64,000 nucleotides of DNA from Falsiroseomonas stagni DSM 19981 (GTDB lineage: Bacteria > Pseudomonadota > Alphaproteobacteria > Acetobacterales > Acetobacteraceae), in the NCBI RefSeq assembly GCF_900114315.1, contig NZ_FOSQ01000001.1, positions 1,094,202-1,158,201 on the forward strand, given 5' to 3'. The notes beneath the pieces are model-generated. The model was not told the origin of the DNA, did no database searches, and saw only the letters and a program-made list of their open reading frames with translations. The position numbers and the translations under genes are program-made. Below, one piece after another: positions 1 to 64,000 of this stretch (within the stretch, counting starts at the first letter, position 1; every line of letters starts with the position of its first letter).

Positions 1-876
1 CCAGATCTGCTGGCGGACCGCCGGCAACCGCCCATCCACGTGATGGATCGCGAGCATCGGGCACAGCGCCTGCGCCATGGCCTGGAAGGCCCCGCGCTGC
101 ACCTCATCCGCGAACCAGCCGGACAGCACCAGGTGAACCCGCGCCCCGGCGGGCGCGGCGGCGGCGGCGCGGCCCAGCCCGAGGAACATCGGCAGCGGAT
201 GCGCCTTCGCATGGAAGGACAGCCGCCCGTGATGCAGCACCACCACATCGGCCGGCCCGACGCCGAGGCGCTGCCGCCAGTCCGCCCGCGCGGCCTCGTC
301 CCGCGCCAGCGCGGCCACATCGACACCGAGCGGGATGACCGGCAGGGCCGGGGTGACGAAGCGGGTCGCCCCCAGCCGCTCGGCCAGCCAGGCGGCCTCC
401 CCCTCCAGCAGCCGCGTGACGGAGGCCCGCACCGCGGCGGAGGTGCAGATCAGCGCGTCCCAGGGGCGGAGCGGACCCGTCAGCAGCTCCGCGATGTTGT
501 CCATGGCGCCGTGGGAGGCGGTGGTATGGGTGATCCCCACGAGGGAGAAATGCGCCGCGCCGAAGCGTTGCCGCCGCCATGCCAGCCCTGCCATGCCGGG
601 CCCCGGCAGCATCAGGCAGCCGGTCTCCGAGACCCGGTGCAGCTCCGCCTCCGGTACCGCCTCCAGCGCCATGGTGGCGCCAAGGTCGCGCGCCTGCGCC
701 TGGAAGGCCGCGGCATCGGCGGGCTGCGGCACCAGCGCCACCAGCCGGTCGAAGCCGGAATGGCGGATCATGCCGCGCAGGAAACCCTCCCCCGCCGCAT
801 GGCGGCCCATCAGCCGGGGGCGGGAGGTGTCGTAGCCATCCTTGGCATACAGGAACGTGGCGGTCGGTTCGGACAT
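1..876 (-). CDS. Glycosyltransferase, GT4-like (partial, 3' end beyond left edge)
   Basis: The minus-strand frame opens at ATG 876 and stays open to the left edge (292 residues visible). It reads as a GT-B type sugar transferase. A GITHTTASHGAMDNI segment lies near residues 114-128. An IPLGVDV strand near 181-187 and VVLHHGRLSFHAKAHP near 212-227 resemble the start of the second Rossmann domain, where nucleotide-sugar enzymes keep a small glycine-rich strand. The catalytic C-terminal part lies outside the window. No signal peptide is visible, so the protein is probably cytosolic. It is divergent from zapE with about 100 bp between them. Donor and acceptor cannot be deduced; family-level assignment only. 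Confidence 0.7.
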   Translation of the reverse strand, partial: MSEPTATFLYAKDGYDTSRPRLMGRHAAGEGFLRGMIRHSGFDRLVALVPQPADAAAFQAQARDLGATMALEAVPEAELHRVSETGCLMLPGPGMAGLAWRRQRFGAAHFSLVGITHTTASHGAMDNIAELLTGPLRPWDALICTSAAVRASVTRLLEGEAAWLAERLGATRFVTPALPVIPLGVDVAALARDEAARADWRQRLGVGPADVVVLHHGRLSFHAKAHPLPMFLGLGRAAAAAPAGARVHLVLSGWFADEVQRGAFQAMAQALCPMLAIHHVDGRLPAVRQQIW

Positions 877-974
877 GGCATGGCAGGCTGCGGGCCCGGC
901 CCGGGCGCGTCAACCGCGGGGGGCGGGGCCGCACCCCGTTGCCCGATGCCGAGGCGCGGGTTAGTCCCGCCCTC

Positions 975-2141
975 ATGGATGCGAAGATGAGCCCCGCCGG
1001 CGGGGAGGGCCCGCTGCCCGCCTACCGCGCCCGGATCGCCGCCGGCGCCCTGGCGGCCGATCCCGCCCAGGCCCGCGCGGCGGAGGTGCTGCAGGACCTC
1101 TGGCGCCGCACCCGCGGCTATGACCCCCATCCGGAGGAGCCGGAACAGGGCGGCTTCTTCGCCCGCTTCATGCGCCGCAAGCCCGTGGCGGCGGAGGAAG
1201 CGCCGGCCGGCACGCCGATGGGCCTCTACCTCGTGGGGGAGGTCGGGCGCGGCAAGTCCATGCTGATGGACCTGTTCTTCGACTGCGCGGAGGTCCCCCG
1301 CAAGCGCCGCATCCACTTCCACCAGTTCATGCAGGATGCCCACCAGCGCATCCATGCCTGGAAGAAGCAGCACGGCGACACGACGGACCCGATCCCGCCG
1401 CTGGCCGACAGCATCACGGCGGAAGCGGCACTGCTCTGCTTCGATGAATTCCAGGTGCATGACATCGCCGATGCGATGATCCTCGGCCGGCTGTTCCAGG
1501 CGCTGTTCGCCCGCGGCACGGTGGTGGTGGCGACGTCGAACACCGCGCCGGCCGACCTGTTCAAGGGCCGCCCGGGCCGCGACGCCTTCCTACCCTTCAT
1601 CGCCCTGATCTCCCGGCGGCTGGAGGTGCTGACGCTGGAAGCGGCCCGCGACTACCGCCGGGACCGCATCCGCGCCATGCCGACCTGGCACGTGCCCGTG
1701 GACCACCGGGCCGAACAGGCCCTCGACGCCGCCTTCGCCGAACTGACCGGGCAGGCGCATGGCGCGCCGGAACGCCTGACCCTGCTCGGCCGTAGCCTGG
1801 AAGTGCCCCAGGCCGCGCGCGGCGTGGCGCGATTCGATTTCGATTCGCTCTGCGGCCGGCCGCTCGGCCCCGCGGACTACCTGGCGGTCGCGACCCACTA
1901 CCACACCGTGCTGCTGGACGGGATTCCGCGCCTGGGGCCGGAGAATTTCGACCGCGCGCGCCGCTTCATCACCCTGGTCGATGCCCTCTACGAGCATCGG
2001 GTGAAGCTGGTGGCCAGCGCCCAGGCGGTGCCCGACCGGCTCTACGAACAGGGCGACAATGCCGCGATGTTCGCCCGTACGGCATCCCGCCTGAATGAGA
2101 TGCAGAGCCAGGACTGGCTCGGCCTTGCCCACCTGCAGTAG
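975..2141 (+). CDS. zapE: Cell division protein ZapE (AFG1-like ATPase)
   Basis: A 388-residue AAA+ ATPase of the AFG1/ZapE family. In E. coli ZapE acts at the Z-ring late in constriction. Walker A is GEVGRGKS near residues 88-95, followed by the family-typical RRIHFHQFMQ segment near 111-120. Walker B is LLCFDEF near 153-159, and a sensor-like VVATSNTAP strand follows. The length matches the family (about 370-390). ATG 975 gives the expected short N-terminus before the PLPAYRARIAAG helix; ATG 987 is an equally possible start. The frame is open further upstream, but that extension is proline/arginine-rich and overlaps the divergent gene, so I excluded it. Confidence 0.92.
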   Translation: MDAKMSPAGGEGPLPAYRARIAAGALAADPAQARAAEVLQDLWRRTRGYDPHPEEPEQGGFFARFMRRKPVAAEEAPAGTPMGLYLVGEVGRGKSMLMDLFFDCAEVPRKRRIHFHQFMQDAHQRIHAWKKQHGDTTDPIPPLADSITAEAALLCFDEFQVHDIADAMILGRLFQALFARGTVVVATSNTAPADLFKGRPGRDAFLPFIALISRRLEVLTLEAARDYRRDRIRAMPTWHVPVDHRAEQALDAAFAELTGQAHGAPERLTLLGRSLEVPQAARGVARFDFDSLCGRPLGPADYLAVATHYHTVLLDGIPRLGPENFDRARRFITLVDALYEHRVKLVASAQAVPDRLYEQGDNAAMFARTASRLNEMQSQDWLGLAHLQ

Positions 2142-2174
2142 CCGAAGCCCCGCGAAACATACGGACATAATGCG

Positions 2175-2203
2175 TTGACAGGCCACGGCGCCGTCCGTCT
2201 ATT
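2175..2203 (+). promoter_or_regulatory. Candidate sigma-70 promoter for the small secreted protein gene
   Basis: A perfect TTGACA (2175-2180) is followed after 17 bp by TCTATT (2198-2203), which matches the -10 consensus at four of six positions. It lies 100 bp upstream of the next start codon. The predicted leader contains a small hairpin with arms GGGTCC (2224-2229) and GGACCC (2235-2240). Prediction from sequence only. Confidence 0.45.
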
Positions 2204-2304
2204 GGTCGGCGGGAAGTGGCTTCGGGTCCAAGGGGGACCCGCGTTGGGTTGACGGGGCATCGAAGCCGCGCGGCCTGGCGACGCAATCGGGGGTTTTTCA
2301 TCGC

Positions 2305-2793
2305 ATGCGGCTTGTCCTGCTCGCCCTGTTCTCGTTCGTCCTCGTTGCCCCGCAGGCGGCCGACGCCGCCAGGCGCGAAGAACCGAGGACCGCGAGCGCC
2401 AGGCCGCAGGCCGGCGCCAAGGCGCCCACCACCCGCCCCGCCGCGACCACCCAGCGCAGCAGCACCACCGCGCCCCGCCCCGCCGCCCGCCCGCAGCAGG
2501 CAGCCCGCCCGCAGCAGGGAAGCCGGCAGCAGCAGGCGGCGCGCCCCGGGGATGTGCGCACCCAGCGCACCGGAATCGTGGTCCGCGGCGCCTCCGCCGC
2601 CACCGTCTCCCGCGATGCCGCCGCCAACTGCACGCGCCGCAACGGCCGCACGGTCTGCGGCGGCCGCAGCGGCGTCGCCGGCTGGCAGGCCGGCCTGCCG
2701 GCGGTGGACTACGCCCAGACCGATTGCCCGGCCGGCACCTTCGCGACGCTCGCCCGCGGGCATGAGAACGTCGTCCGCTGCATGCCCATCTGA
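2305..2793 (+). CDS. Small secreted protein with Pro/Ala/Gln-rich linker, unknown function
   Basis: 162 residues. A clear signal peptide (MRLVLLALFSFVLVAPQAADA) has a cleavage site near residue 21. Residues about 25-85 are a low-complexity Arg/Pro/Ala/Gln/Thr linker with repeats of the type AARPQQ. The C-terminal part (about 95-162) looks folded and has four cysteines (CTRRNGRTVC, TDC, VRC) that could form two disulfides in the periplasm. I do not recognise the domain. The gene has its own candidate promoter upstream and a strong terminator downstream, so it is probably monocistronic. Confidence 0.7.
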   Translation: MRLVLLALFSFVLVAPQAADAARREEPRTASARPQAGAKAPTTRPAATTQRSSTTAPRPAARPQQAARPQQGSRQQQAARPGDVRTQRTGIVVRGASAATVSRDAAANCTRRNGRTVCGGRSGVAGWQAGLPAVDYAQTDCPAGTFATLARGHENVVRCMPI

Positions 2794-2830
2794 CGCCCCG
2801 CCCACCGGGGTGCCCCCGGCTATGACGCAG

Positions 2831-2858
2831 ACGGCCCGCCCCCCAGGCGGGCCGTTTT
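2831..2858 (+). terminator. Rho-independent terminator after the small secreted protein gene
   Basis: A perfect 10-bp stem has left arm ACGGCCCGCC (2831-2840), a 5-nt loop and right arm GGCGGGCCGT (2846-2855), continuing into a short T run. It lies 38 bp past the stop codon and insulates the downstream mdh cluster from this gene. Confidence 0.8.
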
Positions 2859-2974
2859 GCGTCGCGGACCCCCCGTTTCGGGCCGCCCGAGGCTGTTTTG
2901 CGGCCCAGAGGCCGCCTTGCCCGCGCTGCACTGCGGGAGTAGGTAACGCGGCGGGCGCGTCAAGCGGCCGGTGA

Positions 2975-4027
<1,053 letters not shown>

Positions 4028-4045
4028 GCCTGGCTCCTGTCTGAC

Positions 4046-4073
4046 GCCGCCGTGGGGCGCCCCCCGTGGCGGC
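4046..4073 (+). promoter_or_regulatory. Strong hairpin in the mdh-sucC intergenic gap
   Basis: GCCGCCGTGGGG (4046-4057) can pair with CCCCGTGGCGGC (4062-4073) over 12 bp including two G-T wobbles, with a 4-nt loop. No T run follows, so it is more likely an mRNA processing or stability element, or a weak attenuator, than a full terminator. sucC starts 33 bp downstream. Confidence 0.45.
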
Positions 4074-4106
4074 AATTCGCGAAAAACCCCTGCCGGGAGC
4101 TGCCGG

Positions 4107-5303
4107 ATGAATATCCACGAGTACCAGGCCAAGGAGCTGCTGCGCCGCTACGGCGTCGCCGTGCTCGACGGCCATGTCGCCTGGACGGCGGATGAGGCTG
4201 TCGAGGGCGCGAAGAAGCTTCCCGGCCCCGTCTATGTCGTGAAGTCCCAGATCCATGCCGGTGGCCGCGGCGCCGGCCGCTTCGCCAACGACCCGAACGG
4301 CAAGGGCGGCGTCCGCGTCGTCAAGTCGCTGGAAGCGGTCAAGGAAGCGGCCGATGCGATGATCGGCAAGGTGCTGGTCACCAAGCAGACCGGCGAGGCC
4401 GGCAAGCTGGTCTCCCGCGTCTATGTGGAAGATGGCTGCGACATCAAGCGGGAACTCTATCTCGGCCTGCTCGTTGACCGGGAGACCTCCCGCGTCACCA
4501 TCATGGCCTCCGTCGAGGGCGGCATGGAGATCGAGGAGGTGGCTGCGAACCACCCCGAGAAGATCCTGAAGGTCGCGGTGGACCCGGCTTCCGGCATCTC
4601 CGGCTTCCACACCCGCAAGCTGGCCTTCGCGCTCGGCCTCGAAGGCAAGCAGGTCGCGAGCTTCAGCAAGTTCGTCACCAGCCTCTACGGCGCCTTCCTC
4701 GAACTCGACTGCGCGATCGTCGAGATCAACCCGCTGGTCGTGACCGGCAAGGGCGACATCGTGGCGCTGGACGCCAAGGTCTCCTTCGACGACAGCGCGC
4801 TGTTCCGCCACAAGGACCTCGAGGCCCTTCGCGATGACAGCGAGATGGACCCGAAGGAACTCGACGCGGTCAAGAACGACCTGAACTACGTGGCCCTCGA
4901 TGGCGAGATCGGCTGCATGGTGAACGGCGCGGGCCTGGCCATGGCGACCATGGACATCATCAAGCTCTACGGGTCGTCCCCCGCGAACTTCCTCGATGTC
5001 GGCGGCACCGCCAATGCGGCGCGCGTGACGGAGGCGTTCCGGATCATCACCTCCGACGTCAACGTCAAGGCGATCCTGGTCAACATCTTCGGCGGCATCG
5101 CCAAGTGCGACATGATCGCCAACGGCATCGTCGAGGCCTCGAAGAACCTGTCCCTCAGCGTGCCGCTGGTCGTGCGGCTCGAGGGCACGAATGTGGACCT
5201 CGGCAAGAAGATCCTGGCCGAGAGCGGGCTCGCGATCATCGCGGCCGACAACCTTGCCGACGCGGCCCAGAAGGTCGTGGCGGCGGTCAAGAAGGGGGCC
5301 TGA
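4107..5303 (+). CDS. sucC: Succinyl-CoA synthetase, ADP-forming, beta subunit
   Basis: A 398-residue beta subunit of succinyl-CoA ligase. It begins with the family-typical [16 protein letters not shown] and has an ATP-grasp N-terminal region that holds the nucleotide. [13 protein letters not shown] follows, then the C-terminal ligase-CoA domain with [13 protein letters not shown] and [11 protein letters not shown], which contacts the active-site phosphohistidine loop of SucD. The length is close to the E. coli protein (388). The start is fixed by homology, with GGGAG upstream. The stop is 3 nt before the sucD start, consistent with stoichiometric co-translation. Confidence 0.97.
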
Positions 5304-5306
5304 TCC

Positions 5307-6203
5307 ATGGCCGTTCTGATCGACGCCAACACCCGCGTCATGACCCAGGGTTTCACGGGGGCCCAGGGGACGTTCCATGCGTCCCAGGGCATCGCCTATG
5401 GCTCGACCTATGTCGGTGGCACGACCCCCGGCAAGGGCGGCACGATGCACCCCGAGCTGAACCTGCCGGTCTTCAACACGGTCGCTGAATGCGTGGCCGC
5501 CACGGGCGCCAATGCCAGCGTGATCTACGTCCCCGCCCCCTTCGCGGCGGATGCGATCCTGGAAGCGATCGACGCCGAGTTGCCGCTCATCATCTGCATC
5601 ACGGAGGGCATCCCGGTGCTCGACATGGTGCGCGTGAAGCGTGCGCTCGACGGGTCCAAGTCGAAGCTGGTCGGGCCGAACTGCCCGGGCGTCATCACGC
5701 CGGATGCCTGCAAGATCGGCATCATGCCGGGCCACATCCACCGGCGCGGCTCCGTCGGCATCGTGTCGCGTTCCGGCACCCTGACCTATGAGGCGGTGGC
5801 CCAGACCACGGCGGCCGGCCTCGGCCAGTCCACCTGCGTCGGCATCGGCGGCGACCCGGTGAAGGGCATGGACTTCATCGACGTGCTGGAGATGTTCCTG
5901 AAGGACGACGAGACCCAGTCGATCATCATGATCGGCGAGATCGGCGGCCAGTCGGAAGTCATCGGCGCGGAATACCTGGCGGCCCATAATTTTGGCCCGG
6001 GCAAGCCCAACAAGCCCGTCGTCGGCTTCATCGCCGGCGCCACGGCCCCCCCGGGCCGCCGCATGGGCCATGCCGGCGCGGTGATCTCCGGCGGCAAGGA
6101 TACGGCGGAAGCCAAGATGGCGGCGATGAAGGCGGCCGGCATCCATGTGGCGGACAGCCCCTCCGCGTTGGGCTCCACCATGGTGAAGGCGCTGAAGAAG
6201 TAA
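5307..6203 (+). CDS. sucD: Succinyl-CoA synthetase alpha subunit
   Basis: 298 residues. It carries the N-terminal CoA-binding Rossmann domain ([11 protein letters not shown] near 14-24) and a CoA contact region [10 protein letters not shown] near 123-132. The phosphorylated active-site histidine is H255 in [13 protein letters not shown]. With SucC it converts succinyl-CoA to succinate with substrate-level phosphorylation. It is essentially contiguous with sucC and is followed by a 233-bp gap containing the hairpin array before sucA. Confidence 0.97.
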
Positions 6204-6290
6204 CACCACGGTCACCACTCCGGGCGCAGATCATCATATGGATGGGGTCTGCCGCCGCGGAGGTGGTCGGCCTATGATGGCGTGATGCCT

Positions 6291-6388
6291 GCCGGGCGGA
6301 TTAGCGCCCGGGTTGAGTAAGCCGGCCGGGCGGGGTTCTGCCCGGGTTGAGGAAGCCCGCCGGGCGGAGTTCCGTCCGGATGAGGAAA
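6291..6388 (+). repeat. Three tandem 34-bp hairpin units in the sucA leader
   Basis: The word GCCGGGCGG recurs at 6291, 6325 and 6359, an exact 34-bp period. Each time it is followed by a short variable stretch, then CCGG and a GTTGAGGAAGC-like tail (GATGAGGAAAC in unit 3). Each unit can fold. Unit 1 pairs CCGGGCG (6292-6298) with CGCCCGG (6305-6311). Unit 2 pairs CCGGGC with GCCCGG. Unit 3 pairs CCGGGCGG with CCGTCCGG through one G-T wobble. Stems are kept while loops differ. A further hairpin with arms CGCCCGG (6395-6401) and CCGGGCG (6416-6422) sits just before the sucA ribosome binding site. Confidence 0.75.
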
Positions 6389-6436
6389 CTGCGACGCCCG
6401 GACCCAGGAAGGGCACCGGGCGCGACGGAGAAGAAG

Positions 6437-9337
6437 ATGGCCGGAGTGGATATCCTCGCGAGTGCGATGTCGGGGGCGAATGCCGCCTACCTCGCCGACC
6501 TCTACGCCCGATGGGCGGAGAAACCCGACAGCGTGGACCCCTCCTTCGCCGAATTGTTCGGCGCGCTGAACGACGAGGCCCGGTCGGTCCTGACGGACGC
6601 CACTGGCGCCTCCTGGGCGCCCCGCCTCCGCGGCGCCTTCGGCCCGGACCCGGAGCCGCTGCCCGCGCCGAAGAAGGGCGAGAAGCCGGCCCCGGCCGCC
6701 CCCGCCGCGGCCCCCCAGATGGACAAGGCCGCCGCCCAGCGCGCCGTGCTCGACAGCATCCGCGCCCTGATGCTGATCCGCAGCTACCGCGTCCGCGGCC
6801 ACCTGGAAGCGAAGCTCGATCCGCTCGCTTTGCAGGTGCCGAAGCCGCACCCGGAACTGACGCCCGCGACCTACGGCTTCACCGAAGCCGACATGGACCG
6901 GCCCATCTTCCTCGACTTCGTGCTGGGCAAGGAATACGCGACGCTGCGGGAGATCCTCGCGATCTGCCGCGCCTCCTATTGCGGCTCCATCGGCGTGGAG
7001 TTCATGCACATCCAGGACCCGGAGCAGAAGTCCTGGATCCAGCGCCGCATCGAAGGCGCGCCCTGGCTGAAGGCTTTCGACCCCGCGGCGAAGAAGGAGA
7101 TCCTTCAGGACCTGATCGAGGCCGAGGGCTTCGAGGCCTTCTGCGCGAAGAAATACGCCACCACCAAGCGCTTCGGGCTTGAGGGCGGCGAGAGCACCAT
7201 CCCCGCCATGCAGGCGATCATCGAGACCGCGGCCGCGGGCGGCGTGAACGAGATCGCGATCGGCATGGCCCATCGCGGCCGGCTCAACGTCCTCGTCAAT
7301 GTCGTGAAGAAGCCCTACTCGGCCGTCTTCTCGGAGTTCCGGGGCGTCTCCGCACATCCCGAGGATGTGCAGGGCTCCGGCGACGTGAAGTACCACCTCG
7401 GCACCTCCACCGACATCGAGATCGGCGGCCGGATGGTGCACCTCTCCCTCCAGCCCAACCCCTCCCACCTCGAAGCCGTGGACCCCGTGGTCATCGGCAA
7501 GGTGCGCGCGCGGCAGGACATGGCGGGTGACACGAAGGCGCGCCGCAGCGTCATGGGCATCACGCTGCATGGCGATGCCGCCTTCGCCGGCCAGGGCGTG
7601 GTGTATGAGACGCTGGCGATGAGCCAGCTCATCGGCTACCGCACCGGCGGCACGATCCATGTCGTGACCAACAACCAGATCGGCTTCACCACCGTCGCCG
7701 CCCATGCCTATTCGGGCCTCTACTGCACCGACGTGGCGAAGAGCATCCAGGTGCCGATCCTGCATGTGAATGGCGACGACCCGGAAGCGGTGGTGTTCTG
7801 CGCCCGCATGGCGGCCGAATTCCGCATGCAGTTCGGCGCGGATTTCGTGCTCGACATCGTCTGCTACCGCCGCCACGGCCACAACGAGACGGACGAGCCG
7901 GCGTTCACGCAGCCCCTGATGTACAACCGCATCAAGGAAATGCGGACGACGCGGACCCTCTACGCGGAGAAGCTGGCCACCGAGGGCAGCATCCCCGCCG
8001 CCGAATCCAAGGCGATGCTGGACGCCTTCAACGCGACGCTGGAGGACGCCTTCCAGGCCGCGCAGAGCTTCAAGCCCAACAAGGCTGATTGGCTCGAAGG
8101 CCATTGGTCCGGCCTCAAGGCCGTGACGGTGGGCGAGGAGGTCGAGCGCCTGCACGAGACGGCCGTCGGCCTCGACACGCTGCGCGAAGTGGGCGCGGCG
8201 CTGGCCCGCGTGCCGGCGGATTTCGGCGCCAACCCGAAGATCATGCGCCAGCTCGAAGCCAAGAAGCAGGCGATCGAGACGGGCGAGGGCATCGACTGGG
8301 CAACCGGCGAGGCACTGGCCTTCGGCACGCTGCTGCTGGAAGGCCACCGTGTCCGCCTCTCGGGCGAAGACGTGCAGCGCGGCACCTTCAGCCACCGCCA
8401 CGCCTACCTGGTGGACCAGAAGAACCAGGCCGAATACGTGCCGCTGAACAACATCCGCGCCGGGCAGCCGAAGTTCGAGGCCTTCAACAGCCTGCTCTCC
8501 GAATTCGGCGTGCTGGGCTTCGAATACGGCTACACGCTGGCGGATCCGCGCACCCTGGTGCTGTGGGAAGCGCAGTTCGGCGACTTCGCCAACGGCGCGC
8601 AGGTCATCATCGACCAGTTCATCGCGAGTGCGGAGACCAAGTGGCTGCGCATGTCGGGCCTCGTGATGCTGCTGCCGCATGGCTATGAAGGGCAGGGGCC
8701 GGAACACTCCTCCGCCCGCCTGGAACGCTACCTGCAGCTCTGCGCGGAGCGGAACATGCGCGTCGGCAATTTGACCACGCCGGCCAACTACTTCCACGCC
8801 ATCCGCCGCCAGATGAAGGCGAACTACCGCAAGCCGCTGGTGCTGATGACGCCGAAGTCGCTGCTGCGCCACAAGCTGGCCGTCAGCACGCTCGCCGATT
8901 TCGCGCCCGGCAGCAGCTTCCAGTACGTGATTCCGGAGACGGATGCGATCGCGGCGCCGGAGGCGGTGAAGCGCGTCGTCCTCTGCACCGGCAAGGTCTA
9001 TTACGACCTGCTGCAGGAACGCCGGGACAAGGGGGTGAAGGACGTGGCGATCATCCGCCTCGAACAGCTCTACCCCTTCCCGAAGACCAGCCTGGCCAAG
9101 ACCCTCGCGCCTTATGTCAATGCGGAGGTGATCTGGTGCCAGGAGGAGCCCGAGAACATGGGCGCCTGGACCTTCCTCGACCGCAAGGTTGAAGGCGTGC
9201 TCCGGGAGATCGACATCAAGGCAAAGCGGCCCGCCTATGCCGGCCGCATCGAGGCCGCGAGCCCCGCGACGGGTCTCGCCAAGGTTCACCAGCAGCAGCA
9301 GGAAGCCCTGGTGCGCGACGCGCTCGGCCTGAGCTGA
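6437..9337 (+). CDS. sucA: 2-oxoglutarate dehydrogenase E1 component
   Basis: A 966-residue ThDP-dependent E1 subunit of the 2-oxoglutarate dehydrogenase complex; it decarboxylates 2-oxoglutarate and transfers the succinyl group to the lipoyl arm of SucB. Visible marks are the N-terminal peripheral-binding segment ([20 protein letters not shown]), [11 protein letters not shown], the ThDP/metal region [11 protein letters not shown] near 376-386, CYRRHGHNE, and the C-terminal [13 protein letters not shown]. coli SucA is 933 residues. ATG 6437 is preferred because GGAG lies 6 nt upstream and [19 protein letters not shown] is family-like. An in-frame upstream ATG at 6347 would translate part of the hairpin array and is unlikely. 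Confidence 0.97.
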
Positions 9338-9365
9338 GCGCGCCACCAGGCAGAAGGCAGGACAG

Positions 9366-10574
9366 ATGACCGACATCGTGGTGCCCCCCCTCGGGGAGAG
9401 CGTTTCCAGCGCAACCATCGCGCGCTGGATGAAGAAGGTGGGCGAGGCCGTCGCGGCGGATGAGCCGTTGGTGGAACTGGAGACCGACAAGGTCACGGTC
9501 GAGGTCAATGCCGCCGCCGCCGGCGTGCTGGAGAGCATCGACGCGGCGGAGGGCGCCGAGGTCGGCCCCGGCGCCGTGCTCGGCCGGATCGCCGCTGGTG
9601 GCGCCGCCGCCGCGCCGAAGCCCACCGCGGCGCCCGCGCCCGCACCGGTCGCGGCACCCGCCCCGGCGCCGGCCCCCGCCGCCCCCTCCGGCCTGCCGGC
9701 CGGCCCCGCCGCCACCAAGCTGATGGCGGAAAACAACGTCGCCCCCGGCGCCATCACGGATGCGACCGGCAAGGATGGCCGCGTGACGAAGGGCGATGTC
9801 CTCGCCTTCCTGTCCAAGCCCGCCGCCGCGCCCGCGCCCGCCGCCGCCGCCCCCAAGGCGCCCCGCGCGCCGGAGAGCGGGGAGGAGCGCGTGAAGATGA
9901 CGCGCCTTCGCCTGACCATCGCGCGCCGCCTGAAGGAAGCGCAGAACACCGCCGCCATGCTGACCACCTTCAACGAGGTGGACATGGGCGCCGCGATGGC
10001 GCTGCGCGCGGAATACAAGGATGCCTTCGAGAAGAAGCACGGCGTGAAGCTCGGCTTCATGTCCTTCTTCGTGAAGGCCTGCGTCGCCGCGCTGAAGGAA
10101 TTCCCGGCGGTGAACGCCGAGATCGATGGCGACGAGATCGTCTACAAGCACTTCGTCCATATGGGCATCGCGGTCGGCGGCCCCTCGGGCCTCGTCGTCC
10201 CCGTGGTGCGGGACGCGGACCAGATGTCCTTCGCGACGATCGAGAAGACGATCGCGGGCTACGGCAGGAAGGCCCGCGACGGCGCGCTGAAGCTGGATGA
10301 ACTGACGGGCGGCAGCTTCACCATCACCAATGGCGGCATCTACGGGTCGCTGATGTCCACGCCGATCCTGAACCCGCCGCAATCCGGCATCCTCGGCATG
10401 CACAAGATCCAGGACCGCCCGATGGTCGTCGGCGGCAAGATCGAGATCCGCCCGATGATGTACATCGCCCTCAGCTACGACCACCGGATCGTGGACGGCA
10501 AGGAAGCGGTCAGCTTCCTGGTGCGCGTGAAGGAAAGCATCGAGGATCCGCGCCGGCTGATGCTGGACCTCTGA
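9366..10574 (+). CDS. sucB: Dihydrolipoyllysine succinyltransferase (E2 of 2-oxoglutarate dehydrogenase)
   Basis: 402 residues. One lipoyl domain occupies residues 1-77, with the modified lysine K42 in ETDKVTV. An Ala/Pro-rich flexible linker (about 78-115) leads to an E3-binding domain ([15 protein letters not shown] and [12 protein letters not shown], about 117-155). A second Ala/Pro linker leads to the catalytic acyltransferase domain. The active-site motif is SYDHRIVDG, with H373 and D377. The protein forms the core of the complex with SucA and Lpd. It starts 28 nt after sucA. The E3 gene lpd is not adjacent but about 6.5 kb downstream. Confidence 0.97.
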
Positions 10575-10608
10575 GCGGGATCGCCTGAACCAGGGCCGGT
10601 GGCGCCGC

Positions 10609-10992
10609 ATGTCGCGGAACCGCCGGCCCTTTCTCATGCCCGCCCTGCTGGGCCTCGTGCTGAATCCGGCCTGGCTGGCGCTGCCCTTCCTGGACTCGCT
10701 CGATCCCGGCGACTTCGCCACCATCGTCGCGAGCCCCTTCGTGGTGCTGGTGCCGCTGCCGGCCCTGGTCGGGCTGCTGCCGCTGCTCGGCTGGGTGCTG
10801 GCGCGGCGCTGGCCCTTCGGGCTGGCGGCCGCGCTGGCATCGCCCTTCCTGCCGGCATGGCCCTTCATGGTCGCGGATCTACTGGGCGGCGCGGAGGCTG
10901 GCCCGCTGGTGGTGCTGCTGCTGATCGCCGCGCCCGGCTGGGCCTTCCTGATGATCCGCGCCGCGCTCCGCGCCGGCAATCCCACGCGCTGA
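10609..10992 (+). CDS. Small integral membrane protein, unknown function
   Basis: 127 residues with three to four hydrophobic helices: about 12-28, 40-66, 72-92 and 98-118. There is a positively charged N-terminus (MSRNRRP) and a basic C-terminus, so both ends are probably cytosolic if four helices are correct. No recognised domain. It starts 34 nt after the sucB stop on the same strand and may read through from the TCA cluster, but no functional link is evident. Confidence 0.55.
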   Translation: MSRNRRPFLMPALLGLVLNPAWLALPFLDSLDPGDFATIVASPFVVLVPLPALVGLLPLLGWVLARRWPFGLAAALASPFLPAWPFMVADLLGGAEAGPLVVLLLIAAPGWAFLMIRAALRAGNPTR

Positions 10993-11062
10993 AACAACCG
11001 GGCGTTGCTATCGCGCGGCTGGCGCTCTGCCATCATGCGGGACCACGCCCGAGTGCCTTCGC

Positions 11063-11380
11063 ATGCTGATCCTCGCCTTCGGTTTCCTCGCCTTGGCCGC
11101 CGCGCTCGAATACCGCGCGAGGACCGCGCAGTTGCTGCGGATGGACCCGCGTTCCGATCGCGCCTGGCGCCTCCTCGCCACGGTCTGCGGCGTGGTCGCG
11201 GGGCTCGGCCCGCTGGTGGTGATGGCGCGGATCAGCGTGGGGCAGGGGGCCGGGGCCTATCTGGCGGGCGCGGTCTTCGCCTTTGCCGGCGCCTTCACGC
11301 CGCCGCGCCTCTGGCCGATGATCTCCCCCGCCGCGGGCGTCTTCGGCCTCGGCCTGCTGGTGGGTGCGCTGCTGCGATAG
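11063..11380 (+). CDS. Small membrane protein, unknown function
   Basis: 105 residues with hydrophobic helices near 2-16, 40-56, 65-82 and 88-104, separated by a basic loop (YRARTAQLLRMDPRSDRAWR). I recognise no family. It ends 18 nt from the stop codon of the convergent RTX gene. Between them GGGCGC (11380-11385) and GCGCCC (11391-11396) could form a short hairpin shared by the two transcripts. Confidence 0.5.
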   Translation: MLILAFGFLALAAALEYRARTAQLLRMDPRSDRAWRLLATVCGVVAGLGPLVVMARISVGQGAGAYLAGAVFAFAGAFTPPRLWPMISPAAGVFGLGLLVGALLR

Positions 11381-11398
11381 GGCGCGGCCAGCGCCCCT

Positions 11399-13303
11399 TC
11401 AGATGACGACGATCTCTGAGTCGTTCCAGCCGGTCACGCCGCTGAAGGTCGCCAGCCGGATCGCTGCCCCCGCGCCGATGCCGTCCGCGTCCCACCACAG
11501 CGTGCCGTTGCTGCTGTTGAAGACGAATTGCCCCGTGCCGTCCGCGCTGGTCGCGGCATTGCCGGTGCTGGTGATGGCGCGGCCGGTGGCCGCCAGGTCC
11601 ATCCCCGCGGAGAGGCCGCCGCCGAAGCCCGTGGCCAGGACCACGATCCGGTCCTCGATCCCCGCATAGACGAAGATGGTGTCGCCGCCTTCGGTCGCGT
11701 CGCCGAACAGGTAGCTGTCGCCGCCGGCATCGCCGAACAGCCGGTCCACGCCCTGCCCGCCGCGCAGCGTATCCGCCCCGGCGCCGCCGACCAGCAGGTC
11801 GTTCCCGCCCCCGCCCAGCAACTGGTCGAGGCCGTTCCCCCCGAACAGCCGGTCCGCATCCGCGCCGCCATCCAGCGTGTCGTTGCCCGCATCGCCTTCC
11901 AGCAGGTCGAAGCCCACCATGCCCGCCAGGCTGTCACCCCCCGCGCCGCCGAAGATGCGGTTGGCCAGGCCGTTGCCCGCGCCCACCACGGGGCCCGCGC
12001 CGAAGCTGCGCAGCGCCTCCACATGGTCCGGCAGGACGAAGCCCGCGGTGCCGCTGATGAAGACGGTGTCGTAGCCGCCGCCGGCATCCTCCAGGATCAG
12101 GTCGTCGCCCTCGGCGTAGATCGTGTCGTCCCCGGCCCCGCCGCTCAGCGTATTGCGGCCCGCGCCGCCCTTCAGCACGTCGCGCCCGGCGCCACCCATC
12201 AGGCTGTCGTCGCCGGAATCCCCGCGAAGGCCGTCATTGCCCTCGCCGCCATCGACCGTATCGTTCCCGTCGCCGCCGGTCAGCCAATCGGCCTCGGCGC
12301 CGCCATCCAGGCTGTCGGCGCCGCCTTCGCCATAGAGGCTGTCGCGCTCCAGCCCGCCCAGCAGCGTGTCATTCGCCGTCCCGCCCTGCAGCGTGTCCTG
12401 TCCGCCCCCGCCCAGGAGGAGATCCGCGCCATCGCCGCCGAACAGCCCGTCATCATCCTCGCCGCCATCGAGCTGATCATTCCCCGCGCCGCCATGCAGC
12501 GCATCGCCGCCATGGCCGCCCGCCAGGCTGTCCGTGCCCCCTTCGCCGCGCAGTGTATCGGCGCCGTCCAGTCCCTGGAGCGTATCCGCCCCGCCGCCGC
12601 CGCCGCGCAGCCGGTTCGCCAGCGCATTGCCGCTGCCGCTGAAGGCCAAGGCGCCGTCGAAGACCAGCGCTTCCACATTCACCGGCAGGGCGTAGCCCGA
12701 CAGGCCGGAGACGCGGACGGTGTCGAAGCCCTCCGCCGCGGCCTCCACCACCGAATCGCCGGTATCATCGACCCGGTAGAGGTCGTCGCCGGTGCCGCCG
12801 GCCATCGAATCCGCGCCGGCCTGGCCGTTCAGCACATCGTCGCCGCTGCCGCCTTCCAGCGTATCGCCGCCCCCGCCGCCCAGCAGCGTGTCCGCCCCGC
12901 CCAGCCCCAGCAGGTGGTCCGCCAGGCCGAGCCCGGTGATGGCGTTGTCGCTGCCATTGCCCGTGCCCGTGAAGGCGATGGCGCCGGCCAGCACCAGGTT
13001 CTCCACGGCCAGGGGCAGGGTGTAGGCGGCCAGCCCGGTGACGCGGACGGTGTCCGTTCCCTCGCCGTCGCCTTCCTCCACCCGGGTGCCGGCGGAGACG
13101 GTGTAGAAATCGTGGCCTGCGCCGCCCCGCAGCGTGTCGGCGCCGCCCCCGCCATGGAGCACGTCGTCGCCCGCCCCGCCTTCCAGCAGGTCATCGCCCG
13201 CCATGCCGAACAGCGTATCCGCGCCGTCCGACCCCGCGATGCTGTCCGCCCGCGCCGTCCCGGTCAGGCGATCGGCGAAGAGCGTCCCGGTGATCATGGC
13301 CAT
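11399..13303 (-). CDS. RTX calcium-binding repeat protein, likely type I secretion substrate
   Basis: 634 residues built almost wholly of GGxGxDxLx nonapeptides, the calcium beta-roll of RTX proteins. Three longer modules interrupt the repeats. Each has a DTVRV-type strand, a (Y/F)xLPxxVExL motif and a GxGNxxxNxIxG return into the repeats (about 55-115, 175-225 and 425-470). The C-terminal about 90 residues are repeat-poor and end in WNDSEIVVI, resembling a type I secretion signal. There is no N-terminal signal peptide and no catalytic domain, suggesting an adhesin or surface-layer role. ATG 13303 is preferred over 13330 because AAAGGGG lies 6 nt upstream. No HlyB/HlyD-type exporter genes are in the window. 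Confidence 0.85.
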   Translation of the reverse strand: MAMITGTLFADRLTGTARADSIAGSDGADTLFGMAGDDLLEGGAGDDVLHGGGGADTLRGGAGHDFYTVSAGTRVEEGDGEGTDTVRVTGLAAYTLPLAVENLVLAGAIAFTGTGNGSDNAITGLGLADHLLGLGGADTLLGGGGGDTLEGGSGDDVLNGQAGADSMAGGTGDDLYRVDDTGDSVVEAAAEGFDTVRVSGLSGYALPVNVEALVFDGALAFSGSGNALANRLRGGGGGADTLQGLDGADTLRGEGGTDSLAGGHGGDALHGGAGNDQLDGGEDDDGLFGGDGADLLLGGGGQDTLQGGTANDTLLGGLERDSLYGEGGADSLDGGAEADWLTGGDGNDTVDGGEGNDGLRGDSGDDSLMGGAGRDVLKGGAGRNTLSGGAGDDTIYAEGDDLILEDAGGGYDTVFISGTAGFVLPDHVEALRSFGAGPVVGAGNGLANRIFGGAGGDSLAGMVGFDLLEGDAGNDTLDGGADADRLFGGNGLDQLLGGGGNDLLVGGAGADTLRGGQGVDRLFGDAGGDSYLFGDATEGGDTIFVYAGIEDRIVVLATGFGGGLSAGMDLAATGRAITSTGNAATSADGTGQFVFNSSNGTLWWDADGIGAGAAIRLATFSGVTGWNDSEIVVI

Positions 13304-13391
13304 GCGAACCCCTTTGCGCCGGATGCGCAACGGTATCGCGGGGGCGGCGGTGTCGTAAACCTGTGATTGATAATCAGGCGATGATGATCGC

Positions 13392-14372
13392 CTATTCGAT
13401 GGCGCGGAATCCCGTGGCGCGCACCACCTCCGCCCAGCGCCGCGTCTCCTCCCGCATCAGGGTCGCGAAGGCGTCGCGCCCCCGTCCTGCGGGGCGGAAC
13501 CCGGCCTCCGCCATCCGCGCCCGCAGCGGTGCCGCTGCCATGGCGGACAGCACGCCGGCTTCCAGCGACGCCACGGTGGATGCGGGCGTCGCCGCCGGCG
13601 CGACCAGCCCGAACCAGGAATGGAAGCCGATGCGGGCGAAGCCTCCCTCCGCCAGCGTCGGCACCCCCGGCAGCATCGCCGCGCGTTCCGGCCCGCTGAC
13701 CGCCAGCGCGCGCAGGCGCCCCGCCTGCACATGGGGGGCCACCAGCGCCAGGCTGCCGAACATGCCCTGCACGTCGCCGCCCAGGATCGCCGTCATCGCA
13801 TCGCCGGTGGCGCGGAAATGCACGGCCTCGTGTTGCAGTCCCGCCGCGTTCGCCAGCATGGCGGCGCCGAAATGGCCCGGCGTGCCGGCGCCGAAGGTGC
13901 CCATGAAGACGGTCGGCCGGGCGCGGCCCCAGGCGACATAGCCCGCCAGGTCGGTGACCGGCAGGCTGGCTGGCACGACGAAGGCGAAGTCGATCGCCGC
14001 CACCTCCGCCACCGCCGCGAAATCCCGCGCGGGGTCGTAGGGCAGGCGGGCATAGGTGCTGGGCGCCATGGCCAACTGCCCGACCTCCCCGAACAGCAGC
14101 GTGGTGCCGTCCGGCGCGGCGCGGGCCACTTCCTGCGCGGCGATCGCGCCCGCGGCGCCCGGGCGGTTATCCACGACCACGCCCGCCGGCCAGGCTTCCT
14201 TCAGCCCATCGGCCAGCATGCGCCCGACCAGGTCCGGCCCGCTGCCGGCCGGGAAGCCCAGCACCAGCCGCACCGGGCGGTCCGGCAGCGCCGCCAAGGG
14301 GGCGCGGTTTGCGGCCGACAGGGGAAGAAGCAGGCCAGCCGCAGCCAGCACGGAACGGCGCGAAGCCTTCAT
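13392..14372 (-). CDS. Bug/TctC-family substrate-binding protein
   Basis: 326 residues. It has a signal peptide with a twin-arginine-like ASRRSVLAAAGLLL start, then the family signature PDRPVRLVLGFPAGSGPDLVGR and VVVDNRPGAAGAIAAQEVARAAPDG. It ends in the usual EETRRWAEVVRATGF helix. Bug proteins are periplasmic receptors for carboxylates. ATG 14372 has AGGGAG 8 nt upstream; the alternative GTG at 14381 is too close to that site. The gene is divergent from a DUF3237 protein across a short spacer with a perfect palindrome. No tctA/tctB membrane genes accompany it. Confidence 0.92.
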   Translation of the reverse strand: MKASRRSVLAAAGLLLPLSAANRAPLAALPDRPVRLVLGFPAGSGPDLVGRMLADGLKEAWPAGVVVDNRPGAAGAIAAQEVARAAPDGTTLLFGEVGQLAMAPSTYARLPYDPARDFAAVAEVAAIDFAFVVPASLPVTDLAGYVAWGRARPTVFMGTFGAGTPGHFGAAMLANAAGLQHEAVHFRATGDAMTAILGGDVQGMFGSLALVAPHVQAGRLRALAVSGPERAAMLPGVPTLAEGGFARIGFHSWFGLVAPAATPASTVASLEAGVLSAMAAAPLRARMAEAGFRPAGRGRDAFATLMREETRRWAEVVRATGFRAIE

Positions 14373-14392
14373 GGTCGTCACTCCCTGGAATT

Positions 14393-14407
14393 ATTATGCT
14401 GCATAAT
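14393..14407. promoter_or_regulatory. Palindromic operator candidate between divergent Bug and DUF3237 genes
   Basis: ATTATGC, a central T, then GCATAAT forms a perfect 7-1-7 palindrome. It is AT-rich in otherwise very GC-rich DNA and lies centrally in the 61-bp spacer between the starts at 14372 (-) and 14434 (+). This is the expected layout for a regulator site overlapping both promoters. The regulator is unknown; the AraC-type gene at 16.0-16.9 kb is one candidate. Confidence 0.5.
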
Positions 14408-14433
14408 GCTTCAACCCCAGGGAGGATTTGAAG

Positions 14434-14919
14434 ATGGAAAACGACATGCTGTCCGCGCGCCCCGGCGCGACCCCGGCGATCCGCTTCGTGGCGGAGGTCC
14501 GCGCCGCGGTCGGCGCCCCGGTCAGCCTCGGCGCCGGCCCGAATGGCGAGCGCCGCGTCATCGCCATCCTCGGCGGCACGATCGAGGGGCCTGGACTGCG
14601 CGGCGAGGTCCTGCCCGGCGGCGCCGATTTCCAGCTGATCCGCCCGGACGGGGTGGCGGAGATCGAGGCCCGCTACACGCTCTGCCTCGATGACGGCGCG
14701 CTGGTGCAGGTGACGAATCGCGGCCTCCGCCACGCATCGCCCGACGACATGGCCCGGCTTCTCCGCGGCGAGCCCGTCCCGCCGGAGCGGGTCTATTTCC
14801 GCACGACGCCGGTGTTCGAGGCCGTGGCCGCGCCGCATCTCTGGCTCACGCGCAGCCTGTTCCTGGGCTACGGCGAACGCCGCCCCGATTCGGTGCTGAT
14901 CCGCATCTACGCGGTCTGA
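14434..14919 (+). CDS. DUF3237 family protein
   Basis: 161 residues matching the DUF3237 pattern: an N-terminal FVAEVRAAVGAPVSLGAGPNGER strand-turn, central GGTIEGPGLRGEVLPGGADF and RYTLCLDDGALVQVTNRG, and C-terminal YFRTTPVFEAVAAPHLWL. The fold is a small beta-barrel; no enzymatic role is firmly established for the family. ATG 14434 has GGAGG 8 nt upstream; a TTG at 14428 is less likely. The divergent pairing with a Bug receptor suggests a role in handling the receptor's ligand (inference). Confidence 0.85.
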   Translation: MENDMLSARPGATPAIRFVAEVRAAVGAPVSLGAGPNGERRVIAILGGTIEGPGLRGEVLPGGADFQLIRPDGVAEIEARYTLCLDDGALVQVTNRGLRHASPDDMARLLRGEPVPPERVYFRTTPVFEAVAAPHLWLTRSLFLGYGERRPDSVLIRIYAV

Positions 14920-14930
14920 GCCCGCCGCGC

Positions 14931-16037
14931 TCAGCCCAGGCGCAGATTGGCCAGCACGATCTCCCGCCAGATCCGCGTCGGCGTCATCCAGGCCTCCGGC
15001 TGGTCGTAGTCGCCGGAGAAGATCGCGAGCGTCAGCCCCGCGGCGGGCAGGCTCCACAGCCGCTGCCCGCCATTGCCGAAGGCGCCGATCCAGGGATGGG
15101 CCGCGCCGCCGGCGCGGTGCGCGCCGAGATACCAGTGCAGCCCGTATCGCAGCCCGTCCTCGATGCCGATCGCCGGCGTGGCCGTGGCCGCCAGCCAGTC
15201 CCGCGGCACCACCGGCCGCCCGTCCCAGCTGCCGCCTGTCCGCAGCAATTCCCCGATCTTCGCGAGGTCCCGCAGCGTCAGCCGCAGGCCGGAGGCGGCG
15301 GATTCGGCGCCGGGCCCCCGCGCATGCCATTCGAAGCGCGTGATGCCGAGAGGCGCGAACAGGGCTTCCCGCGCGAAATCCGGCAGGGACCGGCCCGTGC
15401 CCCGGGTGATCAACGCGCCCAGCAGCGTCGTTGCGTTGCCGCCATAGGTCCAGCGCGCGCCGGGCGGCGCCACCACCGGCTGTTCCAGGATGAAGCGGAG
15501 GCGGTCCGGCGCCTGCTCCATCGCGATCTCGCTGTTCCGCGGATCGGTGTAGGGCAGGCTTTCATCCCATCGCAGGCCGAGCGTCATGGTCAGGGCATGC
15601 CGCACCGTGATGCCGGCCCGGGCCGGGTCGGCCGCGAGGTCCGGGAATTCGGGGAAGGCGGCATGGAGCGGCGCATCCGGTATCGGCACCTGCCCGCGCG
15701 CCAGGGCGATGCCATAGAGCAGCGCCGTCACGCTCTTCGTCACGGATCGAAGATCATGCAGCGTGTCCGGCCCGAAATCGACATCCCCCACCGGGCGGCC
15801 CCACACCTGGTCGGGTCCGGGGGCGTAGCGTTCCAGCAGGATGCGCCCGTCCCGCGCCAGCACCACGCCATGCAGCGGCCGCAGCAGGCCGGACCGGAAG
15901 CCCGCCTCCAACCGTTCCGCCAGGTCCGCGGGAAAGCCGGATTCCGCCGGGACCCCGGGCGCGAAGGCTGAGGCCCCGGGCGTAGCGGCGATGACGGGCA
16001 GCATGGCGGCGGCGATCGCCCTGCGACGCCCGATCAT
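14931..16037 (-). CDS. Serine hydrolase, class C beta-lactamase / penicillin-binding-like family
   Basis: 368 residues with a signal peptide (GRRRAIAAAMLPVIAATPGASAF trimmed near residue 24). The nucleophile motif SxxK is SVTK at 98-101, and the second motif is the YGGN of WTYGGNAT. HPWIGAFGNGGQRLW near the C-terminus corresponds to the family's third active-site strand. Such proteins are often periplasmic esterases or amidases rather than true beta-lactamases. ATG 16037 overlaps the AraC gene stop (ATGA), which fixes the start and implies coupling. It ends 11 bp from the convergent DUF3237 gene. Confidence 0.85.
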   Translation of the reverse strand: MIGRRRAIAAAMLPVIAATPGASAFAPGVPAESGFPADLAERLEAGFRSGLLRPLHGVVLARDGRILLERYAPGPDQVWGRPVGDVDFGPDTLHDLRSVTKSVTALLYGIALARGQVPIPDAPLHAAFPEFPDLAADPARAGITVRHALTMTLGLRWDESLPYTDPRNSEIAMEQAPDRLRFILEQPVVAPPGARWTYGGNATTLLGALITRGTGRSLPDFAREALFAPLGITRFEWHARGPGAESAASGLRLTLRDLAKIGELLRTGGSWDGRPVVPRDWLAATATPAIGIEDGLRYGLHWYLGAHRAGGAAHPWIGAFGNGGQRLWSLPAAGLTLAIFSGDYDQPEAWMTPTRIWREIVLANLRLG

Positions 16038-16912
16038 GCCGCCACCGGTTCCTTCAGCGGGATCATCACCGCCGTCAGCCATTCGCTGGGCGGCAGGCTG
16101 CGCGGGTCATTGAGGTAATCCTCCCGCGGCGGCTGGTCGGCCGGCTCCTCGCCGCTCGCCGGCAGCCATTCCCGGTAGAGCCAGGTATAGGCGCCCTCCA
16201 GCTCCGCATAGGGGCCCTTGAAGACCAGCGTGGCGACGCGGGTGGCGGGCAGGTCAAGGATGCGCACGCCGTCGCTGCCCTCCACCCCGGCGGGGACGGT
16301 CATGCCGGCCTCGGACAGCAGGTCCTTCTCCGGCACCGTCGCCGGGTCGTTCAGGTAGAGGGCGATGAAGCGCGCTTCCGGCGTGATCAGCCCGCGCGGG
16401 GCGGCCCAGGCCATCAGCCGGTCATAGACCGTGCCGATGGCGGCATAGGGGCCGCGATGGGCCAGGGCGGCCAGGCGCAGCGCGGGTTCCTCGCGGATCG
16501 TGACCTCGAACATGCCAGGGTGCTCCCGGTTGGGTGGGGACAAGGGGTTGCCGATCGGGGTGCCGATGCCGCCGCCGTCGCGATACGCCGCGGGCGGCAC
16601 GCCGTAGGCCCCCCGGAAGGCCCGGGTGAAGGCGGCCGCGCTGCCATAGCCGCAGCGCTTTGCCACCACCGCGACGGGCAGCCCCTCCCGCACCAGCATC
16701 GCCGCGGCGCGGGACAGGCGTTCCCGCGCCAGGGTCTCGGCCGGGGTCTCCCCGGTCAGCTCCCGGTAGAGGCGGTGGAAGTGGAAGGGGCTGAAGGCGG
16801 CGGCCTCCGCCATCGCCTCCAGGCTGGGCGGCCGGGCCGGGTCGGCGGCGATCAGCGCCATCGCGCGGGCGATGCGCCGTCCGTAATCGATGCGGGTGCT
16901 CTGCTTCGGCAT
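16034..16912 (-). CDS. AraC-family regulator with GyrI-like effector domain
   Basis: 292 residues. The N-terminal DNA-binding region (about 8-112) has two helix-turn-helix motifs, with FSPFHFHRLYRELTGETPAE and CGYGSAAAFTRAFRGAYG typical of Rob/SoxS-type AraC proteins. The C-terminal domain (about 133-290) is GyrI-like (SOUL/BmrR-type small-molecule binding), with REEPALRLAALAHRGPYA and VFKGPYAELEGAYTWLYREWL. Ligand binding would tune transcription. It is translationally coupled to the downstream serine hydrolase and divergent from lpd with a 135-bp spacer. Confidence 0.9.
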   Translation of the reverse strand: MPKQSTRIDYGRRIARAMALIAADPARPPSLEAMAEAAAFSPFHFHRLYRELTGETPAETLARERLSRAAAMLVREGLPVAVVAKRCGYGSAAAFTRAFRGAYGVPPAAYRDGGGIGTPIGNPLSPPNREHPGMFEVTIREEPALRLAALAHRGPYAAIGTVYDRLMAWAAPRGLITPEARFIALYLNDPATVPEKDLLSEAGMTVPAGVEGSDGVRILDLPATRVATLVFKGPYAELEGAYTWLYREWLPASGEEPADQPPREDYLNDPRSLPPSEWLTAVMIPLKEPVAA

Positions 16913-16983
16913 GTCCCGATCATGCCCCAGCCCCGCTTGATCGTGCTTGCGAAGTTGCCCTGGGCCCCCGGACCCCTGGGGCC

Positions 16984-17011
16984 TTGAACCCTGGCGCCCG
17001 GCGCGTATGGT
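16984..17011 (+). promoter_or_regulatory. Candidate promoter for lpd
   Basis: TTGAAC (16984-16989) and TATGGT (17006-17011) are separated by 16 bp; each matches the sigma-70 consensus at four positions. The -10 element lies 36 bp before the lpd ATG. Because lpd is cut off from sucB by unrelated genes, it needs its own promoter. Confidence 0.4.
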
Positions 17012-17047
17012 CCGGCCGCAGAAGGCAAGGCATCAGGACCACTTCCC

Positions 17048-18439
17048 ATGGCAGACAGTTTCGACGTCATCGTGATCGGCGCCGGCCCCGGCGGCTATGT
17101 CTGCGCGATCCGCGCGGCGCAGCTCGGCATGAAGGTCGCCTGCGTCGAGAAGCGGGCGACGCTCGGCGGCACCTGCCTCAATGTCGGCTGCATCCCCTCC
17201 AAGGCCCTGCTGCAATCCTCCGAGCATTTCGAGGAAGCCAACCACAAGCTGGCCGAGCATGGCGTCAATGTCGGCCAGGTCTCGCTCGACCTGGCGCGCA
17301 TGCAGGCCCGGAAGGCGGAGGTCGTGGGCGCCAACGTCAAGGGCGTGGAGTTCCTGTTCAAGAAGAACAAGGTCACCTGGCTGAAGGGCGCCGGCCGCGT
17401 CGTCTCCGCCGGGCAGGTCGATGTGGACGGCACCACCTACGCCACGAAGCACATCGTCATCGCGACGGGCTCCGAAAGCACGCCCCTGCCCGGCGTGACG
17501 GTGGATGAGAAGCGCATCGTCACCTCCACCGGCGCGCTGGAACTGGAATCGGTCCCCGGCCACCTCGTCGTCATCGGCGGCGGCGTCATCGGCCTGGAGC
17601 TCGGCAGCGTCTGGCGCCGCCTCGGCGCGCAGGTGACGGTGGTGGAGTTCCTGGACCGCATCGTCCCCGGCATGGACAACGAGATCGGCAAGGCCTTCGA
17701 GCGCACGCTGTCGAAGCAGGGCATCAAGTTCAAGCTGAAGACCAAGGTGACCGGCGCGAGCGTCACCGATGCCGGCGTGACCCTGACGACGGAGCCCGTC
17801 GGCGGTGGCTCGGCGGAGACGCTGGCAGCCGACGTGGTCCTCCTGGCCATCGGCCGCCGCCCGCATGTGGAGGGCCTGGGCCTGGCCGAGGCCGGCGTCG
17901 CGCTGGATGAGCGCGGGCGGGTGAAGACGGATGGCCATTTCGCCACCAATGTCCCCGGCATCTGGGCGATCGGCGACGTCATCGTCGGCCCCATGCTGGC
18001 CCACAAGGCGGAGGATGAGGGCGTGGCCCTGGCCGAGCAGCTGGCCGGCCAGAAGCCCCACATCAACTACGATGCCATCCCGGGCGTGGTCTACACTTGG
18101 CCCGAGGTCGCCAACATCGGCAAGACGGAAGAAGAGCTGAAGGCCGCCGGCGTCGCCTACAAAGTAGGAAAGTTCCCCTTCACCGCGAATGGCCGTGCGC
18201 GGGCCATGGCCTCCATGGACGGCTTCGTGAAGATCCTGGCGGACAAGGAGACGGATCGCGTGCTCGGCGCGCATATCCTCGGCCCCGATGCCGGCACGCT
18301 GATCGCGGAGATCGCGGTGGCGATGGAATTCGGCGCCAGCGCCGAGGATGTCGCCCGCACCTGCCACGCCCATCCCACGCTGAACGAGGCGGTGAAGGAA
18401 GCCGCCCTCGCGGTGGATGGGCGCGCGCTGCATATCTGA
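17048..18439 (+). CDS. lpd: Dihydrolipoyl dehydrogenase (E3)
   Basis: A 463-residue FAD-dependent disulfide oxidoreductase that reoxidises dihydrolipoamide and passes electrons to NAD. The FAD-binding motif is GAGPGG at 11-16. The redox-active pair is C43/C48 in [13 protein letters not shown]. The second Rossmann motif is [14 protein letters not shown]. The FAD-contact strand is [10 protein letters not shown]. The C-terminal active-site base motif HAHPTLNE has H442 and E447, donated across the dimer. It probably serves the SucAB complex (cluster proximity) and possibly other 2-oxoacid dehydrogenases or the glycine cleavage system. Confidence 0.97.
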
Positions 18440-18460
18440 GGGGGCGATGATGCGGGTGTC

Positions 18461-18608
18461 TTGGGGAAGCCGCTGCCTTCCCCAAACCCCATCCGCCCAA
18501 GGGCGGAGCTTTGGGGGGGAGACCCCCCTGGACCATCGTCAATTGTCCCCGCTCCAGGGTCCGGCTGGACCCTGGCGAGGGGGTGCAGGGGGAGCAGCGC
18601 TCCCCTTG
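18461..18608. repeat. Paired-hairpin intergenic repeat, copy A
   Basis: Three hairpins occur in order. TTGGGGAAG (18461-18469) pairs with CTTCCCCAA (18477-18485). CCAGGGTCC (18554-18562) pairs with GGACCCTGG (18567-18575) around a GGCT loop. CAGGGGGAGC (18586-18595) pairs with GCTCCCCTTG (18599-18608) around AGC. The last two, joined by GCGAGGGGGTG, match copy B near 25.7 kb closely; base changes in stems are compensated. The copy lies between lpd and the DNA methylase and ends about 15 bp before the methylase reading frame becomes family-like. Confidence 0.75.
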
Positions 18609-18622
18609 CGGGCCACAAGCAC

Positions 18623-19717
18623 CTGCTGAAGTACCTCGGTTCCAAGCGCGCCCTGCTCGGCCAGGTGCTGCGCACCGTCGGCGCCGCGGCCGGGGAAGGC
18701 GCGGTGGTCGCCGACCTCTTCTCGGGCTCCGCCCGCGTCGCGCATGCGCTGAAGGCCGCGGGCTGGCGCGTGGTGGCGAATGACCATCTGGCCTTCGCCC
18801 ATGCGCTCGCCCTCGGCACCGTCCAGGCCGATGCGGAACGCTGGTCCGTGCAGGCCCGCACGATCCTGGCGAAACTGTCCCACCTGCCGCCCAGCCCCGG
18901 CTGGTTCACCGCGACCTATGCGGAGGGCGCGCGCTACCTCCACCCCGCCAATGCCGCGCGCCTCGAAGCCGTGCGGGACGCGATCGAACGCCTGGACCCG
19001 GAGCCGGAACTGCGCGCCGTCCTGCTGACCGCGCTGCTCCAGGCCGCCGACCGCGTGGACAGCACGGCCGGCCACCAGATGGCCTTCATGCGGGAATGGG
19101 CGCCGCGCGCCCTCAAGCCGCTCGAACTCCGCCTGCCCGAATTGCTGCCCCGCCCCGCCGCCGGCCCCTGCCTGGCCCTGGCGCAGGATGCGGTCGAACT
19201 CGCCGCCAGCATCGAGTGCGACGTCGCCTATCTCGACCCGCCCTATGACCAGCACGCCTATCTCTCCAACTACCATCTGTGGGAGACGCTGGTGCGCTGG
19301 GACCGGCCGGAAACCTATGGCCGCGCCGCCAAGCGCGTGGAATGCCGCACCCGCCGCAGCGCCTTCAACAACCGGCGGGAGATCGGCCCCGCCCTCGCCC
19401 GCCTGGTCGGCGCGCTGCGCGCCCGCACCCTCGTCGTCTCCTTCGGCGCGGAGGGCTTCCTGCAGCGCGCGGAGCTGGAGCGGGTGCTGGCGGCGCGGGG
19501 CTTCCTTCGCGTGCTGGAGATCCCGCATCGGCGCTATGCGGGCACCCGCCTCGGCATCCATAACGGCCGCGGCGAACGTGTCGGCACCCCCGGTGCGGAC
19601 ACCACCACCGAACGGCTCTATGTCGTCAGCGACCGGCGGCTCGACCTGCCCGCCGACCAGCCCTGGGCCGATGCCGTCCCGCGAGAGGAGCCCTGCCATG
19701 GCCGAGACCCCCACTGA
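18623..19717 (+). CDS. DNA adenine N6-methyltransferase, D12 class (start uncertain)
   Basis: About 364 residues from the point where homology begins. The N-terminal KYLGSKRALL is the canonical D12/Dam-like opening, followed by the AdoMet motif DLFSGSARVAHAL and the catalytic DPPYDQH near 210-216. It methylates adenine N6 in an unknown recognition site. Homology starts at LLKYLGSKR, but the codons there are CTG CTG; no ATG, GTG or TTG lies in frame between the repeat element and this point. Only a TTG at 18461 inside the repeat is available, giving a non-homologous extension. The repeat may have displaced the original start. The 3' end overlaps cfa by 20 nt. No restriction endonuclease is nearby. 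Confidence 0.75.
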   Translation: MLKYLGSKRALLGQVLRTVGAAAGEGAVVADLFSGSARVAHALKAAGWRVVANDHLAFAHALALGTVQADAERWSVQARTILAKLSHLPPSPGWFTATYAEGARYLHPANAARLEAVRDAIERLDPEPELRAVLLTALLQAADRVDSTAGHQMAFMREWAPRALKPLELRLPELLPRPAAGPCLALAQDAVELAASIECDVAYLDPPYDQHAYLSNYHLWETLVRWDRPETYGRAAKRVECRTRRSAFNNRREIGPALARLVGALRARTLVVSFGAEGFLQRAELERVLAARGFLRVLEIPHRRYAGTRLGIHNGRGERVGTPGADTTTERLYVVSDRRLDLPADQPWADAVPREEPCHGRDPH

Positions 19718-21008
19718 TCGCCGCGCCGAGGGCATCCGCCGCCTGGCCGACCATATCGGCGGGATGCTCAAGGCCGATCTGGTGCTGCGGCTCTGGGACG
19801 GTTCCACGGTCAAGCTGGGGCCGGATGCGCGGGACGACCTGGCCATCGCCATCCGCGACCCCGCGCTGCTGACGCGCCTGGTCCGCAAGCCGAAGCTCGG
19901 CACGCTGATCGAGGGTTTCGCCACCGGCGCCATCGGGATCGAGGGCGGCACGCTGCTCGACCTCGCCGCGCGGGCGGAAGGGGGGCGGCGGGGCCTGCTG
20001 AAGAAGGTGGACAAGGGCCTGGCGGCGCGGGCGCTGCTGCCCTTCCTGTTCGGCTCCGGCCCGGCGGTGACTGATCATGGCTGGCGCGGCCCCGGCGATG
20101 CCGCGCAATACGGCAAGGGGCGCGACGACAAGGCCCTGATGCATTTCCACTACGACCTGTCGAACGCCTTCTACGCGCTCTTCCTCGATCCGGAGATGGT
20201 CTACACCTGCGCCTATTGGCCGACGCCCGAGACGACGCTGGCGGAGGCGCAATTCGCCAAGCTCGACCTGGTCTGCCGCAAGCTGCGCCTCTCCCCGGGG
20301 GAACGCCTGCTCGATATCGGCTGCGGCTGGGGCGGCATGGTGATCCACGCCGCCACGCATTGGGGCGTCCACGCCACCGGCGTGACCCTGGCGGAGGAGC
20401 AATTCGCCTATGCGACGGAGAAGGTGAAGCGCCTCGGCCTCCAGGACCGGGTGACGATCCTGCTGAAGGATTTTCGTCAGTTGGACGTACCGCCCTTCGA
20501 CAAGGTTTCTTCCATTGGCATGTATGAGGCGGTCGGGCTGGATAATCGCGAAGGCTATTTCAGGGGCGTGAAGGAACGCCTGCGGCCCCGCGGCGCCTAC
20601 CTCCATCACGCCATCGCGCGGCCGATGAAGAAGAACGAGAAGGAATTCCGGAAGAAGCGCCCCGAATTCGAGGCCCTGGTGAAATACATCTTCCCGGGGG
20701 GCGAGCTGGACCACCTCGGCGGCACGCATGACGCCATGGAGCGCAACGGCTTCGAGATCCATGACGTGGAGGGCCTGCGGGAGCATTACGGCCGCACCTG
20801 CCGCGCCTGGACGGAGAACCTGCACGCCAACCGCGACGCCGCCATCGCGGAGGTCGGCAGCGCCAAGACCGATCTCTGGCTGCTCTACCTCGCGGGCTGC
20901 GCGCTGGCCTTCGAACGCGGCACGGTCGGCATCTTCCAGACGCTCGCGACGCGCCGCGCCCGCGGCCCCGCCGGCCTGCCCGCGACCCGCGCCGACCTCT
21001 ACCGATAG
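19698..21008 (+). CDS. cfa: Cyclopropane-fatty-acyl-phospholipid synthase
   Basis: A 436-residue AdoMet-dependent enzyme that converts unsaturated acyl chains of membrane phospholipids to cyclopropanes. It has an N-terminal lipid-binding region (SCP2-like, about 20-110), then the family motif MHFHYDLSNAFYALFLD, the AdoMet site LLDIGCGWGGM, and downstream SSIGMYEAVG and HHAIARP. The C-terminus has the typical WTENLHANRDAA segment. ATG 19698 has a GAGAGGAG ribosome binding site about 8 nt upstream and lies inside the end of the methylase gene, implying coupled translation. The length is slightly above E. coli Cfa (382). Confidence 0.93.
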   Translation: MAETPTDRRAEGIRRLADHIGGMLKADLVLRLWDGSTVKLGPDARDDLAIAIRDPALLTRLVRKPKLGTLIEGFATGAIGIEGGTLLDLAARAEGGRRGLLKKVDKGLAARALLPFLFGSGPAVTDHGWRGPGDAAQYGKGRDDKALMHFHYDLSNAFYALFLDPEMVYTCAYWPTPETTLAEAQFAKLDLVCRKLRLSPGERLLDIGCGWGGMVIHAATHWGVHATGVTLAEEQFAYATEKVKRLGLQDRVTILLKDFRQLDVPPFDKVSSIGMYEAVGLDNREGYFRGVKERLRPRGAYLHHAIARPMKKNEKEFRKKRPEFEALVKYIFPGGELDHLGGTHDAMERNGFEIHDVEGLREHYGRTCRAWTENLHANRDAAIAEVGSAKTDLWLLYLAGCALAFERGTVGIFQTLATRRARGPAGLPATRADLYR

Positions 21009-21035
21009 GGCCTGCGGATCACTATCTGCGGCGCC

Positions 21036-21317
21036 ATGATGGAGTTCCGCCCCTCGCTGTCCCGCAAGATCGCGGGCTGGTCACTTCTCGTCCTCGGCGT
21101 CATCGGCTTCGTGCTGCCGGTCCTGCAGGGCGCCCTGTTCACCGCGCTCGGCCTCTTCGTGCTGCGCCACCAGTATCTCTGGGCGCATCGCGGCCTCGGC
21201 TGGGCGGGCGACCGCTGGCCGAACGCGGTCGCGAAGGTGGAGGAGATGGAAACCCGCCTCATCGCCTGGGGCGGCCGCAAGCGGGACGGGCTGCGGCGCC
21301 TGTTCCGCCGGGGCTGA
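21036..21317 (+). CDS. Small membrane protein, DUF454/PGPGW-like
   Basis: 93 residues. One or two membrane helices lie in residues about 12-42 (GWSLLVLGVIGFVLPVLQGALFTALGLFVL), followed by a cytosolic amphipathic basic tail (RHQYLWAHRGLGWAGDRWP to the end). The glycine/proline helix pair resembles small inner-membrane proteins annotated DUF454 or PGPGW, but the match is weak. ATG 21039 is an equally possible start. Same strand as cfa, 27 bp downstream, so probably co-transcribed. Confidence 0.55.
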   Translation: MMEFRPSLSRKIAGWSLLVLGVIGFVLPVLQGALFTALGLFVLRHQYLWAHRGLGWAGDRWPNAVAKVEEMETRLIAWGGRKRDGLRRLFRRG

Positions 21318-21389
21318 ACCCGTTCCGCGAAACTCGCGGCGCCTTCTCTCGTTCCTAGGGCACGACGCCACCGAACCGGAGACAACGCC

Positions 21390-21926
21390 GTGAACCGACG
21401 CCGCCTGATCCTCGCCAGCGCCCTGCTGCTGCCCGCCATGCCCGCGCTGGGGCAATCCTCCTCCGGCCTGCTCAACCTCTTCGCCGGCACCGGCGCGGGC
21501 GCGAACGCCTTCGTCGAACGCGTCACCATCGCCAGCAATTTCGAGGTCGATTCCAGCAAGACCCTGCTGGAGAAGAGCACCCACCCCCAGATCCGCGACT
21601 ACGCGACGCGCATGATCGCCGACCACAGCGCGATCCTCGCCGAACTCCGCGCCCTGCCGGATGCCGCCACGCGCCTGCCGGCGGGCCTCGACGACCGGAC
21701 GCAGGAGAAGCTCATCCGCCTCCGCACCTTCGAGGGTGACGAGCTGAACCGCTGGTACGTCCAGATGCAGGTCGATGGCCACAAGGAGACGGTCGAGATC
21801 TTCGAGGCCTATGCCGCGCATGGGGAGGTGCCGCGCCTGAAGGAATTCGCCGAGCGCCGCCTGCCCGCCATGCGCGCCCACCTGGCGGCGGCCGAGGCCC
21901 TGCAGGCGCCCCGCCCGCCGCAGTAA
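21390..21926 (+). CDS. DUF4142 family periplasmic protein
   Basis: 178 residues starting at GTG with GGAG about 9 nt upstream. The signal peptide has an RRR start (NRRRLILASALLLPAMPALG). The mature part matches the DUF4142 four-helix, ferritin-like bundle: FVERVTIASNFEVDSSKTLLEKS, IRDYATRMIADHSAILAEL, and a C-terminal pair with EFAERRLPAMRAHLAAAEAL. Function is not established; family members are often stress-induced. It stands alone between the small membrane protein and the MFS gene. Confidence 0.85.
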   Translation: MNRRRLILASALLLPAMPALGQSSSGLLNLFAGTGAGANAFVERVTIASNFEVDSSKTLLEKSTHPQIRDYATRMIADHSAILAELRALPDAATRLPAGLDDRTQEKLIRLRTFEGDELNRWYVQMQVDGHKETVEIFEAYAAHGEVPRLKEFAERRLPAMRAHLAAAEALQAPRPPQ

Positions 21927-21989
21927 TCTCCGGCCGATTGTCACACGGCCCGGCTTGGCCCGGCCGGCGGCGCGTAGCACCCTGCCTGG

Positions 21990-23147
21990 ATGCTGCGCGT
22001 CGCCATCGGGCTCGGGGTTGCCCAGACCATCGCCTGGGCCTGTACCTACTACCTGCCCGCCGTGATCGCGGTGGCGGTGGCGGAATCGCATGGCGTCTCC
22101 CGCACCCTGGTCGTCGCGGCCTTTTCCGCCGCGCTGCTGGTCGCGGGCCTCTGCTCCCCCCGCGTCGGCCGGGTGATCGAGGCGCATGGCGGCCGCAATC
22201 TCCTCGCCCTCTCCGCCCTCGTCATCGGCCTCGGCCTGGCGCTGCTGGGGCTGCTGCCCGGCTTGTGGGGCTGGGCCATCGGCTGGCTGGTGCTGGGCCT
22301 CGGCATGGCGATGGGTCTCTATGAGGCCGCCTTCGCCACGCTCGGGCGGCTGTTCGGCCAGCAGGCGCGGCGCGGCATCACCACCATCACGCTCTTCGCC
22401 GGCTTCGCCAGCACCATCGGCTTCCCGGTCGGCGCCGCGCTGCTGCCCCTGCTCGGCTGGCGCGGGCTCTGCCTGGCCTATGCCGCCGTGCATGTGCTGG
22501 TGGTGCTGCCGATCTACTGGTTCACGGTGCCGCCGGGCGTGCCCGCCGCCGCCACCGCCGCGGCCAGACCCCGGCCCGATGCCGCGGCGCTCGCCTGGGC
22601 CAGGCGAGCCTTCCTGCTGCTGGCCGCCTTCTTCATCCTGCGCTCCATCATCTCCGCCGTCTTCGGCGTGCACCTGATCGCGCTGCTGGAGGCGCTGGGC
22701 CTTGGCATCGCCGTCGCCGTCGGCATCGCGGCCGCTGTCGGCGCGGCGCAGGTCGGCGGGCGGCTGCTGGAATTCACCCTCGGCGCCAGCACCCATCCGC
22801 TGAAGGTCGCCAGGCTCGGCGCCCTGCTTCTGCCGGCCGGCGTGCTGGCGCTGCTGCTGGCGGGGCCCGTCGCCGCGCTGCCCTTCGCGCTCGCCTATGG
22901 CGCCTCCAACGGCATCCTCACCATCAGCCGTGGCACCGTGCCCCTCGCGCTGTTCGGGGCAGAGGGCTACGCCGTTCTGATGGGCCGCATGGCGATGCCC
23001 GTGCTGGTCGCCCAGGCGCTGGCGCCGACGCTGGCCACGCCGCTGGTGGAGGGCCTGCCCGCCATGGCGGTCTTCGGCATGGCGGGGCTCATGGCGCTGG
23101 CGGCGCTGGGCTGCCTGATGCTGGTGGCGCCGCGCCCGGTATCCTGA
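21990..23147 (+). CDS. Major facilitator superfamily transporter
   Basis: 385 residues with about 12 hydrophobic helices and a long hydrophilic break after helix 6 ([26 protein letters not shown], about 182-207), the usual MFS central loop. The loop between helices 2 and 3 reads SPRVGRVIEAHGGR, a diverged motif A. Substrate is unknown; there is no similarity I can name to a characterised exporter. It is monocistronic and convergent with the P5-like gene, with 18 bp between stops. Confidence 0.85.
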   Translation: MLRVAIGLGVAQTIAWACTYYLPAVIAVAVAESHGVSRTLVVAAFSAALLVAGLCSPRVGRVIEAHGGRNLLALSALVIGLGLALLGLLPGLWGWAIGWLVLGLGMAMGLYEAAFATLGRLFGQQARRGITTITLFAGFASTIGFPVGAALLPLLGWRGLCLAYAAVHVLVVLPIYWFTVPPGVPAAATAAARPRPDAAALAWARRAFLLLAAFFILRSIISAVFGVHLIALLEALGLGIAVAVGIAAAVGAAQVGGRLLEFTLGASTHPLKVARLGALLLPAGVLALLLAGPVAALPFALAYGASNGILTISRGTVPLALFGAEGYAVLMGRMAMPVLVAQALAPTLATPLVEGLPAMAVFGMAGLMALAALGCLMLVAPRPVS

Positions 23148-23165
23148 AGGCGGTGGTCCCGGCGC

Positions 23166-23618
23166 CTATTCGCTGACCTTCGCCGCCGTCACGGCCGTCT
23201 GCAGCTCCGTTTCCGTGAAGGGGCAGGTGCCGTAGCCGATCTCCATCGCGATGATCGCCTGCATCAGCGCGATGTTGGTCTTGTCGTCGAAGGTCAGCTT
23301 GTCCGTTGCCCCCTTGCCGATCTTCTTCGAGACGTAGGCGATATAGCCCTTCGTGTCGTTCTCGGAGGATGGCGCGTATTTCGTCAGGACCTCGGTGATG
23401 GTGCTGTAGGTCCGGCCCTTCATCTTCACATCCATGGCCAGGGCCCGAAGCCCCTTGGCCATGGTGATGAACGCGACCGGCCCATCCTTCGCCTGGTCGT
23501 TGCTCTTGCCGGAATAGGCGATGGTCTGGACCATCAGGTTGCCCGGGTTGTTGCGCTTGTAGCCGATGGTCTGCAGGTACCGCTCATCCGGCTTGGCGGC
23601 GGCGAGGTTCTGGGCCAT
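23166..23618 (-). CDS. Phage structural protein P5-like / transglycosylase-like domain protein
   Basis: 150 residues, nearly all one domain. YKRNNPGNLMVQ, a central FITMAKGLRALAMDVK and YSTITEVLTKYAPSSENDTKGYIAYVSKKIG match the pattern RNNNPGNI...GxRA...I..RWAPxxENdT..YI seen in phage 'structural protein P5' and virion lysozyme-like domains. There is no signal peptide or transmembrane segment. No other phage genes are near. ATG 23618 has GGAGGA 8 nt upstream. It could be a domesticated phage domain or a small effector or peptidoglycan-binding protein; enzymatic activity is unproven. Confidence 0.6.
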   Translation of the reverse strand: MAQNLAAAKPDERYLQTIGYKRNNPGNLMVQTIAYSGKSNDQAKDGPVAFITMAKGLRALAMDVKMKGRTYSTITEVLTKYAPSSENDTKGYIAYVSKKIGKGATDKLTFDDKTNIALMQAIIAMEIGYGTCPFTETELQTAVTAAKVSE

Positions 23619-23750
23619 GGCGTTGTCCTCCGGCCCCGCCGGCGGGCGGCGCTGCTGCGTCCGGAACGCTACGCCCGGGCAACAGCCGGGGGAAGGGGAC
23701 TCGGCCGCAGGAAGGGCGCCGCCGCCGCCGGGCAGGTGCTATGCTGAGGG

Positions 23751-24845
23751 ATGAACGAGACGGGGCCGCACTTGATCGAACGATACGGCTGGTCCGACGC
23801 CTGGCGCGCGGCCTTCGCGCCCCATGCCCATGCCGGCCACATCCCGGGCCGCATCGTCGTCCAGCAGCGGGAATACAACCTCGTCATCACCGAATCCGGC
23901 GTGCTCAACGCCCGCCTCTCCGGCCGCCTGCGGCATGAGGCGGCGGAGGGCGGGCACCCCGCCGCCGGCGACTGGGTGGCGGTGGCCGCCAAGCCGGCGG
24001 AGGGCACCGCCACCATCCACGCCGTCCTGCCCCGCCGCACCGCCTTCATCCGCCGCGCCGCCGACAGCGTCCGCACGCTGCAGGTCATCGCCGCCAATAT
24101 CGACATCGTCTTCGTCGTCACCTCGCTCAACGCCGATCTCAACCCGCGCCGGATGGAACGCTTCCTCGCCGCCGCCTGGCAGAGCGGCGCCAGGCCCGTG
24201 GTGGTGCTGACCAAGGCCGACCTGGCCGACCAGCCGGGCGGCCGCGCCGCGGAGGTCGCGGCGCTCGCCGCCGGCTGTCCCGTCGTCATCGTCTCCGCCC
24301 GGGACGGGCAGGGGCTCGATGACCTCCGCGCCCATATCGCGCCCGGGGAGACCTGCGTGCTGATCGGCTCCTCCGGCGTCGGCAAATCCACCCTGGTGAA
24401 CACCCTGCTGGGGGAGGCCCGCATGGCCACCCAGGACATCCGGGAGGACGACGCCAAGGGCCGCCACACCACCAGCCATCGCCAGCTCGTCCTGCTGCCG
24501 GGCGGGGGCATGATCCTGGACACCCCCGGCATCCGGGAGGTCGGCCTGGTCGACGCGGAGGAAGGCCTCGTCACGGTCTTCGAGGATGTCGAGCAGCTGG
24601 CGGCGCAATGCCGGTTCAACGATTGCGGCCACACCAACGAACCCGGCTGCGCGGTGCGCGGGGCGCTGGGGGACGGCACGCTCGACCCCGATCGCTGGGC
24701 CGCCTTCCAGAAGCTGCGCGACGAACTCGCCGCCGCCGCGCAGGTCAAGGATCGCGCGACGCAGGATGCCGACCGCATCCGCGCCGCGAAGCAGCAGCGA
24801 TCCTACCGCAAGGCCAAGACGAAGCTGCGCGGCGGGGACAGCTGA
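23751..24845 (+). CDS. rsgA: Ribosome small subunit-dependent GTPase A
   Basis: 364 residues. A circularly permuted GTPase that matures the 30S subunit. An N-terminal OB-fold (about 25-95, with GDWVAVAAKPAEG) precedes the G-domain in permuted order: G4 TKADL, G5 VSARDG, G1 GSSGVGKSTLVN, G2 region GRHTTSHRQ, G3 DTPGIREVG. The C-terminal zinc-binding part has CRFNDCGHTNEPGC. The start ATG 23751 directly follows GAGGG, unusually tight, but no better start exists before the conserved IERYGWSD. Convergent with an SDR gene, 1 bp between stops. Confidence 0.95.
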   Translation: MNETGPHLIERYGWSDAWRAAFAPHAHAGHIPGRIVVQQREYNLVITESGVLNARLSGRLRHEAAEGGHPAAGDWVAVAAKPAEGTATIHAVLPRRTAFIRRAADSVRTLQVIAANIDIVFVVTSLNADLNPRRMERFLAAAWQSGARPVVVLTKADLADQPGGRAAEVAALAAGCPVVIVSARDGQGLDDLRAHIAPGETCVLIGSSGVGKSTLVNTLLGEARMATQDIREDDAKGRHTTSHRQLVLLPGGGMILDTPGIREVGLVDAEEGLVTVFEDVEQLAAQCRFNDCGHTNEPGCAVRGALGDGTLDPDRWAAFQKLRDELAAAAQVKDRATQDADRIRAAKQQRSYRKAKTKLRGGDS

Positions 24846-24846
24846 T

Positions 24847-25626
24847 TCAACTCATGCTGGCGGTCACGCCGCCATCGACGAAGATCAACTGGCCGGAGAC
24901 GAAGTCGCTGGCCGGGGAGGCGAGGAACACGGTCGTGCCGGCGATCTCCTCCGCATTCGCATAGCGCCCGGCCGGGCAGCGCCGCTTCACCATCGCCAGC
25001 CATTCGGGATTGTCCAGCAGCGGCCGGTTCAGCTCCGTGTCGAACCAGCCCGGCCCGATCGCATTAGCCTGGATGTTGTAGGGGCCGAGTTCCACCGCCA
25101 GCGCCCGGATGAACATCTTGATGCCGCCCTTGGCGGAGGCATAGGGCGTGATGGTCGCCCGCCCGAGGTCCGACGCCAGCGACCCTGTCGCGATCACCTT
25201 CCCCCGGCGCCTTTCCTTCATCCCCGGCACCACCAGGCGCGACAGCCGCCACAGCGCCGTCAGATGCGTGTCCATCACGCTGTACCAGCCTTCCTCCGTC
25301 GTCTCCTCGACCGGCGCGCGGTGCTGGTTGCCGGCGTTGTGGACCAGGATGTCGATCGGCCCCATCGCCTTCACGGCGGCTTCCACCGCCGGGCCGTCGG
25401 TGACGTCGAAGGCGCTGATGCGCGCGTCCAGCCCATCGGCGTGCAACGCCGCCGCCTGCGCCTCCAGCGTCGCCGCATCCCGGCCGGCGAGGATGACGCT
25501 CGCGCCCGCCTGCGCCAGGCCGCGCGCCATGGCGGCGCCGAGGCCGCGCGACGCCCCGGTGATGAGGGCCACGCGGCCGGTCAGGTCGAATTGGCGCGCA
25601 TGGGCGGCGCGGGCGGTGTCGGTCAT
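24847..25626 (-). CDS. SDR family oxidoreductase, gluconate 5-dehydrogenase-like
   Basis: A 259-residue classical short-chain dehydrogenase. The cofactor motif is TGASRGLG near 24-31, and HNAGNQH follows. The catalytic triad is Ser of ATGSLASD with PYASAK (YxxxK). The C-terminal VSGQLIFVDGGVTASMS is typical. ILAGRD after beta-2 suggests NADP(H) use. Overall it resembles gluconate 5-dehydrogenase / 3-ketoacyl reductase-like SDRs; the substrate is unknown. The upstream region is filled by a paired-hairpin repeat. Confidence 0.88.
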   Translation of the reverse strand: MTDTARAAHARQFDLTGRVALITGASRGLGAAMARGLAQAGASVILAGRDAATLEAQAAALHADGLDARISAFDVTDGPAVEAAVKAMGPIDILVHNAGNQHRAPVEETTEEGWYSVMDTHLTALWRLSRLVVPGMKERRRGKVIATGSLASDLGRATITPYASAKGGIKMFIRALAVELGPYNIQANAIGPGWFDTELNRPLLDNPEWLAMVKRRCPAGRYANAEEIAGTTVFLASPASDFVSGQLIFVDGGVTASMS

Positions 25627-25661
25627 GGCGGTTTGCTCCCGGTGGTGCTTGGGGGGAGCGT

Positions 25662-25766
25662 GCCATTGCTTCGCTGCCGTGGGGAAGGCAGCGAAGCAAT
25701 GGCCTGGGTTCCAAGGGCCCGCTGGCCCTTGGCGAGGGGGTGCAGGGGGAGCAGCGCTCCCCCTGC
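25662..25766. repeat. Paired-hairpin intergenic repeat, copy B
   Basis: Three perfect hairpins. A 17-bp stem has arms at 25662-25678 (starting GCCATTGC) and 25687-25703 with an 8-nt loop. CCAAGGGCC (25711-25719) pairs with GGCCCTTGG (25724-25732) around CGCT. GCAGGGGGAGC (25742-25752) pairs with GCTCCCCCTGC (25756-25766) around AGC. It fills the space between the SDR start and the xerC stop. The second and third hairpins and the linker GCGAGGGGGTG match copy A. Confidence 0.8.
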
Positions 25767-25785
25767 GGCAACCCGCGAAATCCCC

Positions 25786-26718
25786 TCAATCCGCCCGTGG
25801 ATGCGCCTTCTGCCACGTCTCCAGCAGCGCCGCCGCATCCACCCGCGTGTAGCGCTGTGTCGTGGACAGGCTCGCATGGCCCAGCAGTTCCTGGATCGCC
25901 CGCAGGTCCGCCCCGCCCCCCAGCAGATGCGTCGCGAAGGAATGCCGCAGCGCATGGGGCGTGGCGTGTTCCGGCAGCCCCGCCAGCCGCCGCCAGTGCC
26001 GCAGATGCCGCTGCGCCACGGCGGGGTCGAGCCTGCCCCCCCGCGCGCCCACGAAGAGCGGGCTGTCCGGGTGGCGATCGGGGTGCTCCGCCAGCCAGGC
26101 CTCCATCGCCTGGCGCACCGCCGGCAGCACCGGCACCAGGCGCTGCTTGTTGCCCTTGCCCGTGACCCGCAGCGCGGCATCCTGCCCCGCCCGCGGCGCA
26201 TCCTTCACGTCGAGCGCCAGCGCCTCCGCAATCCGCAGCCCGCAGCCATAGAGCAGGGTGAACAGCGCCACGTCCCGCGCCGCCTGCATCCGCGGCTGTT
26301 CGGACCGGTCGGGGTCATGCACGCCGCCGATATTCGCCGCGATATCCTTGGCATCGGCGGCCGACAGCGCCCGCGGCACCGGCGCCCCCGCGCGCGGCCC
26401 GCGCATCCCCGCCAGCGCCGCCACCTTGTGGCCCCGCCGCCGCGCCAGGTCCCGCAGGAATCCCCGGATCGCCGCCAGGCGCCGGGCGCGCGTGGCATTG
26501 GCGTCGCCCACCCGCGCGCGCTCCGCCAGGAAGCCCCGGATATCGGCGGGCCGCAGCGTGGCGAGCGCGGTCGTATCCGGCACCTCGCCCAGGTGCCGGG
26601 TCAGGAAATCGATGAACAGCGCGAGGTCCGCGCCATAGGCCTCCACCGTATTGCCGCTGGCGCGCCGCTCCTGCGCCAGCATCCGAAGCCAGGCAGCGAC
26701 GGCCTCCGGCGCTTCCAT
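25786..26718 (-). CDS. xerC: Tyrosine recombinase XerC
   Basis: 310 residues. The N-terminal SAM-like core-binding domain (about 5-90) is followed by the catalytic domain with all expected residues: Arg in YGCGLRIAEAL, Lys in VTGKGNKQR, HxxR in HALRHSFATHLL, His in LLGHASLSTTQ and the nucleophile Tyr in RYTRVD. With XerD it resolves chromosome dimers at dif. It lies in the order DUF484-xerC downstream of transaldolase, which I regard as a conserved alphaproteobacterial arrangement, so this is a housekeeping recombinase rather than an element integrase. ATG 26718 is chosen over an upstream TTG. Confidence 0.93.
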   Translation of the reverse strand: MEAPEAVAAWLRMLAQERRASGNTVEAYGADLALFIDFLTRHLGEVPDTTALATLRPADIRGFLAERARVGDANATRARRLAAIRGFLRDLARRRGHKVAALAGMRGPRAGAPVPRALSAADAKDIAANIGGVHDPDRSEQPRMQAARDVALFTLLYGCGLRIAEALALDVKDAPRAGQDAALRVTGKGNKQRLVPVLPAVRQAMEAWLAEHPDRHPDSPLFVGARGGRLDPAVAQRHLRHWRRLAGLPEHATPHALRHSFATHLLGGGADLRAIQELLGHASLSTTQRYTRVDAAALLETWQKAHPRAD

Positions 26719-26731
26719 CAACGGCCCGGCA

Positions 26732-27466
26732 TCAGCGAGAGAGCGCCGCCGCCACCGCGCGGCCGAGGAAGGCGAGCGTCGTCACCGCCTGCCGCGCCGG
26801 CAGTGCCGCCGCATCCCGCGCGCCCAGCGCCAGCATGCAGGGCGTGCCGCACCACAGCGGCACCCGCGCCACCGCGTCCCGCGTCACCAGGGCCGCGGCC
26901 TCCGCGTGCAGCAATTCGGCATCCGTGATCTCGGTCCGCACGCGCGCATCCCGCCCGCGCCCGACCAGCCTGGCGATGGTCCCCGGCGGCAGCATCCGCA
27001 CGCCCTGGCGGGGCAGGGCGGTCTCCGCCGGCGCCCGGCGGCCCGGCAGGAAGGATGGCGCGCCGGCGGGCTCCGCGAAGATCGCGCAGCTTTCGATGCG
27101 CAGCAGCGCGGGCAGTTCCTGGCTGACGGTTTCCGGGATGTCGCGGGACCGCATCAGCGCCAGCGTCGCCAGCCGGACCCGCAGCACCAGCGCCGCGCCG
27201 GCCCGGCCATCATCGATGGCGGCCTGCACCTCGGCCTCCAATTGCCGCGTGCGGGCGCGCTCCGCGGCCACCATCGCCGCCATGTGGTCCGCGAGATTCT
27301 CCCCATGCACCCGGCGCGGCGGCACCAGCGCGCGGTACAGGTCGGGGTGTCGGACCAGGAAGTCCGGATGGTCGCGCAGATACGCCGCGACCTCCTCAGC
27401 CGTCAGTGGGTGGCCAGCCGGGGCAGCGCCCGCGGTGTCGAGGAGGGTCGCGGCGTTCGATGTCAC
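26732..27466 (-). CDS. DUF484 family protein
   Basis: 244 residues. [24 protein letters not shown] at the N-terminus is the DUF484 signature. A coiled-coil-like stretch ([26 protein letters not shown], about 60-90) follows, then a GAF-like domain. Function is unknown; the family commonly neighbours xerC. GTG 27466 overlaps the transaldolase TGA in a GTGA arrangement, which decides the start and implies translational coupling. Ends 13 bp before xerC. Confidence 0.85.
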
Positions 27467-28119
27467 AGGATGCTCTGCCCTGTCTTCGCCCAATCGGCGA
27501 GGAAGGCGGCGAGCCCGGCCTCGGTCAGGGGATGCTTGAGAAGCTGGCGGATGACAGCCGGCGGCAGCGTGGCCACATGGGCACCGAGCTTGGCGGACTG
27601 CACCAGGTGGATCGGGTGCCGGATGGAGGCGACCAGGACCTCCGTCTTCAGGGTCGGGTAGTTGCGGTAGATCTGGACGATGTCCGCGATCAGCGCCATG
27701 CCGTCGGTGGAGATGTCGTCCAGCCGGCCGACGAAGGGCGAGATGAAGGTGGCACCCGCCTTCGCCGCCAGCAGCGCCTGGGCGGCGGAGAAGCAGAGCG
27801 TGACATTCACCGGCGTGCCTTCCTGCGACAGCGCCCTGCAGGTGCGCAGCCCGGCTTCCGTCAGCGGCACCTTCACGCAGACATTCGGCGCGATGCCGCG
27901 CAGGAACCGGCCCTCCGCCAGCATGCCCGCGAAATCCGTCGCCGTGACCTCCGCGCTCACCGGCCCTTCCGTGATGGCGCAGATTTCCGCGATGACTTCC
28001 GCCATCTTGCGACCGGACTTGGCGATCAGGCTCGGGTTGGTGGTGACGCCATCGACCAGGCCGGCTTCCGCCAGGCTGCGGATATCGGCCACATCGGCGG
28101 TATCGACGAAGAACTTCAT
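27463..28119 (-). CDS. tal: Transaldolase (TalC/MipB type)
   Basis: 218 residues, the short transaldolase / fructose-6-phosphate aldolase subfamily, working in the non-oxidative pentose phosphate pathway. It opens [13 protein letters not shown]. The Schiff-base lysine is in NVCVKVPLT near residue 86. The [21 protein letters not shown] segment carries Phe where fructose-6-phosphate aldolases have Tyr, favouring transaldolase activity. ATG 28119 has AAGGGA about 9 nt upstream. First gene of the operon tal-DUF484-xerC, divergent from priA. Confidence 0.92.
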
Positions 28120-28180
28120 CAGGCTTGGTCCCTTTGGCCGGTCGACCGGCGGCGCATTCCTTGCGGTGCGGCCGCCGGAC

Positions 28181-28200
28181 AAGCGAAAATCGTTTCGCTT
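28181..28200. promoter_or_regulatory. Inverted repeat in the tal/priA divergent promoter region
   Basis: AAGCGAAA (28181-28188) and TTTCGCTT (28193-28200) form a perfect 8-bp inverted repeat with a 4-bp centre in the 101-bp spacer. It could be an operator, or part of the priA 5' leader, 20 bp before the priA start. Confidence 0.35.
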
Positions 28201-28220
28201 TCGTTCGCTCTGGAGCTTAT

Positions 28221-30461
28221 AGCATGCGCGCCTCCGGGCGGAAGTCTTCGCCCCCGAACCAACCTGCCGGCGTGGCTTCCGCGCCACGGGTCCGGGTCCT
28301 GCTGCCACTCCCCCTGGCCGCCGGCGCCTATGACTATCGCCTGCCCCACGGCCTGCACGCCCCCCGTGGCGCCTTCGTGGCCGTCCCCCTCAATGGGCGG
28401 GAGATGCTGGGCGTGGTCTGGGACGGAGAGGCCGATCCCGACCTCGCCCCCTCACGTCTGCGTGACGTGATGGCGGTGCTGGACGTGCCCCCGATGGGCG
28501 AGACGCTGCGCCGCTTCGTCGAATGGGTGGCCGCCTACACGCTGAGCCCCCCCGGCGCCGTGCTGCGGATGGCGATGTCGAGCCCCGGCGCCTTCACCCC
28601 CCCCTCCGCCAAGGCCGGCTGGCAGCGCGCCCCCAGCGAGGGCCGCAACGCCCCCGACCCCCGCATGACCCCCGCGCGGCTCCGCGTGATGGATGCGCTG
28701 CCGCCCGGTGAAGTGATGTCCGGCACCGCATTGGCCGAGGCCGCCGGCGTCTCCCCCGCCGTGGTGCGCGGCCTGGCCGATGCCGGCCTGCTGGTGCCGG
28801 CCCTGCTGCCGGAAGATGACCTGTTTCCCGCGCCGGACCCCGAACACCCCGGCCCCACCCTGCTGCCGGACCAGGCCGCCGCCGCGACCAGGCTGCGGGA
28901 GAAGGTGGCCGAACGCCGCTTCGGCGTCACGCTGCTGACCGGCGTCACGGGATCGGGCAAGACGGAAGTCTACCTCGACGCCGTCGCGGAGTGTCTCAGA
29001 AGGGGCCGGCAGGCGCTGGTCCTGCTGCCGGAAATCGCCCTCTCCGCCCAGTGGCTCGACCGCTTCCGCGCCCGCTTCGGGGTCGCCCCCGCCCTCTGGC
29101 ACTCCGAACTCGGCAGCCGCACCCGCGCGCGCACCTGGCGCGCCGTGGCGGAAGGCGGCGTGCAGGTCCTGGTCGGCGCGCGATCCGCGCTGTTCCTGCC
29201 CTTCCCGGACCTCGGCCTCATCATCGTGGACGAGGAACACGAGACCGCCTTCAAGCAGGAAGACGGCGTCGTCTACCACGCCCGCGACATGGCCGTGGTC
29301 CGCGCCCGCCTGTCCCAGGCCTCCTGCATCCTCGTCTCCGCCACGCCGTCGCTGGAGACGCTGAACAATGTGGAGGCCGGGCGCTACGACCATGTCGACC
29401 TCCCCCAGCGCCACGGTGCCGCGGGGATGCCGGGGGTGGAGGCGATCGACCTCCGCCAGCACGCCCCCGAACGCGGCCGCTTCATCGCCCCCCCGCTGAT
29501 CGAGGCGATCCGGGAGACACTGGCCCGCGGCGAACAGGCCATGCTGTTCCTGAACCGCCGGGGCTACGCGCCACTCACGCTGTGCCGCGCCTGCGGCCAC
29601 CGGATGCGCTGCCCGAACTGCACCGCCTGGCTGGTCGAACATCGCGCCCAGCGCCGCCTGCAATGCCACCATTGCGGCCATGCCGAGCCCATCCCGCCGA
29701 CCTGCCCGGAATGCAACGCGCCGGGCACCCTGACCCCCGTCGGCCCCGGCGTGGAACGGGTGGTGGAGGAAGCGACCGAACTCTTCCCCGATGCCCGCCG
29801 CATCGTCATGGCCAGCGACACCATCCCCGGCCCCGCCGCCGCCACCGCCGCCGCCGATTCCATCGCGAACCGCCAGGTGGACCTCATCATCGGCACGCAG
29901 ATCGTCGCCAAGGGGTGGCACTTCCCGCACCTGACGCTGGTCGGCGTGGTGGACGCGGATCTCGGCCTGGCGGGGGGCGACCTCCGCGCCGCCGAACGCA
30001 CCCTGCAACTGCTGCACCAGGTCTCCGGCCGCGCCGGCCGCGCCGAAGCCCCCGGCCGCGTCCTGCTGCAGACCTTCAACCCGGACCACCCGGTGATGCG
30101 CGCCCTCGTCTCCGGCGACCTCGACGCCTTCATGGCGGAAGAAGCCGCCGGCCGCCGCCCCGGCCACTGGCCCCCCTATGGGCGCCTCGCCGCTCTCATC
30201 GTCAGCGCGGAAGACGAACGCGAAGCCGACCGCGCCGCCCGCGACCTCGGCCTTGCCGCCCCCCGCGCCGAGGGCGTCGAAATCCTCGGCCCCGCCCCGG
30301 CGCCGCTGGCCCTGCTGCGCGGCCGCCACCGCCGCCGCCTGCTGCTGAAAGCCCGCAAGGACATCCAGATCCAACCCCTGCTCCGCGACTGGCTCGCCCG
30401 CGTCAAACTGCCGAACAGCGTGCGCGTGCAGGTGGACGTGGACCCGGTGGGGTTCCTGTAG
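28221..30461 (+). CDS. priA: Primosomal protein N' (replication restart helicase PriA)
   Basis: 746 residues. The N-terminal 3'-DNA-binding domain ([19 protein letters not shown]) and a winged-helix region lead to an SF2 helicase core with Walker [16 protein letters not shown] box ([15 protein letters not shown]) and SATPS motif. Two zinc-binding cysteine clusters follow: [13 protein letters not shown] and [33 protein letters not shown] and [14 protein letters not shown] complete the helicase motifs. PriA reloads the replisome at abandoned forks. ATG 28221 has GGAG about 10 nt upstream. Confidence 0.95.
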
Positions 30462-30480
30462 CGGGGGTGGCACGCCCGGC

Positions 30481-30595
30481 GAGGGGCTGCGCGCGGCGCC
30501 CCTCCCATCACCGACCAATCCCATGGGTTCCGAGGGCCCGCTGGCCCTCGGCGGGTGAAGGGGTCCGGGGGAGAGGGCGGAGCCCTTTTCCCCGG
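30481..30595. repeat. Paired-hairpin intergenic repeat, copy C
   Basis: GAGGGGC (30481-30487) pairs with GCCCCTC (30498-30504). CCGAGGGCC (30530-30538) pairs with GGCCCTCGG (30543-30551) around CGCT. A 14-bp stem with two wobbles (30565-30578 with 30582-30595) has a GGA loop. The second hairpin differs from copy B at one A-T to G-C pair, changed on both arms. The 17-nt word GCGCCCCTCCCATCACC (30496-30512) recurs exactly at 54723-54739 in copy D. It separates priA from the binding-protein genes. Confidence 0.75.
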
Positions 30596-30671
30596 GATGG
30601 CCCCGCCCTCGCCCAACCCCGCCCCCCGGGTCTAGGCTGTGCCCTGCACCACCCTTGGGGGGCGACCGGCG

Positions 30672-32228
30672 ATGCGTGGTTGGATGATGGTGGCGGCGGT
30701 GCTGTTGCCGGTGGTGGCCGCGGCGCAGGAGGCGCGGGTGGCGATCCAGACGGAGACCTCCTCGCTCGACCCCCATTTCGCGCTGGTCGGTGCCAACCAG
30801 GCGGTGATGCGGCATCTCTTCGATCCGCTGGTCGCGTCGGACCGGAACCTGCGGCCGGTGCCGGGCCTGGCCGAATTCTCCAATCCAGAGCCCGATCTCT
30901 GGGAGTTCCGGCTGCGTCCGGATGCGCGCTTCCATGACGGCACGCCGGTGACGGCGGAGGATGTGCGCGCCTCGATCGAGCGCATGCCGCGCGTGCCCAA
31001 CAGCCCCGCGCCCTATATCCGCCTGGCCGGCAGCATCGTGGCGCTGGAGGTGGTGGATGCCCGCACCATCCGGATCCGGTCGCGGGGCGTCGATCCCTCC
31101 GTGCCGCTGAATGCGATGACGGCCTGGATCATCCCGGCCCGCATCGCGGCCACGGCGACGACAGCGGATTTCAATGCGGGGCGGGCGGTGGTGGGTTCCG
31201 GCCCCTGGCGCTTCGTCGAATGGCAGCCGGGCTCCGCGCTGCGCTTGGCGCGGAACGACGGGTATTGGGGCGCGGCCCCCGCCTTCGCCCGCGCCACGCT
31301 GCGGCCGGTGGCGAATGATGCCGCGCGGCTCGCGGCCCTGCTGGCGGGCGATGCCGACCTGGTCGATGCCGTCCCGCCCGGGGAGGTGGCGCGGCTCCGC
31401 GCCCGGCCGGAGGTCACGGTCTCCTCCGCCTCCTCCAACCGCATGATCTATATCGGCCTCGACCAGGCGAATGACCCATCGCCCTTCGTCACGGCGCGGG
31501 ACGGGCGGCCGCTGGCGGCCAATCCGCTGAAGGATGCGCGGGTGCGCCATGCCCTCTCGCTCGGCATCAACCGCGCCGCGATCGTGGATCGGGTGATGTC
31601 CGGCGCCGCCCGCGCCTCCGGCCAATTGGCCATCGAGGGGCAACTGGGTTTCGACCCGGACCTGGCGGCCCCGGCCTATGACCCGGCGGAGGCGCGCCGC
31701 CTGCTGGCCGCGGCGGGGTATGGGGAGGGCTTCCGCATCACGCTGCATTCCCCCAACAACCGCTATGTGGAGGATGACAAGACCGCGCAGGCGGTCGCGC
31801 AGTTCTGGGCGCGGATCGGCCTGGATGCGCGGGTGGAGGTCATGCCCTCCAACGTCTTCTTCACCCGCGCGGGGCGGCGGGAATTCAGCACCTTCCTCAT
31901 CGGATTCGGGCATTCCACCGGCGATGCCTGGCTCGGCATGGCGCAGGTGCTGCACAGCTTCGACGCGACACGGGGCCTCGGCGGGTTGAACCGCGGCCGC
32001 TATGCCAGCCCGGCCTTCGACGGGCTGATGGAACAGGCCCGCGGCGCGGCCGATCCGGCGGCGCGGGATCAGCTGATCCGCCAGGCGCAGCGGGTGGCGA
32101 TGGGGCAGGACATGGCGGTGCTGCCGCTGCATGTGCCGGACAACATCTGGGCCCACCGGGCGAGCCTGACCTACGCCGCGATGGTCGAGGAAAGCACCCT
32201 GGCGCACCACCTGCATCCCAGGCGCTAG
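30672..32228 (+). CDS. ABC transporter substrate-binding protein, family 5 (peptide/nickel type)
   Basis: 518 residues. Signal peptide MRGWMMVAAVLLPVVAAAQ. The mature protein opens ARVAIQTETSSLDPHFALVG, the usual SBP_bac_5 start, with FDPLVASDRNL, WEFRLRPDARFHDGTPVTAEDV and VRHALSLGINR. It is a periplasmic receptor for a di- or oligopeptide-like or glycoside ligand. It is followed 78 bp later by a paralogue; no permease or ATPase genes are in the window. Confidence 0.9.
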   Translation: MRGWMMVAAVLLPVVAAAQEARVAIQTETSSLDPHFALVGANQAVMRHLFDPLVASDRNLRPVPGLAEFSNPEPDLWEFRLRPDARFHDGTPVTAEDVRASIERMPRVPNSPAPYIRLAGSIVALEVVDARTIRIRSRGVDPSVPLNAMTAWIIPARIAATATTADFNAGRAVVGSGPWRFVEWQPGSALRLARNDGYWGAAPAFARATLRPVANDAARLAALLAGDADLVDAVPPGEVARLRARPEVTVSSASSNRMIYIGLDQANDPSPFVTARDGRPLAANPLKDARVRHALSLGINRAAIVDRVMSGAARASGQLAIEGQLGFDPDLAAPAYDPAEARRLLAAAGYGEGFRITLHSPNNRYVEDDKTAQAVAQFWARIGLDARVEVMPSNVFFTRAGRREFSTFLIGFGHSTGDAWLGMAQVLHSFDATRGLGGLNRGRYASPAFDGLMEQARGAADPAARDQLIRQAQRVAMGQDMAVLPLHVPDNIWAHRASLTYAAMVEESTLAHHLHPRR

Positions 32229-32306
32229 CGAGGTTTTCCCCGCTGGACAGGGGATGGGGCCTCAAGCATCTTCCGGCGCCTCCGAACCGGGAAGAGACAC
32301 AAGACC

Positions 32307-33905
32307 ATGCAGGCTTCACCCCTCCGTACCCTGCTGCGCGGCGCGGTCAGCGCGCTGGCGCTGGGTGCCGTCTTCGCCGCGACGGCGCCCGCCGCGCCGG
32401 CTGCCGCCACCACCTTCACCTGGGCCACGGCCAACGACATCCTCGGCCTCGATCCGCACGCCAACAACCACGGCGTGACGAACACGATGAAGGAGAATGT
32501 CTATGAGCCGCTGGTGAAGCGGCAGCCCGATGGCAGCGTCCGCCCGGCGCTCGCGGAGCGGTGGGAACAGGTGAACGCCACCACCTGGCGCTTCCACCTG
32601 CGCCGCAATGTCCGCTTCCACGGGGGCGAGCCCTTCACCGCCGCCGATGTGGTGATGTCGGCTGAGCGCGTGCGCCAGAACGACATGGCCTACACGCTGC
32701 AATCCGTCACCGCCGTCCGCGCCGTGGACGACTTCACGGTGGAGATCGAGACCCGCGGCCCGAACCCGATCCTGCTGCAGGACCTGACGCTGTTCTTCAT
32801 CATGAACGCGAACTGGGTCCGCGCGAACAACGCCATGGCCGTGGCGCGCGCCGGCCAGCCAGGTGCCACCAGCACCTTCGTCCAGCTGAACACCAACGGC
32901 ACGGGCCCCTTCCGCGTCGTGGAGCGCCTGGCGGATGAACGCACCGTGCTGGTGCCGAACGCCGAATACTGGGATGCGGCCGCGATGCAGCACGGCATCA
33001 CCCGCGCCGTCTTCCGCCCTGTTTCCAGCGCGCCGACGCGCGTGGCCGCCCTGCTGTCCCGCGAACTGGACGTGATGTACCACGTGCCGCTGCAGGACGT
33101 TCAGCGCGTGTCCCAGGCGCAGGGCATCCGCCTGATCCAGGGCCCGACCGCGCGCAGCATCTACTTCGCCATGGACACGGCCCGGCCGGAGAACCTGGAC
33201 GCGCCCGGCACGCCGAACCCGATGCGTGACCCGCGCGTGCGCCGGGCCATGTACCAGGCGATCGACATGAACACGATCACCCGCGTGATCCTGCGCAACT
33301 CCACCGTCGCCGCCGGCATCCCCATCGCCCAGGCGATCGGCGGCTTCGACGCGGCGTCGAATGAACGCCTGCCCTTCGACCCGGATGCGTCGCGCCGCCT
33401 GCTGGCGGAAGCCGGCTTCCCCCAGGGCTTCCGCACCACGCTGAACTGCCCCAACAACCGCTACGTGAATGACGAGGCCATCTGCCAGGCCGCCGTCAGC
33501 ATGCTGCAGCGCGTCGGCATTCAGGCGCGGCTCAACGCCGTGCCCTTCGGCCGCTTCCTGCAGGGCGGCGCCAATGGCGAATACCAGTTTTATTTGTTGG
33601 GCTGGACGCCGGGCAATTTCGACATGACGAACCCGGGGCGTGAACTGCTGGGCGAGGGCAGCTTCAACTGGGGCCGCTTCCAGGACGACCAGATGGCGGA
33701 ACTGCTCCGCCAGATCGCGGTGGAGACGGACCAGCCGAAGCGCCAGCAGCTGGCGGGCCAGTACTGGGCGCGCTTCCGCGAATTGCTGCCGATGATCCCG
33801 CTGCACCAGGAGCCGCAGATCTTCGGCGTGCGGGAGACGGTGGCCGAACTGCCGCTGCGCGTGCAGGAAGACCTGGAACTCCGTCACGTCCGCATGCGCC
33901 GCTGA
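32307..33905 (+). CDS. ABC transporter substrate-binding protein, family 5 (paralogue)
   Basis: 532 residues. A long signal peptide (about 1-35, ending AAPAAPAAA) precedes FTWATANDILGLDPHANNHGVT, YEPLVKRQPDGSV and WRFHLRRNVRFHGGEPFTAADVV. The C-terminal lobe shares CPNNRYVNDE with HSPNNRYVEDD of the preceding gene, so the two arose by an old duplication and have diverged widely. AAGAG lies upstream of ATG 32307. A strong terminator follows. Ligand unknown. Confidence 0.92.
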   Translation: MQASPLRTLLRGAVSALALGAVFAATAPAAPAAATTFTWATANDILGLDPHANNHGVTNTMKENVYEPLVKRQPDGSVRPALAERWEQVNATTWRFHLRRNVRFHGGEPFTAADVVMSAERVRQNDMAYTLQSVTAVRAVDDFTVEIETRGPNPILLQDLTLFFIMNANWVRANNAMAVARAGQPGATSTFVQLNTNGTGPFRVVERLADERTVLVPNAEYWDAAAMQHGITRAVFRPVSSAPTRVAALLSRELDVMYHVPLQDVQRVSQAQGIRLIQGPTARSIYFAMDTARPENLDAPGTPNPMRDPRVRRAMYQAIDMNTITRVILRNSTVAAGIPIAQAIGGFDAASNERLPFDPDASRRLLAEAGFPQGFRTTLNCPNNRYVNDEAICQAAVSMLQRVGIQARLNAVPFGRFLQGGANGEYQFYLLGWTPGNFDMTNPGRELLGEGSFNWGRFQDDQMAELLRQIAVETDQPKRQQLAGQYWARFRELLPMIPLHQEPQIFGVRETVAELPLRVQEDLELRHVRMRR

Positions 33906-33929
33906 TCGGTCACGATCCGCGGGGAAGGG

Positions 33930-33960
33930 GGCCCGGTGCCGCAAGGCGCCGGGCCTTTTT
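33930..33960 (+). terminator. Rho-independent terminator after tandem binding-protein genes
   Basis: GGCCCGGTGCC (33930-33940) pairs with GGCGCCGGGCC (33945-33955) over 11 bp with one wobble, around a GCAA tetraloop, and is followed by five Ts. It ends the plus-strand transcript just before the convergent SDR gene. Confidence 0.88.
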
Positions 33961-33992
33961 CATGCCGCCCGTGACGAAGGATCAAGCGACCC

Positions 33993-34745
33993 TCAGATCA
34001 GCCCGCCATTCACATGCAGCACCTGCCCGGTGACATAGCCCGCGGCCGGTGAGGCGAAATAGGCCACCGCTTCCGCCACATCATCCGGCGTGCCGAGGCG
34101 GCCCATCGGGATCTTCGCCGTCACCGCATCCCATTGCGCCTGGCTCAGCGCCGCATGGGCGCCGGGGTCCTTCCGGGTGTAGCCCGGCGCCACCGCATTC
34201 ACGGTGACGCCGCCCTTCGCCGCCTCCACCGCCAGCGCCCGCACCAGCGCCTCCACCGCGCCCTTCGCGGCCGCGCTGGCGGGGAAGGTGCTGACATCCG
34301 TGCGGAAGACATGCGCGACGAAGGAGGAGATGGCGATGATCCTCGGCGCATCGCGCCCCATCAGGTGCGGCAGCGCGGCGCGCGCCGTCCGCAGGAACCC
34401 CCACAGCACGCCGTCGATCGATTTCTGGAAGATGGCGTCATCGGCCTGGGCGAAGGGCGTCCTGTCCGCGAAGCCTGCCGCCGTGACCACGACGTCGAGC
34501 GCGCCGAATTCCTCCATGGCGCGCGCCACCAGCGCCGCCGGCAGGGCGGCATCGCCGATATCGCCGAGCATCGTCACGGCTTCCGCCCCCGCCATGCGCG
34601 CGGCTGCCGCCACGCGGTCCAGCCCCTCCGCATTCCTGCGCGTGTGCAGGAGCATCGCGGTGCCGGGCGCTGCCAGCCGGCGCACGCAGCCCGCGCCGAT
34701 GCCGGACCCCGCGCCGGTGATGAGAACAACGCGCTTCGTCGTCAT
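33993..34745 (-). CDS. SDR family protein lacking the catalytic tyrosine
   Basis: A 250-residue short-chain dehydrogenase fold. The cofactor motif TGAGSGIG is at 10-17, with AAGFADR in place of NAG, the catalytic-type serine S140 in IAISSF, and C-terminal GYVTGQVLHVNGGLI. The expected YxxxK reads SAAAK: S157 replaces Tyr while K161 is kept. It may be non-canonical or catalytically weak. NTRR-type residues after beta-2 (LHTRRN) suggest NADP(H). Divergent from the SnoaL-like gene with a 75-bp spacer. Confidence 0.82.
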   Translation of the reverse strand: MTTKRVVLITGAGSGIGAGCVRRLAAPGTAMLLHTRRNAEGLDRVAAAARMAGAEAVTMLGDIGDAALPAALVARAMEEFGALDVVVTAAGFADRTPFAQADDAIFQKSIDGVLWGFLRTARAALPHLMGRDAPRIIAISSFVAHVFRTDVSTFPASAAAKGAVEALVRALAVEAAKGGVTVNAVAPGYTRKDPGAHAALSQAQWDAVTAKIPMGRLGTPDDVAEAVAYFASPAAGYVTGQVLHVNGGLI

Positions 34746-34820
34746 GCACCGCTCCTGGTCCTGATCCGGGCTGAAGCGTTACCCTTCCCCGCGATACCGC
34801 GCAAACCGAGGAATGCCCCG

Positions 34821-35276
34821 ATGGATGCCCTGCCCGAGGCCGATGCCGGAACCCGCGCCGGCGTGCTGGCCTGGATGGCGCGCTTCGCCGCCGCGGTGCG
34901 CGCGGTGGACTACCGGGCGGCGACGCCGATGTGGCACGACCAGGTCCTGGCCTTCGGCACCCACCAGGCCGTGCTGGAAGGGTTCGCCCAGTTCCGCGAC
35001 CGCCAATGGGACAGCGTCTGGCCCCGCACAGCGGACTTCACCTTCGTGCAGGACGCGGCCCGTGTCCTGGCCAGCGCCGATGCCAGCCTGGCCATCGCCA
35101 TCGCGCCCTTCGCCAGCACGGGCTTCCACGCCGATGGCACGCCCTTCCCGCGCCCCGGCCGCGCCACGCTGGTGCTGATGCGCGGGGCCGATGGCTGGAT
35201 CGCCGTGCACAGCCATCTGTCCCTGGAACGCGGCGTGCCGACGGAGAGCCACGGCGACAGGCCGGTGATCCGCTGA
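34821..35276 (+). CDS. SnoaL-like / nuclear transport factor 2 family protein
   Basis: 151 residues with the cone-like NTF2 fold pattern: an N-terminal helix (GVLAWMARFAAAVRAVDYRAATPMW), then HQAVLEGFAQFRDRQWD, ADFTFVQDAARVLASADASLAIA and FPRPGRATLVLMRGADGWIAVHSHLSL. The last strand is typical of DUF4440/SnoaL proteins. Enzymatic role cannot be stated. ATG 34821 has GAGGAA about 7 nt upstream. It sits between a divergent SDR and a convergent dehydrogenase. Confidence 0.8.
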   Translation: MDALPEADAGTRAGVLAWMARFAAAVRAVDYRAATPMWHDQVLAFGTHQAVLEGFAQFRDRQWDSVWPRTADFTFVQDAARVLASADASLAIAIAPFASTGFHADGTPFPRPGRATLVLMRGADGWIAVHSHLSLERGVPTESHGDRPVIR

Positions 35277-35280
35277 CTCG

Positions 35281-35327
35281 AAAAGCCCTCTCCCCCTGAC
35301 AGGGGGAGAGGGTTGGGTGAGGGGGGG
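35281..35327. repeat. Convergent-gene hairpin repeat, copy 1 (likely bidirectional terminator)
   Basis: CCCTCTCCCCCT (35286-35297) pairs with AGGGGGAGAGGG (35301-35312) around GAC. It is preceded by AAAAG and followed by TTGGGTGAGGGG. It lies exactly between the stops of the convergent SnoaL-like and hydroxyacid dehydrogenase genes. Read on the minus strand, the stem is followed by CTTTT. A second copy with the same flanks is at 62519-62579. Confidence 0.7.
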
Positions 35328-35333
35328 AAACGC

Positions 35334-36395
35334 CTACCCCAACGCCTTCGGCGCAAACCCGAACGCCGCCTCGAAGCGCTTCGAATACAGCGGCCACGCT
35401 TCCGGATTCTCTAGCCGCGGCGGCACCTCGCCCCGGAAGATCTGCGCCCATTGCAGCGCCGCGCCTTCCGCCATGTCGTGCAGCGCTTCCTGCGTGATGC
35501 CGGCGTTGTGCGGCGTGACGATGACGTTATCGAAGGCCAGCAGCGGATGATCGGGCGGCGGCGGTTCCTTCAGGAACACATCCAGCCCCGCCCCCGCCAG
35601 CTGCCCCGCCGCCAGCGCCTCTGCCAGCGCGCCCTCGTCATGAATGCCGCCGCGCGAGGTCTGGATGAAATAGGCCGTCGGCTTCATGGCCGCGTATTGC
35701 GCCGCGCCGATCATGCCGAAGGTCTCCCTGTTGCGCGGTACATGGACGGAGACGAAGTCGGCGCGCGCAAAGACTTCCTCCATCGTGGCCTTCGTGCCGC
35801 CGCGCGCCGCGATTTCCGCGGCGTCCAGATACGGATCGCAGGCCAGCACCGTCATCCCGAACAGCCCGCGGCACAGCTCCGCCACGCGGGTGCCGATCTG
35901 CCCGATGCCGACCAGGCCGAGCGTCTTGCCGCGGATGTCGCGCCCCGTGACGGCGAAGCGATCCAGCCCCGCCTGACGGCGCAGCATCTTGTCCGCCACG
36001 CCGATCTTCTTCGACAGCGCCAGGATCAGCCCCAGCACATGCTCCGCCACCGCTTCCTTGTTGGTGCCGGATTGGTGGCAGACGATCACGCCGGCCTTGG
36101 TGCAGGCCTCCACATCGATCACGTCGAAGCCGGCACCCGACGAACACGCCGCCAGCAGGTTCGGCGCGCGGGCCAGCAGCGCGGCGTCGCAGAACCAGGG
36201 TTCCTGGATCTCCACACGCGGCAATGCGTGGTAGCCATGCGCCTGCGCGAAGGCCGCATCCAGTGTCGCGCGGTCCATGCCGAATTGCAGGTGATCGAGC
36301 GCGATATTCGGCTCCGCCCCCAGCACGCGCAGCGCCACCGGGTCCATCCAGTGGGAGAAATAGGAAAGCCGCGCCGTCGGCAGCGTGTTCGACAT
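35334..36395 (-). CDS. D-isomer specific 2-hydroxyacid dehydrogenase
   Basis: 353 residues. The NAD motif is LGLVGIGQIGTRV near 165-177. The catalytic residues are Arg in QTSRGG, Glu in FLKEPP and His in TPHNAG, as in phosphoglycerate and hydroxypyruvate reductases. An N-terminal extension (about 1-50) is longer than in the shortest members. It oxidises or reduces a 2-hydroxy/2-oxo acid. It is the last gene of the minus-strand operon; its ATG is 1 nt after the stop of the preceding Bug gene. It may handle the 2-oxo acid produced or used by the ThDP enzyme in the same operon (inference). Confidence 0.9.
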   Translation of the reverse strand: MSNTLPTARLSYFSHWMDPVALRVLGAEPNIALDHLQFGMDRATLDAAFAQAHGYHALPRVEIQEPWFCDAALLARAPNLLAACSSGAGFDVIDVEACTKAGVIVCHQSGTNKEAVAEHVLGLILALSKKIGVADKMLRRQAGLDRFAVTGRDIRGKTLGLVGIGQIGTRVAELCRGLFGMTVLACDPYLDAAEIAARGGTKATMEEVFARADFVSVHVPRNRETFGMIGAAQYAAMKPTAYFIQTSRGGIHDEGALAEALAAGQLAGAGLDVFLKEPPPPDHPLLAFDNVIVTPHNAGITQEALHDMAEGAALQWAQIFRGEVPPRLENPEAWPLYSKRFEAAFGFAPKALG

Positions 36396-36396
36396 T

Positions 36397-37350
36397 CTAC
36401 TGTCCCTGTCTCAGTCCAAGCCGCCGCACCAGCGCGCCATTCGCGGCGAGTTCCGCGCGCACCGTGCCCGCAAATTCCTCAGGGCCCTGCACCGCGGGCT
36501 CGATCCCCTGTTCCGCCAGCCGCGCCACCACCTCCGGCTCCGCGAACAATCCCGCCAGCGCCGCATGAACCTGGTTGACGATGCCACGCGGCGTGCCGCC
36601 GGGCAGCACGACACCGGCCCAGATCTCCGTCTCCTCCCCGGGGAAGCCGGCCTCCGCGATGGTCGGCACTTCCGGCAGCAGGCTGGCGCGCGCCGGCGTC
36701 ATCGCCGCCAGGGGGCGCAGCGTGCCGGCGCGGACATGCGGCAGCAGGCTGTTCAGCGCGCCGCAGAAGGCATGCGTCCGCCCCGCCAGCAAATCCGGCA
36801 TCAGCGCCGCCGCGCCGCCATAGGGGACATGCACCATGTCCTCCCCCACCAGCCGCGCCACGCCGAAATGCTGGAAGCTGCCGACGCCGGAGGAGGGGTA
36901 GGAAAGCTGCCCCGGTCTCTCCTTCGCCGCCGCCACCAGGCCGCGCACGTCGCGGATGCCGGTCGACGGATTCACCACCAGCAGCGTCTGCACCCGCGCG
37001 ACGCGCGCTGCCAAGGCGAGGTCGCGCAGCGGGTCGAAGCTGGTGCGCATGGTCAGCGGATTGGTCGTCAGCACCTGGTTCGGCGCGAAGAGCCAGGTGG
37101 CGCCATCCGGCGCGCTGCGCGCCACGGCTTCCGTGCCGATATTGCCGGCCGCACCCGGCCGGTTCTCCACCACGAAGGGCTTTCCCCAGCGCGCGCCGAG
37201 CCTTTCCGCGATCAGCCGCGCCATCAGGTCGTTGCTGCCGCCGGGCGTGAAGGGCACGACCATGCGCAAGGTGGCCGCCGGAAAATCCTGCGCCAGCGCG
37301 GGCGCGGCCGCCATGGCGATGGCCGCGCCCAGGAACGAACGTCGCTGCAT
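36397..37350 (-). CDS. Bug/TctC-family substrate-binding protein
   Basis: 317 residues with signal peptide MQRRSFLGAAIAMAAAPALA, family motifs LRMVVPFTPGGSNDLMARL and FVVENRPGAAGNIGTEAVAR, and binding-loop segment HVPYGGAAALMPDLLAGR. The start is supported by GGAGGAG 7 nt upstream. It lies between the ThDP-enzyme gene (55 bp upstream) and the dehydrogenase gene (1 bp downstream), so it likely captures the substrate of that operon. Confidence 0.93.
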   Translation of the reverse strand: MQRRSFLGAAIAMAAAPALAQDFPAATLRMVVPFTPGGSNDLMARLIAERLGARWGKPFVVENRPGAAGNIGTEAVARSAPDGATWLFAPNQVLTTNPLTMRTSFDPLRDLALAARVARVQTLLVVNPSTGIRDVRGLVAAAKERPGQLSYPSSGVGSFQHFGVARLVGEDMVHVPYGGAAALMPDLLAGRTHAFCGALNSLLPHVRAGTLRPLAAMTPARASLLPEVPTIAEAGFPGEETEIWAGVVLPGGTPRGIVNQVHAALAGLFAEPEVVARLAEQGIEPAVQGPEEFAGTVRAELAANGALVRRLGLRQGQ

Positions 37351-37405
37351 CGTTCTTCTCCTCCCTGAAATGCCGCGGCCTTTCCGGCCGTCAGCTGTGC
37401 CCGGT

Positions 37406-39160
37406 TCAACTATGTCGCGTCAGTCCCGCCGTCATCGCCGCCGAATATCCCGGTGCGACGCGCGCATCGATCACCACCGTCTCCCCGGCCCTGACCCGCG
37501 CCACCGCATCCCTGACGGCGGCGGCGAGTTCGCCGGCCGTGTGCACCGGCCCGATCCCCGTGGCACCCTGCGCCCGCGCCAGCGCGGCGATGTCGATGTC
37601 GGGGTCGGCGATGCGCTGGCCGATCCACTTGTTCTCGACCGGCCGGTTGCGCTGCTTGGCGACGCGTTCCTGGTGGACCTCGTCATTGTAGAAGCTGCGG
37701 TTGTTGCAGATCACCGCCAGCATCGGCACGCGGTAATGCGCGGCCGTCCAGAAGGCCGTCGCACTCATCAGCGTGTCGCCATCGCCCAGCACCGCGACCG
37801 GCAGCCGCCCCGTGCCCTCCAGCGCCATCGCGGCGCCCGTCAGCATCCCCGGCCCCGCGCCGATCCCCGCGCCGCCATCGCCGCCGAGATAGTCCAGCGG
37901 ATGCCGGAAATGCCAGGTCTCGCCCCGCCATCCCAGCGGCAGCCGCACGAGGCAGGTGGGCACGCCGTGCAGCCCTTCCCCGAGTGCCGCCGACAGCGTG
38001 CCCACATCCAGCATCGCATCGGGCGAGGCCGGCGGCAGGGCCGGGCAGGCGGGCAGGTCTTCCGGTGGCGTGCCGGGGCCCACGCCCAGCGCATCCGCGA
38101 TGGCATGCAGCGCGATCTGCGGCTCGCAGGCCAGGTGGAGATCGACGGGCGGCAGGCCGAAATGCTCCATCCCGAAGCCGTTATGCAGCTGCTGGTCGAG
38201 CGTCGCGTGGATCACCCGCCCCTCGAATCCGCTGGCCTGCTTCAGCGTCCCCGCCAGATCCACCCAGTCGAAGGCCAGCACCAGGTCCGCGCCGCGCAGC
38301 GCGGCCTGCGCCTTCTCCGTCAGGAAGGTGGTCGGCGCCGCGGCGTGCAGCGGATGGTCGGTCGGGAAGGCCGCGCCCACCTTGAAGTCGGTCAGCACGA
38401 CGGCGTCCAGCGCCTCCGCCATCGCCACGCGGCGCGCCCAGTCGGCGGTGGTCCTCGCGCCGCGCCCCGCCAGGATCATCGGCCGCTTCGCCGCGCGGAT
38501 CATCGCCACCGCGGCATCCACCGTCGCCGGCGCGGGTATGGAAGGCGGGGGCGGCGCGTATCGGGAAACGTCCGGCAGCGCCGGCAGCGCCTCCAGCCGC
38601 ATTTCCTGCAACGCCGCATCGAGGTTCACATAGACCGGCCCGCAGGGCGCGCTGCGCGTGATGAGGTTCGCCCGCAGCAGCGCCTCCACCGCCGCCGGCA
38701 CCGAAGCCGGCTGGTTGTCCCATTTGAGAAACGGCCGGACCAGCGCCGCCTGGTCGCTCATCGTGTGCAGCCAGTCGATCCAGGGCCGCCGCGCCGCCGC
38801 ATCCACCGGCCCCGTCGCGCCCAGCACCAGCATCGGCACGCGGTCGCACCAGGCGTTGAACAGCCCCATCGTGCCATGCATCAGCCCGACATTGCTGTGC
38901 AGCACCACGGCCATCGGCTCCCCGGTGATCTTCGCCCAGCCATGCGCGATGGCCACCGCATTGCCTTCATGCAGGCAGAGGATCATCTGCGGGTCGCGGT
39001 TGCCGGTGTGGTTCACCAGGCTGTCATGCAACCCGCGAAAACTCGCGCCGGGATTCAGCGTGATGTGCCGGTAGCCCATTTCCTGCACCAGGCTGGCGAC
39101 GACGTCGCTGCCCCAGGCGCTGCCGGGGGGCGATGCGATGGGCTTCTCGATCTCATCCAT
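37406..39160 (-). CDS. Thiamine diphosphate-dependent enzyme (decarboxylase / acetolactate synthase-like)
   Basis: 584 residues with the three-domain ThDP architecture. The N-terminal PYR domain has the activating glutamate in LCLHEGNAVAIAHGW. The central domain carries AKRPMILAGRGART. The C-terminal PP domain has the cofactor motif VLGDGDTLMSATAFWTAAHY ending VICNN. Closest general type is benzoylformate/phenylpyruvate decarboxylase or sulfopyruvate decarboxylase-like; the substrate is not clear. It is embedded in an operon with three Bug receptors, an SDR and a hydroxyacid dehydrogenase, pointing to catabolism of an imported 2-oxo or 2-hydroxy acid. Confidence 0.88.
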   Translation of the reverse strand: MDEIEKPIASPPGSAWGSDVVASLVQEMGYRHITLNPGASFRGLHDSLVNHTGNRDPQMILCLHEGNAVAIAHGWAKITGEPMAVVLHSNVGLMHGTMGLFNAWCDRVPMLVLGATGPVDAAARRPWIDWLHTMSDQAALVRPFLKWDNQPASVPAAVEALLRANLITRSAPCGPVYVNLDAALQEMRLEALPALPDVSRYAPPPPSIPAPATVDAAVAMIRAAKRPMILAGRGARTTADWARRVAMAEALDAVVLTDFKVGAAFPTDHPLHAAAPTTFLTEKAQAALRGADLVLAFDWVDLAGTLKQASGFEGRVIHATLDQQLHNGFGMEHFGLPPVDLHLACEPQIALHAIADALGVGPGTPPEDLPACPALPPASPDAMLDVGTLSAALGEGLHGVPTCLVRLPLGWRGETWHFRHPLDYLGGDGGAGIGAGPGMLTGAAMALEGTGRLPVAVLGDGDTLMSATAFWTAAHYRVPMLAVICNNRSFYNDEVHQERVAKQRNRPVENKWIGQRIADPDIDIAALARAQGATGIGPVHTAGELAAAVRDAVARVRAGETVVIDARVAPGYSAAMTAGLTRHS

Positions 39161-39167
39161 GCTCTGC

Positions 39168-40142
39168 TCAATCTGCCTTCATGCCGGTGATGCGGATCAC
39201 CTCCGCCCAGCGTGCCACTTCCGCGCGCATGAAGCGGCCGAGTTCCTCCGGCGTGCCCGGCGCACTCTCCGCGCCTTCCGCCGCCAGGCGCGACCGCACC
39301 TCCGCATCGTTCATCGCCCGGTGCACCTCCGCATTCAGCCGCGCGATGATGGGCGCGGGCACGCCGGCGGTGGTGACGACGCAGTACCATTGCGTCGTCT
39401 CGAAGCCCGGCAGCCCCTGTTCCGCGATGGTGGCGATGGAGGGATCGGCCTGCATCCGCGCGCGGGACGAAACGCCCAGCGCCCGCAGCCTGCCATCCCG
39501 CACCAGCGGCATCACGACGGTGCCGCCCGTCATGGTGAAGTTGATCTGGCCCGCGATCAGGTCATTCGCCATCGGCCCGCTGCCGCGATAGGGCACATGG
39601 GTGAACTCCACCCCCGCCGCATGGCCCAGCGCCGCCGCCGCGATATGCGCGGCACTGCCATTGCCCGCGCTGCCATAGGTCAGCTCCCCCGGCTTTGCCC
39701 GGGCCAGCGCGATCAGCTCCTGCAGGGTGCGCGCGGGCACGGAGGGATGCACCGCCAGGATGTTCGGCACCAGCGCGACCATGGAGACGGGCGCGACGCC
39801 GCCGATCGGGTCGAAGCTGAGCCGCGGATAGAGGCTCGGGTTCACACCCAGCGTGCCGATATGGCCGAGCATGATGGTGTTGCCATCGGGCGCCGCGCGC
39901 ACCACGACCTCATGCCCCACCGTCCCGCCCGCGCCGCCGCGATTCTCCACCACGACGGACACGCCGAGCCCCTGCGTCAGCCGCGGCGCCAGCACGCGGG
40001 CCAGGATGTCCGTGGTGCCGCCGGGCGTGAAGGGCACGACGAAGCGGATCGGCTTGTCCGGCCAATTCGCCTGCGCGAAGGCCGGCGCCGCCAGCAGCGC
40101 GCCGCCCGCCGCCAGCAGGGAACGCCGAGTGGTCTGCATCAT
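39168..40142 (-). CDS. Bug/TctC-family substrate-binding protein
   Basis: 324 residues. It opens with a signal peptide starting MMQTTRRSLLAAGGALLA, then PDKPIRFVVPFTPGGTTDI and VVVENRGGAGGTVGHEVV, with LTYGSAGNGSAAHIAA and HVPYRGSGPMANDLIAGQI as ligand-contact segments. GAGGGAGG is upstream of the ATGATG start. It is highly similar along its length to the Bug protein at 58711-59685 (shared GGTTDIL, MGHIGTL/LGHIGTL, TQWY), suggesting recent duplication. It ends 7 bp before the ThDP-enzyme start. Confidence 0.93.
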   Translation of the reverse strand: MMQTTRRSLLAAGGALLAAPAFAQANWPDKPIRFVVPFTPGGTTDILARVLAPRLTQGLGVSVVVENRGGAGGTVGHEVVVRAAPDGNTIMLGHIGTLGVNPSLYPRLSFDPIGGVAPVSMVALVPNILAVHPSVPARTLQELIALARAKPGELTYGSAGNGSAAHIAAAALGHAAGVEFTHVPYRGSGPMANDLIAGQINFTMTGGTVVMPLVRDGRLRALGVSSRARMQADPSIATIAEQGLPGFETTQWYCVVTTAGVPAPIIARLNAEVHRAMNDAEVRSRLAAEGAESAPGTPEELGRFMRAEVARWAEVIRITGMKAD

Positions 40143-40153
40143 TGTCGCCTCCC

Positions 40154-40909
40154 TCAGAACGCGAAGCGGGACATGCCGCCATCCACGGGGATGACGGTGC
40201 CGGTGACATAGGCGGCGCGATCGGAGGCGAGGAACAGCGCGACATCCGCCATCTCCTCCGCCTCCCCGAAGCGCTTCATCGGGATCTCGGCCTCCGCGAA
40301 TTCCCGCTCGCTCTCCGGCGTCGGGTAGCGCTTGGCCATCTGTTCGCTGCGGATGCGCCCGGGCTGGAGGCAGTTGATGGTCACGCCATCCGCCGCCACG
40401 TCGCGCGACAGGCCCTTGGCCCAGACATGCACCGCGGCCTTGGCGGCGAAGGCGGCGTTGATGATCTTCGGCTCGGAGGTCCCGGTGAAATTCACCACGC
40501 GCCCCCAGCCGGCCGCGCGCATCCCCGGCATCACGGCGTGCGTCAATTCGCGCAGCCGATGGAAATTGATCTCCATCCCCTCATCCCAATCGGCGCGGGA
40601 GGCATCGAAGGGCAAAGGGCGGCTGCCGCCCGCGGCGTTCATCAGGATGTCGATGCCGCCCAGCGCCTGCATGGCGGCATCCGCCAGCCGCGCGGCGGCA
40701 TCCTTCTCCGCCAGGTCGATCGTGATGGGGATGATCGGCGCGCCGCCCTCGGCCTGCACCGCCGCCGCCATGGCGTGGACCAGGTCGCTGCGCCGGGCGG
40801 CGGCCGCCACCGTCACGCCCTCCCGCGCCAGCGCCCGCGCCACGGCGCGCCCGATGCCCTGGCTTGCCCCCGTCACCAGGGCACGGCGCCCCTTGAGGCC
40901 CAGCTCCAT
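40154..40909 (-). CDS. SDR family protein without canonical YxxxK tyrosine
   Basis: A 251-residue short-chain dehydrogenase fold. The cofactor motif is TGASQGIG at 13-20, with NAAGGSRP and the C-terminal YVTGTVIPVDGGMSRF. In the active-site helix the segment reads NAAFAAKAAVHVW: K157 is present, but the position four residues before it is Ala, with Phe beside it. Ser is replaced by the TGTS turn. Similar NAAF-type SDRs exist, so this may be a recognised non-canonical subgroup. It is in the operon with Bug and ThDP-enzyme genes; its stop lies 11 bp before the next start. Confidence 0.82.
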   Translation of the reverse strand: MELGLKGRRALVTGASQGIGRAVARALAREGVTVAAAARRSDLVHAMAAAVQAEGGAPIIPITIDLAEKDAAARLADAAMQALGGIDILMNAAGGSRPLPFDASRADWDEGMEINFHRLRELTHAVMPGMRAAGWGRVVNFTGTSEPKIINAAFAAKAAVHVWAKGLSRDVAADGVTINCLQPGRIRSEQMAKRYPTPESEREFAEAEIPMKRFGEAEEMADVALFLASDRAAYVTGTVIPVDGGMSRFAF

Positions 40910-40975
40910 CCCGTTTCCCCACCCATCCTTGCTTGGCGGGGAGTGTCGCGGCCCTGGGCGCCAGGGGCAAGCCTC

Positions 40976-41941
40976 TCAGACCGGTTCGATCCGTGCCGCC
41001 CGGATCCATTCCCGGTGCTGCTCGACATCACGGCGCACGAAGGCGGCGAATTCGGCGACCCCCATCGGCATCACCTGCGCGCCGGTGCGCGCCTGCTGGT
41101 CCTGGATCGCCGGATCGGCCAGGATTCTCCCCACTTCCGCCTGCATCCGCTCCAGGATCGCGGGCGGGGTCCGGGCGGGGGCGAGAAGCCCGACCCAGAC
41201 CGACTGCTCATAGCCCGGCAGCACCTGCGCCACCGTCCCCACGCCGGGCAGCACCGGGTTGGGCCGCGGGCCCGTCGTGCCGATGCAGCGCACGCGGCCG
41301 GTGCGGATCGTCTCCAGCATGGACGGGATCGGGTCGAAGCAGAGCGGCACCTGCCCCGCCACCACCGCCGTGCGCACCTGGTCGCTGCTGCGGAAGGGCA
41401 CGTGCTGCATCTCGATCCCGGCCTGGGCCTTGAAGACCTCCGCCGCCAGGTGGTGGCCGGACCCGATGCCGGGCGACCCGAAATCGAGCCGCCCGGGATT
41501 CGCCCTGGCGAAGGCGATCAGTTCCGCGATCGAGTTCACGGCCAGCGAGGGATGCACCACCACCGCATGGTGCATGATGTTCAGCGACGCCGCCGGCGCG
41601 AAGTCGCGCAGCAGGTCATAGGACCGGCCGGGCATCAGCGTCTCATTCGCCGTCTGCGTGTTGGTGCAGACGATCCAGCTGTAGCCATCGGGTGGCGATT
41701 TCGCGACGTGGTCCGTGCCGATGGTGCCCGCCGCGCCGGTGCGGTTTTCCACCACCACCGCCTGGCCGAGATTCTCCTGCAGCCGCTGCCCCACCAGCCG
41801 GGTGAAGATATCCGCCGTGCCGCCGACGCCGAAGGGCACGACCAGGCGGATGGCGCGGGATGGCCAGGGCGCCTGGGCCTGTGCCGCCACCGCCGGCAGC
41901 GCCAGCGCCGCGCCCAGCATCGTCCTGCGTCGAATCATCAT
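40976..41941 (-). CDS. Bug/TctC-family substrate-binding protein
   Basis: 321 residues with an RRR-type signal peptide (MMIRRRTMLGAALALPAVAA). Family signatures are SRAIRLVVPFGVGGTADIF, VVVENRTGAAGTIGTDHVAK and PPDGYSW. The ligand loop reads HVPFRSSDQVRTAVVAGQV, diverged from the common HVPYRG form, so ligand preference may differ. First gene of the minus-strand operon running to 35334, and divergent from an amidase gene across 89 bp. Confidence 0.92.
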   Translation of the reverse strand: MMIRRRTMLGAALALPAVAAQAQAPWPSRAIRLVVPFGVGGTADIFTRLVGQRLQENLGQAVVVENRTGAAGTIGTDHVAKSPPDGYSWIVCTNTQTANETLMPGRSYDLLRDFAPAASLNIMHHAVVVHPSLAVNSIAELIAFARANPGRLDFGSPGIGSGHHLAAEVFKAQAGIEMQHVPFRSSDQVRTAVVAGQVPLCFDPIPSMLETIRTGRVRCIGTTGPRPNPVLPGVGTVAQVLPGYEQSVWVGLLAPARTPPAILERMQAEVGRILADPAIQDQQARTGAQVMPMGVAEFAAFVRRDVEQHREWIRAARIEPV

Positions 41942-42030
41942 CGCTCTCCCGTGATCCCGGCGCGCAGGCTAGCGATCCCGGCGCCGCCGTCCATCTTCCC
42001 GCATCCCGGCATCGCCCCCATGCTGCGCCG

Positions 42031-43236
42031 ATGCACCTCCTCGACCCCCTGGCCCGCTTCCGCGCCTTCTCCCATCGCGTGGCCGCCCCGGACGCGCCCG
42101 CCCCCGGCCCGCTCCAGGGCGTGACGCTCGCCGTGAAGGGCAACATCCCCGTCGCCGGCCTGCCCTGGACGGAGGGCAGCGCCGTCTTCGCCACGCGCAT
42201 CGCCACTACGGATGCCGCCTGCGTCGCGCGCCTCAAGGCGGCCGGTGCCGTGGTGGTGGGCATGACGACGCTGTCGGAAATGGCGATGTATGCGCCGGAC
42301 AACGCCGCGGAACCGATGGGCCTCAATCCCTTCGATGTGACGCGCACCGCCGGCGGGTCCTCCACCGGCAGCGGGGTCGCCGTGGCGCTGGGCCAGGCCG
42401 TGCTCGGCCTCGGCACCGACAGCGGCGGGTCGGTGCGCAACCCGGCGCTGCATGGCGGCGTGGTCGGCTTCAAGCCGAGCCTGCACGCCTGGGACTATGG
42501 CGGCGTGACCCAGCCCGCGCCGAGCCTCGACACGCTCGGCCTGATCGCCCGCGATGTCGCCACCCTGGCGCGCGGCGCCGCCGTGCTGGGCACGCCGCCG
42601 GGCCGCGCGAGGCCCTGCCTCCTGGTCCCCACGCATCTGGTGAAGGCCAGCGCCGATGCCGCCACGCGCGCCCTCTTCGCCGCCGCGCTGGATCGCTGCC
42701 GCGAAGCCGGGATCGAGACCATCGAGGCCGAGATCCCGCTGTGGCGGGAAGCCGATGCCGCCTGCGGCGTGATCTCCCTGGCCGAGGGCGGCGCCTGGCT
42801 CGATCGCCTGCCGGCCGATGCGCCGATCGGCCCGCGCCTGGTCGCCCGCCGCGCGGCCCATCGCGCGCTGGACCCCGCCGCGGTGGCGGAGGCCCGCGCC
42901 ATCTGCGCCGCCTTCACCCAGGCCCTCCGGGACGCGCTGCGCGACGCCACCGCCATCGCCACGCCCGGCTGGCCCTTCGCCGCGCCCCCCATCGAGGCCG
43001 AGACGGTGGAGATGGACGGCACGCCCATCCCGCTCGACCCCGCGCGATCGATCTTCGTCCGCACCGCCAACGCCGCCGGCGCCCCCGCCATCACCCTCCC
43101 CGCCGGGCTCTACCCGCGGGAGCGCGTGCCCTTCGGCCTCCACCTGCTGGCCGCCCCCGGGGCGGATGCCGCGCTGCTGGCGCTCGCGGCCCAGGTGGAG
43201 GCCGCGCTGCCCCCCGCGCCTATGCCGCCCGTGTGA
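42031..43236 (+). CDS. Amidase signature family amidase
   Basis: 401 residues. The Ser-cisSer-Lys catalytic set is visible: Lys in TLAVKGNIPV near residue 36, the glycine/serine-rich GGSSTGSGVAVALG loop and GTDSGGSVRNPA. The motif is slightly atypical, with GGSSTGSG where GGSSGGSA is usual. It hydrolyses an amide or carbamoyl group; a role on urea-like or allophanate-like products of the neighbouring ring-opening enzyme is possible but inferred. The 3' end overlaps the convergent barbiturase-family gene by 17 nt. Confidence 0.88.
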   Translation: MHLLDPLARFRAFSHRVAAPDAPAPGPLQGVTLAVKGNIPVAGLPWTEGSAVFATRIATTDAACVARLKAAGAVVVGMTTLSEMAMYAPDNAAEPMGLNPFDVTRTAGGSSTGSGVAVALGQAVLGLGTDSGGSVRNPALHGGVVGFKPSLHAWDYGGVTQPAPSLDTLGLIARDVATLARGAAVLGTPPGRARPCLLVPTHLVKASADAATRALFAAALDRCREAGIETIEAEIPLWREADAACGVISLAEGGAWLDRLPADAPIGPRLVARRAAHRALDPAAVAEARAICAAFTQALRDALRDATAIATPGWPFAAPPIEAETVEMDGTPIPLDPARSIFVRTANAAGAPAITLPAGLYPRERVPFGLHLLAAPGADAALLALAAQVEAALPPAPMPPV

Positions 43237-44269
43237 TCATCGCGGCGAGGCCGCCGCCCGGCGGCGCCTGCTGTTCCGATCCGCCACTGATGAACACCCG
43301 CGTGGTGCCGAACAGGGCGCCGACCATGCCCGAGGCGACAGGCCGCATATGCTTGTCCGGGTCCAGCTCACTCTCGAACACCGTCGTGCGCCGCCCGCGC
43401 AGCGCGCCGCCGGGCCGGACGCCCACCTTCAGCAGCAGCGCCTCCGGCGCGCTCGTGGTGAACAGCCCCTCGCCATCGGGCTGAAGCCCCACGCGCCGCG
43501 CGAGGCGCATCAGCGCCGGCGCATCGATGATGTCAGCCAGCGGTTCCGTCGCCATCACCAGGTCACCGCCCGCACCGGGCACATTCGCCAGCAGGATCAC
43601 CTCGCAATGCGAGAGTTCGGTGCCGGAGAAGGCCATGACGCGCCGGCTGTGCAGTGACCCATCGCGCAGGATCGCCGCATCCGTCACGCGGTCCTCCGCG
43701 ACCTCCCCCAGCGCGATCCCGGCGCCGAGTGCCGCGACGGCGCGGGAGGTGGGCGTCGATCCCGCCCGCGCCGCGCGTTCCGGCGGCAGGGTGGCGAGGT
43801 GCCGCCGCGGCAGCACGGGGCTTTTCACCAGCACCAGCGCCACCTGCTCGGCCGTGGCACCCGCATCCGCCATGGCGCGGCGCACGGCCTCCGCCACCGC
43901 CAGCGCATGCCCGCGCCCGCCATACTCCTCCACCGGGATCGGCGCCGTCGCCGCGACGCCGAGTGCGAGGCGCGCCGGCCCCGCCGGATCGCGCGCCGTC
44001 TCCATCTCCACGATCAGCGTGCCATGCGGCGTGATCACGCCCTCGCACCCCGTGGAGAAGATCAGCGTCGCCTCCCGTCCCCCCAGCGCCGCCTGCGTCG
44101 CGGCGATGGCGAGGTCGCGGGAGAAGTCGTTCAGTGTCGCCGTCCCCTCCGTCTTGCCCAGCACGGCGATCCGCCGCAGGCGCCCCGGCGGCAATGCGGC
44201 CAGCGCCCCGGCCAGGCCCCGCGCATCGCCGGGGCCCTCCATGTCGTAGTGACGCAACAGGACCGTCAT
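43220..44269 (-). CDS. Ring-opening amidohydrolase, barbiturase / cyanuric acid hydrolase family
   Basis: 349 residues. It belongs to the small AtzD/TrzD/barbiturase family, which hydrolyses cyanuric acid or barbituric acid rings with Ser-Lys dyads. Matching segments are KTEGTATLNDFSRDLA, IFSTGCEGVITPHGT, LVKSPVLP, MAFSGTELSHCEVILLAN and the C-terminal GGSEQQAPPGGGLAAMI. Three internal repeats are expected for the fold. ATG 44269 gives family length and follows the phosphoribosyltransferase stop by 1 nt. In the oxidative pyrimidine route barbiturase forms ureidomalonate; the adjacent M20 hydrolase fits a ureidomalonase role, making barbiturate more likely than cyanurate (inference). Confidence 0.9.
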   Translation of the reverse strand: MTVLLRHYDMEGPGDARGLAGALAALPPGRLRRIAVLGKTEGTATLNDFSRDLAIAATQAALGGREATLIFSTGCEGVITPHGTLIVEMETARDPAGPARLALGVAATAPIPVEEYGGRGHALAVAEAVRRAMADAGATAEQVALVLVKSPVLPRRHLATLPPERAARAGSTPTSRAVAALGAGIALGEVAEDRVTDAAILRDGSLHSRRVMAFSGTELSHCEVILLANVPGAGGDLVMATEPLADIIDAPALMRLARRVGLQPDGEGLFTTSAPEALLLKVGVRPGGALRGRRTTVFESELDPDKHMRPVASGMVGALFGTTRVFISGGSEQQAPPGGGLAAMITRAA

Positions 44270-44270
44270 G

Positions 44271-44945
44271 TCATTCCTTCCAGTCAGGCGCGGCGATGCC
44301 GCCATGCGCCGCCGACCAGGCGACGGGATCGGCGAGGTAGCGGCGAAGCTCCGCCAGATCCGCCGCCGGCAGCGCGCCGCGCGATTCCGCTTCCCGCACC
44401 ACATCGTTCCAATCCGCCAGCGCGAAGAGTCCGGCGCCGGCATCCGTCACCACGCGATCGAAGATGCCCCATTTGAACAGCACGAAGATGCGCGCCACCT
44501 CCATCCCCGCGCGTTCCAGCGCGCGGCAATAGGCGCCCTTGCTGCGCCCGTCGGTCGTCACGTCGCTGACCAGCAGCACGCGAGACCCCGGCCGCAGCGC
44601 GCCTTCGATATGCGCATCCGCGCCGAAGCCCTGCGCGCGGCGCCTGACAACGGCGAAGGGCTGATGAAAACGCTCCGCCAGCATGGCGCCGAGGGCGATG
44701 CCGCCCTGTTCCGTCGCCGCCACCGCATCGAAGCCGGCATGGCCGACCTCCGCCAGGATGCGCGCCTCCGCCCCTTCCAGCAGCGCGCGCCGCGCCAGCG
44801 GGAATGACAGCGCGCGCGGGATATCGAGATAGACCGGCGCCGCCCAGCCGGAGGACAGCATGAAGGGCCGGTCCGGCCGCAGCAGGATCGCCCGCGTATC
44901 CAGCAGCGCCTGCGCCGTGCGCCGCGCGATCGCGTCCCGTTCCAT
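44271..44945 (-). CDS. Orotate phosphoribosyltransferase-like protein
   Basis: A 224-residue type I phosphoribosyltransferase. FMLSSGWAAPVYLDIPRAL matches the N-terminal substrate region of OPRTs (typically FxLxSGxxSPxYxD). EQGGIALGAMLAERF follows, and the PRPP-binding motif is VLLVSDVTTDGRSK near 124-137. Normally PyrE makes OMP from orotate in UMP biosynthesis. Here it is sandwiched between an M20 hydrolase and barbiturase, so a catabolic, salvage or ligand-sensing use is possible. I cannot tell whether this is the cell's main PyrE. Confidence 0.82.
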   Translation of the reverse strand: MERDAIARRTAQALLDTRAILLRPDRPFMLSSGWAAPVYLDIPRALSFPLARRALLEGAEARILAEVGHAGFDAVAATEQGGIALGAMLAERFHQPFAVVRRRAQGFGADAHIEGALRPGSRVLLVSDVTTDGRSKGAYCRALERAGMEVARIFVLFKWGIFDRVVTDAGAGLFALADWNDVVREAESRGALPAADLAELRRYLADPVAWSAAHGGIAAPDWKE

Positions 44946-44965
44946 GTTACCGTCCCATCGCTCCG

Positions 44966-46255
44966 CTAACGCCCCACCGCTTCCGCGCCCGTCAGCAACA
45001 CCGCCTGCAATACCGCCGCCCCCTTGAGGAAATCGTTGAAGTCCATCGCCTCGCGCGGGTTGTGGCTGCCATGGTCGTTGCGCACGAAGACCATGGCGGA
45101 AGGCACGCCCGCATTGGCGAAGATCGCGGCATCATGCCCCGCGCCGCTCGCCAGCACCTCATGCGGCATCCCCCCGGACTCGCACAGCCGCCGCGCCAGC
45201 GCCAGCAGCCGCCCATCCATCACCGCGGGCGGGGTCCGCACCGGCAGGCCGAGGTCGATCCGCACGCGACGCTCCCGCGCGATCTCCAGCGCCTCGGCCT
45301 CCGCCAGCGCCTGGAAATCCTTCAGCGTCCGCTCGCTCTCCGACCGGTATTCCAGCGTGAAGCGCGCCTCCCCGGGCACGCGAGTCATCGCATGCTGCTT
45401 CGGATCCGTGGTGAGGATGCCGAAGGTCATCACCAGATCCTCGCCGCGTTCCAGCGCGTTGCGCCAGGTGGAGTCGAGCCGCATGGCGAAATCCGCCGTC
45501 GCCAGCACGGCATCCCGCCGCAGCCAGCGCGGCACCGCGCCGGAATGCGCGGCCTCTCCCACCGCCTTGGCATGGGGGTGGCGATGGTTGCCGCGGATGC
45601 CGGAGACGAGGCCGACGGGCACGCCCCGCGCCACCATCACCGGCCCCTGTTCGATATGCAGTTCCACGAAGTGTGACAGCGCGGTGGGATCGACCAGCCG
45701 GGTGCCCGCTGCGACGGAAGCCACATCCGCCCCCTCCCGCGCCATGGCCACGCGCAGGGTCAGGGAGGGGTCCTGCAGGCAGGGCAGGTCCATCCAGGCG
45801 GGATCGAACAGGCCGAACAGGGCGGAGGAGCCGAGATAGGGCCGGCCATACCAGGCGCTTTCCTCCCCCCGCATCACGAATAGCACCAGGCTGCGCGCCC
45901 GTGGCCCCGCGCGTTGCGCGCCCAGCAGCGCCAGCAGCCCCGCGATGACGCCCGCCGCGCCATCGAAATTGCCGCCCTGCGGCACGCTGTCGAGGTGCGA
46001 TCCGCAGGCCGCCGCCGGCAGGGACGGGTCCGTGCCGTCCAGCGTGACGATCAGGTTCGCCGCCGCATCCCAGTCGCAGCGCAGCCCGGCCGCGCGCGCG
46101 ATCGCCTCCACCCGCCGCATCGCCGCGGTCTCCCCGGCGCCATAGGTCTCCCGCGTGATGCCGGTGCCGTCGAAATGCGAATCCCGCAGCGCATCGAACA
46201 GCCCGCGCGCCATGATGGCGAGGTCGGGCGCGATGGCGGGCAGGGGCGTGTCCAT
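44966..46255 (-). CDS. M20-family amidohydrolase (N-carbamoyl amino acid hydrolase / allantoate amidohydrolase-like)
   Basis: 429 residues. The dinuclear metal site is recognisable: His/Asp in CGSHLDSVPQGGNFDGAAGV, Glu pair in MRGEESAWYG, His in ELHIEQGPV and the terminal SGAGHDAAIFA. A dimerisation domain occupies about 210-325 (GNHRHPHAKAVGEAAHSGAVP). The family cleaves ureido groups from carbamoylated acids and includes ureidomalonase-type activity in the oxidative pyrimidine pathway. ATG 46255 gives family length. First gene of the minus arm; divergent from the ornithine-cyclodeaminase-like gene. Confidence 0.88.
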   Translation of the reverse strand: MDTPLPAIAPDLAIMARGLFDALRDSHFDGTGITRETYGAGETAAMRRVEAIARAAGLRCDWDAAANLIVTLDGTDPSLPAAACGSHLDSVPQGGNFDGAAGVIAGLLALLGAQRAGPRARSLVLFVMRGEESAWYGRPYLGSSALFGLFDPAWMDLPCLQDPSLTLRVAMAREGADVASVAAGTRLVDPTALSHFVELHIEQGPVMVARGVPVGLVSGIRGNHRHPHAKAVGEAAHSGAVPRWLRRDAVLATADFAMRLDSTWRNALERGEDLVMTFGILTTDPKQHAMTRVPGEARFTLEYRSESERTLKDFQALAEAEALEIARERRVRIDLGLPVRTPPAVMDGRLLALARRLCESGGMPHEVLASGAGHDAAIFANAGVPSAMVFVRNDHGSHNPREAMDFNDFLKGAAVLQAVLLTGAEAVGR

Positions 46256-46298
46256 CGGGGGATGCTGGCGCGGCAGGCCGATCTGGGCAAGAACAGGG

Positions 46299-46314
46299 GG
46301 CGCCTCTTGGCGCC
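46299..46314. promoter_or_regulatory. Inverted repeat in the divergent promoter region of the N-heterocycle cluster
   Basis: GGCGCC (46299-46304), a TCTT spacer and GGCGCC (46309-46314) form a small dyad midway in the 106-bp spacer between the M20 gene (-) and the ornithine-cyclodeaminase-like gene (+). It could be an operator or leader hairpin. GC-rich words of this size arise easily here, so support is weak. Confidence 0.25.
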
Positions 46315-46361
46315 GCCGCCCTGGCGACCCACCATCACAGCCACACCGAACCGGGCGCTCC

Positions 46362-47396
46362 ATGGACAACGACGAGTTCCTCATCCTCCGCAGCGGCGAA
46401 GCCAATGGCCTCGTCACGCCGCAGGAAGCGCTGGATGCCATCGAGGATGCCTGGCGGGATTACGGCGCCCATCGCCAGGTGCTGTCGAACCCGCCCGCCC
46501 TGGGCATGAAGGGACCAGGTGCGACCTTCAAGGTGAAGGGCGCCGTCCTGCCCGGCGCGAAGCTCGCGGGTTTCCGCCTGATCGCGGATGCGCGGGACGC
46601 GGCACGGGACTGGGCGTGGCTGGCGGATGGCACCACGGGCCGGCCGCTGGCGATGATGGACGAGTACTGGCTGCATTGCCTGCGCACGGCGGCCACCGGC
46701 GCGCTGGCGGCGAAGCTGCTGGCCCGCCCGGGCGCCACGCGCGCCGCGCTGATCGGCGCCGGGCGCATCGCGGCCCACCTGCCGGCCTGCCTCGCCGCCG
46801 CGCTTCCCGGCATCACGGACCTCCATGTCGCGGCGCGCCGGGCGGAGGCGGTGGCGGAATTCGTGGCCAAGGCGCCCACGGAGCTAACGCTGAAACTCCA
46901 CGCCGCGCCCTCCATCGCGGAAGCCGTGCGCGATGCCGACATCGTCATCACCATCACCGCCGCGACCGAGACCTTCCTCGACGCCTCCATGGTCAAGCCC
47001 GGCGCGACGGTGATCGGCCTCGGCGATGTGGAACTGCATGCGGACCTGCTGGGCTGGGCGAACCGCTTCGTGGTGGATGACCTCGTCTTCGCGCTGACCA
47101 TCGGCAATGTCGGCGCCTGGATCGACAGCGGCGCCTGGACGGCGGAGGCGATCACCGCGCGGCTGGCCGCCGATGTGGGGGAGATCGTCGGCGGCACGAA
47201 GCCCGGCCGTGTGGATGACAGCGACAACATCGTCGCCATCATCCAGGGCATGGCGATCGGCGACCTGGCGCTGGCGGCGCTGGCCTGGCGCAAGGCGCGC
47301 CTCCGTCGCCTCGGCATCCGGGTCAATCTGGGGGAGCCCGCGAACCCGCATCTGCGCGGCCCGACGCCGCGGCGGAACCGCGCCATCCTCCGCTGA
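46362..47396 (+). CDS. Ornithine cyclodeaminase / mu-crystallin family protein
   Basis: 344 residues. An N-terminal oligomerisation/substrate part (TPQEALDAIEDAWRDYG; GPGATFKVKGAVLPGAKLAGFRL) is followed by a Rossmann domain with ALIGAGRIAAHLPACLAAALP and DIVITITAATETFLDASMVKPG. The family includes ornithine cyclodeaminase, alanine dehydrogenase and ketimine reductases that use NAD(P). The exact reaction is unknown; an imine or amino acid released from a ring-opening step is a reasonable substrate class. First gene of the plus-strand operon. Confidence 0.87.
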   Translation: MDNDEFLILRSGEANGLVTPQEALDAIEDAWRDYGAHRQVLSNPPALGMKGPGATFKVKGAVLPGAKLAGFRLIADARDAARDWAWLADGTTGRPLAMMDEYWLHCLRTAATGALAAKLLARPGATRAALIGAGRIAAHLPACLAAALPGITDLHVAARRAEAVAEFVAKAPTELTLKLHAAPSIAEAVRDADIVITITAATETFLDASMVKPGATVIGLGDVELHADLLGWANRFVVDDLVFALTIGNVGAWIDSGAWTAEAITARLAADVGEIVGGTKPGRVDDSDNIVAIIQGMAIGDLALAALAWRKARLRRLGIRVNLGEPANPHLRGPTPRRNRAILR

Positions 47397-47454
47397 GGGT
47401 TGACTTCGCCGGGCGGCGCGCGACCATCCGGGCCTTGAACCAGCAGGGCCTGGC

Positions 47455-48267
47455 ATGGACCTGGCACCCTTCCCGGTGGCCGAACGCGACGCGGTGGTGA
47501 TCGAGAGTGCCCCGGTGGGGCGCCGCTACCATCGCCTGCGCCTGGATGCGCCGGACCTCTCCGCGCGCGGCCGCCCCGGGCAGTTCTTCCACCTGCTCTG
47601 CCGCGATGGCGGCGGCAACGGCCCCTATCTGCGGCGCCCCATGAGCATCTGGCGCTGCGGGGCGGAGGAGCCGCTCGGCTTTCTCTTCCATGTGAAGGGC
47701 AGGGGCACCGCGGCGCTGGCGGCGCTGCGCGCGGGGGATCGGCTTTCCGTGGTCGGCCCGCTCGGCCAGGGTTTCTCCCTGCATCCGTCCTGGCGGCGCA
47801 TCCTGATCCTGGCGCGCGGCGTGGGCCTGGCGACGCTGGCGCCGCTGACGGATGCGGCGGCGCGGCTCGGCATCGCCGTCGATGCCGTGCTCTCCGCCCG
47901 CGATCCCGCCGACCTGATGGCGGATGAATTCGCCGGCGCGTCGGGCGCGCTGGTCACGCCGGTCTTCGATGCCGATGGCAGCAGCGATCCCGCGGCGGTG
48001 GAGGCGCTGCTGCGCGCCCGCTTCGAGGCCGCGCGGCCGGATGCCGTCTTCACCTGCGGATCGAACCGTCTGTTCCTGCTGCTGCAACGGCTTTCGGCGG
48101 AATACGCCATCCCCGGCCAGGTGGCGCTGGAACAGCAGATGGGCTGCGGGCTTGGCATGTGCTTCTGCTGCGTCCGGCCGATCCGCGCGCCGGATGGCGG
48201 CACCGTCAATCTCCGCGTCTGCGCGGAAGGCCCGGTCTTCGATCTCCAGGCGGCGCTGGGATGGTAG
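47455..48267 (+). CDS. Dihydroorotate dehydrogenase electron transfer subunit-like (PyrK-like)
   Basis: A 270-residue ferredoxin-reductase fold. An FAD-binding beta-barrel has RPGQFFHLLCR and YLRRPMSIWR (RxxS flavin motif). An NAD domain carries ILILARGVGLATLAPL, though the usual GGxG is ARGVG. The C-terminal [2Fe-2S] cluster is complete: cysteines of CGLGMCFCC plus the distal Cys in LRVCAEGPVFD. In type 1B enzymes this subunit passes electrons between NAD and PyrD. The stop overlaps the next gene's ATG. Confidence 0.88.
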   Translation: MDLAPFPVAERDAVVIESAPVGRRYHRLRLDAPDLSARGRPGQFFHLLCRDGGGNGPYLRRPMSIWRCGAEEPLGFLFHVKGRGTAALAALRAGDRLSVVGPLGQGFSLHPSWRRILILARGVGLATLAPLTDAAARLGIAVDAVLSARDPADLMADEFAGASGALVTPVFDADGSSDPAAVEALLRARFEAARPDAVFTCGSNRLFLLLQRLSAEYAIPGQVALEQQMGCGLGMCFCCVRPIRAPDGGTVNLRVCAEGPVFDLQAALGW

Positions 48268-49190
48268 ACCTCACCACCCGCATCGGCGCGGTCACGCTGG
48301 CCAACCCGGTCATGCCGGCATCCGGCACCTTCGGCCCCGAACTCGCGCAGGTCTTCGACCTCGGGCTGCTGGGCGCGCTGGTGACGAAATCCGTTACGCC
48401 GGAACCCCGCTCCGGCAATCCCCTGCCACGGCTCTGCGAGACGGAGGCGGGAATCCTCAATTCCATCGGCATCCCCGGCAAGGGCCTCGATCATTTCATC
48501 GCGCACGCCATCCCCGAATGGCGCCGCTTCCGCCCGCCGCTGGTCGTCTCCCTCTCCGCCGGCACCAATGCCGCCTTCGCCGAGGCCGCCGCGCGCCTGG
48601 CGGATACCCCCGGCATCGCCGCGATCGAGGCCAACATCTCCTGCCCCAATCTGGAGGAGGATGGCCGCGCCTTCGCGATGTTTCCCGAATCAGCCGCCGC
48701 CGCCATCGCCGCCATGCGCGCGCGCTGCGCCCTGCCGATCTGGGCCAAGCTCTCCCCCAATACCGGCGACATCGCCGCGGTGGCGCGGGCGGCGGAGGAG
48801 GCGGGCGCGGATGCGATCGTCGTCGCCAACACCATCCTCGGCCTCGCCATCGATATCGAGAAGGCCACGCCCAAGCTCGGCGCCGGCATGGGCGGCTTTT
48901 CCGGCCCTGCCTTCAAGCCCATCGCGCTGCGCCTCACCTGGCAATGCGCCCAGGCCGTCCGCATCCCCGTCATCGGCGTCGGCGGCATCGCGACGGCGGA
49001 GGATGCGGTGGAATTCATGATGGCCGGCGCCACCGCGGTGCAGGTTGGCACCGCCAGCTTCATCAGCCCGACGGCCCTGGTGCAGGTGATCGACGGGCTG
49101 CGGGATTTCTGCACCCGCCGCGGTTTCGCCCGCAGCGCGGACCTCACCGGCCTGGCGCTGCCGGGAAGCGGGCGCCTCGCCGCCGAATAG
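48261..49190 (+). CDS. Dihydroorotate dehydrogenase-like catalytic subunit, class 1B type
   Basis: A 309-residue FMN TIM barrel. The opening VDLTTRIGAVTLANPVMPAS is typical of class 1 PyrD. The general base is the cysteine of ANISCPN, a class 1 feature (class 2 membrane enzymes use serine). Phosphate/FMN-binding segments are GVGGIATAEDAVEFMMAG and AVQVGTASF. ATG 48261 overlaps the PyrK-like stop by 7 nt, implying a stoichiometric complex. Most alphaproteobacteria make pyrimidines with class 2 PyrD, so this pair may work on orotate or a related pyrimidine catabolically (inference). Confidence 0.88.
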   Translation: MVDLTTRIGAVTLANPVMPASGTFGPELAQVFDLGLLGALVTKSVTPEPRSGNPLPRLCETEAGILNSIGIPGKGLDHFIAHAIPEWRRFRPPLVVSLSAGTNAAFAEAAARLADTPGIAAIEANISCPNLEEDGRAFAMFPESAAAAIAAMRARCALPIWAKLSPNTGDIAAVARAAEEAGADAIVVANTILGLAIDIEKATPKLGAGMGGFSGPAFKPIALRLTWQCAQAVRIPVIGVGGIATAEDAVEFMMAGATAVQVGTASFISPTALVQVIDGLRDFCTRRGFARSADLTGLALPGSGRLAAE

Positions 49191-49196
49191 GGCGGG

Positions 49197-49227
49197 TTGA
49201 CAGGGCACCCCCCTCTGCCTTGATAAC
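49197..49227 (+). promoter_or_regulatory. Candidate internal promoter before the Rieske oxygenase gene
   Basis: A perfect TTGACA (49197-49202) is followed by GATAAC (49222-49227) after a long 19-bp spacer. It lies within the 63-bp gap between the PyrD-like and oxygenase genes. AAGGAA then serves as ribosome binding site. It could let the oxygenase segment be expressed separately. Confidence 0.35.
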
Positions 49228-49253
49228 GCTTAGTCCTCGAAGGAATAACGCCC

Positions 49254-50540
49254 ATGCTGCGCCAGGAGCAGAACGAGCTCGTCACCCGCACCGGCCCCGG
49301 CACGCCCATGGGCCAGCTCTTCCGCTCCTACTGGATCCCCGCGCTGCTGGCCGAGGAACTGCCGGAAGACGGCTGCCCGCCCGTCCGCATCAAGCTGCTG
49401 TCGGAGCGCCTGCTGGCGGTGCGGGACAGTGAGGGCCGCTACGGCCTGATCGACGAATTCTGCGCCCATCGCGGCGTCTCGCTCTGGTTCGGCCGGAACG
49501 AGGATGGCGGCATCCGCTGCCCCTATCACGGCTGGAAATACGACGTGACCGGGCAATGCGTGGAGGTCCCGTCGGAGCCCGCCGAGAACGGCTTCTGCCA
49601 GAAGATCAAGCTGACCGGCTACAAGCTGGTGAAGATCGGCGACATCCTCTGGGCCTATATGGGGCCGGCGGAGAGCGAGCCGCCGCTGCCGGAATGGGAA
49701 TTCGCGAAAGTCGCCCCCGCCCAGACCTTCACCAGCAAGCGGCTGCAGGAATGCAACTGGTTGCAGGCGATGGAAGGCGGCATCGATTCCTCCCACGTCT
49801 CCTGGCTGCATCGCGGCGCGCTGAATTCCGACCCCCTCTTCAAGGGCGCCAAGGGCAACCAGTATAACCTCAAGGACGCGAAGCCGGTCTTCGAGGTCGT
49901 GGAAGCCCCGGGCGGCCTCTACATCGGCGCAAGGCGGAATGCAGAAGATGGACAATACTACTGGCGCATCACGCCCTGGGTGATGCCGAGCTTCACCATG
50001 GTGCCGCCGCGCGGCGACCACCCCGTGCACGGCCATTTCTGGATTCCCATCGATGATGAGAATTGCTGGGCCTGGTCCTTCGACTACCACCCGACCCGCG
50101 CGCTGACGGACCATGAACGCCAGGCGATGCTGGATGGCCACGGCATCCACGTCACCTACGTCCCCGGCACCTACCGCCCGGCGGCCAACAAGGACAACGA
50201 CTACCTCATGGACAGGGAGGCGCAGAAACTGGGGAAAACCTATTCCGGCGTCGCCGGCATCGCCATGCAGGATGCGTCGCTCCAGGAAAGCATGGGCCCC
50301 ATCGTCGACCGCACGAAGGAGAATCTGGTCTCCACCGACAACGGCATCATCATGGCCCGCCACCGCCTGATGCGCGCGGCGAAGGCGCTGGCGGAAAAGG
50401 GCGTGCTGCCGCCGGGGCGCGATGCGGCCCACCAGCGCGTGCGCTCCGCCGCCGTCATCCTGCCGCCCGACCAGGCGTTCAAGGATGCGGCGGCGGAGGA
50501 TCTGACGGTGCGGGAAGGCGTGAAGCAGTCCTCCGTCTGA
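49254..50540 (+). CDS. Rieske non-heme iron oxygenase, phthalate 4,5-dioxygenase-like alpha subunit
   Basis: 428 residues. The Rieske [2Fe-2S] motif is EFCAHRGVSLWFG through IRCPYHGWKYD (about 69-97). The mononuclear iron ligands are the two histidines of GIDSSHVSWLHRG (about 178-190), with a further acidic ligand expected in the C-terminal part (QESMGPIVDRTKE region). Length and lack of a beta subunit fit the phthalate dioxygenase clade (alpha homo-oligomers), which attack aromatic and heteroaromatic acids. Reductase and Rieske ferredoxin genes follow in the operon, giving a three-component system. Substrate unknown. Confidence 0.9.
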   Translation: MLRQEQNELVTRTGPGTPMGQLFRSYWIPALLAEELPEDGCPPVRIKLLSERLLAVRDSEGRYGLIDEFCAHRGVSLWFGRNEDGGIRCPYHGWKYDVTGQCVEVPSEPAENGFCQKIKLTGYKLVKIGDILWAYMGPAESEPPLPEWEFAKVAPAQTFTSKRLQECNWLQAMEGGIDSSHVSWLHRGALNSDPLFKGAKGNQYNLKDAKPVFEVVEAPGGLYIGARRNAEDGQYYWRITPWVMPSFTMVPPRGDHPVHGHFWIPIDDENCWAWSFDYHPTRALTDHERQAMLDGHGIHVTYVPGTYRPAANKDNDYLMDREAQKLGKTYSGVAGIAMQDASLQESMGPIVDRTKENLVSTDNGIIMARHRLMRAAKALAEKGVLPPGRDAAHQRVRSAAVILPPDQAFKDAAAEDLTVREGVKQSSV

Positions 50541-51016
50541 TGGAATCGCAATCGGCCCGCGCGACGACGGCGGCGGAATCCCGCTTCCGGATCGCCAACC
50601 CCAACTCCCTGCCGCGCACGACGGCGATCGTCCCGCTCGATTCCGCCGCCGCGGCGACGCTCGCGGAACTGCGCGGCGGCCCCTGGCAGCGCGCCATCTT
50701 CGTGGAACTCGACCAGGGCGGCGACTGGATCGCGCAGCTTCCCGGCCGCACGCGCGCCCTGGTCGCGGCGATCACGGAAGCCAGCCTGGTCCTGCTGGTC
50801 GCCACCGCCGGCGCCGATGCCCGCGCGGCCGCCGTGGTGGCGGAAGCCGCGCAGGCGCAGGGCCGCATGATCGCCGCCGTGGTGCTGGACAGCGGGGATG
50901 CCGATCCCGCGGCCCTTGAGCGCAGCCTGGCCGCGCTGCGTCCCCATGCCGGGATGCTCGTGCTGGCCGATGGCACGGATTACGTCGCCGCCCTGCTGGA
51001 GGCGCTGCGCGCGTGA
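50540..51016 (+). CDS. Unrecognised 158-residue protein coupled to the Rieske oxygenase
   Basis: No family recognised. Residues 1-25 are polar; about 26-158 form alternating strands and helices (RTTAIVPLD, RAIFVELDQGG, ASLVLLVATAG, MIAAVVLDSGD, HAGMLVLADG), a Rossmann-like alpha/beta layout without a clear nucleotide motif. There is no signal peptide, cysteine cluster or metal motif. Its ATG overlaps the oxygenase stop (TGATG), and its stop overlaps the reductase GTG (GTGA), so it is translated in step with both. An accessory or assembly role for the oxygenase, or a regulatory subunit, is inferred from position only. Confidence 0.75.
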   Translation: MESQSARATTAAESRFRIANPNSLPRTTAIVPLDSAAAATLAELRGGPWQRAIFVELDQGGDWIAQLPGRTRALVAAITEASLVLLVATAGADARAAAVVAEAAQAQGRMIAAVVLDSGDADPAALERSLAALRPHAGMLVLADGTDYVAALLEALRA

Positions 51017-52224
51017 CGCGGCATGTCGTCATCATCGGCGGCGGCCAGGCCGGCGGCCGCTTCGCCGAGGCGCTCCGCAAGGGCGGCAGCGACGCGCGCA
51101 TCACGATGCTCGCGGAAGAACCACACGCTCCCTATGAACGCCCGCCGCTGTCGAAGGATGTGCTCTCCGGCAAGGCGGCGCCCGACACCACGCGCCTCCC
51201 CGTGGACTGGGCCGCGCTCGGCATCGACATCCTCGAAGGCGTGCGCGCCGAATCCATCGACCGCGGCGCGAAGCGCGTGCAGCCCGCCGGCGGTGGCGCC
51301 CCCATCCCCTACGACACACTCGTGCTGGCAACGGGTGCCCGTCCGCGCCGCCTGGCCGCGCTGACGGATGCGGACCTGCCGGTCTTCGCGCTGCGCAGCC
51401 TGGACGATGCCGCCGCGCTGCATGCCATCCTCACCCCCGGCCGCCGCATCCTGCTGATCGGCGGTGGCGTCATCGGGCTGGAAGTCGCGGCCACCGCCGC
51501 CGGCCTCGGCGCCCATCCCGTGGTTGTGGAGATGGCGCCCCGCCTGATGCCCCGGGGCTGCCCGCCCTTGATGGCGGACCGCCTGTTGGCGCTGCACCGC
51601 GCCCGCGGGGTGGAAGTCCATCTCGGCACCGGCGTCATCGCCGTGGACTGGGCCGGCGCCGGCATCATCGCGACGCTGGGCAATGGCGAACGGATCGAGG
51701 CCGACGGCATCGTGCTCGGCATCGGCGCCGCGCCCGATGATGGCCTGGCTGCCGCCGCCGGGCTTCGCACCCGGGACGGCATCCTGGTCGATGGCCATGC
51801 GCGCAGCCTGGATAATCCGGACGTGCTCGCCATCGGCGACGTCGCCCGCCATCCCCTGCCGCGCTTCGGCGTGACGCTGCGCCAGGAAAGCTGGCGCCAT
51901 GCGGAAGCCCATGCCCGCCACGCCGCCGCCGCGCTGCTGGACCCGTCGCTGCCGGACTATGACGATGTGCCCGGCTTCTGGTCCGACCAGCACGGCACGC
52001 GCCTGCTGGTGGAGGGCCTGCCGCAGGAGGGCCAGGAAATCCTCCGCCCCGCCGCCACCGAATCCACCTGGCACATCGCCGGGGATGGCCGCCTGGTCGG
52101 CGCCGCGACGCTCGGCGACAGCAAGGCCATGGCCGTCGCGCGGCGCCTCATCGCCGCCAGCGCCCGCCCCGACCCCGCCCGCCTGGCCGACCCCGCCAGC
52201 GACCTTCGCGCCCTGCTACGCTGA
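51013..52224 (+). CDS. FAD-dependent ferredoxin reductase-type oxidoreductase
   Basis: 403 residues starting at GTG 51013 in a GTGA overlap. The FAD motif is VVIIGGGQAGGRFAEAL. The family motif YERPPLSKDVLSG near 37-49 is typical of Rieske/cytochrome P450 ferredoxin reductases (PdR/BphA4 type). ATGARPRRL follows, the NAD motif is [15 protein letters not shown], and the second FAD contact is NPDVLAIGDVARHP. The C-terminal reductase domain has YDDVPGFWSDQHGTRLLVEG. It transfers electrons from NAD(P)H to the Rieske ferredoxin encoded downstream. Confidence 0.92.
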   Translation: MTRHVVIIGGGQAGGRFAEALRKGGSDARITMLAEEPHAPYERPPLSKDVLSGKAAPDTTRLPVDWAALGIDILEGVRAESIDRGAKRVQPAGGGAPIPYDTLVLATGARPRRLAALTDADLPVFALRSLDDAAALHAILTPGRRILLIGGGVIGLEVAATAAGLGAHPVVVEMAPRLMPRGCPPLMADRLLALHRARGVEVHLGTGVIAVDWAGAGIIATLGNGERIEADGIVLGIGAAPDDGLAAAAGLRTRDGILVDGHARSLDNPDVLAIGDVARHPLPRFGVTLRQESWRHAEAHARHAAAALLDPSLPDYDDVPGFWSDQHGTRLLVEGLPQEGQEILRPAATESTWHIAGDGRLVGAATLGDSKAMAVARRLIAASARPDPARLADPASDLRALLR

Positions 52225-52234
52225 CATGGCCAGA

Positions 52235-52256
52235 CCGCGCCCCAAGCAGGGCGCGG
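52235..52256 (+). promoter_or_regulatory. Hairpin upstream of the Bug gene in the Rieske operon
   Basis: CCGCGCCC (52235-52242) pairs perfectly with GGGCGCGG (52249-52256) around a 6-nt loop, 22 bp before the Bug GTG start. No T run follows. As an internal mRNA hairpin it could stabilise the downstream receptor message or cause partial termination after the reductase. Confidence 0.4.
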
Positions 52257-52278
52257 CGGCCCCGAGGAGAAACGTCCC

Positions 52279-53250
52279 GTGCCCCTGATCCGCCGCCGTG
52301 CCCTGCTCACCCTTCCGCTCGCCACCGCCGCCATCCCGGCGCGCGCGCAGGATGCCTGGCCCAACCGCCCCATCCGCATCACCGCCCCCTTCGCGCCGGG
52401 CGGCAGCGCGGACACGTTGGGCCGCCTGGTGGCGCAGGAACTCCAGACCGCGCTCGGCCAGTCCGTGGTGGTGGAGAACCGCCCCGGCGCCGGCGGTGTC
52501 CTCGGCTCCCTGGCCGTCGCGCGCGCCGCGCCGGATGGCTACAGCTTCGTCATCTCCGGCATCGCGAGCCATGTCGTGGCGCCCGCCATCAACAGCGCCG
52601 CTGGCTTCGATCCGATCAAGGATTTCACCCACATCGCCTTTCTCGGCGGCCCGCCCACGGTCTTCATCGTCAACAACAACATCCCGGCGCGGAACCTGGC
52701 GGAATTCGTGGCGCTGGCCCGCGGCGGCCAGCGCTTCGCCTTCGGGTCGCCCGGCGCGGGCACCCATGGCCACCTCTTCGGCATCGCCTTCATGAATGCC
52801 GGGCGGTTCGAGATGGACCACATCCCCTATCGCGGCGCCGGTGCGGCGATGGGCGACATCATCGGCGGCAGCGTCCCGGCGGGCTCCATCACCCTCTCCT
52901 CCGCCGCCGGCGCCATCCGCGGTGGCCAGGTCCGCGCGCTCGCCTTGACCACCGCGACGCGCGCCCGCGCCTTCCCGGACCTGCCGACCTTCACCGAACA
53001 GGGTTTCCCGGACCTCGCCGCCATGACCTGGTTCGGCCTCTCCGGCCCCGCGGGCCTGCCCGCGCCCATCGTCGATCGCCTGAACCGGGAGGTGGTGCGC
53101 GCGATGGCGCTGCCCCGTATCCGCGACAGGCTGGAAGCCGATGCGACGGAGGCTGTATCCATGACCGCCGCCGAATACACCCGCTTCATCGAAACCGAGA
53201 CGGCGCGCTGGGCCCCCATAGCCCGCGCCGCCGGCGTCCGCGCCGAATAG
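52279..53250 (+). CDS. Bug/TctC-family substrate-binding protein of the Rieske operon
   Basis: 323 residues starting at GTG with GAGGAGA 9 nt upstream. A signal peptide ending AIPARA precedes PNRPIRITAPFAPGGSADTL, VVVENRPGAGGVLGSLAVAR and DHIPYRGAGAAMGDIIGG. Aromatic-acid catabolic operons often carry such a receptor (TphC in terephthalate clusters is the known case), so it probably binds the cluster's substrate. It sits between the reductase and Rieske ferredoxin genes, 13 bp before the latter. Confidence 0.93.
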   Translation: MPLIRRRALLTLPLATAAIPARAQDAWPNRPIRITAPFAPGGSADTLGRLVAQELQTALGQSVVVENRPGAGGVLGSLAVARAAPDGYSFVISGIASHVVAPAINSAAGFDPIKDFTHIAFLGGPPTVFIVNNNIPARNLAEFVALARGGQRFAFGSPGAGTHGHLFGIAFMNAGRFEMDHIPYRGAGAAMGDIIGGSVPAGSITLSSAAGAIRGGQVRALALTTATRARAFPDLPTFTEQGFPDLAAMTWFGLSGPAGLPAPIVDRLNREVVRAMALPRIRDRLEADATEAVSMTAAEYTRFIETETARWAPIARAAGVRAE

Positions 53251-53263
53251 GAAAGCCCTGGCC

Positions 53264-53590
53264 ATGCCGCTCCTGCCGCTCATCGCCACCACCGCCATCG
53301 CCGAGGGAGAGGGCCAGCGCGTCGACACGCCCGAAGGCGCCTTCGCCGTCTTCAACCTGGGCGGCGAGTTCTTCGTCCTCGACAACACCTGCACCCACGG
53401 CCCCGGCAACCTCGGCGACGGCTTCATCGAGAATGAGGAAGTCGAATGCGACTTCCACCAGGGGCGCTTCTCCATCCGCAACGGCGCCGCGACGGCCGCC
53501 CCCTGCATCGATCCCGTCCGCGTCTGGGACGTGGTGATCCAGGACGGGCAGATCTGCATCGACCCCAAGGCCGGGCACTACGCGGTATGA
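53264..53590 (+). CDS. Rieske [2Fe-2S] ferredoxin
   Basis: 108 residues. The cluster ligands are C43/H45 in NTCTHGPGNL and Cys/His in VECDFHQGRFS about 17 residues later, the standard CxH...CxxH spacing. There is no N-terminal signal or membrane anchor, so it is a soluble electron carrier between the reductase and the oxygenase. It overlaps the PdxA-like gene by 4 nt (ATGA). Confidence 0.92.
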   Translation: MPLLPLIATTAIAEGEGQRVDTPEGAFAVFNLGGEFFVLDNTCTHGPGNLGDGFIENEEVECDFHQGRFSIRNGAATAAPCIDPVRVWDVVIQDGQICIDPKAGHYAV

Positions 53591-54567
53591 CACTCCCGGT
53601 TCTCGCGATCGCGCTGGGCGACCCCGCTGGCATCGGCCCCGAACTGGCGCTGAAGGCCGCGCTGCATCCGCGCACGCGCGACCTCTGCCGCCCGATCCTG
53701 GTCGGTGATCCCGGCGTCATCGCGCATCACGCCGCCACCGCCGGCATCACCGCCCGCCTGGTCGAACACGCCAGCGCGGACCACGCGGAAGCCGCGCCCG
53801 ACACGGTCGATGTCCTGCCCCGCCAGCACTTCGCGCCCGGTGAATTCACCCTCGGCAGCGTCACCGCCCAGAACGGCCGCGCCTCCCTCGACAGTGCAAG
53901 CGCCGCCATCGCCGCCGCCCGCGCCGGCCAGGTCCATGCCGTGCTCGCGGCCCCCATGAACCAGACGGCCATCGCCGCCGCCGGCATCGCCTTCGACGGC
54001 TACCCCACCTTCGTCGCGCGCGAATGCGGCATGGCGGAGGAAGACGTCTTCCTCATGCTCTGCTTCGACACCACGCGCATCGTCCACATCACCCTGCACG
54101 TCCCCGTCGCCCGCGCCCTGCAACTGCTGACGCAGGATCGCATCACCGCCGCCATCCTCGCCGCCGACACCGCCCTCAAGCGCCTCGGCATCCCAGCACC
54201 CCGTATCGCCGTCGGCGGCCTCAACCCCCATGCCGGCGAAGGCGGGTTGTTCGGCAGCGAAGACGACAGCATCACCACCCCCGCCATCGCCGCCGCCCGT
54301 GCCGCCGGCGCCACCGTGGACGGCCCCTTCGGCGCCGACACGATGTTCCACAAATCGGGCTACGACGCCTTCACCGTCATGCTGCACGACCAGGGGCACA
54401 TCGCCGCGAAAATGGTCGCCCCCCACCGCACCGCCGGCCTCACCATCGGCGCCCCCGTCCTGTTCTCCTCCGTCGCCCACGGCTCCGGCCACGACATCGC
54501 CGGCCGCGGCCAGGCGAACCCGACCGCCATGATCGAAGCGGTGGCGCGGCTGTGCGGGGCGGGGTGA
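53587..54567 (+). CDS. PdxA-like dehydrogenase (4-hydroxythreonine-4-phosphate / cis-dihydrodiol dehydrogenase family)
   Basis: 326 residues. IALGDPAGIGPELALKA is the PdxA opening. Metal-ligand histidines are expected in FDTTRIVHITLHVPV, FGADTMFHKSGYDAF and MLHDQGHIAAKM; GGLNPHAGEGGLFGSED is conserved. PdxA makes pyridoxine precursors, but in terephthalate clusters a homologue (TphB) dehydrogenates and decarboxylates the cis-dihydrodiol made by a Rieske dioxygenase. Location immediately after the Rieske ferredoxin favours the dihydrodiol role. Last gene of the plus-strand operon. Confidence 0.88.
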   Translation: MTLPVLAIALGDPAGIGPELALKAALHPRTRDLCRPILVGDPGVIAHHAATAGITARLVEHASADHAEAAPDTVDVLPRQHFAPGEFTLGSVTAQNGRASLDSASAAIAAARAGQVHAVLAAPMNQTAIAAAGIAFDGYPTFVARECGMAEEDVFLMLCFDTTRIVHITLHVPVARALQLLTQDRITAAILAADTALKRLGIPAPRIAVGGLNPHAGEGGLFGSEDDSITTPAIAAARAAGATVDGPFGADTMFHKSGYDAFTVMLHDQGHIAAKMVAPHRTAGLTIGAPVLFSSVAHGSGHDIAGRGQANPTAMIEAVARLCGAG

Positions 54568-54589
54568 CGGTGTTGGAAGCGTCGCGCGG

Positions 54590-54818
54590 GTAATCCTGGA
54601 GAGGGGCCGCCGGCCCCTCTCCAGGATTACCCGCCAGGGGCCAGCGGGCCCCTGGACCCCAGGCTTTGCATCGATGGGTGATGGGAGGGGCACGGCGTAT
54701 CCGCTTGTCCCACGGTCGTTCCGCGCCCCTCCCATCACCCATCGATTGAAGGGGGATCAAAGGGGCCGCTGCCCCTTTGCGGGGAAGGGGTACGGGGAAG
54801 GGGCGGAGCCCTTTCCCC
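54590..54818. repeat. Composite hairpin repeat region, copies D1 and D2
   Basis: This fills the 320-bp gene-free stretch before the LysR gene. A 19-bp perfect stem pairs 54590-54608 with 54612-54630. CCAGGGGCC (54634-54642) pairs with GGCCCCTGG (54647-54655) around AGCG, the complement of the CGCT loop in other copies, so D1 is inverted. A 22-bp perfect inverted repeat has arms at 54670-54691 and 54725-54746. CAAAGGGGC (54758-54766) pairs with GCCCCTTTG (54771-54779) around CGCT. A final stem pairs 54794-54804 with 54808-54818 around GGA, as in copy C. Confidence 0.8.
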
Positions 54819-54887
54819 GGGCCACCGACGCGACGCTGCCGACACCCTCGCCCCACCCCCGCATGGCCGTGCTACACGCTTCCGGTC

Positions 54888-55808
54888 ATGGCGATCGATT
54901 TCCTCGGGCTGGAGGCGTTCCTGTCGATTGCGGAGCGGGGTTCGTTCCGCAAGGCGGCGGCGCATCTCAACCTGTCGCAGACGGCCTTGTCCCATCGCAT
55001 CCGCAAGTTCGAGGAGGGGTTGGGCCTCAAGCTGCTGGCGCGCACCACCAGGCAGGTGACCTTGACGCCGGCGGGGCTGGACCTGGCGTCCCGCGCCCGC
55101 GCCCCGGTGGAGGCCTTGAATGCGGCGCTGGGCGAGTTGCGCGCCGGCGCCGGTTCCGCCCAGCAATCCGTGACGATCGGCTGCCTGCCGACGATCGCGG
55201 TGCATCACGTGCCGCGCCTGCTGGCCGATTTCTCCGCGGCCCATCCCGCCGTCACGGTGAAGGTCTTCGACAATTCCGCCAGCGAGATCGCGGAGCGGGT
55301 GGCGAGGGGGGAGGCCGAGTTCGGCATCACCATCGTCTCCGCCAATCGCTGGGACCTCGATATCGTGCCGCTGATGACGGAGGCTTTCGTCCTCGCCTGT
55401 CCCGCCGCGCATCCCTTCGCCCTGCGCCCGCACCTGGCCTGGTCGGACCTGGAGGGGCAGCCCCTGGTCCGCGTGGCGCCGCATACCGGCAACCGGGCCC
55501 TGCTGGATGAGGCGCTGGGCGCAAAGCGGGATGCGATGGATTGGCGGTATGAGGTCCAGCACCTGGCCACCGCGATCAGTATGGTGGAGGCTGGAATTGC
55601 CTTGGCCGTGGTGCCCCGCCTGGCGGTGGATGCCGCCGGCACCGCGGGGGTGGTGGCGGTGCCGTTGCGGGACCCGGCGGTGGTGCGGCGCCTCGGCGTG
55701 GTCTCCCGCCGCGGCGTGCCGCTGTCGCCGGCGGCGGAGGCGCTGCTGGCCCTGCTCCGCCAGCGCTTCAGGCCGGCCGCGCCGGCGCGCGCCCGGAAAA
55801 CCGCCTGA
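54888..55808 (+). CDS. LysR-family transcriptional regulator
   Basis: 306 residues. The N-terminal winged helix is FLGLEAFLSIAERGSFRKAA through LNLSQTALSHRIRKFEEGLG (about 5-48). The effector domain (about 95-300) is the periplasmic-binding-like fold with TIGCLPTIAVHHVPRLLADF and a C-terminal basic tail. It lies after the Rieske operon and ahead of the GalB/LigI operon on the same strand, so it may control either or both in response to an aromatic or heterocyclic acid. ATG 54888 gives the canonical LysR start. Confidence 0.92.
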   Translation: MAIDFLGLEAFLSIAERGSFRKAAAHLNLSQTALSHRIRKFEEGLGLKLLARTTRQVTLTPAGLDLASRARAPVEALNAALGELRAGAGSAQQSVTIGCLPTIAVHHVPRLLADFSAAHPAVTVKVFDNSASEIAERVARGEAEFGITIVSANRWDLDIVPLMTEAFVLACPAAHPFALRPHLAWSDLEGQPLVRVAPHTGNRALLDEALGAKRDAMDWRYEVQHLATAISMVEAGIALAVVPRLAVDAAGTAGVVAVPLRDPAVVRRLGVVSRRGVPLSPAAEALLALLRQRFRPAAPARARKTA

Positions 55809-55910
55809 CCCCATTCATGCACACCCCCGCATAATCCCACCGTTCTTTCCATTTGTCGCATGACGGGCCAGGCGCCATATGGCCGCCAATCGGACACCCA
55901 GGGGAAGCGC

Positions 55911-56627
55911 ATGCCCAAGACCGGATTTGTCGTCACCGCCCATCCCGGCGATTTCGTCTGGCGTGCGGGCGGGGCCATTGCCCTGCACGCGAAGCGCGGC
56001 TGGCGCGTGAAGATCCTCTGCCTGTCCTTCGGGGAGCGCGGCGAGAGCCAGTTCGCCTGGAAGGACCCCAACGCCACCCTCGAATCCGTCAAGGCCGCCC
56101 GCAAGGCGGAGGCCGAGGCCGCGGCCGCCGTGCTGGGCGCGGAGATCGAGTTCATGGATGCCGGCGACTACCCGCTGGTGACGACGCCGGCGATGATGGA
56201 CCGCGCCATCGACCTGTTCCGCGAACTGAACCCCGCCTGGGTCCTCACGCATTCCCTCAACGACCCATACAACCTGGACCACCCGGAGGCGACGCGCTTC
56301 GCCCAGGCCGCGCGCATCGTGGCGCAGGCGATGGGCCACAAGCCCGGCCCAGGCTACAGCTACGCCGCGCCCCCCGTCTTCCTGTTCGAGCCCCACCAGC
56401 CCGAGCAGTGCAACTTCCAGCCCAACGTCATCCTCAACATCGATGACGCCTGGGAGACCAAGCGCCGTGCCTTCGAATGCCTGCCCGCGCAGAAGCACCT
56501 CTGGGCCTATTACGAGCGGGTGGCGCTGAACCGCGGCATGCAGGGCGGCCGCAACTCCGGCAAGGCGATGGTGTATGGCGAGGCCTATCAGCGCCTCTTC
56601 CCGATGATCATGGACGAGCTGGCGTAA
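55911..56627 (+). CDS. galB: PIG-L family protein, probable 4-oxalomesaconate hydratase
   Basis: 238 residues. It resembles Pseudomonas GalB along its length: VVTAHPGDFVWRAGGAIALHA, CLSFGERGESQFAWK, HSLNDPYNLDHPEA, FEPHQPEQCNF and YYERVALNRG. GalB hydrates 4-oxalomesaconate to 4-carboxy-4-hydroxy-2-oxoadipate in the gallate / protocatechuate 4,5-cleavage pathway. The PIG-L AHPDDE motif is AHPGDF, a change in line with GalB-type divergence from deacetylases. ATG 55911 has GGGGAAG about 5 nt upstream. Together with the LigI-like lactonase at the operon's end it covers two consecutive steps. A true deacetylase is less likely. Confidence 0.82.
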   Translation: MPKTGFVVTAHPGDFVWRAGGAIALHAKRGWRVKILCLSFGERGESQFAWKDPNATLESVKAARKAEAEAAAAVLGAEIEFMDAGDYPLVTTPAMMDRAIDLFRELNPAWVLTHSLNDPYNLDHPEATRFAQAARIVAQAMGHKPGPGYSYAAPPVFLFEPHQPEQCNFQPNVILNIDDAWETKRRAFECLPAQKHLWAYYERVALNRGMQGGRNSGKAMVYGEAYQRLFPMIMDELA

Positions 56628-56632
56628 CCTCC

Positions 56633-57472
56633 GTGCAGGAGCTGCAAGGCTGGATCGGCCGTGCGCGGGAGGTGGCGGATGAGATGTGCGCCCCCGCCGC
56701 GCGGCGCATGGCCGCGATGCTGGACCAGGCGGCGCCGGACCTCTTGCCAGGTGCCGCGGTGCCGCCCTTCTGGATCGCGATCCTCTTCGACGATGCGCAG
56801 CCGCAATCGCGCCTCGGCGCCGACGGCCATCCCGAGAAGGGGGAGTTCCTGCCCCCGGTGCCGCTGCCGCGCCGGATGCTCGCCGGCCGGCGCATGACCT
56901 ACGCCTCGCCACTCCGCATCGGCCAGAAGCTGACGCGGCGTTCCGAGATCACCGCCATCACGTCGAAGGAGGGCCGCAGCGGCAGGCTCTGCTTCGTGAC
57001 GGTCCTGCACACCGTCATCGGCCCCGATGGCGTGGTGGCGACGGAGGAACAGGACATCGCCTACCGGGAAGCCTCGACCGGCGCGAGCGCGAAGCCCGAG
57101 GCGCCTGTCGCGAAGCCCGATGCCGTCTGGCGCGTTCCCTTCAACCCGGACCCCGTGCTGCTGTTCCGCTACTCCGCGCTCTGCTTCAACGGCCATCGCA
57201 TCCACTACGATGTGGATTATGCGCGGGATGCCGAAGGCTATGCCGGGCTTGTCGTGAATGGCGGGCTCAGCACCACCATGCTGCTCGATGCCGCGATGAA
57301 GCACGCATCCGGCACGCTTCGCGGTGCCGATATCCGCACCATGCGCCCGGTGATGTGCAACCGCCCCGCGACGCTGTGCGGCACCGCGCCCGATGAACAG
57401 GGCAACCGCACCCTCTGGGTGGAAGACGAGACCGGCGCCATGGCGCTGCGCATCCAGGCGAGGATTTCGTAA
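56633..57472 (+). CDS. MaoC / FAS1-like dehydratase (mesaconyl-CoA hydratase type)
   Basis: 279 residues from GTG 56633, 5 nt after the galB-like stop. The N-terminal half is a FAS1-like dehydratase hot-dog domain (PPFWIAILFDDAQPQSRLGADGHP; RRMTYASPLRIGQKLTRRSEI). The C-terminal half carries LLFRYSALCFNGHRIHYDVDYAR, where the Asn/His set matches hydratase active sites. The double hot-dog layout equals mesaconyl-C4-CoA / HTD2-type hydratases. With the adjacent CoA transferase it may process a branched or dicarboxylic acyl-CoA. Confidence 0.85.
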   Translation: MQELQGWIGRAREVADEMCAPAARRMAAMLDQAAPDLLPGAAVPPFWIAILFDDAQPQSRLGADGHPEKGEFLPPVPLPRRMLAGRRMTYASPLRIGQKLTRRSEITAITSKEGRSGRLCFVTVLHTVIGPDGVVATEEQDIAYREASTGASAKPEAPVAKPDAVWRVPFNPDPVLLFRYSALCFNGHRIHYDVDYARDAEGYAGLVVNGGLSTTMLLDAAMKHASGTLRGADIRTMRPVMCNRPATLCGTAPDEQGNRTLWVEDETGAMALRIQARIS

Positions 57473-57473
57473 G

Positions 57474-58688
57474 ATGCCAGGCCCGCTCGACGGACTTCGT
57501 GTCCTCGATCTTTCCTCGGTGGTCGTCGGCCCCGTCTGCACCGGCGTGCTGGCGGAACAGGGCGCGGAAATCATCAAGCTCGAAAGCCCGGAAGGCGACC
57601 TGCTGCGCAAGCTCGGCGGCAAGGGGCGCAATCCCGGCATGGCCGGCAAGTTCCTCAACTTCAACCGCGGCAAGCGGTCCATCTGCCTGGACCTGAAGCA
57701 CCCCCGCGCGAAGTCGGTGCTGCGCCGCATCGCGCTGCGCTGCGACATCCTGGTGACGAATATCCGCCCCGATGCGCAGAAGCGGCTCGGCGTCGATGCG
57801 GCCTCCATGGCGGAAGCCGCGCCGCGGCTCATCCACTGCTCCATCGTCGGCTTCGGCACCGATGGCCCCTACTCGGGAAAACCCGCCTACGACACCGTCA
57901 TCCAGGGCGTCTCCGGCGTCGCCAGCTGCTTCGAGGCCAGCACCGGCGAACCGCGCTACGTCCCCATGCTCGTCGCCGACCATGTCTGCGGGTTGATCGC
58001 CGCGCAGCAGATCGGCTTTGCGCTGTATCGGCGGGAGAAGACGGGCAGGGGCGAGAGCCTCGAAATCCCGATGTTCGAGAACATGGCCGGCTTCGTGCTG
58101 CAGGAGCATCTCGGCGCCATGTCCTTCCGCCCCGGCCTCGGCGTGCCGGGCGACCTGCGCGTGCTGAGCCCGGAAGCCCGTCCGCTCAGGACGGCTGATG
58201 GCTATATCTGCGTCTCCGCCAATACCGACGCCCAGGCGCATGGCTTCTTCGACGCCATCGACCGGCCGGAGCTCAAGACCGATCCGCGCTTCGCCACCGT
58301 CACGGCGCGCACCGCGAACACGAAGGATTACTTCGCGCTCCGCGCCACCGCGCTGACGGGCCGTCCCACATCCGAATGGCTGGACCTCTTCACCCGCTAC
58401 GACGTCCCCGCCATGCCCTACAACACCATCGAGAGCCTGCTGACGGACCCCCATCTGCGGGCAACCGGCATGGTGCGGGAGGAGGAGCACCCGACCGAGG
58501 GCCCGACCTTCGCGATCGGCGCGCCCAACAAGCTCTCCGGCGGCATGGCGCCGCCGCTGCCGGCCGCGCCGCGGCTCGGTGCCGATGGGCCCGCCATCCT
58601 CGAAGCGGCGGGGTTCTCCGCCGACGAGATCAACGAACTCGCGCAGCACGGCGCGCTGAAGACAATCCCGCGCGACACATCGCGCTGA
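57474..58688 (+). CDS. CaiB/BaiF family (class III) CoA transferase
   Basis: 404 residues. The opening PLDGLRVLDLSSVVVGPVCTGVLAEQGAEIIKLE (split here only to mark it) is typical of class III CoA transferases. RGKRSICLDLKHPRAKSVL and the catalytic aspartate region YVPMLVADHVCG near residue 167 follow. It moves CoA between carboxylic acids, probably dicarboxylates given the mesaconyl-CoA-hydratase-like neighbour. It starts 1 nt after that gene. The substrate pair is not deducible. Confidence 0.9.
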   Translation: MPGPLDGLRVLDLSSVVVGPVCTGVLAEQGAEIIKLESPEGDLLRKLGGKGRNPGMAGKFLNFNRGKRSICLDLKHPRAKSVLRRIALRCDILVTNIRPDAQKRLGVDAASMAEAAPRLIHCSIVGFGTDGPYSGKPAYDTVIQGVSGVASCFEASTGEPRYVPMLVADHVCGLIAAQQIGFALYRREKTGRGESLEIPMFENMAGFVLQEHLGAMSFRPGLGVPGDLRVLSPEARPLRTADGYICVSANTDAQAHGFFDAIDRPELKTDPRFATVTARTANTKDYFALRATALTGRPTSEWLDLFTRYDVPAMPYNTIESLLTDPHLRATGMVREEEHPTEGPTFAIGAPNKLSGGMAPPLPAAPRLGADGPAILEAAGFSADEINELAQHGALKTIPRDTSR

Positions 58689-58710
58689 AACAAACAACGG
58701 GAGAAACACC

Positions 58711-59685
58711 ATGAACCGCCGCACGCTTCTCACCGCCGCCACCGCGCTGCTCGCTGCGCCGCGCCTGGCCGTCGCGCAAGGCGCATGGCCGGAACGGCCC
58801 GTCCGCGTCATCGTGCCCTTCACCCCCGGCGGCACCACGGACATCCTGGGCCGCGCCATCGCGGCCGAACTCCAGGAAGTCTTCAACCAGCCCTTCGTGA
58901 TCGAGAATCGCGGCGGCGCCGGCGGCACGGTGGGGTCGGAAGTCGTGGCCCGCGCCGCGCCCGATGGCTACACGCTGATGATGGGCCATATCGGCACGCT
59001 GGCCGTGAACCCCTCCCTCTACCGCAACCTCAGCTTCGATCCGTCCACCTCCTTCGCCCCCATCGGGCTGATGGCGATCGTGCCGAACATCCTGGCGGTG
59101 AACCCGCGCAAGGTTCCCGCCAACAACGTGCAGGAACTCATCGCGCTGGCGAAGGCCCGGCCCGGGGCGCTCACCTACGGCTCCGGCGGCAACGGCTCCG
59201 CCGCCCATACCGCCATGGTCGCCTTCTGCCAGGCGACCGGCACGCAGATGGAGCACATCCCCTATCGCGGCACCGGCCCGATGATGAACGACCTCATCGC
59301 CGGCACCATCGACCTGACGCTGACCGGCGGCCCCGCCATCCTGCCCGCCGTGCGCAGCAATCTGGTGAAGGCGCTCGGCGTCTCCTCGCTCCGCCGCCTC
59401 TCCTCCGCGCAGGACATCCCGACCATCGCGGAACAGGGCGTCGCGGGCTTCGATGCGACGCAATGGTATGGCCTGGTCGCCCCCGCCGGCACGCCGCGAC
59501 CGATCATCGATCGCCTGAACGAAGCGCATAACCGCATCCTCAACGGCCCGCGCCTGCGTCCGCGGCTGGAAGGGGAGGGCGCCGACGCCGCCCCCGGCAC
59601 CCCCGAGGAATTCCGCGACCTCATCGCCCGCGAACGCACCCGCTGGGGTGAGCTGATCCGCGCCACCAACATGCGTCCGGACTGA
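58711..59685 (+). CDS. Bug/TctC-family substrate-binding protein
   Basis: 324 residues. The signal peptide (MNRRTLLTAATALLAAPRLAVA) precedes PERPVRVIVPFTPGGTTDILG, FVIENRGGAGGTVGSEVVAR and MMGHIGTLAVNPSLYRNLSF. HIPYRGTGPMMNDLIAGTI lies in the ligand region. Same length as, and very alike to, the Bug protein at 39168-40142, so a duplication between two operons is likely. It lies 22 bp after the CoA transferase with GGGAG upstream. Confidence 0.93.
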   Translation: MNRRTLLTAATALLAAPRLAVAQGAWPERPVRVIVPFTPGGTTDILGRAIAAELQEVFNQPFVIENRGGAGGTVGSEVVARAAPDGYTLMMGHIGTLAVNPSLYRNLSFDPSTSFAPIGLMAIVPNILAVNPRKVPANNVQELIALAKARPGALTYGSGGNGSAAHTAMVAFCQATGTQMEHIPYRGTGPMMNDLIAGTIDLTLTGGPAILPAVRSNLVKALGVSSLRRLSSAQDIPTIAEQGVAGFDATQWYGLVAPAGTPRPIIDRLNEAHNRILNGPRLRPRLEGEGADAAPGTPEEFRDLIARERTRWGELIRATNMRPD

Positions 59686-59714
59686 GCCACCAGAACGAAC
59701 AGGGAGAAGCGACA

Positions 59715-60674
59715 ATGACGATCCTCACCAGAAGGGGTGGCGCGCTGCTCGGCGCCGCCGCCCTCGCCACCGCCGCGCTGCCCCGCGGCGCGGCGGCGCA
59801 ACCCGCGCCGCTCGTCAATCCCGGCTTCCACCGCTTCAAGATCGGCGGCTTCACCGTCACGACCCTCTTCGATGGCACGGCCCGCCTGACGCTCGAAGGC
59901 TTCGTGGGCAATGCCCCGGTCGCCGAGGTCCAGGCCGTGCTGGCGAAAAGCTTCCTGCCGACCGACCACTACCTGACCCCCTACACCGTGACGGTGGTGG
60001 AGACGGGCACCGCCGTGGTGATGTTCGATGCCGGCACCGGCGGCCAGCTTTCCCCCCAGGCCGGGCGCATGGCGGCGAACATGGCGGCGGCGGGGCTCGA
60101 TCCCGCGCGCATCACCCATGTGGTCTTCACCCATTTCCACGGCGACCACATCACGGGCCTGACGACCGCGCAGAACCAGGCGGTCTTCCCGAATGCGGAG
60201 ATCGTGGTCCCCGCCGCGGAATGGCGCTTCTGGACCGATGCCTCCAACGAAGGCCCGGCGCCTGCGCGCCAGAAACCCAATTTCGCCAATACTGCCCGCC
60301 GCTTCGGCCCCTATCAGGGGAAGATCAGGCAGGTGCAGGAAGGCCAGGAAGCCGTGCCCGGCATCCGCGCCGTCTCCGCCTTCGGCCATTCCCCCGGCCA
60401 TACCTGCTGGCATGTCAGCGACGGCCCCGCGCAGCTCATGGTGCTGGGCGACATCACCCATCGCCCGGAACTCTTCGCACGCCGCCCCGAACTGCAGGTG
60501 ATGTTCGACTTCGATCCCACCACGGCGGTCGAGACGCGCAAGCGCATGCTGGACCGCGTGGCGACGGACCGAATCCACGTCACCGGCTACCATTTCCCCT
60601 TCCCCGCGCATGGCTTCATCGCGAAGGAAGGGCAGGGCTACCGCTACGTCCCCGCCGACTGGGCCGCCTCGTGA
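59715..60674 (+). CDS. Exported MBL-fold metallo-hydrolase
   Basis: 319 residues. The N-terminus LTRRGGALLGAAALATAALPRGAAA is a twin-arginine-like signal, suggesting periplasmic export, possibly folded via Tat. The metal motif HxHxDH is THFHGDHI near residues 136-141, with further ligands in GHSPGHTC, GDITH and TGYHFPFP. The general class is lactonase/quorum-quenching-like hydrolases; no substrate can be named. It is translationally linked to the following Bug gene (TGATG). Confidence 0.88.
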   Translation: MTILTRRGGALLGAAALATAALPRGAAAQPAPLVNPGFHRFKIGGFTVTTLFDGTARLTLEGFVGNAPVAEVQAVLAKSFLPTDHYLTPYTVTVVETGTAVVMFDAGTGGQLSPQAGRMAANMAAAGLDPARITHVVFTHFHGDHITGLTTAQNQAVFPNAEIVVPAAEWRFWTDASNEGPAPARQKPNFANTARRFGPYQGKIRQVQEGQEAVPGIRAVSAFGHSPGHTCWHVSDGPAQLMVLGDITHRPELFARRPELQVMFDFDPTTAVETRKRMLDRVATDRIHVTGYHFPFPAHGFIAKEGQGYRYVPADWAAS

Positions 60675-61642
60675 TGCGCCGCCGTCTCCTCCTCGGCACC
60701 GCGCTCGCGCTGCCCGTCATCGGCACTTCCCGGGCGCAGGCGGCCTGGCGGCCCGACCGCCCGATCCGCATGCTGGTGCCCTTCGCCGCCGGCGGGGTCG
60801 CGGACCTCACCGCCCGCGCGGTCGCCAGCCGCATCGCGGAACGGCTCGGCCAGCCCGTCGTCATCGACAACCGCCCGGGCGCCGGCGGCATCGTCGCCGG
60901 CCAGGCGCTGATGGGCCAGCCCGCCGATGGCCACACGCTGCTGGTCGCCAGCAACGGCACCGCCATCAGCCGCGCCTTGTTCCGCACGCTGCCCTTCGAC
61001 CCCCTGCGCGACTTTGCCCCGGTGGTGACGATGGGCGCCTTCCCCATCGCGGTGGTGAACGCGCCCAATTCGCCGGATGCCACCATCGCCGCGCTGCTGG
61101 CCCGTCTCCGCGCCAATCCCGGCCGTCTCAACATCGGCACCATCAGCGCGGGCAGCACGCAGAACCTCTCGGCGGAGCTGTTCAAGATCCGCAGCAACAC
61201 GCGGTTCGAGACCATCGCCTTCCCTGCCACGCCCCAGCTGATGACGGCGCTGCTGCGCGGCGACGTGGACGCGGCCTTCGAGATCACCGGCCCCATTGCC
61301 GGCCAGGTTTCTTCAGGTGCCATCCGCGTCCTGGCGACGACGGCCGCGACGCGCGCGCCCACGCTGCCCGACGTGCCCACCCTTATGGAAGCCGGCGTGC
61401 CCGACTATGATGTGGCAAGCTGGAACGCCATCGTCGCCCGCACCGGCACGCCGGCCGAGGCCATCGCCGCCATCAACGCGGCGGTGAATGAGGCGCTGTC
61501 CAGCGGCGACCTCCGCCAGGCCCTGACGCAGGTCGGCGTGGACCCTCGCGGTGGCACCGTCCAGGCCATGGGCCAGCTGCTGGCGGCCGATACCGCCCGC
61601 TGGGCCGAAGTGATCGAGAAGGCAGGAATCGAACGCCAGTGA
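60674..61642 (+). CDS. Bug/TctC-family substrate-binding protein
   Basis: 322 residues. Signal peptide MRRRLLLGTALALPVIGTSRAQA, then PDRPIRMLVPFAAGGVADLTAR, VVIDNRPGAGGIVAGQALM and QPADGHTLLVASNG. The ligand loop IAFPATPQLMTALLRGDVD lacks the common HVPYRG form. ATG 60674 overlaps the hydrolase stop by 1 nt, and the gene end overlaps the LigI-like GTG start, so three genes are translated as a chain. Confidence 0.93.
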   Translation: MRRRLLLGTALALPVIGTSRAQAAWRPDRPIRMLVPFAAGGVADLTARAVASRIAERLGQPVVIDNRPGAGGIVAGQALMGQPADGHTLLVASNGTAISRALFRTLPFDPLRDFAPVVTMGAFPIAVVNAPNSPDATIAALLARLRANPGRLNIGTISAGSTQNLSAELFKIRSNTRFETIAFPATPQLMTALLRGDVDAAFEITGPIAGQVSSGAIRVLATTAATRAPTLPDVPTLMEAGVPDYDVASWNAIVARTGTPAEAIAAINAAVNEALSSGDLRQALTQVGVDPRGGTVQAMGQLLAADTARWAEVIEKAGIERQ

Positions 61643-62514
61643 GACAGATCCCCACCTGCAAGGGCCCGGACCCGGATACCCGCACGCCGCGCCTGGTCCT
61701 GCCGCCCGGCGCCGTGGATGCGCATTGCCACGTCTTCGGCCCCGGCGATGTCTTCCCCTATTCGGCGGACCGCGCCTACACGCCGCCCGATGCGCCCTAT
61801 GAGGGTCTGGTCGCGCTGCACCGGAAGCTCGGCGTCTCCCGCGCCGTCATCGTCCATGCCTCCTGCCACGGCAGCGACATGACGGTGACGCTTGACGGGA
61901 TCGCGCGCTCCAACGGCGCCATGAAGGGCGTCGCGGTGGTCGATCCCGGCGTCACCGATGCCGAACTGGCGCGCCTCGATGCCGGCGGCATCCGCGGCGT
62001 GCGCTTCAACTTCGTGAAGCACCTCGGCGGCATGCCGGACATGGATTTCTTCCAGCGCGTGCTGGCGCAGGTCGAGGCCCTGGGCTGGCATGTCGTGCTG
62101 CATCTGGATGCGCAGGACATCGTGCCGCTGGCGCCGGTGATCTCCTCGATCCGCATCCCCTTCGTCATCGACCATATGGGCCGGGTGAAGGCGAAGGAAG
62201 GCACCGGCCAGCCCGCCTTCCTCCAATTGCTGGAACTCATGAAGAACCCGCTGGCCTGGGTGAAGATCTGCGGGTCGGAGCGTGTGTCATCCGCCGGCGC
62301 CCCCTTCACCGATGCCGTGCCCTTCGCGCAGGCGCTGCTCGCCGCCGCGCCGGATCGCTGCCTCTGGGGCACGGACTGGCCGCATCCGAACATCGCCGGC
62401 GACATGCCGAATGATGGCGACCTGGTGGATCTGCTGGGCGCGATGACGGACGACGCGGCGCTCATCAAGCAGGTGACGGTCGACAACCCCGAACGCCTCT
62501 ACTGGGCCCGCTGA
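61639..62514 (+). CDS. ligI: 2-pyrone-4,6-dicarboxylate lactonase (LigI-like amidohydrolase)
   Basis: 291 residues from GTG 61639 (GTGA overlap). The amidohydrolase motif is GAVDAHCHVFGPGDVFPY. VIVHASCHGSD, GIRGVRFNFVK, FVIDHMGR and CLWGTDWPHPN match LigI of Sphingobium, including both HxH histidines, the catalytic-loop His and the terminal Asp. LigI opens 2-pyrone-4,6-dicarboxylate to 4-oxalomesaconate, the substrate of the GalB-like enzyme at the start of this operon. No ring-cleaving LigAB or LigC gene is in the window. Confidence 0.88.
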   Translation: MRQIPTCKGPDPDTRTPRLVLPPGAVDAHCHVFGPGDVFPYSADRAYTPPDAPYEGLVALHRKLGVSRAVIVHASCHGSDMTVTLDGIARSNGAMKGVAVVDPGVTDAELARLDAGGIRGVRFNFVKHLGGMPDMDFFQRVLAQVEALGWHVVLHLDAQDIVPLAPVISSIRIPFVIDHMGRVKAKEGTGQPAFLQLLELMKNPLAWVKICGSERVSSAGAPFTDAVPFAQALLAAAPDRCLWGTDWPHPNIAGDMPNDGDLVDLLGAMTDDAALIKQVTVDNPERLYWAR

Positions 62515-62518
62515 TTCG

Positions 62519-62579
62519 AAAAGCCCTCTCCCCCCCCTTGCTTCCCCCTTGGGGGGGGAGAGGGTTGGGTGAGGGGAGG
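62519..62579. repeat. Convergent-gene hairpin repeat, copy 2 (likely bidirectional terminator)
   Basis: A 14-bp perfect stem pairs CCCTCTCCCCCCCC (62524-62537) with GGGGGGGGAGAGGG (62551-62564) around a 13-nt loop. Flanks GAAAAG before and TTGGGTGAGGGG after equal those of the copy at 35281. It fills the gap between the convergent LigI-like and tspO genes. Confidence 0.7.
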
Positions 62580-62584
62580 GGCCT

Positions 62585-63106
62585 CTACCCCCGCTGGTAG
62601 CGCCGCGGCGGCGCCTTCATCTCCGCCATCGTGATCACGGGGTGCGGCCCCGGATTCCGCCGCCACATCGAGAAATTCAGCACGCAGGCGAAGGTCACCC
62701 AGGCGAGGTAGGGCACCATCAGCCAGGCCGCCGCCGGGCTGGCGGGCGCGAAGGTCACGACGCAGCCGAGGATGGAGGCCCACAGCGCCATCGCCTCCGC
62801 CAGGGCCAGCCCCAGCCGCCGCACGCCGAAGAACAGCACGGACCACAGCGCATTCAGCCCCAGCTGCACTGCCCAGACGCCGAGTGCCAGGCCGAAGCCC
62901 TCCACGCGCCAGACCAGCCAGGCCGCGACCGCGATCATGATGTAGAGCAGCGACCACGCCACGGGGAACGCCCAGTCCGGCGGCAGCCAGGAAGGCCGGT
63001 CCAGCCGGTCATACCACGCCCCGGGCTTGAAGATCGCGCCGGTGCAGGCGGCCGCGAAGCACACCGCGAAGAAGCCCAGAAGGCCGAGGATCGATTGCCA
63101 GTCCAT
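62585..63106 (-). CDS. tspO: TspO/MBR family tryptophan-rich sensory protein
   Basis: 173 residues with five membrane helices (about 5-23, 45-66, 74-95, 101-121 and 127-148). The family pattern is WYDRLDRPSWLPPDWAFPVAW, FGVWAVQLGLNALWSVLFFG and PYLAWVTFACVLNFSMWRRN. TspO binds porphyrins and sterol-like ligands and affects tetrapyrrole or stress responses. ATG 63106 (MDWQSILG) gives family length; ATG 63136 would add ten residues. No clear ribosome binding site at either. Confidence 0.9.
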   Translation of the reverse strand: MDWQSILGLLGFFAVCFAAACTGAIFKPGAWYDRLDRPSWLPPDWAFPVAWSLLYIMIAVAAWLVWRVEGFGLALGVWAVQLGLNALWSVLFFGVRRLGLALAEAMALWASILGCVVTFAPASPAAAWLMVPYLAWVTFACVLNFSMWRRNPGPHPVITMAEMKAPPRRYQRG

Positions 63107-63154
63107 GCCGGGGACATGGGCGCAAGAAGCACCCATGTCCACAACAAAGGGCGG

Positions 63155-64000
63155 TCAGGTCACCTTCAGGCCAGCGGCCTCGATCACCCGTGACCATTTC
63201 GCGTTCTCGGCCCGGACGAAATCGCCGAAGGGGCCGGGTTCCAGGAAGAAGGCGCGGCAGCCATTGTCGTTCAATTGCTGGACGACCTGCGGCGTCTCCG
63301 TCGCCCGCTTCAGCGCCGCCGACAGGCGCGCCGCCACCGGCGCCGGCATGCCTGCCGGCCCGACGATCCCCCACCACGGCGCCGCGGTGAAGCCGGGCAG
63401 CGCGGCCTCCCCGATCGTCGGCACATCGGGCGCCTGCGCCGCGCGCACCCCCGTCGTCACCGCCAGCGCCTGGATGCGCCCCGCGCGCACATTCTCCTGC
63501 ACCGTGGAGAAGGCGTCGAAATAGTAGTCGAGCCGCCCGGCCACGAGGTCCGTCGTCGCCTGCGCCGACCCGCGATAGGGCACATGCGTGGCCCGGATGC
63601 CGGCCGCGGTGTTGAAGGCTTCCGCCGTCAGATGGCTGGTGGACCCCTGGCCGGAGGAGGCGAAGTTCAGCGCGCCCGGATTGGCGCGGGCATGGTCGAT
63701 GAAGCCCCGCAGCGTGGTCGGCAGCCCCGTGCGCGTGACCAGCGCGAAGGGTCCGTCACCGATCGGGCCGATGAAGCTGAAGTCCCGGTCCGGGTTCCAG
63801 GGCGTGTCACGCTCGATCAGCGGGCGGTAGAAGGACCCCGCGCCGGCGATCAGGATGGAATAGCCATCGGCGGGGGATTTCGTGACGTTCTCCGTGCCGA
63901 TCGCGCCGCCCGCCCCCGCGCGGTGATCATAGACCAGCGGCTGGCCCAGCTGCGCCGTCATCGCATCGCCCACGATGCGGGCGATATTGGCGGTGGCGCC
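63155..64000 (-). CDS. Bug/TctC-family substrate-binding protein (partial, 5' end beyond right edge)
   Basis: 281 residues of the C-terminal part are visible; the signal peptide and first strand lie outside. Signatures are LVYDHRAGAGGAIGTENVTK, ADGYSILIAGAGSF, FASSGQGSTSHLTAEAF and HVPYRGSAQATTDLVAGR, ending WSRVIEAAGLKVT. It is separated from tspO by 48 bp on the same strand. Eighth Bug-type gene of the window. Confidence 0.92.
   Translation of the reverse strand, partial: GATANIARIVGDAMTAQLGQPLVYDHRAGAGGAIGTENVTKSPADGYSILIAGAGSFYRPLIERDTPWNPDRDFSFIGPIGDGPFALVTRTGLPTTLRGFIDHARANPGALNFASSGQGSTSHLTAEAFNTAAGIRATHVPYRGSAQATTDLVAGRLDYYFDAFSTVQENVRAGRIQALAVTTGVRAAQAPDVPTIGEAALPGFTAAPWWGIVGPAGMPAPVAARLSAALKRATETPQVVQQLNDNGCRAFFLEPGPFGDFVRAENAKWSRVIEAAGLKVT

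Follow-up and report, generated by a model that had tools for sequence, protein, structure and literature searches.

The divergent gene cluster analysed here, in a 64,000-nucleotide stretch of Falsiroseomonas stagni DSM 19981 DNA (the window), is probably a composite catabolic island, in which three functional modules are arranged around one divergent spacer. These are an orotate-type module (module A: PyrK, PyrD, an M20 hydrolase and an orotate phosphoribosyltransferase (OPRT)-like protein), a Rieske oxygenase (RO) module (module B), and a module around a divergent AtzD-family protein with its OCD-family partner and an amidase (module C). The substrates and reactions proposed below are all predicted from sequence, namely from the protein families, active-site residues, gene order and module separability that were observed.

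Organization of the gene cluster

The genes listed in a first-pass annotation of this DNA are all intact open reading frames of the families it had stated (Pfam, NCBIfam), the Bug label being given by sequence appearance (Table 1). Its description of two divergent arms holds as well, as the gap between the M20 and OCD genes measures 106 bp, and so does that of a tightly packed plus arm: four junctions overlap (PyrK/PyrD by 7, RO/158-aa protein by 1, 158-aa protein/reductase by 4 and ferredoxin/PdxA by 4 bases), and the remaining gaps as far as PdxA are 13–63 bp. Three close relatives (L047, L048 and L049) retain, in unchanged order and with 82–97% identity, the complete gene set bounded by PdxA and the TPP-type gene, and the cluster is therefore not a chance assembly. 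The LysR gene is likely to encode the regulator of the island. The amidase gene adjoining the AtzD gene was missing from the earlier annotation; it recurs beside the same AtzD subfamily.

Table 1. Features of the divergent cluster, with positions in the window
Feature	Position	Strand	Evidence
Amidase-signature hydrolase, part of AtzD unit	42031..43236	+	Pfam PF01425
AtzD/barbiturase-family ring-opening amidohydrolase, Ser226-less subfamily (Phe214)	43220..44269	-	PF09663, 233 bits; catalytic-column tables
Orotate phosphoribosyltransferase-like, altered catalytic loop RRRAQGFG	44271..44945	-	PF00156; NF001729, 211 bits vs cut-off 245
M20 carbamoylase/ureido-acid hydrolase, predicted N-carbamoyl-L-aspartate amidohydrolase	44966..46255	-	PF01546; TIGR01879, 254 bits vs 204
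106-bp divergent spacer, presumed promoter region for both arms	46256..46361	.	
OCD/mu-crystallin-family protein, AtzD-subfamily partner, first plus-arm gene	46362..47396	+	PF02423, 127 bits
PyrK-like electron-transfer subunit	47455..48267	+	PF10418
Class 1B PyrD-like dihydroorotate dehydrogenase	48261..49190	+	NF005574, 342 bits vs 269; nearest PDB 1ep1
Rieske oxygenase alpha, isophthalate-dioxygenase-like	49254..50540	+	PF00355, PF19301; 9ina, 477 bits
158-aa protein, predicted alpha/beta (Rossmann-like) fold	50540..51016	+	Pfam/NCBIfam: no match
FAD ferredoxin reductase	51013..52224	+	PF07992, PF14759
Bug/TTT-type periplasmic receptor	52279..53250	+	Label from sequence appearance
Rieske-type ferredoxin	53264..53590	+	PF00355
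PdxA-like dehydrogenase near TphB (cis-diol dehydrogenase type)	53587..54567	+	PF04166; 8zj3/8zhy group 236 bits, 4aty TphB 230 bits
LysR regulator	54888..55808	+	PF03466, PF00126; syntenic in L111, L112, L121, L178

The orotate module

Judging from its recurrence, the PyrK-PyrD-M20-OPRT set probably represents a widespread, often plasmid-borne module for orotate use. Catabolic PyrD occurs in 24 of 299 Acetobacteraceae genomes, and in the 23 loci viewed PyrK invariably adjoins PyrD, while M20 is near PyrD in 22, the sole miss stopping at a contig edge. In all eight annotated plasmid regions viewed PyrK, PyrD and M20 are consecutive, accompanied by OPRT in five and by dihydroorotase in three, none being annotated in the other five; genome G405 has an operon PyrK-PyrD-M20-PyrC-OPRT, whose PyrC scores above the cut-off. 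PyrK, PyrD and an M20 carbamoylase together, the combination by which a reductive orotate module was recognized, are found in the window, and the PyrD-like protein retains the orotate-site motifs (motif table). A dihydroorotase was not matched among the 20 window proteins scanned (Pfam, NCBIfam). The host owns a housekeeping class 2 PyrD (L055, 360 bits against 200) and PyrE (L059, 380 bits against 245), and therefore the PyrD and OPRT copies in the window are accessory. The OPRT-like protein remains below the OPRT equivalog cut-off, and its loop RRRAQGFG has lost the lysine of the housekeeping copy (KKPKGFG). This lysine belongs to the catalytic loop, and without it the OPRT-like protein has no clear role in module A.

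Reductive degradation of orotate is the type found in Clostridium/Zymobacterium oroticum. Module A would most likely follow it, from orotate via dihydroorotate and carbamoyl-aspartate to aspartate: PyrDK would reduce orotate to dihydroorotate with NADH as donor, ring opening to N-carbamoyl-L-aspartate would fall to a dihydroorotase, either the housekeeping PyrC or perhaps the AtzD-type enzyme, and the M20 enzyme would release aspartate, ammonia and CO2. The initial assignment of the PyrDK/M20/OPRT part to pyrimidine catabolism thus looks borne out, as orotate-type. The window shares with reductive orotate degradation and with the plasmid pyrK-pyrD-M20-(pyrC)-(OPRT) operons the neighbourhood of PyrDK and a carbamoyl-amino-acid hydrolase, and the orotate-site motifs, but differs in the lack of a detected dihydroorotase, the altered OPRT-like loop, the divergent layout and the extra modules. 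No orotate-degradation gene cluster of the PyrK-PyrD-M20 kind was found in the literature searched.

A divergent AtzD subfamily

The AtzD-family protein scores well above the Pfam cut-off of 25 bits and passes the family model (TIGR02714, 166 bits against 153) but not the equivalog for cyanuric acid hydrolase (CAH; 228 bits, cut-off 360), and is therefore a divergent member of the family. The Ser226/Lys156 dyad is reported as absolutely conserved in the CAH/barbiturase family (PMC4051656); in the window protein the lysine is kept and the serine is replaced by Phe214. Serine is missing from this position in all 120 subfamily members listed, which are the best 120 of 430 proteins found by a subfamily profile and hence chosen by likeness, and is present in all 26 CAH-like comparators, a set that excludes L003 (which lost K40, R52 and S79) and L032 (Phe at 226, Asn at K156). 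L032 groups with the subfamily in a 75-sequence tree (support 0.85). At the AtzD-321 position 119 of the 120 listed members have Asp, and at the R188 position 90 have Arg and 30 Lys. Since the Ser226 dyad is gone, the nucleophile, if the enzyme is active, would be that of one of the remaining Ser-Lys dyads, Ser72/Lys39 or Ser328/Lys281.

PMC3758960 gives Asn195, His321, Lys325, Val345 and Ser/Ala346 as the barbiturase signature, and position 195 is reported as Asn or Gln in barbiturases; the window protein has Arg, Asp, Arg, Gly and Gly at these positions. Four of these agree with the CAH signature (Arg195, Thr321, Arg325, Gly345, Gly346), from which Asp at 321 deviates. An ordinary barbiturase or CAH, with the minus arm forming the known barbiturase-ureidomalonase route, would agree with the family membership and the flanking amidase, but is very improbable in view of Phe at the Ser226 equivalent, the Asp at 321 that all but one of the listed subfamily members share, and the Arg retained at 195. 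The barbiturase identity originally proposed thus finds no support, as the Ser226 equivalent is absent and Asp occupies the AtzD-321 position. With AtzD/TrzD CAH and barbiturase (Toblerone fold) the protein shares family membership, three Arg and three Lys of the active site, and two of its three Ser residues; it differs by the Phe, an FSTGCEG motif, the Asp and the OCD partner gene. As part of the composite island, module C would open the ring of a cyclic imide or ureide other than cyanurate and, judged by the signature, other than barbiturate. Many subfamily members are named cyanuric acid amidohydrolase in the source annotations, which for proteins without Ser226 is likely wrong.

The OCD and AtzD genes are 6–132 bp apart in five of ten related loci and at most 2.1 kb apart in all ten. 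AtzD-subfamily genes have an amidase gene next to them or close by in L040, L041, L042, L047–L049 and L261; none was seen in L044, L052, L053 and L054. A gene between AtzD and OCD in L052/L054, considered as a maleate isomerase, was rejected as such, being EutA/arylmalonate-decarboxylase-like and below both cut-offs.

Modules A and C could instead constitute one orotate route, with B as a passenger: the AtzD-type enzyme would open orotate (to ureidofumarate) or dihydroorotate, M20 would decarbamoylate the product, and the OCD protein would handle iminosuccinate/aspartate. In two lineages far from each other, the window clade and Bosea, AtzD-OCD accompanies PyrK-PyrD-M20-OPRT, and the window cluster showed no PyrC. 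The match of the OCD protein to the iminosuccinate reductase BhcD is weak (81 bits, cut-off 500). All five of the 299 family genomes with the AtzD subfamily also carry the orotate module (5/5 against 24/299, p 2e-6; outside the genus 2/2, p 0.004; both uncorrected for relatedness), though on a shared contig in the window genome only. On the other hand, AtzD-OCD lies apart from the orotate module in six stretches (L040, L042, L044, L052, L054 and L261), the sole PyrD match of G354 is 39% identical, and the G405 orotate operon already includes PyrC, so that we regard this single orotate route as rather unlikely.

The Rieske module and the linkage of the modules

Module B comprises the RO, the 158-aa protein, the reductase, the receptor, the ferredoxin and the PdxA-like dehydrogenase, and probably serves oxidation of a carboxylated ring. 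The closest solved structure to the RO is isophthalate dioxygenase (IPDO; 9INA), in which R234 and H257 bind carboxylates (PMC12445078). Both are kept in the window RO (R238 and H261), as are G172, V178 and I294, whereas other specificity residues differ (T175 to S, I246 to V, F249 to R, F333 to I). The structure matches of the PdxA-like protein place it near TphB (Table 1). TphB/IphB-type enzymes oxidize cis-diols with decarboxylation in terephthalate and isophthalate routes. Module B may likewise convert a carboxylated aromatic or heteroaromatic ring to a cis-diol, followed by oxidative decarboxylation, as IphA/IphB or TphA/TphB do. It has in common with isophthalate iphA2CBA1 (Comamonas) and terephthalate TphAB a phthalate-type RO near IPDO, a receptor gene and a PdxA-like diol dehydrogenase, but its electron chain is an FAD reductase plus a Rieske ferredoxin instead of one reductase, and it has the additional 158-aa protein and the pocket changes F249R, F333I and L198N. 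RO relatives at 58–59% identity occur in Rhodococcus and Arthrobacter p2MP; they raised 2-hydroxypyridine dioxygenase (Hpo) as a candidate for the nearest system, which was set aside because the literature searched yielded no usable paper on it.

The same six-gene order is found in a congener (G287, stretch L198), on a contig separate from the orotate core. Other family genomes supplied 16 RO stretches; a PdxA-like gene is near the RO in seven more of these, a relative of the 158-aa protein adjoins the RO in ten, and a Bug-like receptor relative has the equivalent position in the L198 and L199 modules. The structural model of the 158-aa protein (mean pLDDT 80) is alpha/beta Rossmann-like, with weak, FtsZ-like best matches (TM at most 0.5 for the top five); a Rieske beta subunit, considered and rejected, was absent among the 50 structural matches listed. 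Visual inspection had suggested a 4,5-dihydroxyphthalate decarboxylase for one RO neighbour, but this gave only a weak SsuA-type match (NCBIfam) and was dropped.

The earlier proposal that the two arms belong together stood in part. By the criterion that the annotation itself set for refuting a single pathway, they are rarely linked physically: among the 23 catabolic PyrD loci an AtzD gene and an RO (at least 60%) are adjacent solely at the window locus, and PyrK, PyrD, M20, OPRT and AtzD were found in none of the 16 RO stretches, locus stretches being at most 20 kb and several stopping at contig edges. All three modules are linked in four genomes, the window and L047–L049. At the genome level, in contrast, and speaking against a flat dismissal, co-occurrence exceeds expectation, also for RO with catabolic PyrD (7/17 against 24/299, p 1e-4; outside the genus 5/15, p 0.001; both uncorrected for relatedness), and Bosea is a second case of AtzD-OCD near the orotate module. 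In G287 (three modules on three contigs), G270 and G405 the modules occupy different contigs or are widely spaced, although some G287 and G270 contigs are short and may hide a linkage.

One oxidative orotate pathway joining all modules is chemically possible. The Rieske system would make orotate 5,6-cis-diol, the TphB-like enzyme would oxidize the C5 hydroxyl, and the beta-keto acid would lose CO2 to give 5,6-dihydroxyuracil (5-hydroxybarbiturate, dialurate); the AtzD-type enzyme would open the latter, M20 or the amidase would dismantle the ureido acid, and PyrDK would feed or drain orotate. Such chemistry matches the TphB/IphB type, the C4-oxo group and C6-carboxylate of orotate are meta, like the groups held by R234 and H257 of IPDO, and no ring-cleaving dioxygenase was recognized among the 20 window proteins scanned (Pfam, NCBIfam). 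The linkage in the window clade and the co-presence in G287, G270 and G405 also favour this unproven pathway, but the RO stretches speak against it, as do the absence of an RO of at least 65% from 17 of the 24 orotate-module genomes, and F. selenitidurans, which combines the orotate and AtzD modules but gave no hit for the RO at E 1e-90; we consider it improbable. Ferredoxin and OCD gene trees (supports 0.85 and 1.0) suggest that the RO genes were lost in F. selenitidurans and G231, the direction being unproven.

A single pathway is thus weakened by the separability of the modules in congeners. Against the composite island, the window clade retains all three modules together, mostly tightly spaced and at the identities given above, which argues for a shared purpose. 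The excess co-occurrence at genome level, the lack of a dihydroorotase match in the cluster and the altered loop of the OPRT-like protein weigh against it as well. The original suggestion that the Rieske system or PyrDK stands in for a molybdenum dehydrogenase feeding barbiturase is unsupported, because the modules are separable and seldom linked and the AtzD-type enzyme is not a barbiturase by signature.

The AtzD subfamily, with its recurring OCD partner, departs from the only rule that has been described as absolute in the family, and which serine acts as nucleophile is a directly testable question. Should the three modules turn out to act as one pathway, this would be a new use of Rieske chemistry, in pyrimidine catabolism of this type. 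In the oxidative route, the Rieske/PdxA pair would serve a pyrimidine as TphAB serves terephthalate, and the Ser226-less AtzD subfamily would open 5-hydroxybarbiturate within a new orotate route.

Cluster composition and the probable orotate module

The window spans G000:C22:1094202-1158201. The genes assigned to this region by the first-pass annotation are all present as intact genes of the expected families, the Bug receptor label being putative. The spacer between the divergent M20 and OCD genes measures 106 bp, as had been reported, and the plus arm is indeed close-set, its junctions up to the PdxA-like dehydrogenase gene being overlaps or gaps of 13–63 bp. The cluster and its left flank are found in the same order in three relatives, Falsiroseomonas algicola (L047), an Acetobacteraceae MAG (L048) and Roseomonas ponticola (L049), at 82–97% identity, and the oxygenase (96–97%) is among the most conserved cluster proteins. 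Beyond the LysR gene, the right flank is also syntenic in stretches L111 and L112, with no match to its lactonase-like gene in L111; in L113 PdxA is followed by other sequence than this flank.

Within the cluster, the PyrK, PyrD, M20 and OPRT-like genes form a unit that, judged by gene set and textbook knowledge, most likely serves reductive orotate catabolism. The score of the PyrD protein exceeds the cut-off set for class 1 equivalogs, and the motifs that surround the catalytic cysteine and the orotate site are retained. Since the 6.38-Mb genome encodes a separate quinone-type PyrD and a separate OPRT scoring over its cut-off, the PyrD and OPRT-like copies of the cluster are accessory. OPRT-like proteins of this type carry the loop RRRAQGFG (RKRAQGFG in L178) in place of KKPKGFG in the housekeeping copy, and this alteration suggests that the cluster's copy may have low activity or serve another purpose; OPRTs of other orotate modules retain the loop lysine in some cases and lack it in others.

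A PyrD match at 1e-70 was found in 24 of 299 family genomes. Among 23 loci inspected (the window's own, L121, L123 and 20 others), PyrK is adjacent to PyrD in all and M20 is nearby in 22, the single miss sitting at a contig edge. In G405, a 2.5 Mb Rhodospirillaceae MAG, PyrK, PyrD, M20, PyrC and OPRT genes are consecutive. Two MAGs (L269, L271) hold another PyrK-PyrD type, in which the orotate motifs are altered (QSIGLPGKG, NISCPT) and the stretch has no M20 match.

At E 1e-50, plasmid records yielded PyrD matches in 83 and M20 matches in 85; 53 of the 83 are from Klebsiella. PyrK, PyrD and M20 are consecutive in all eight annotated plasmid regions viewed, with OPRT in five and dihydroorotase in three. 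These regions (L060–L067) are from Roseomonas, Variovorax, Nitratireductor, P. putida, Klebsiella, Roseicitreum and Agrobacterium; several have PyrC or OPRT, MFS or TRAP transporter genes are mostly nearby, and in six (L060, L062–L066) a hypothetical protein of ~105–110 aa follows the operon.

An AtzD subfamily lacking Ser226

The minus-arm enzyme had been assigned to the barbiturase/cyanuric acid hydrolase family; its identity as a barbiturase is contradicted by the defining feature tested: in a gap-free alignment with 4NQ3 around the second serine, Phe214 occupies the Ser226 position. Among the best 120 of 430 proteins matched by a subfamily profile, this position holds F in 112, V in 4, M in 2, Y in 1 and L in 1, versus S in 26/26 CAH-like comparators (two divergent paralogues left out). 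In the same 120 proteins, K40, R52, S79, K156, K285 and R314 are invariant, S333 is retained in 115 (5 Thr) and R188 in 90 (30 Lys), and AtzD-321 is Asp in 119, a residue that fits neither the signature for cyanurate nor that for barbiturate. Two AtzD-family papers differ on the attacking serine, Ser79/Ser85 or Ser226 (PMC4051656, PMC3758960); if the subfamily is active, Ser226 is not usable for this role.

A profile search of the 299 genomes placed the subfamily in five, at 358–569 bits, all other matches scoring at most 269 bits. An OCD gene lies within 2.1 kb of the AtzD-subfamily gene in 10/10 related loci measured; in L041 the contig stops at the AtzD gene, and no OCD gene was within reach. 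In F. selenitidurans (L040) the two genes diverge across ~132 bp; the window has them separated by the M20-OPRT pair.

Coordinates of flanking and related features
Stretch	Coordinates	Feature	Observation
Window, right flank	54888-62514	LysR, PIG-L, class III CoA-transferase, receptor and 4-sulfomuconolactone-hydrolase-like genes	Accompany the orotate core in Rieske-less congeners L121, L178
Window, left flank	37406-39160	TPP-dependent enzyme	66% relative in L006
L006, Rhizobium plasmid	27641-29284	TPP-type gene	~12 kb from a 79% oxygenase relative
L003, genome of the window	G000:C22:686240-687316	AtzD-family paralogue, one of three besides the window's gene	Several active-site Lys, Ser, Arg lost
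L052, from G405	5329-6129	EutA/arylmalonate-decarboxylase-like gene	Between AtzD-subfamily gene and OCD; putative TRAP/TAXI-like transporter genes (named by eye) near
L054	11129-11875	EutA/arylmalonate-decarboxylase-like gene	As for L052

The Rieske module

The closest solved relative of the oxygenase is 9INA (477 bits), followed by 7fhr (329 bits). PMC12445078 gives codes 9INA and 9IOY and describes an isophthalate dioxygenase with carboxylate binders R234 and H257. In that numbering (offset 23, set by hand and consistent with all ten named residues), the window oxygenase retains R234, H257, G172, V178 and I294 but differs by T175S, I246V, F249R, F333I and L198N. For the PdxA-like enzyme, the closest matches come from the 8zj3/8zhy group and TphB (4aty).

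Five rhizobial plasmids carry oxygenase relatives at 79–81% with a 158-aa-like gene, and the two viewed have a ferredoxin gene and a reductase of different type. In 16 oxygenase stretches from 15 other family genomes, several stopping at contig edges, a 158-aa-like gene occurs in ten, a PdxA-like gene in eight, and PyrK, PyrD, M20, OPRT or AtzD in none. The six-gene order of the window (oxygenase to PdxA) is identical in one of these stretches, L198 of G287, whose orotate core (L181) and AtzD gene (L041) are on other contigs.

Linkage and co-occurrence of the modules

Catabolic PyrD is present in 5/5 AtzD-subfamily genomes versus 24/299 overall (p 2e-6; outside the genus 2/2, p 0.004), the oxygenase at >=65% in 3/5 versus 17/299 (p 0.0014; outside the genus 1/2, p 0.10), and PyrD in 7/17 oxygenase genomes (p 1e-4; outside the genus 5/15, p 0.001), all p values ignoring relatedness. 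In the class sample, the AtzD subfamily was found in the window's own genome, in G405, where all three modules are present but far apart, and in G354, where the sole PyrD match is 39%.

F. selenitidurans (L121) and G231 (L178) carry the island frame of the window, M20-OPRT / OCD-PyrK-PyrD-ferredoxin-LysR and onward, but at that locus lack the oxygenase, 158-aa protein, reductase, PdxA and AtzD; the remaining ferredoxin groups with those of Rieske modules (tree support 0.85). G152, G262 and G287 have OPRT-M20 / PyrK-PyrD, other cluster genes being absent from the stretches read, although the G287 contig stops just beyond PyrD. Within a single genus, then, the modules come together and separate. 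Bosea sp. BK604 has an AtzD-OCD pair at ~5 kb from an OPRT gene and at 8 kb from PyrK-PyrD-M20-OPRT; the 31 kb read there gave no oxygenase match.

The first-pass annotation had proposed a single pathway, in which the Rieske system or PyrDK replaces a molybdenum dehydrogenase or prepares a pyrimidine carboxylate for barbiturase-type ring opening, and linkage of the two halves in related genomes was set beforehand as one test of it. The modules do co-occur within genomes, but the halves are seldom linked outside one clade; together with the failed barbiturase identity, this leaves the pathway as proposed unsupported. The boldest remaining reading, oxidative use of orotate, appears quite unlikely. 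Two findings are new here: the AtzD subfamily that lacks Ser226 and is partnered by an OCD gene, and the identification, inside the cluster, of an orotate module that is widespread.
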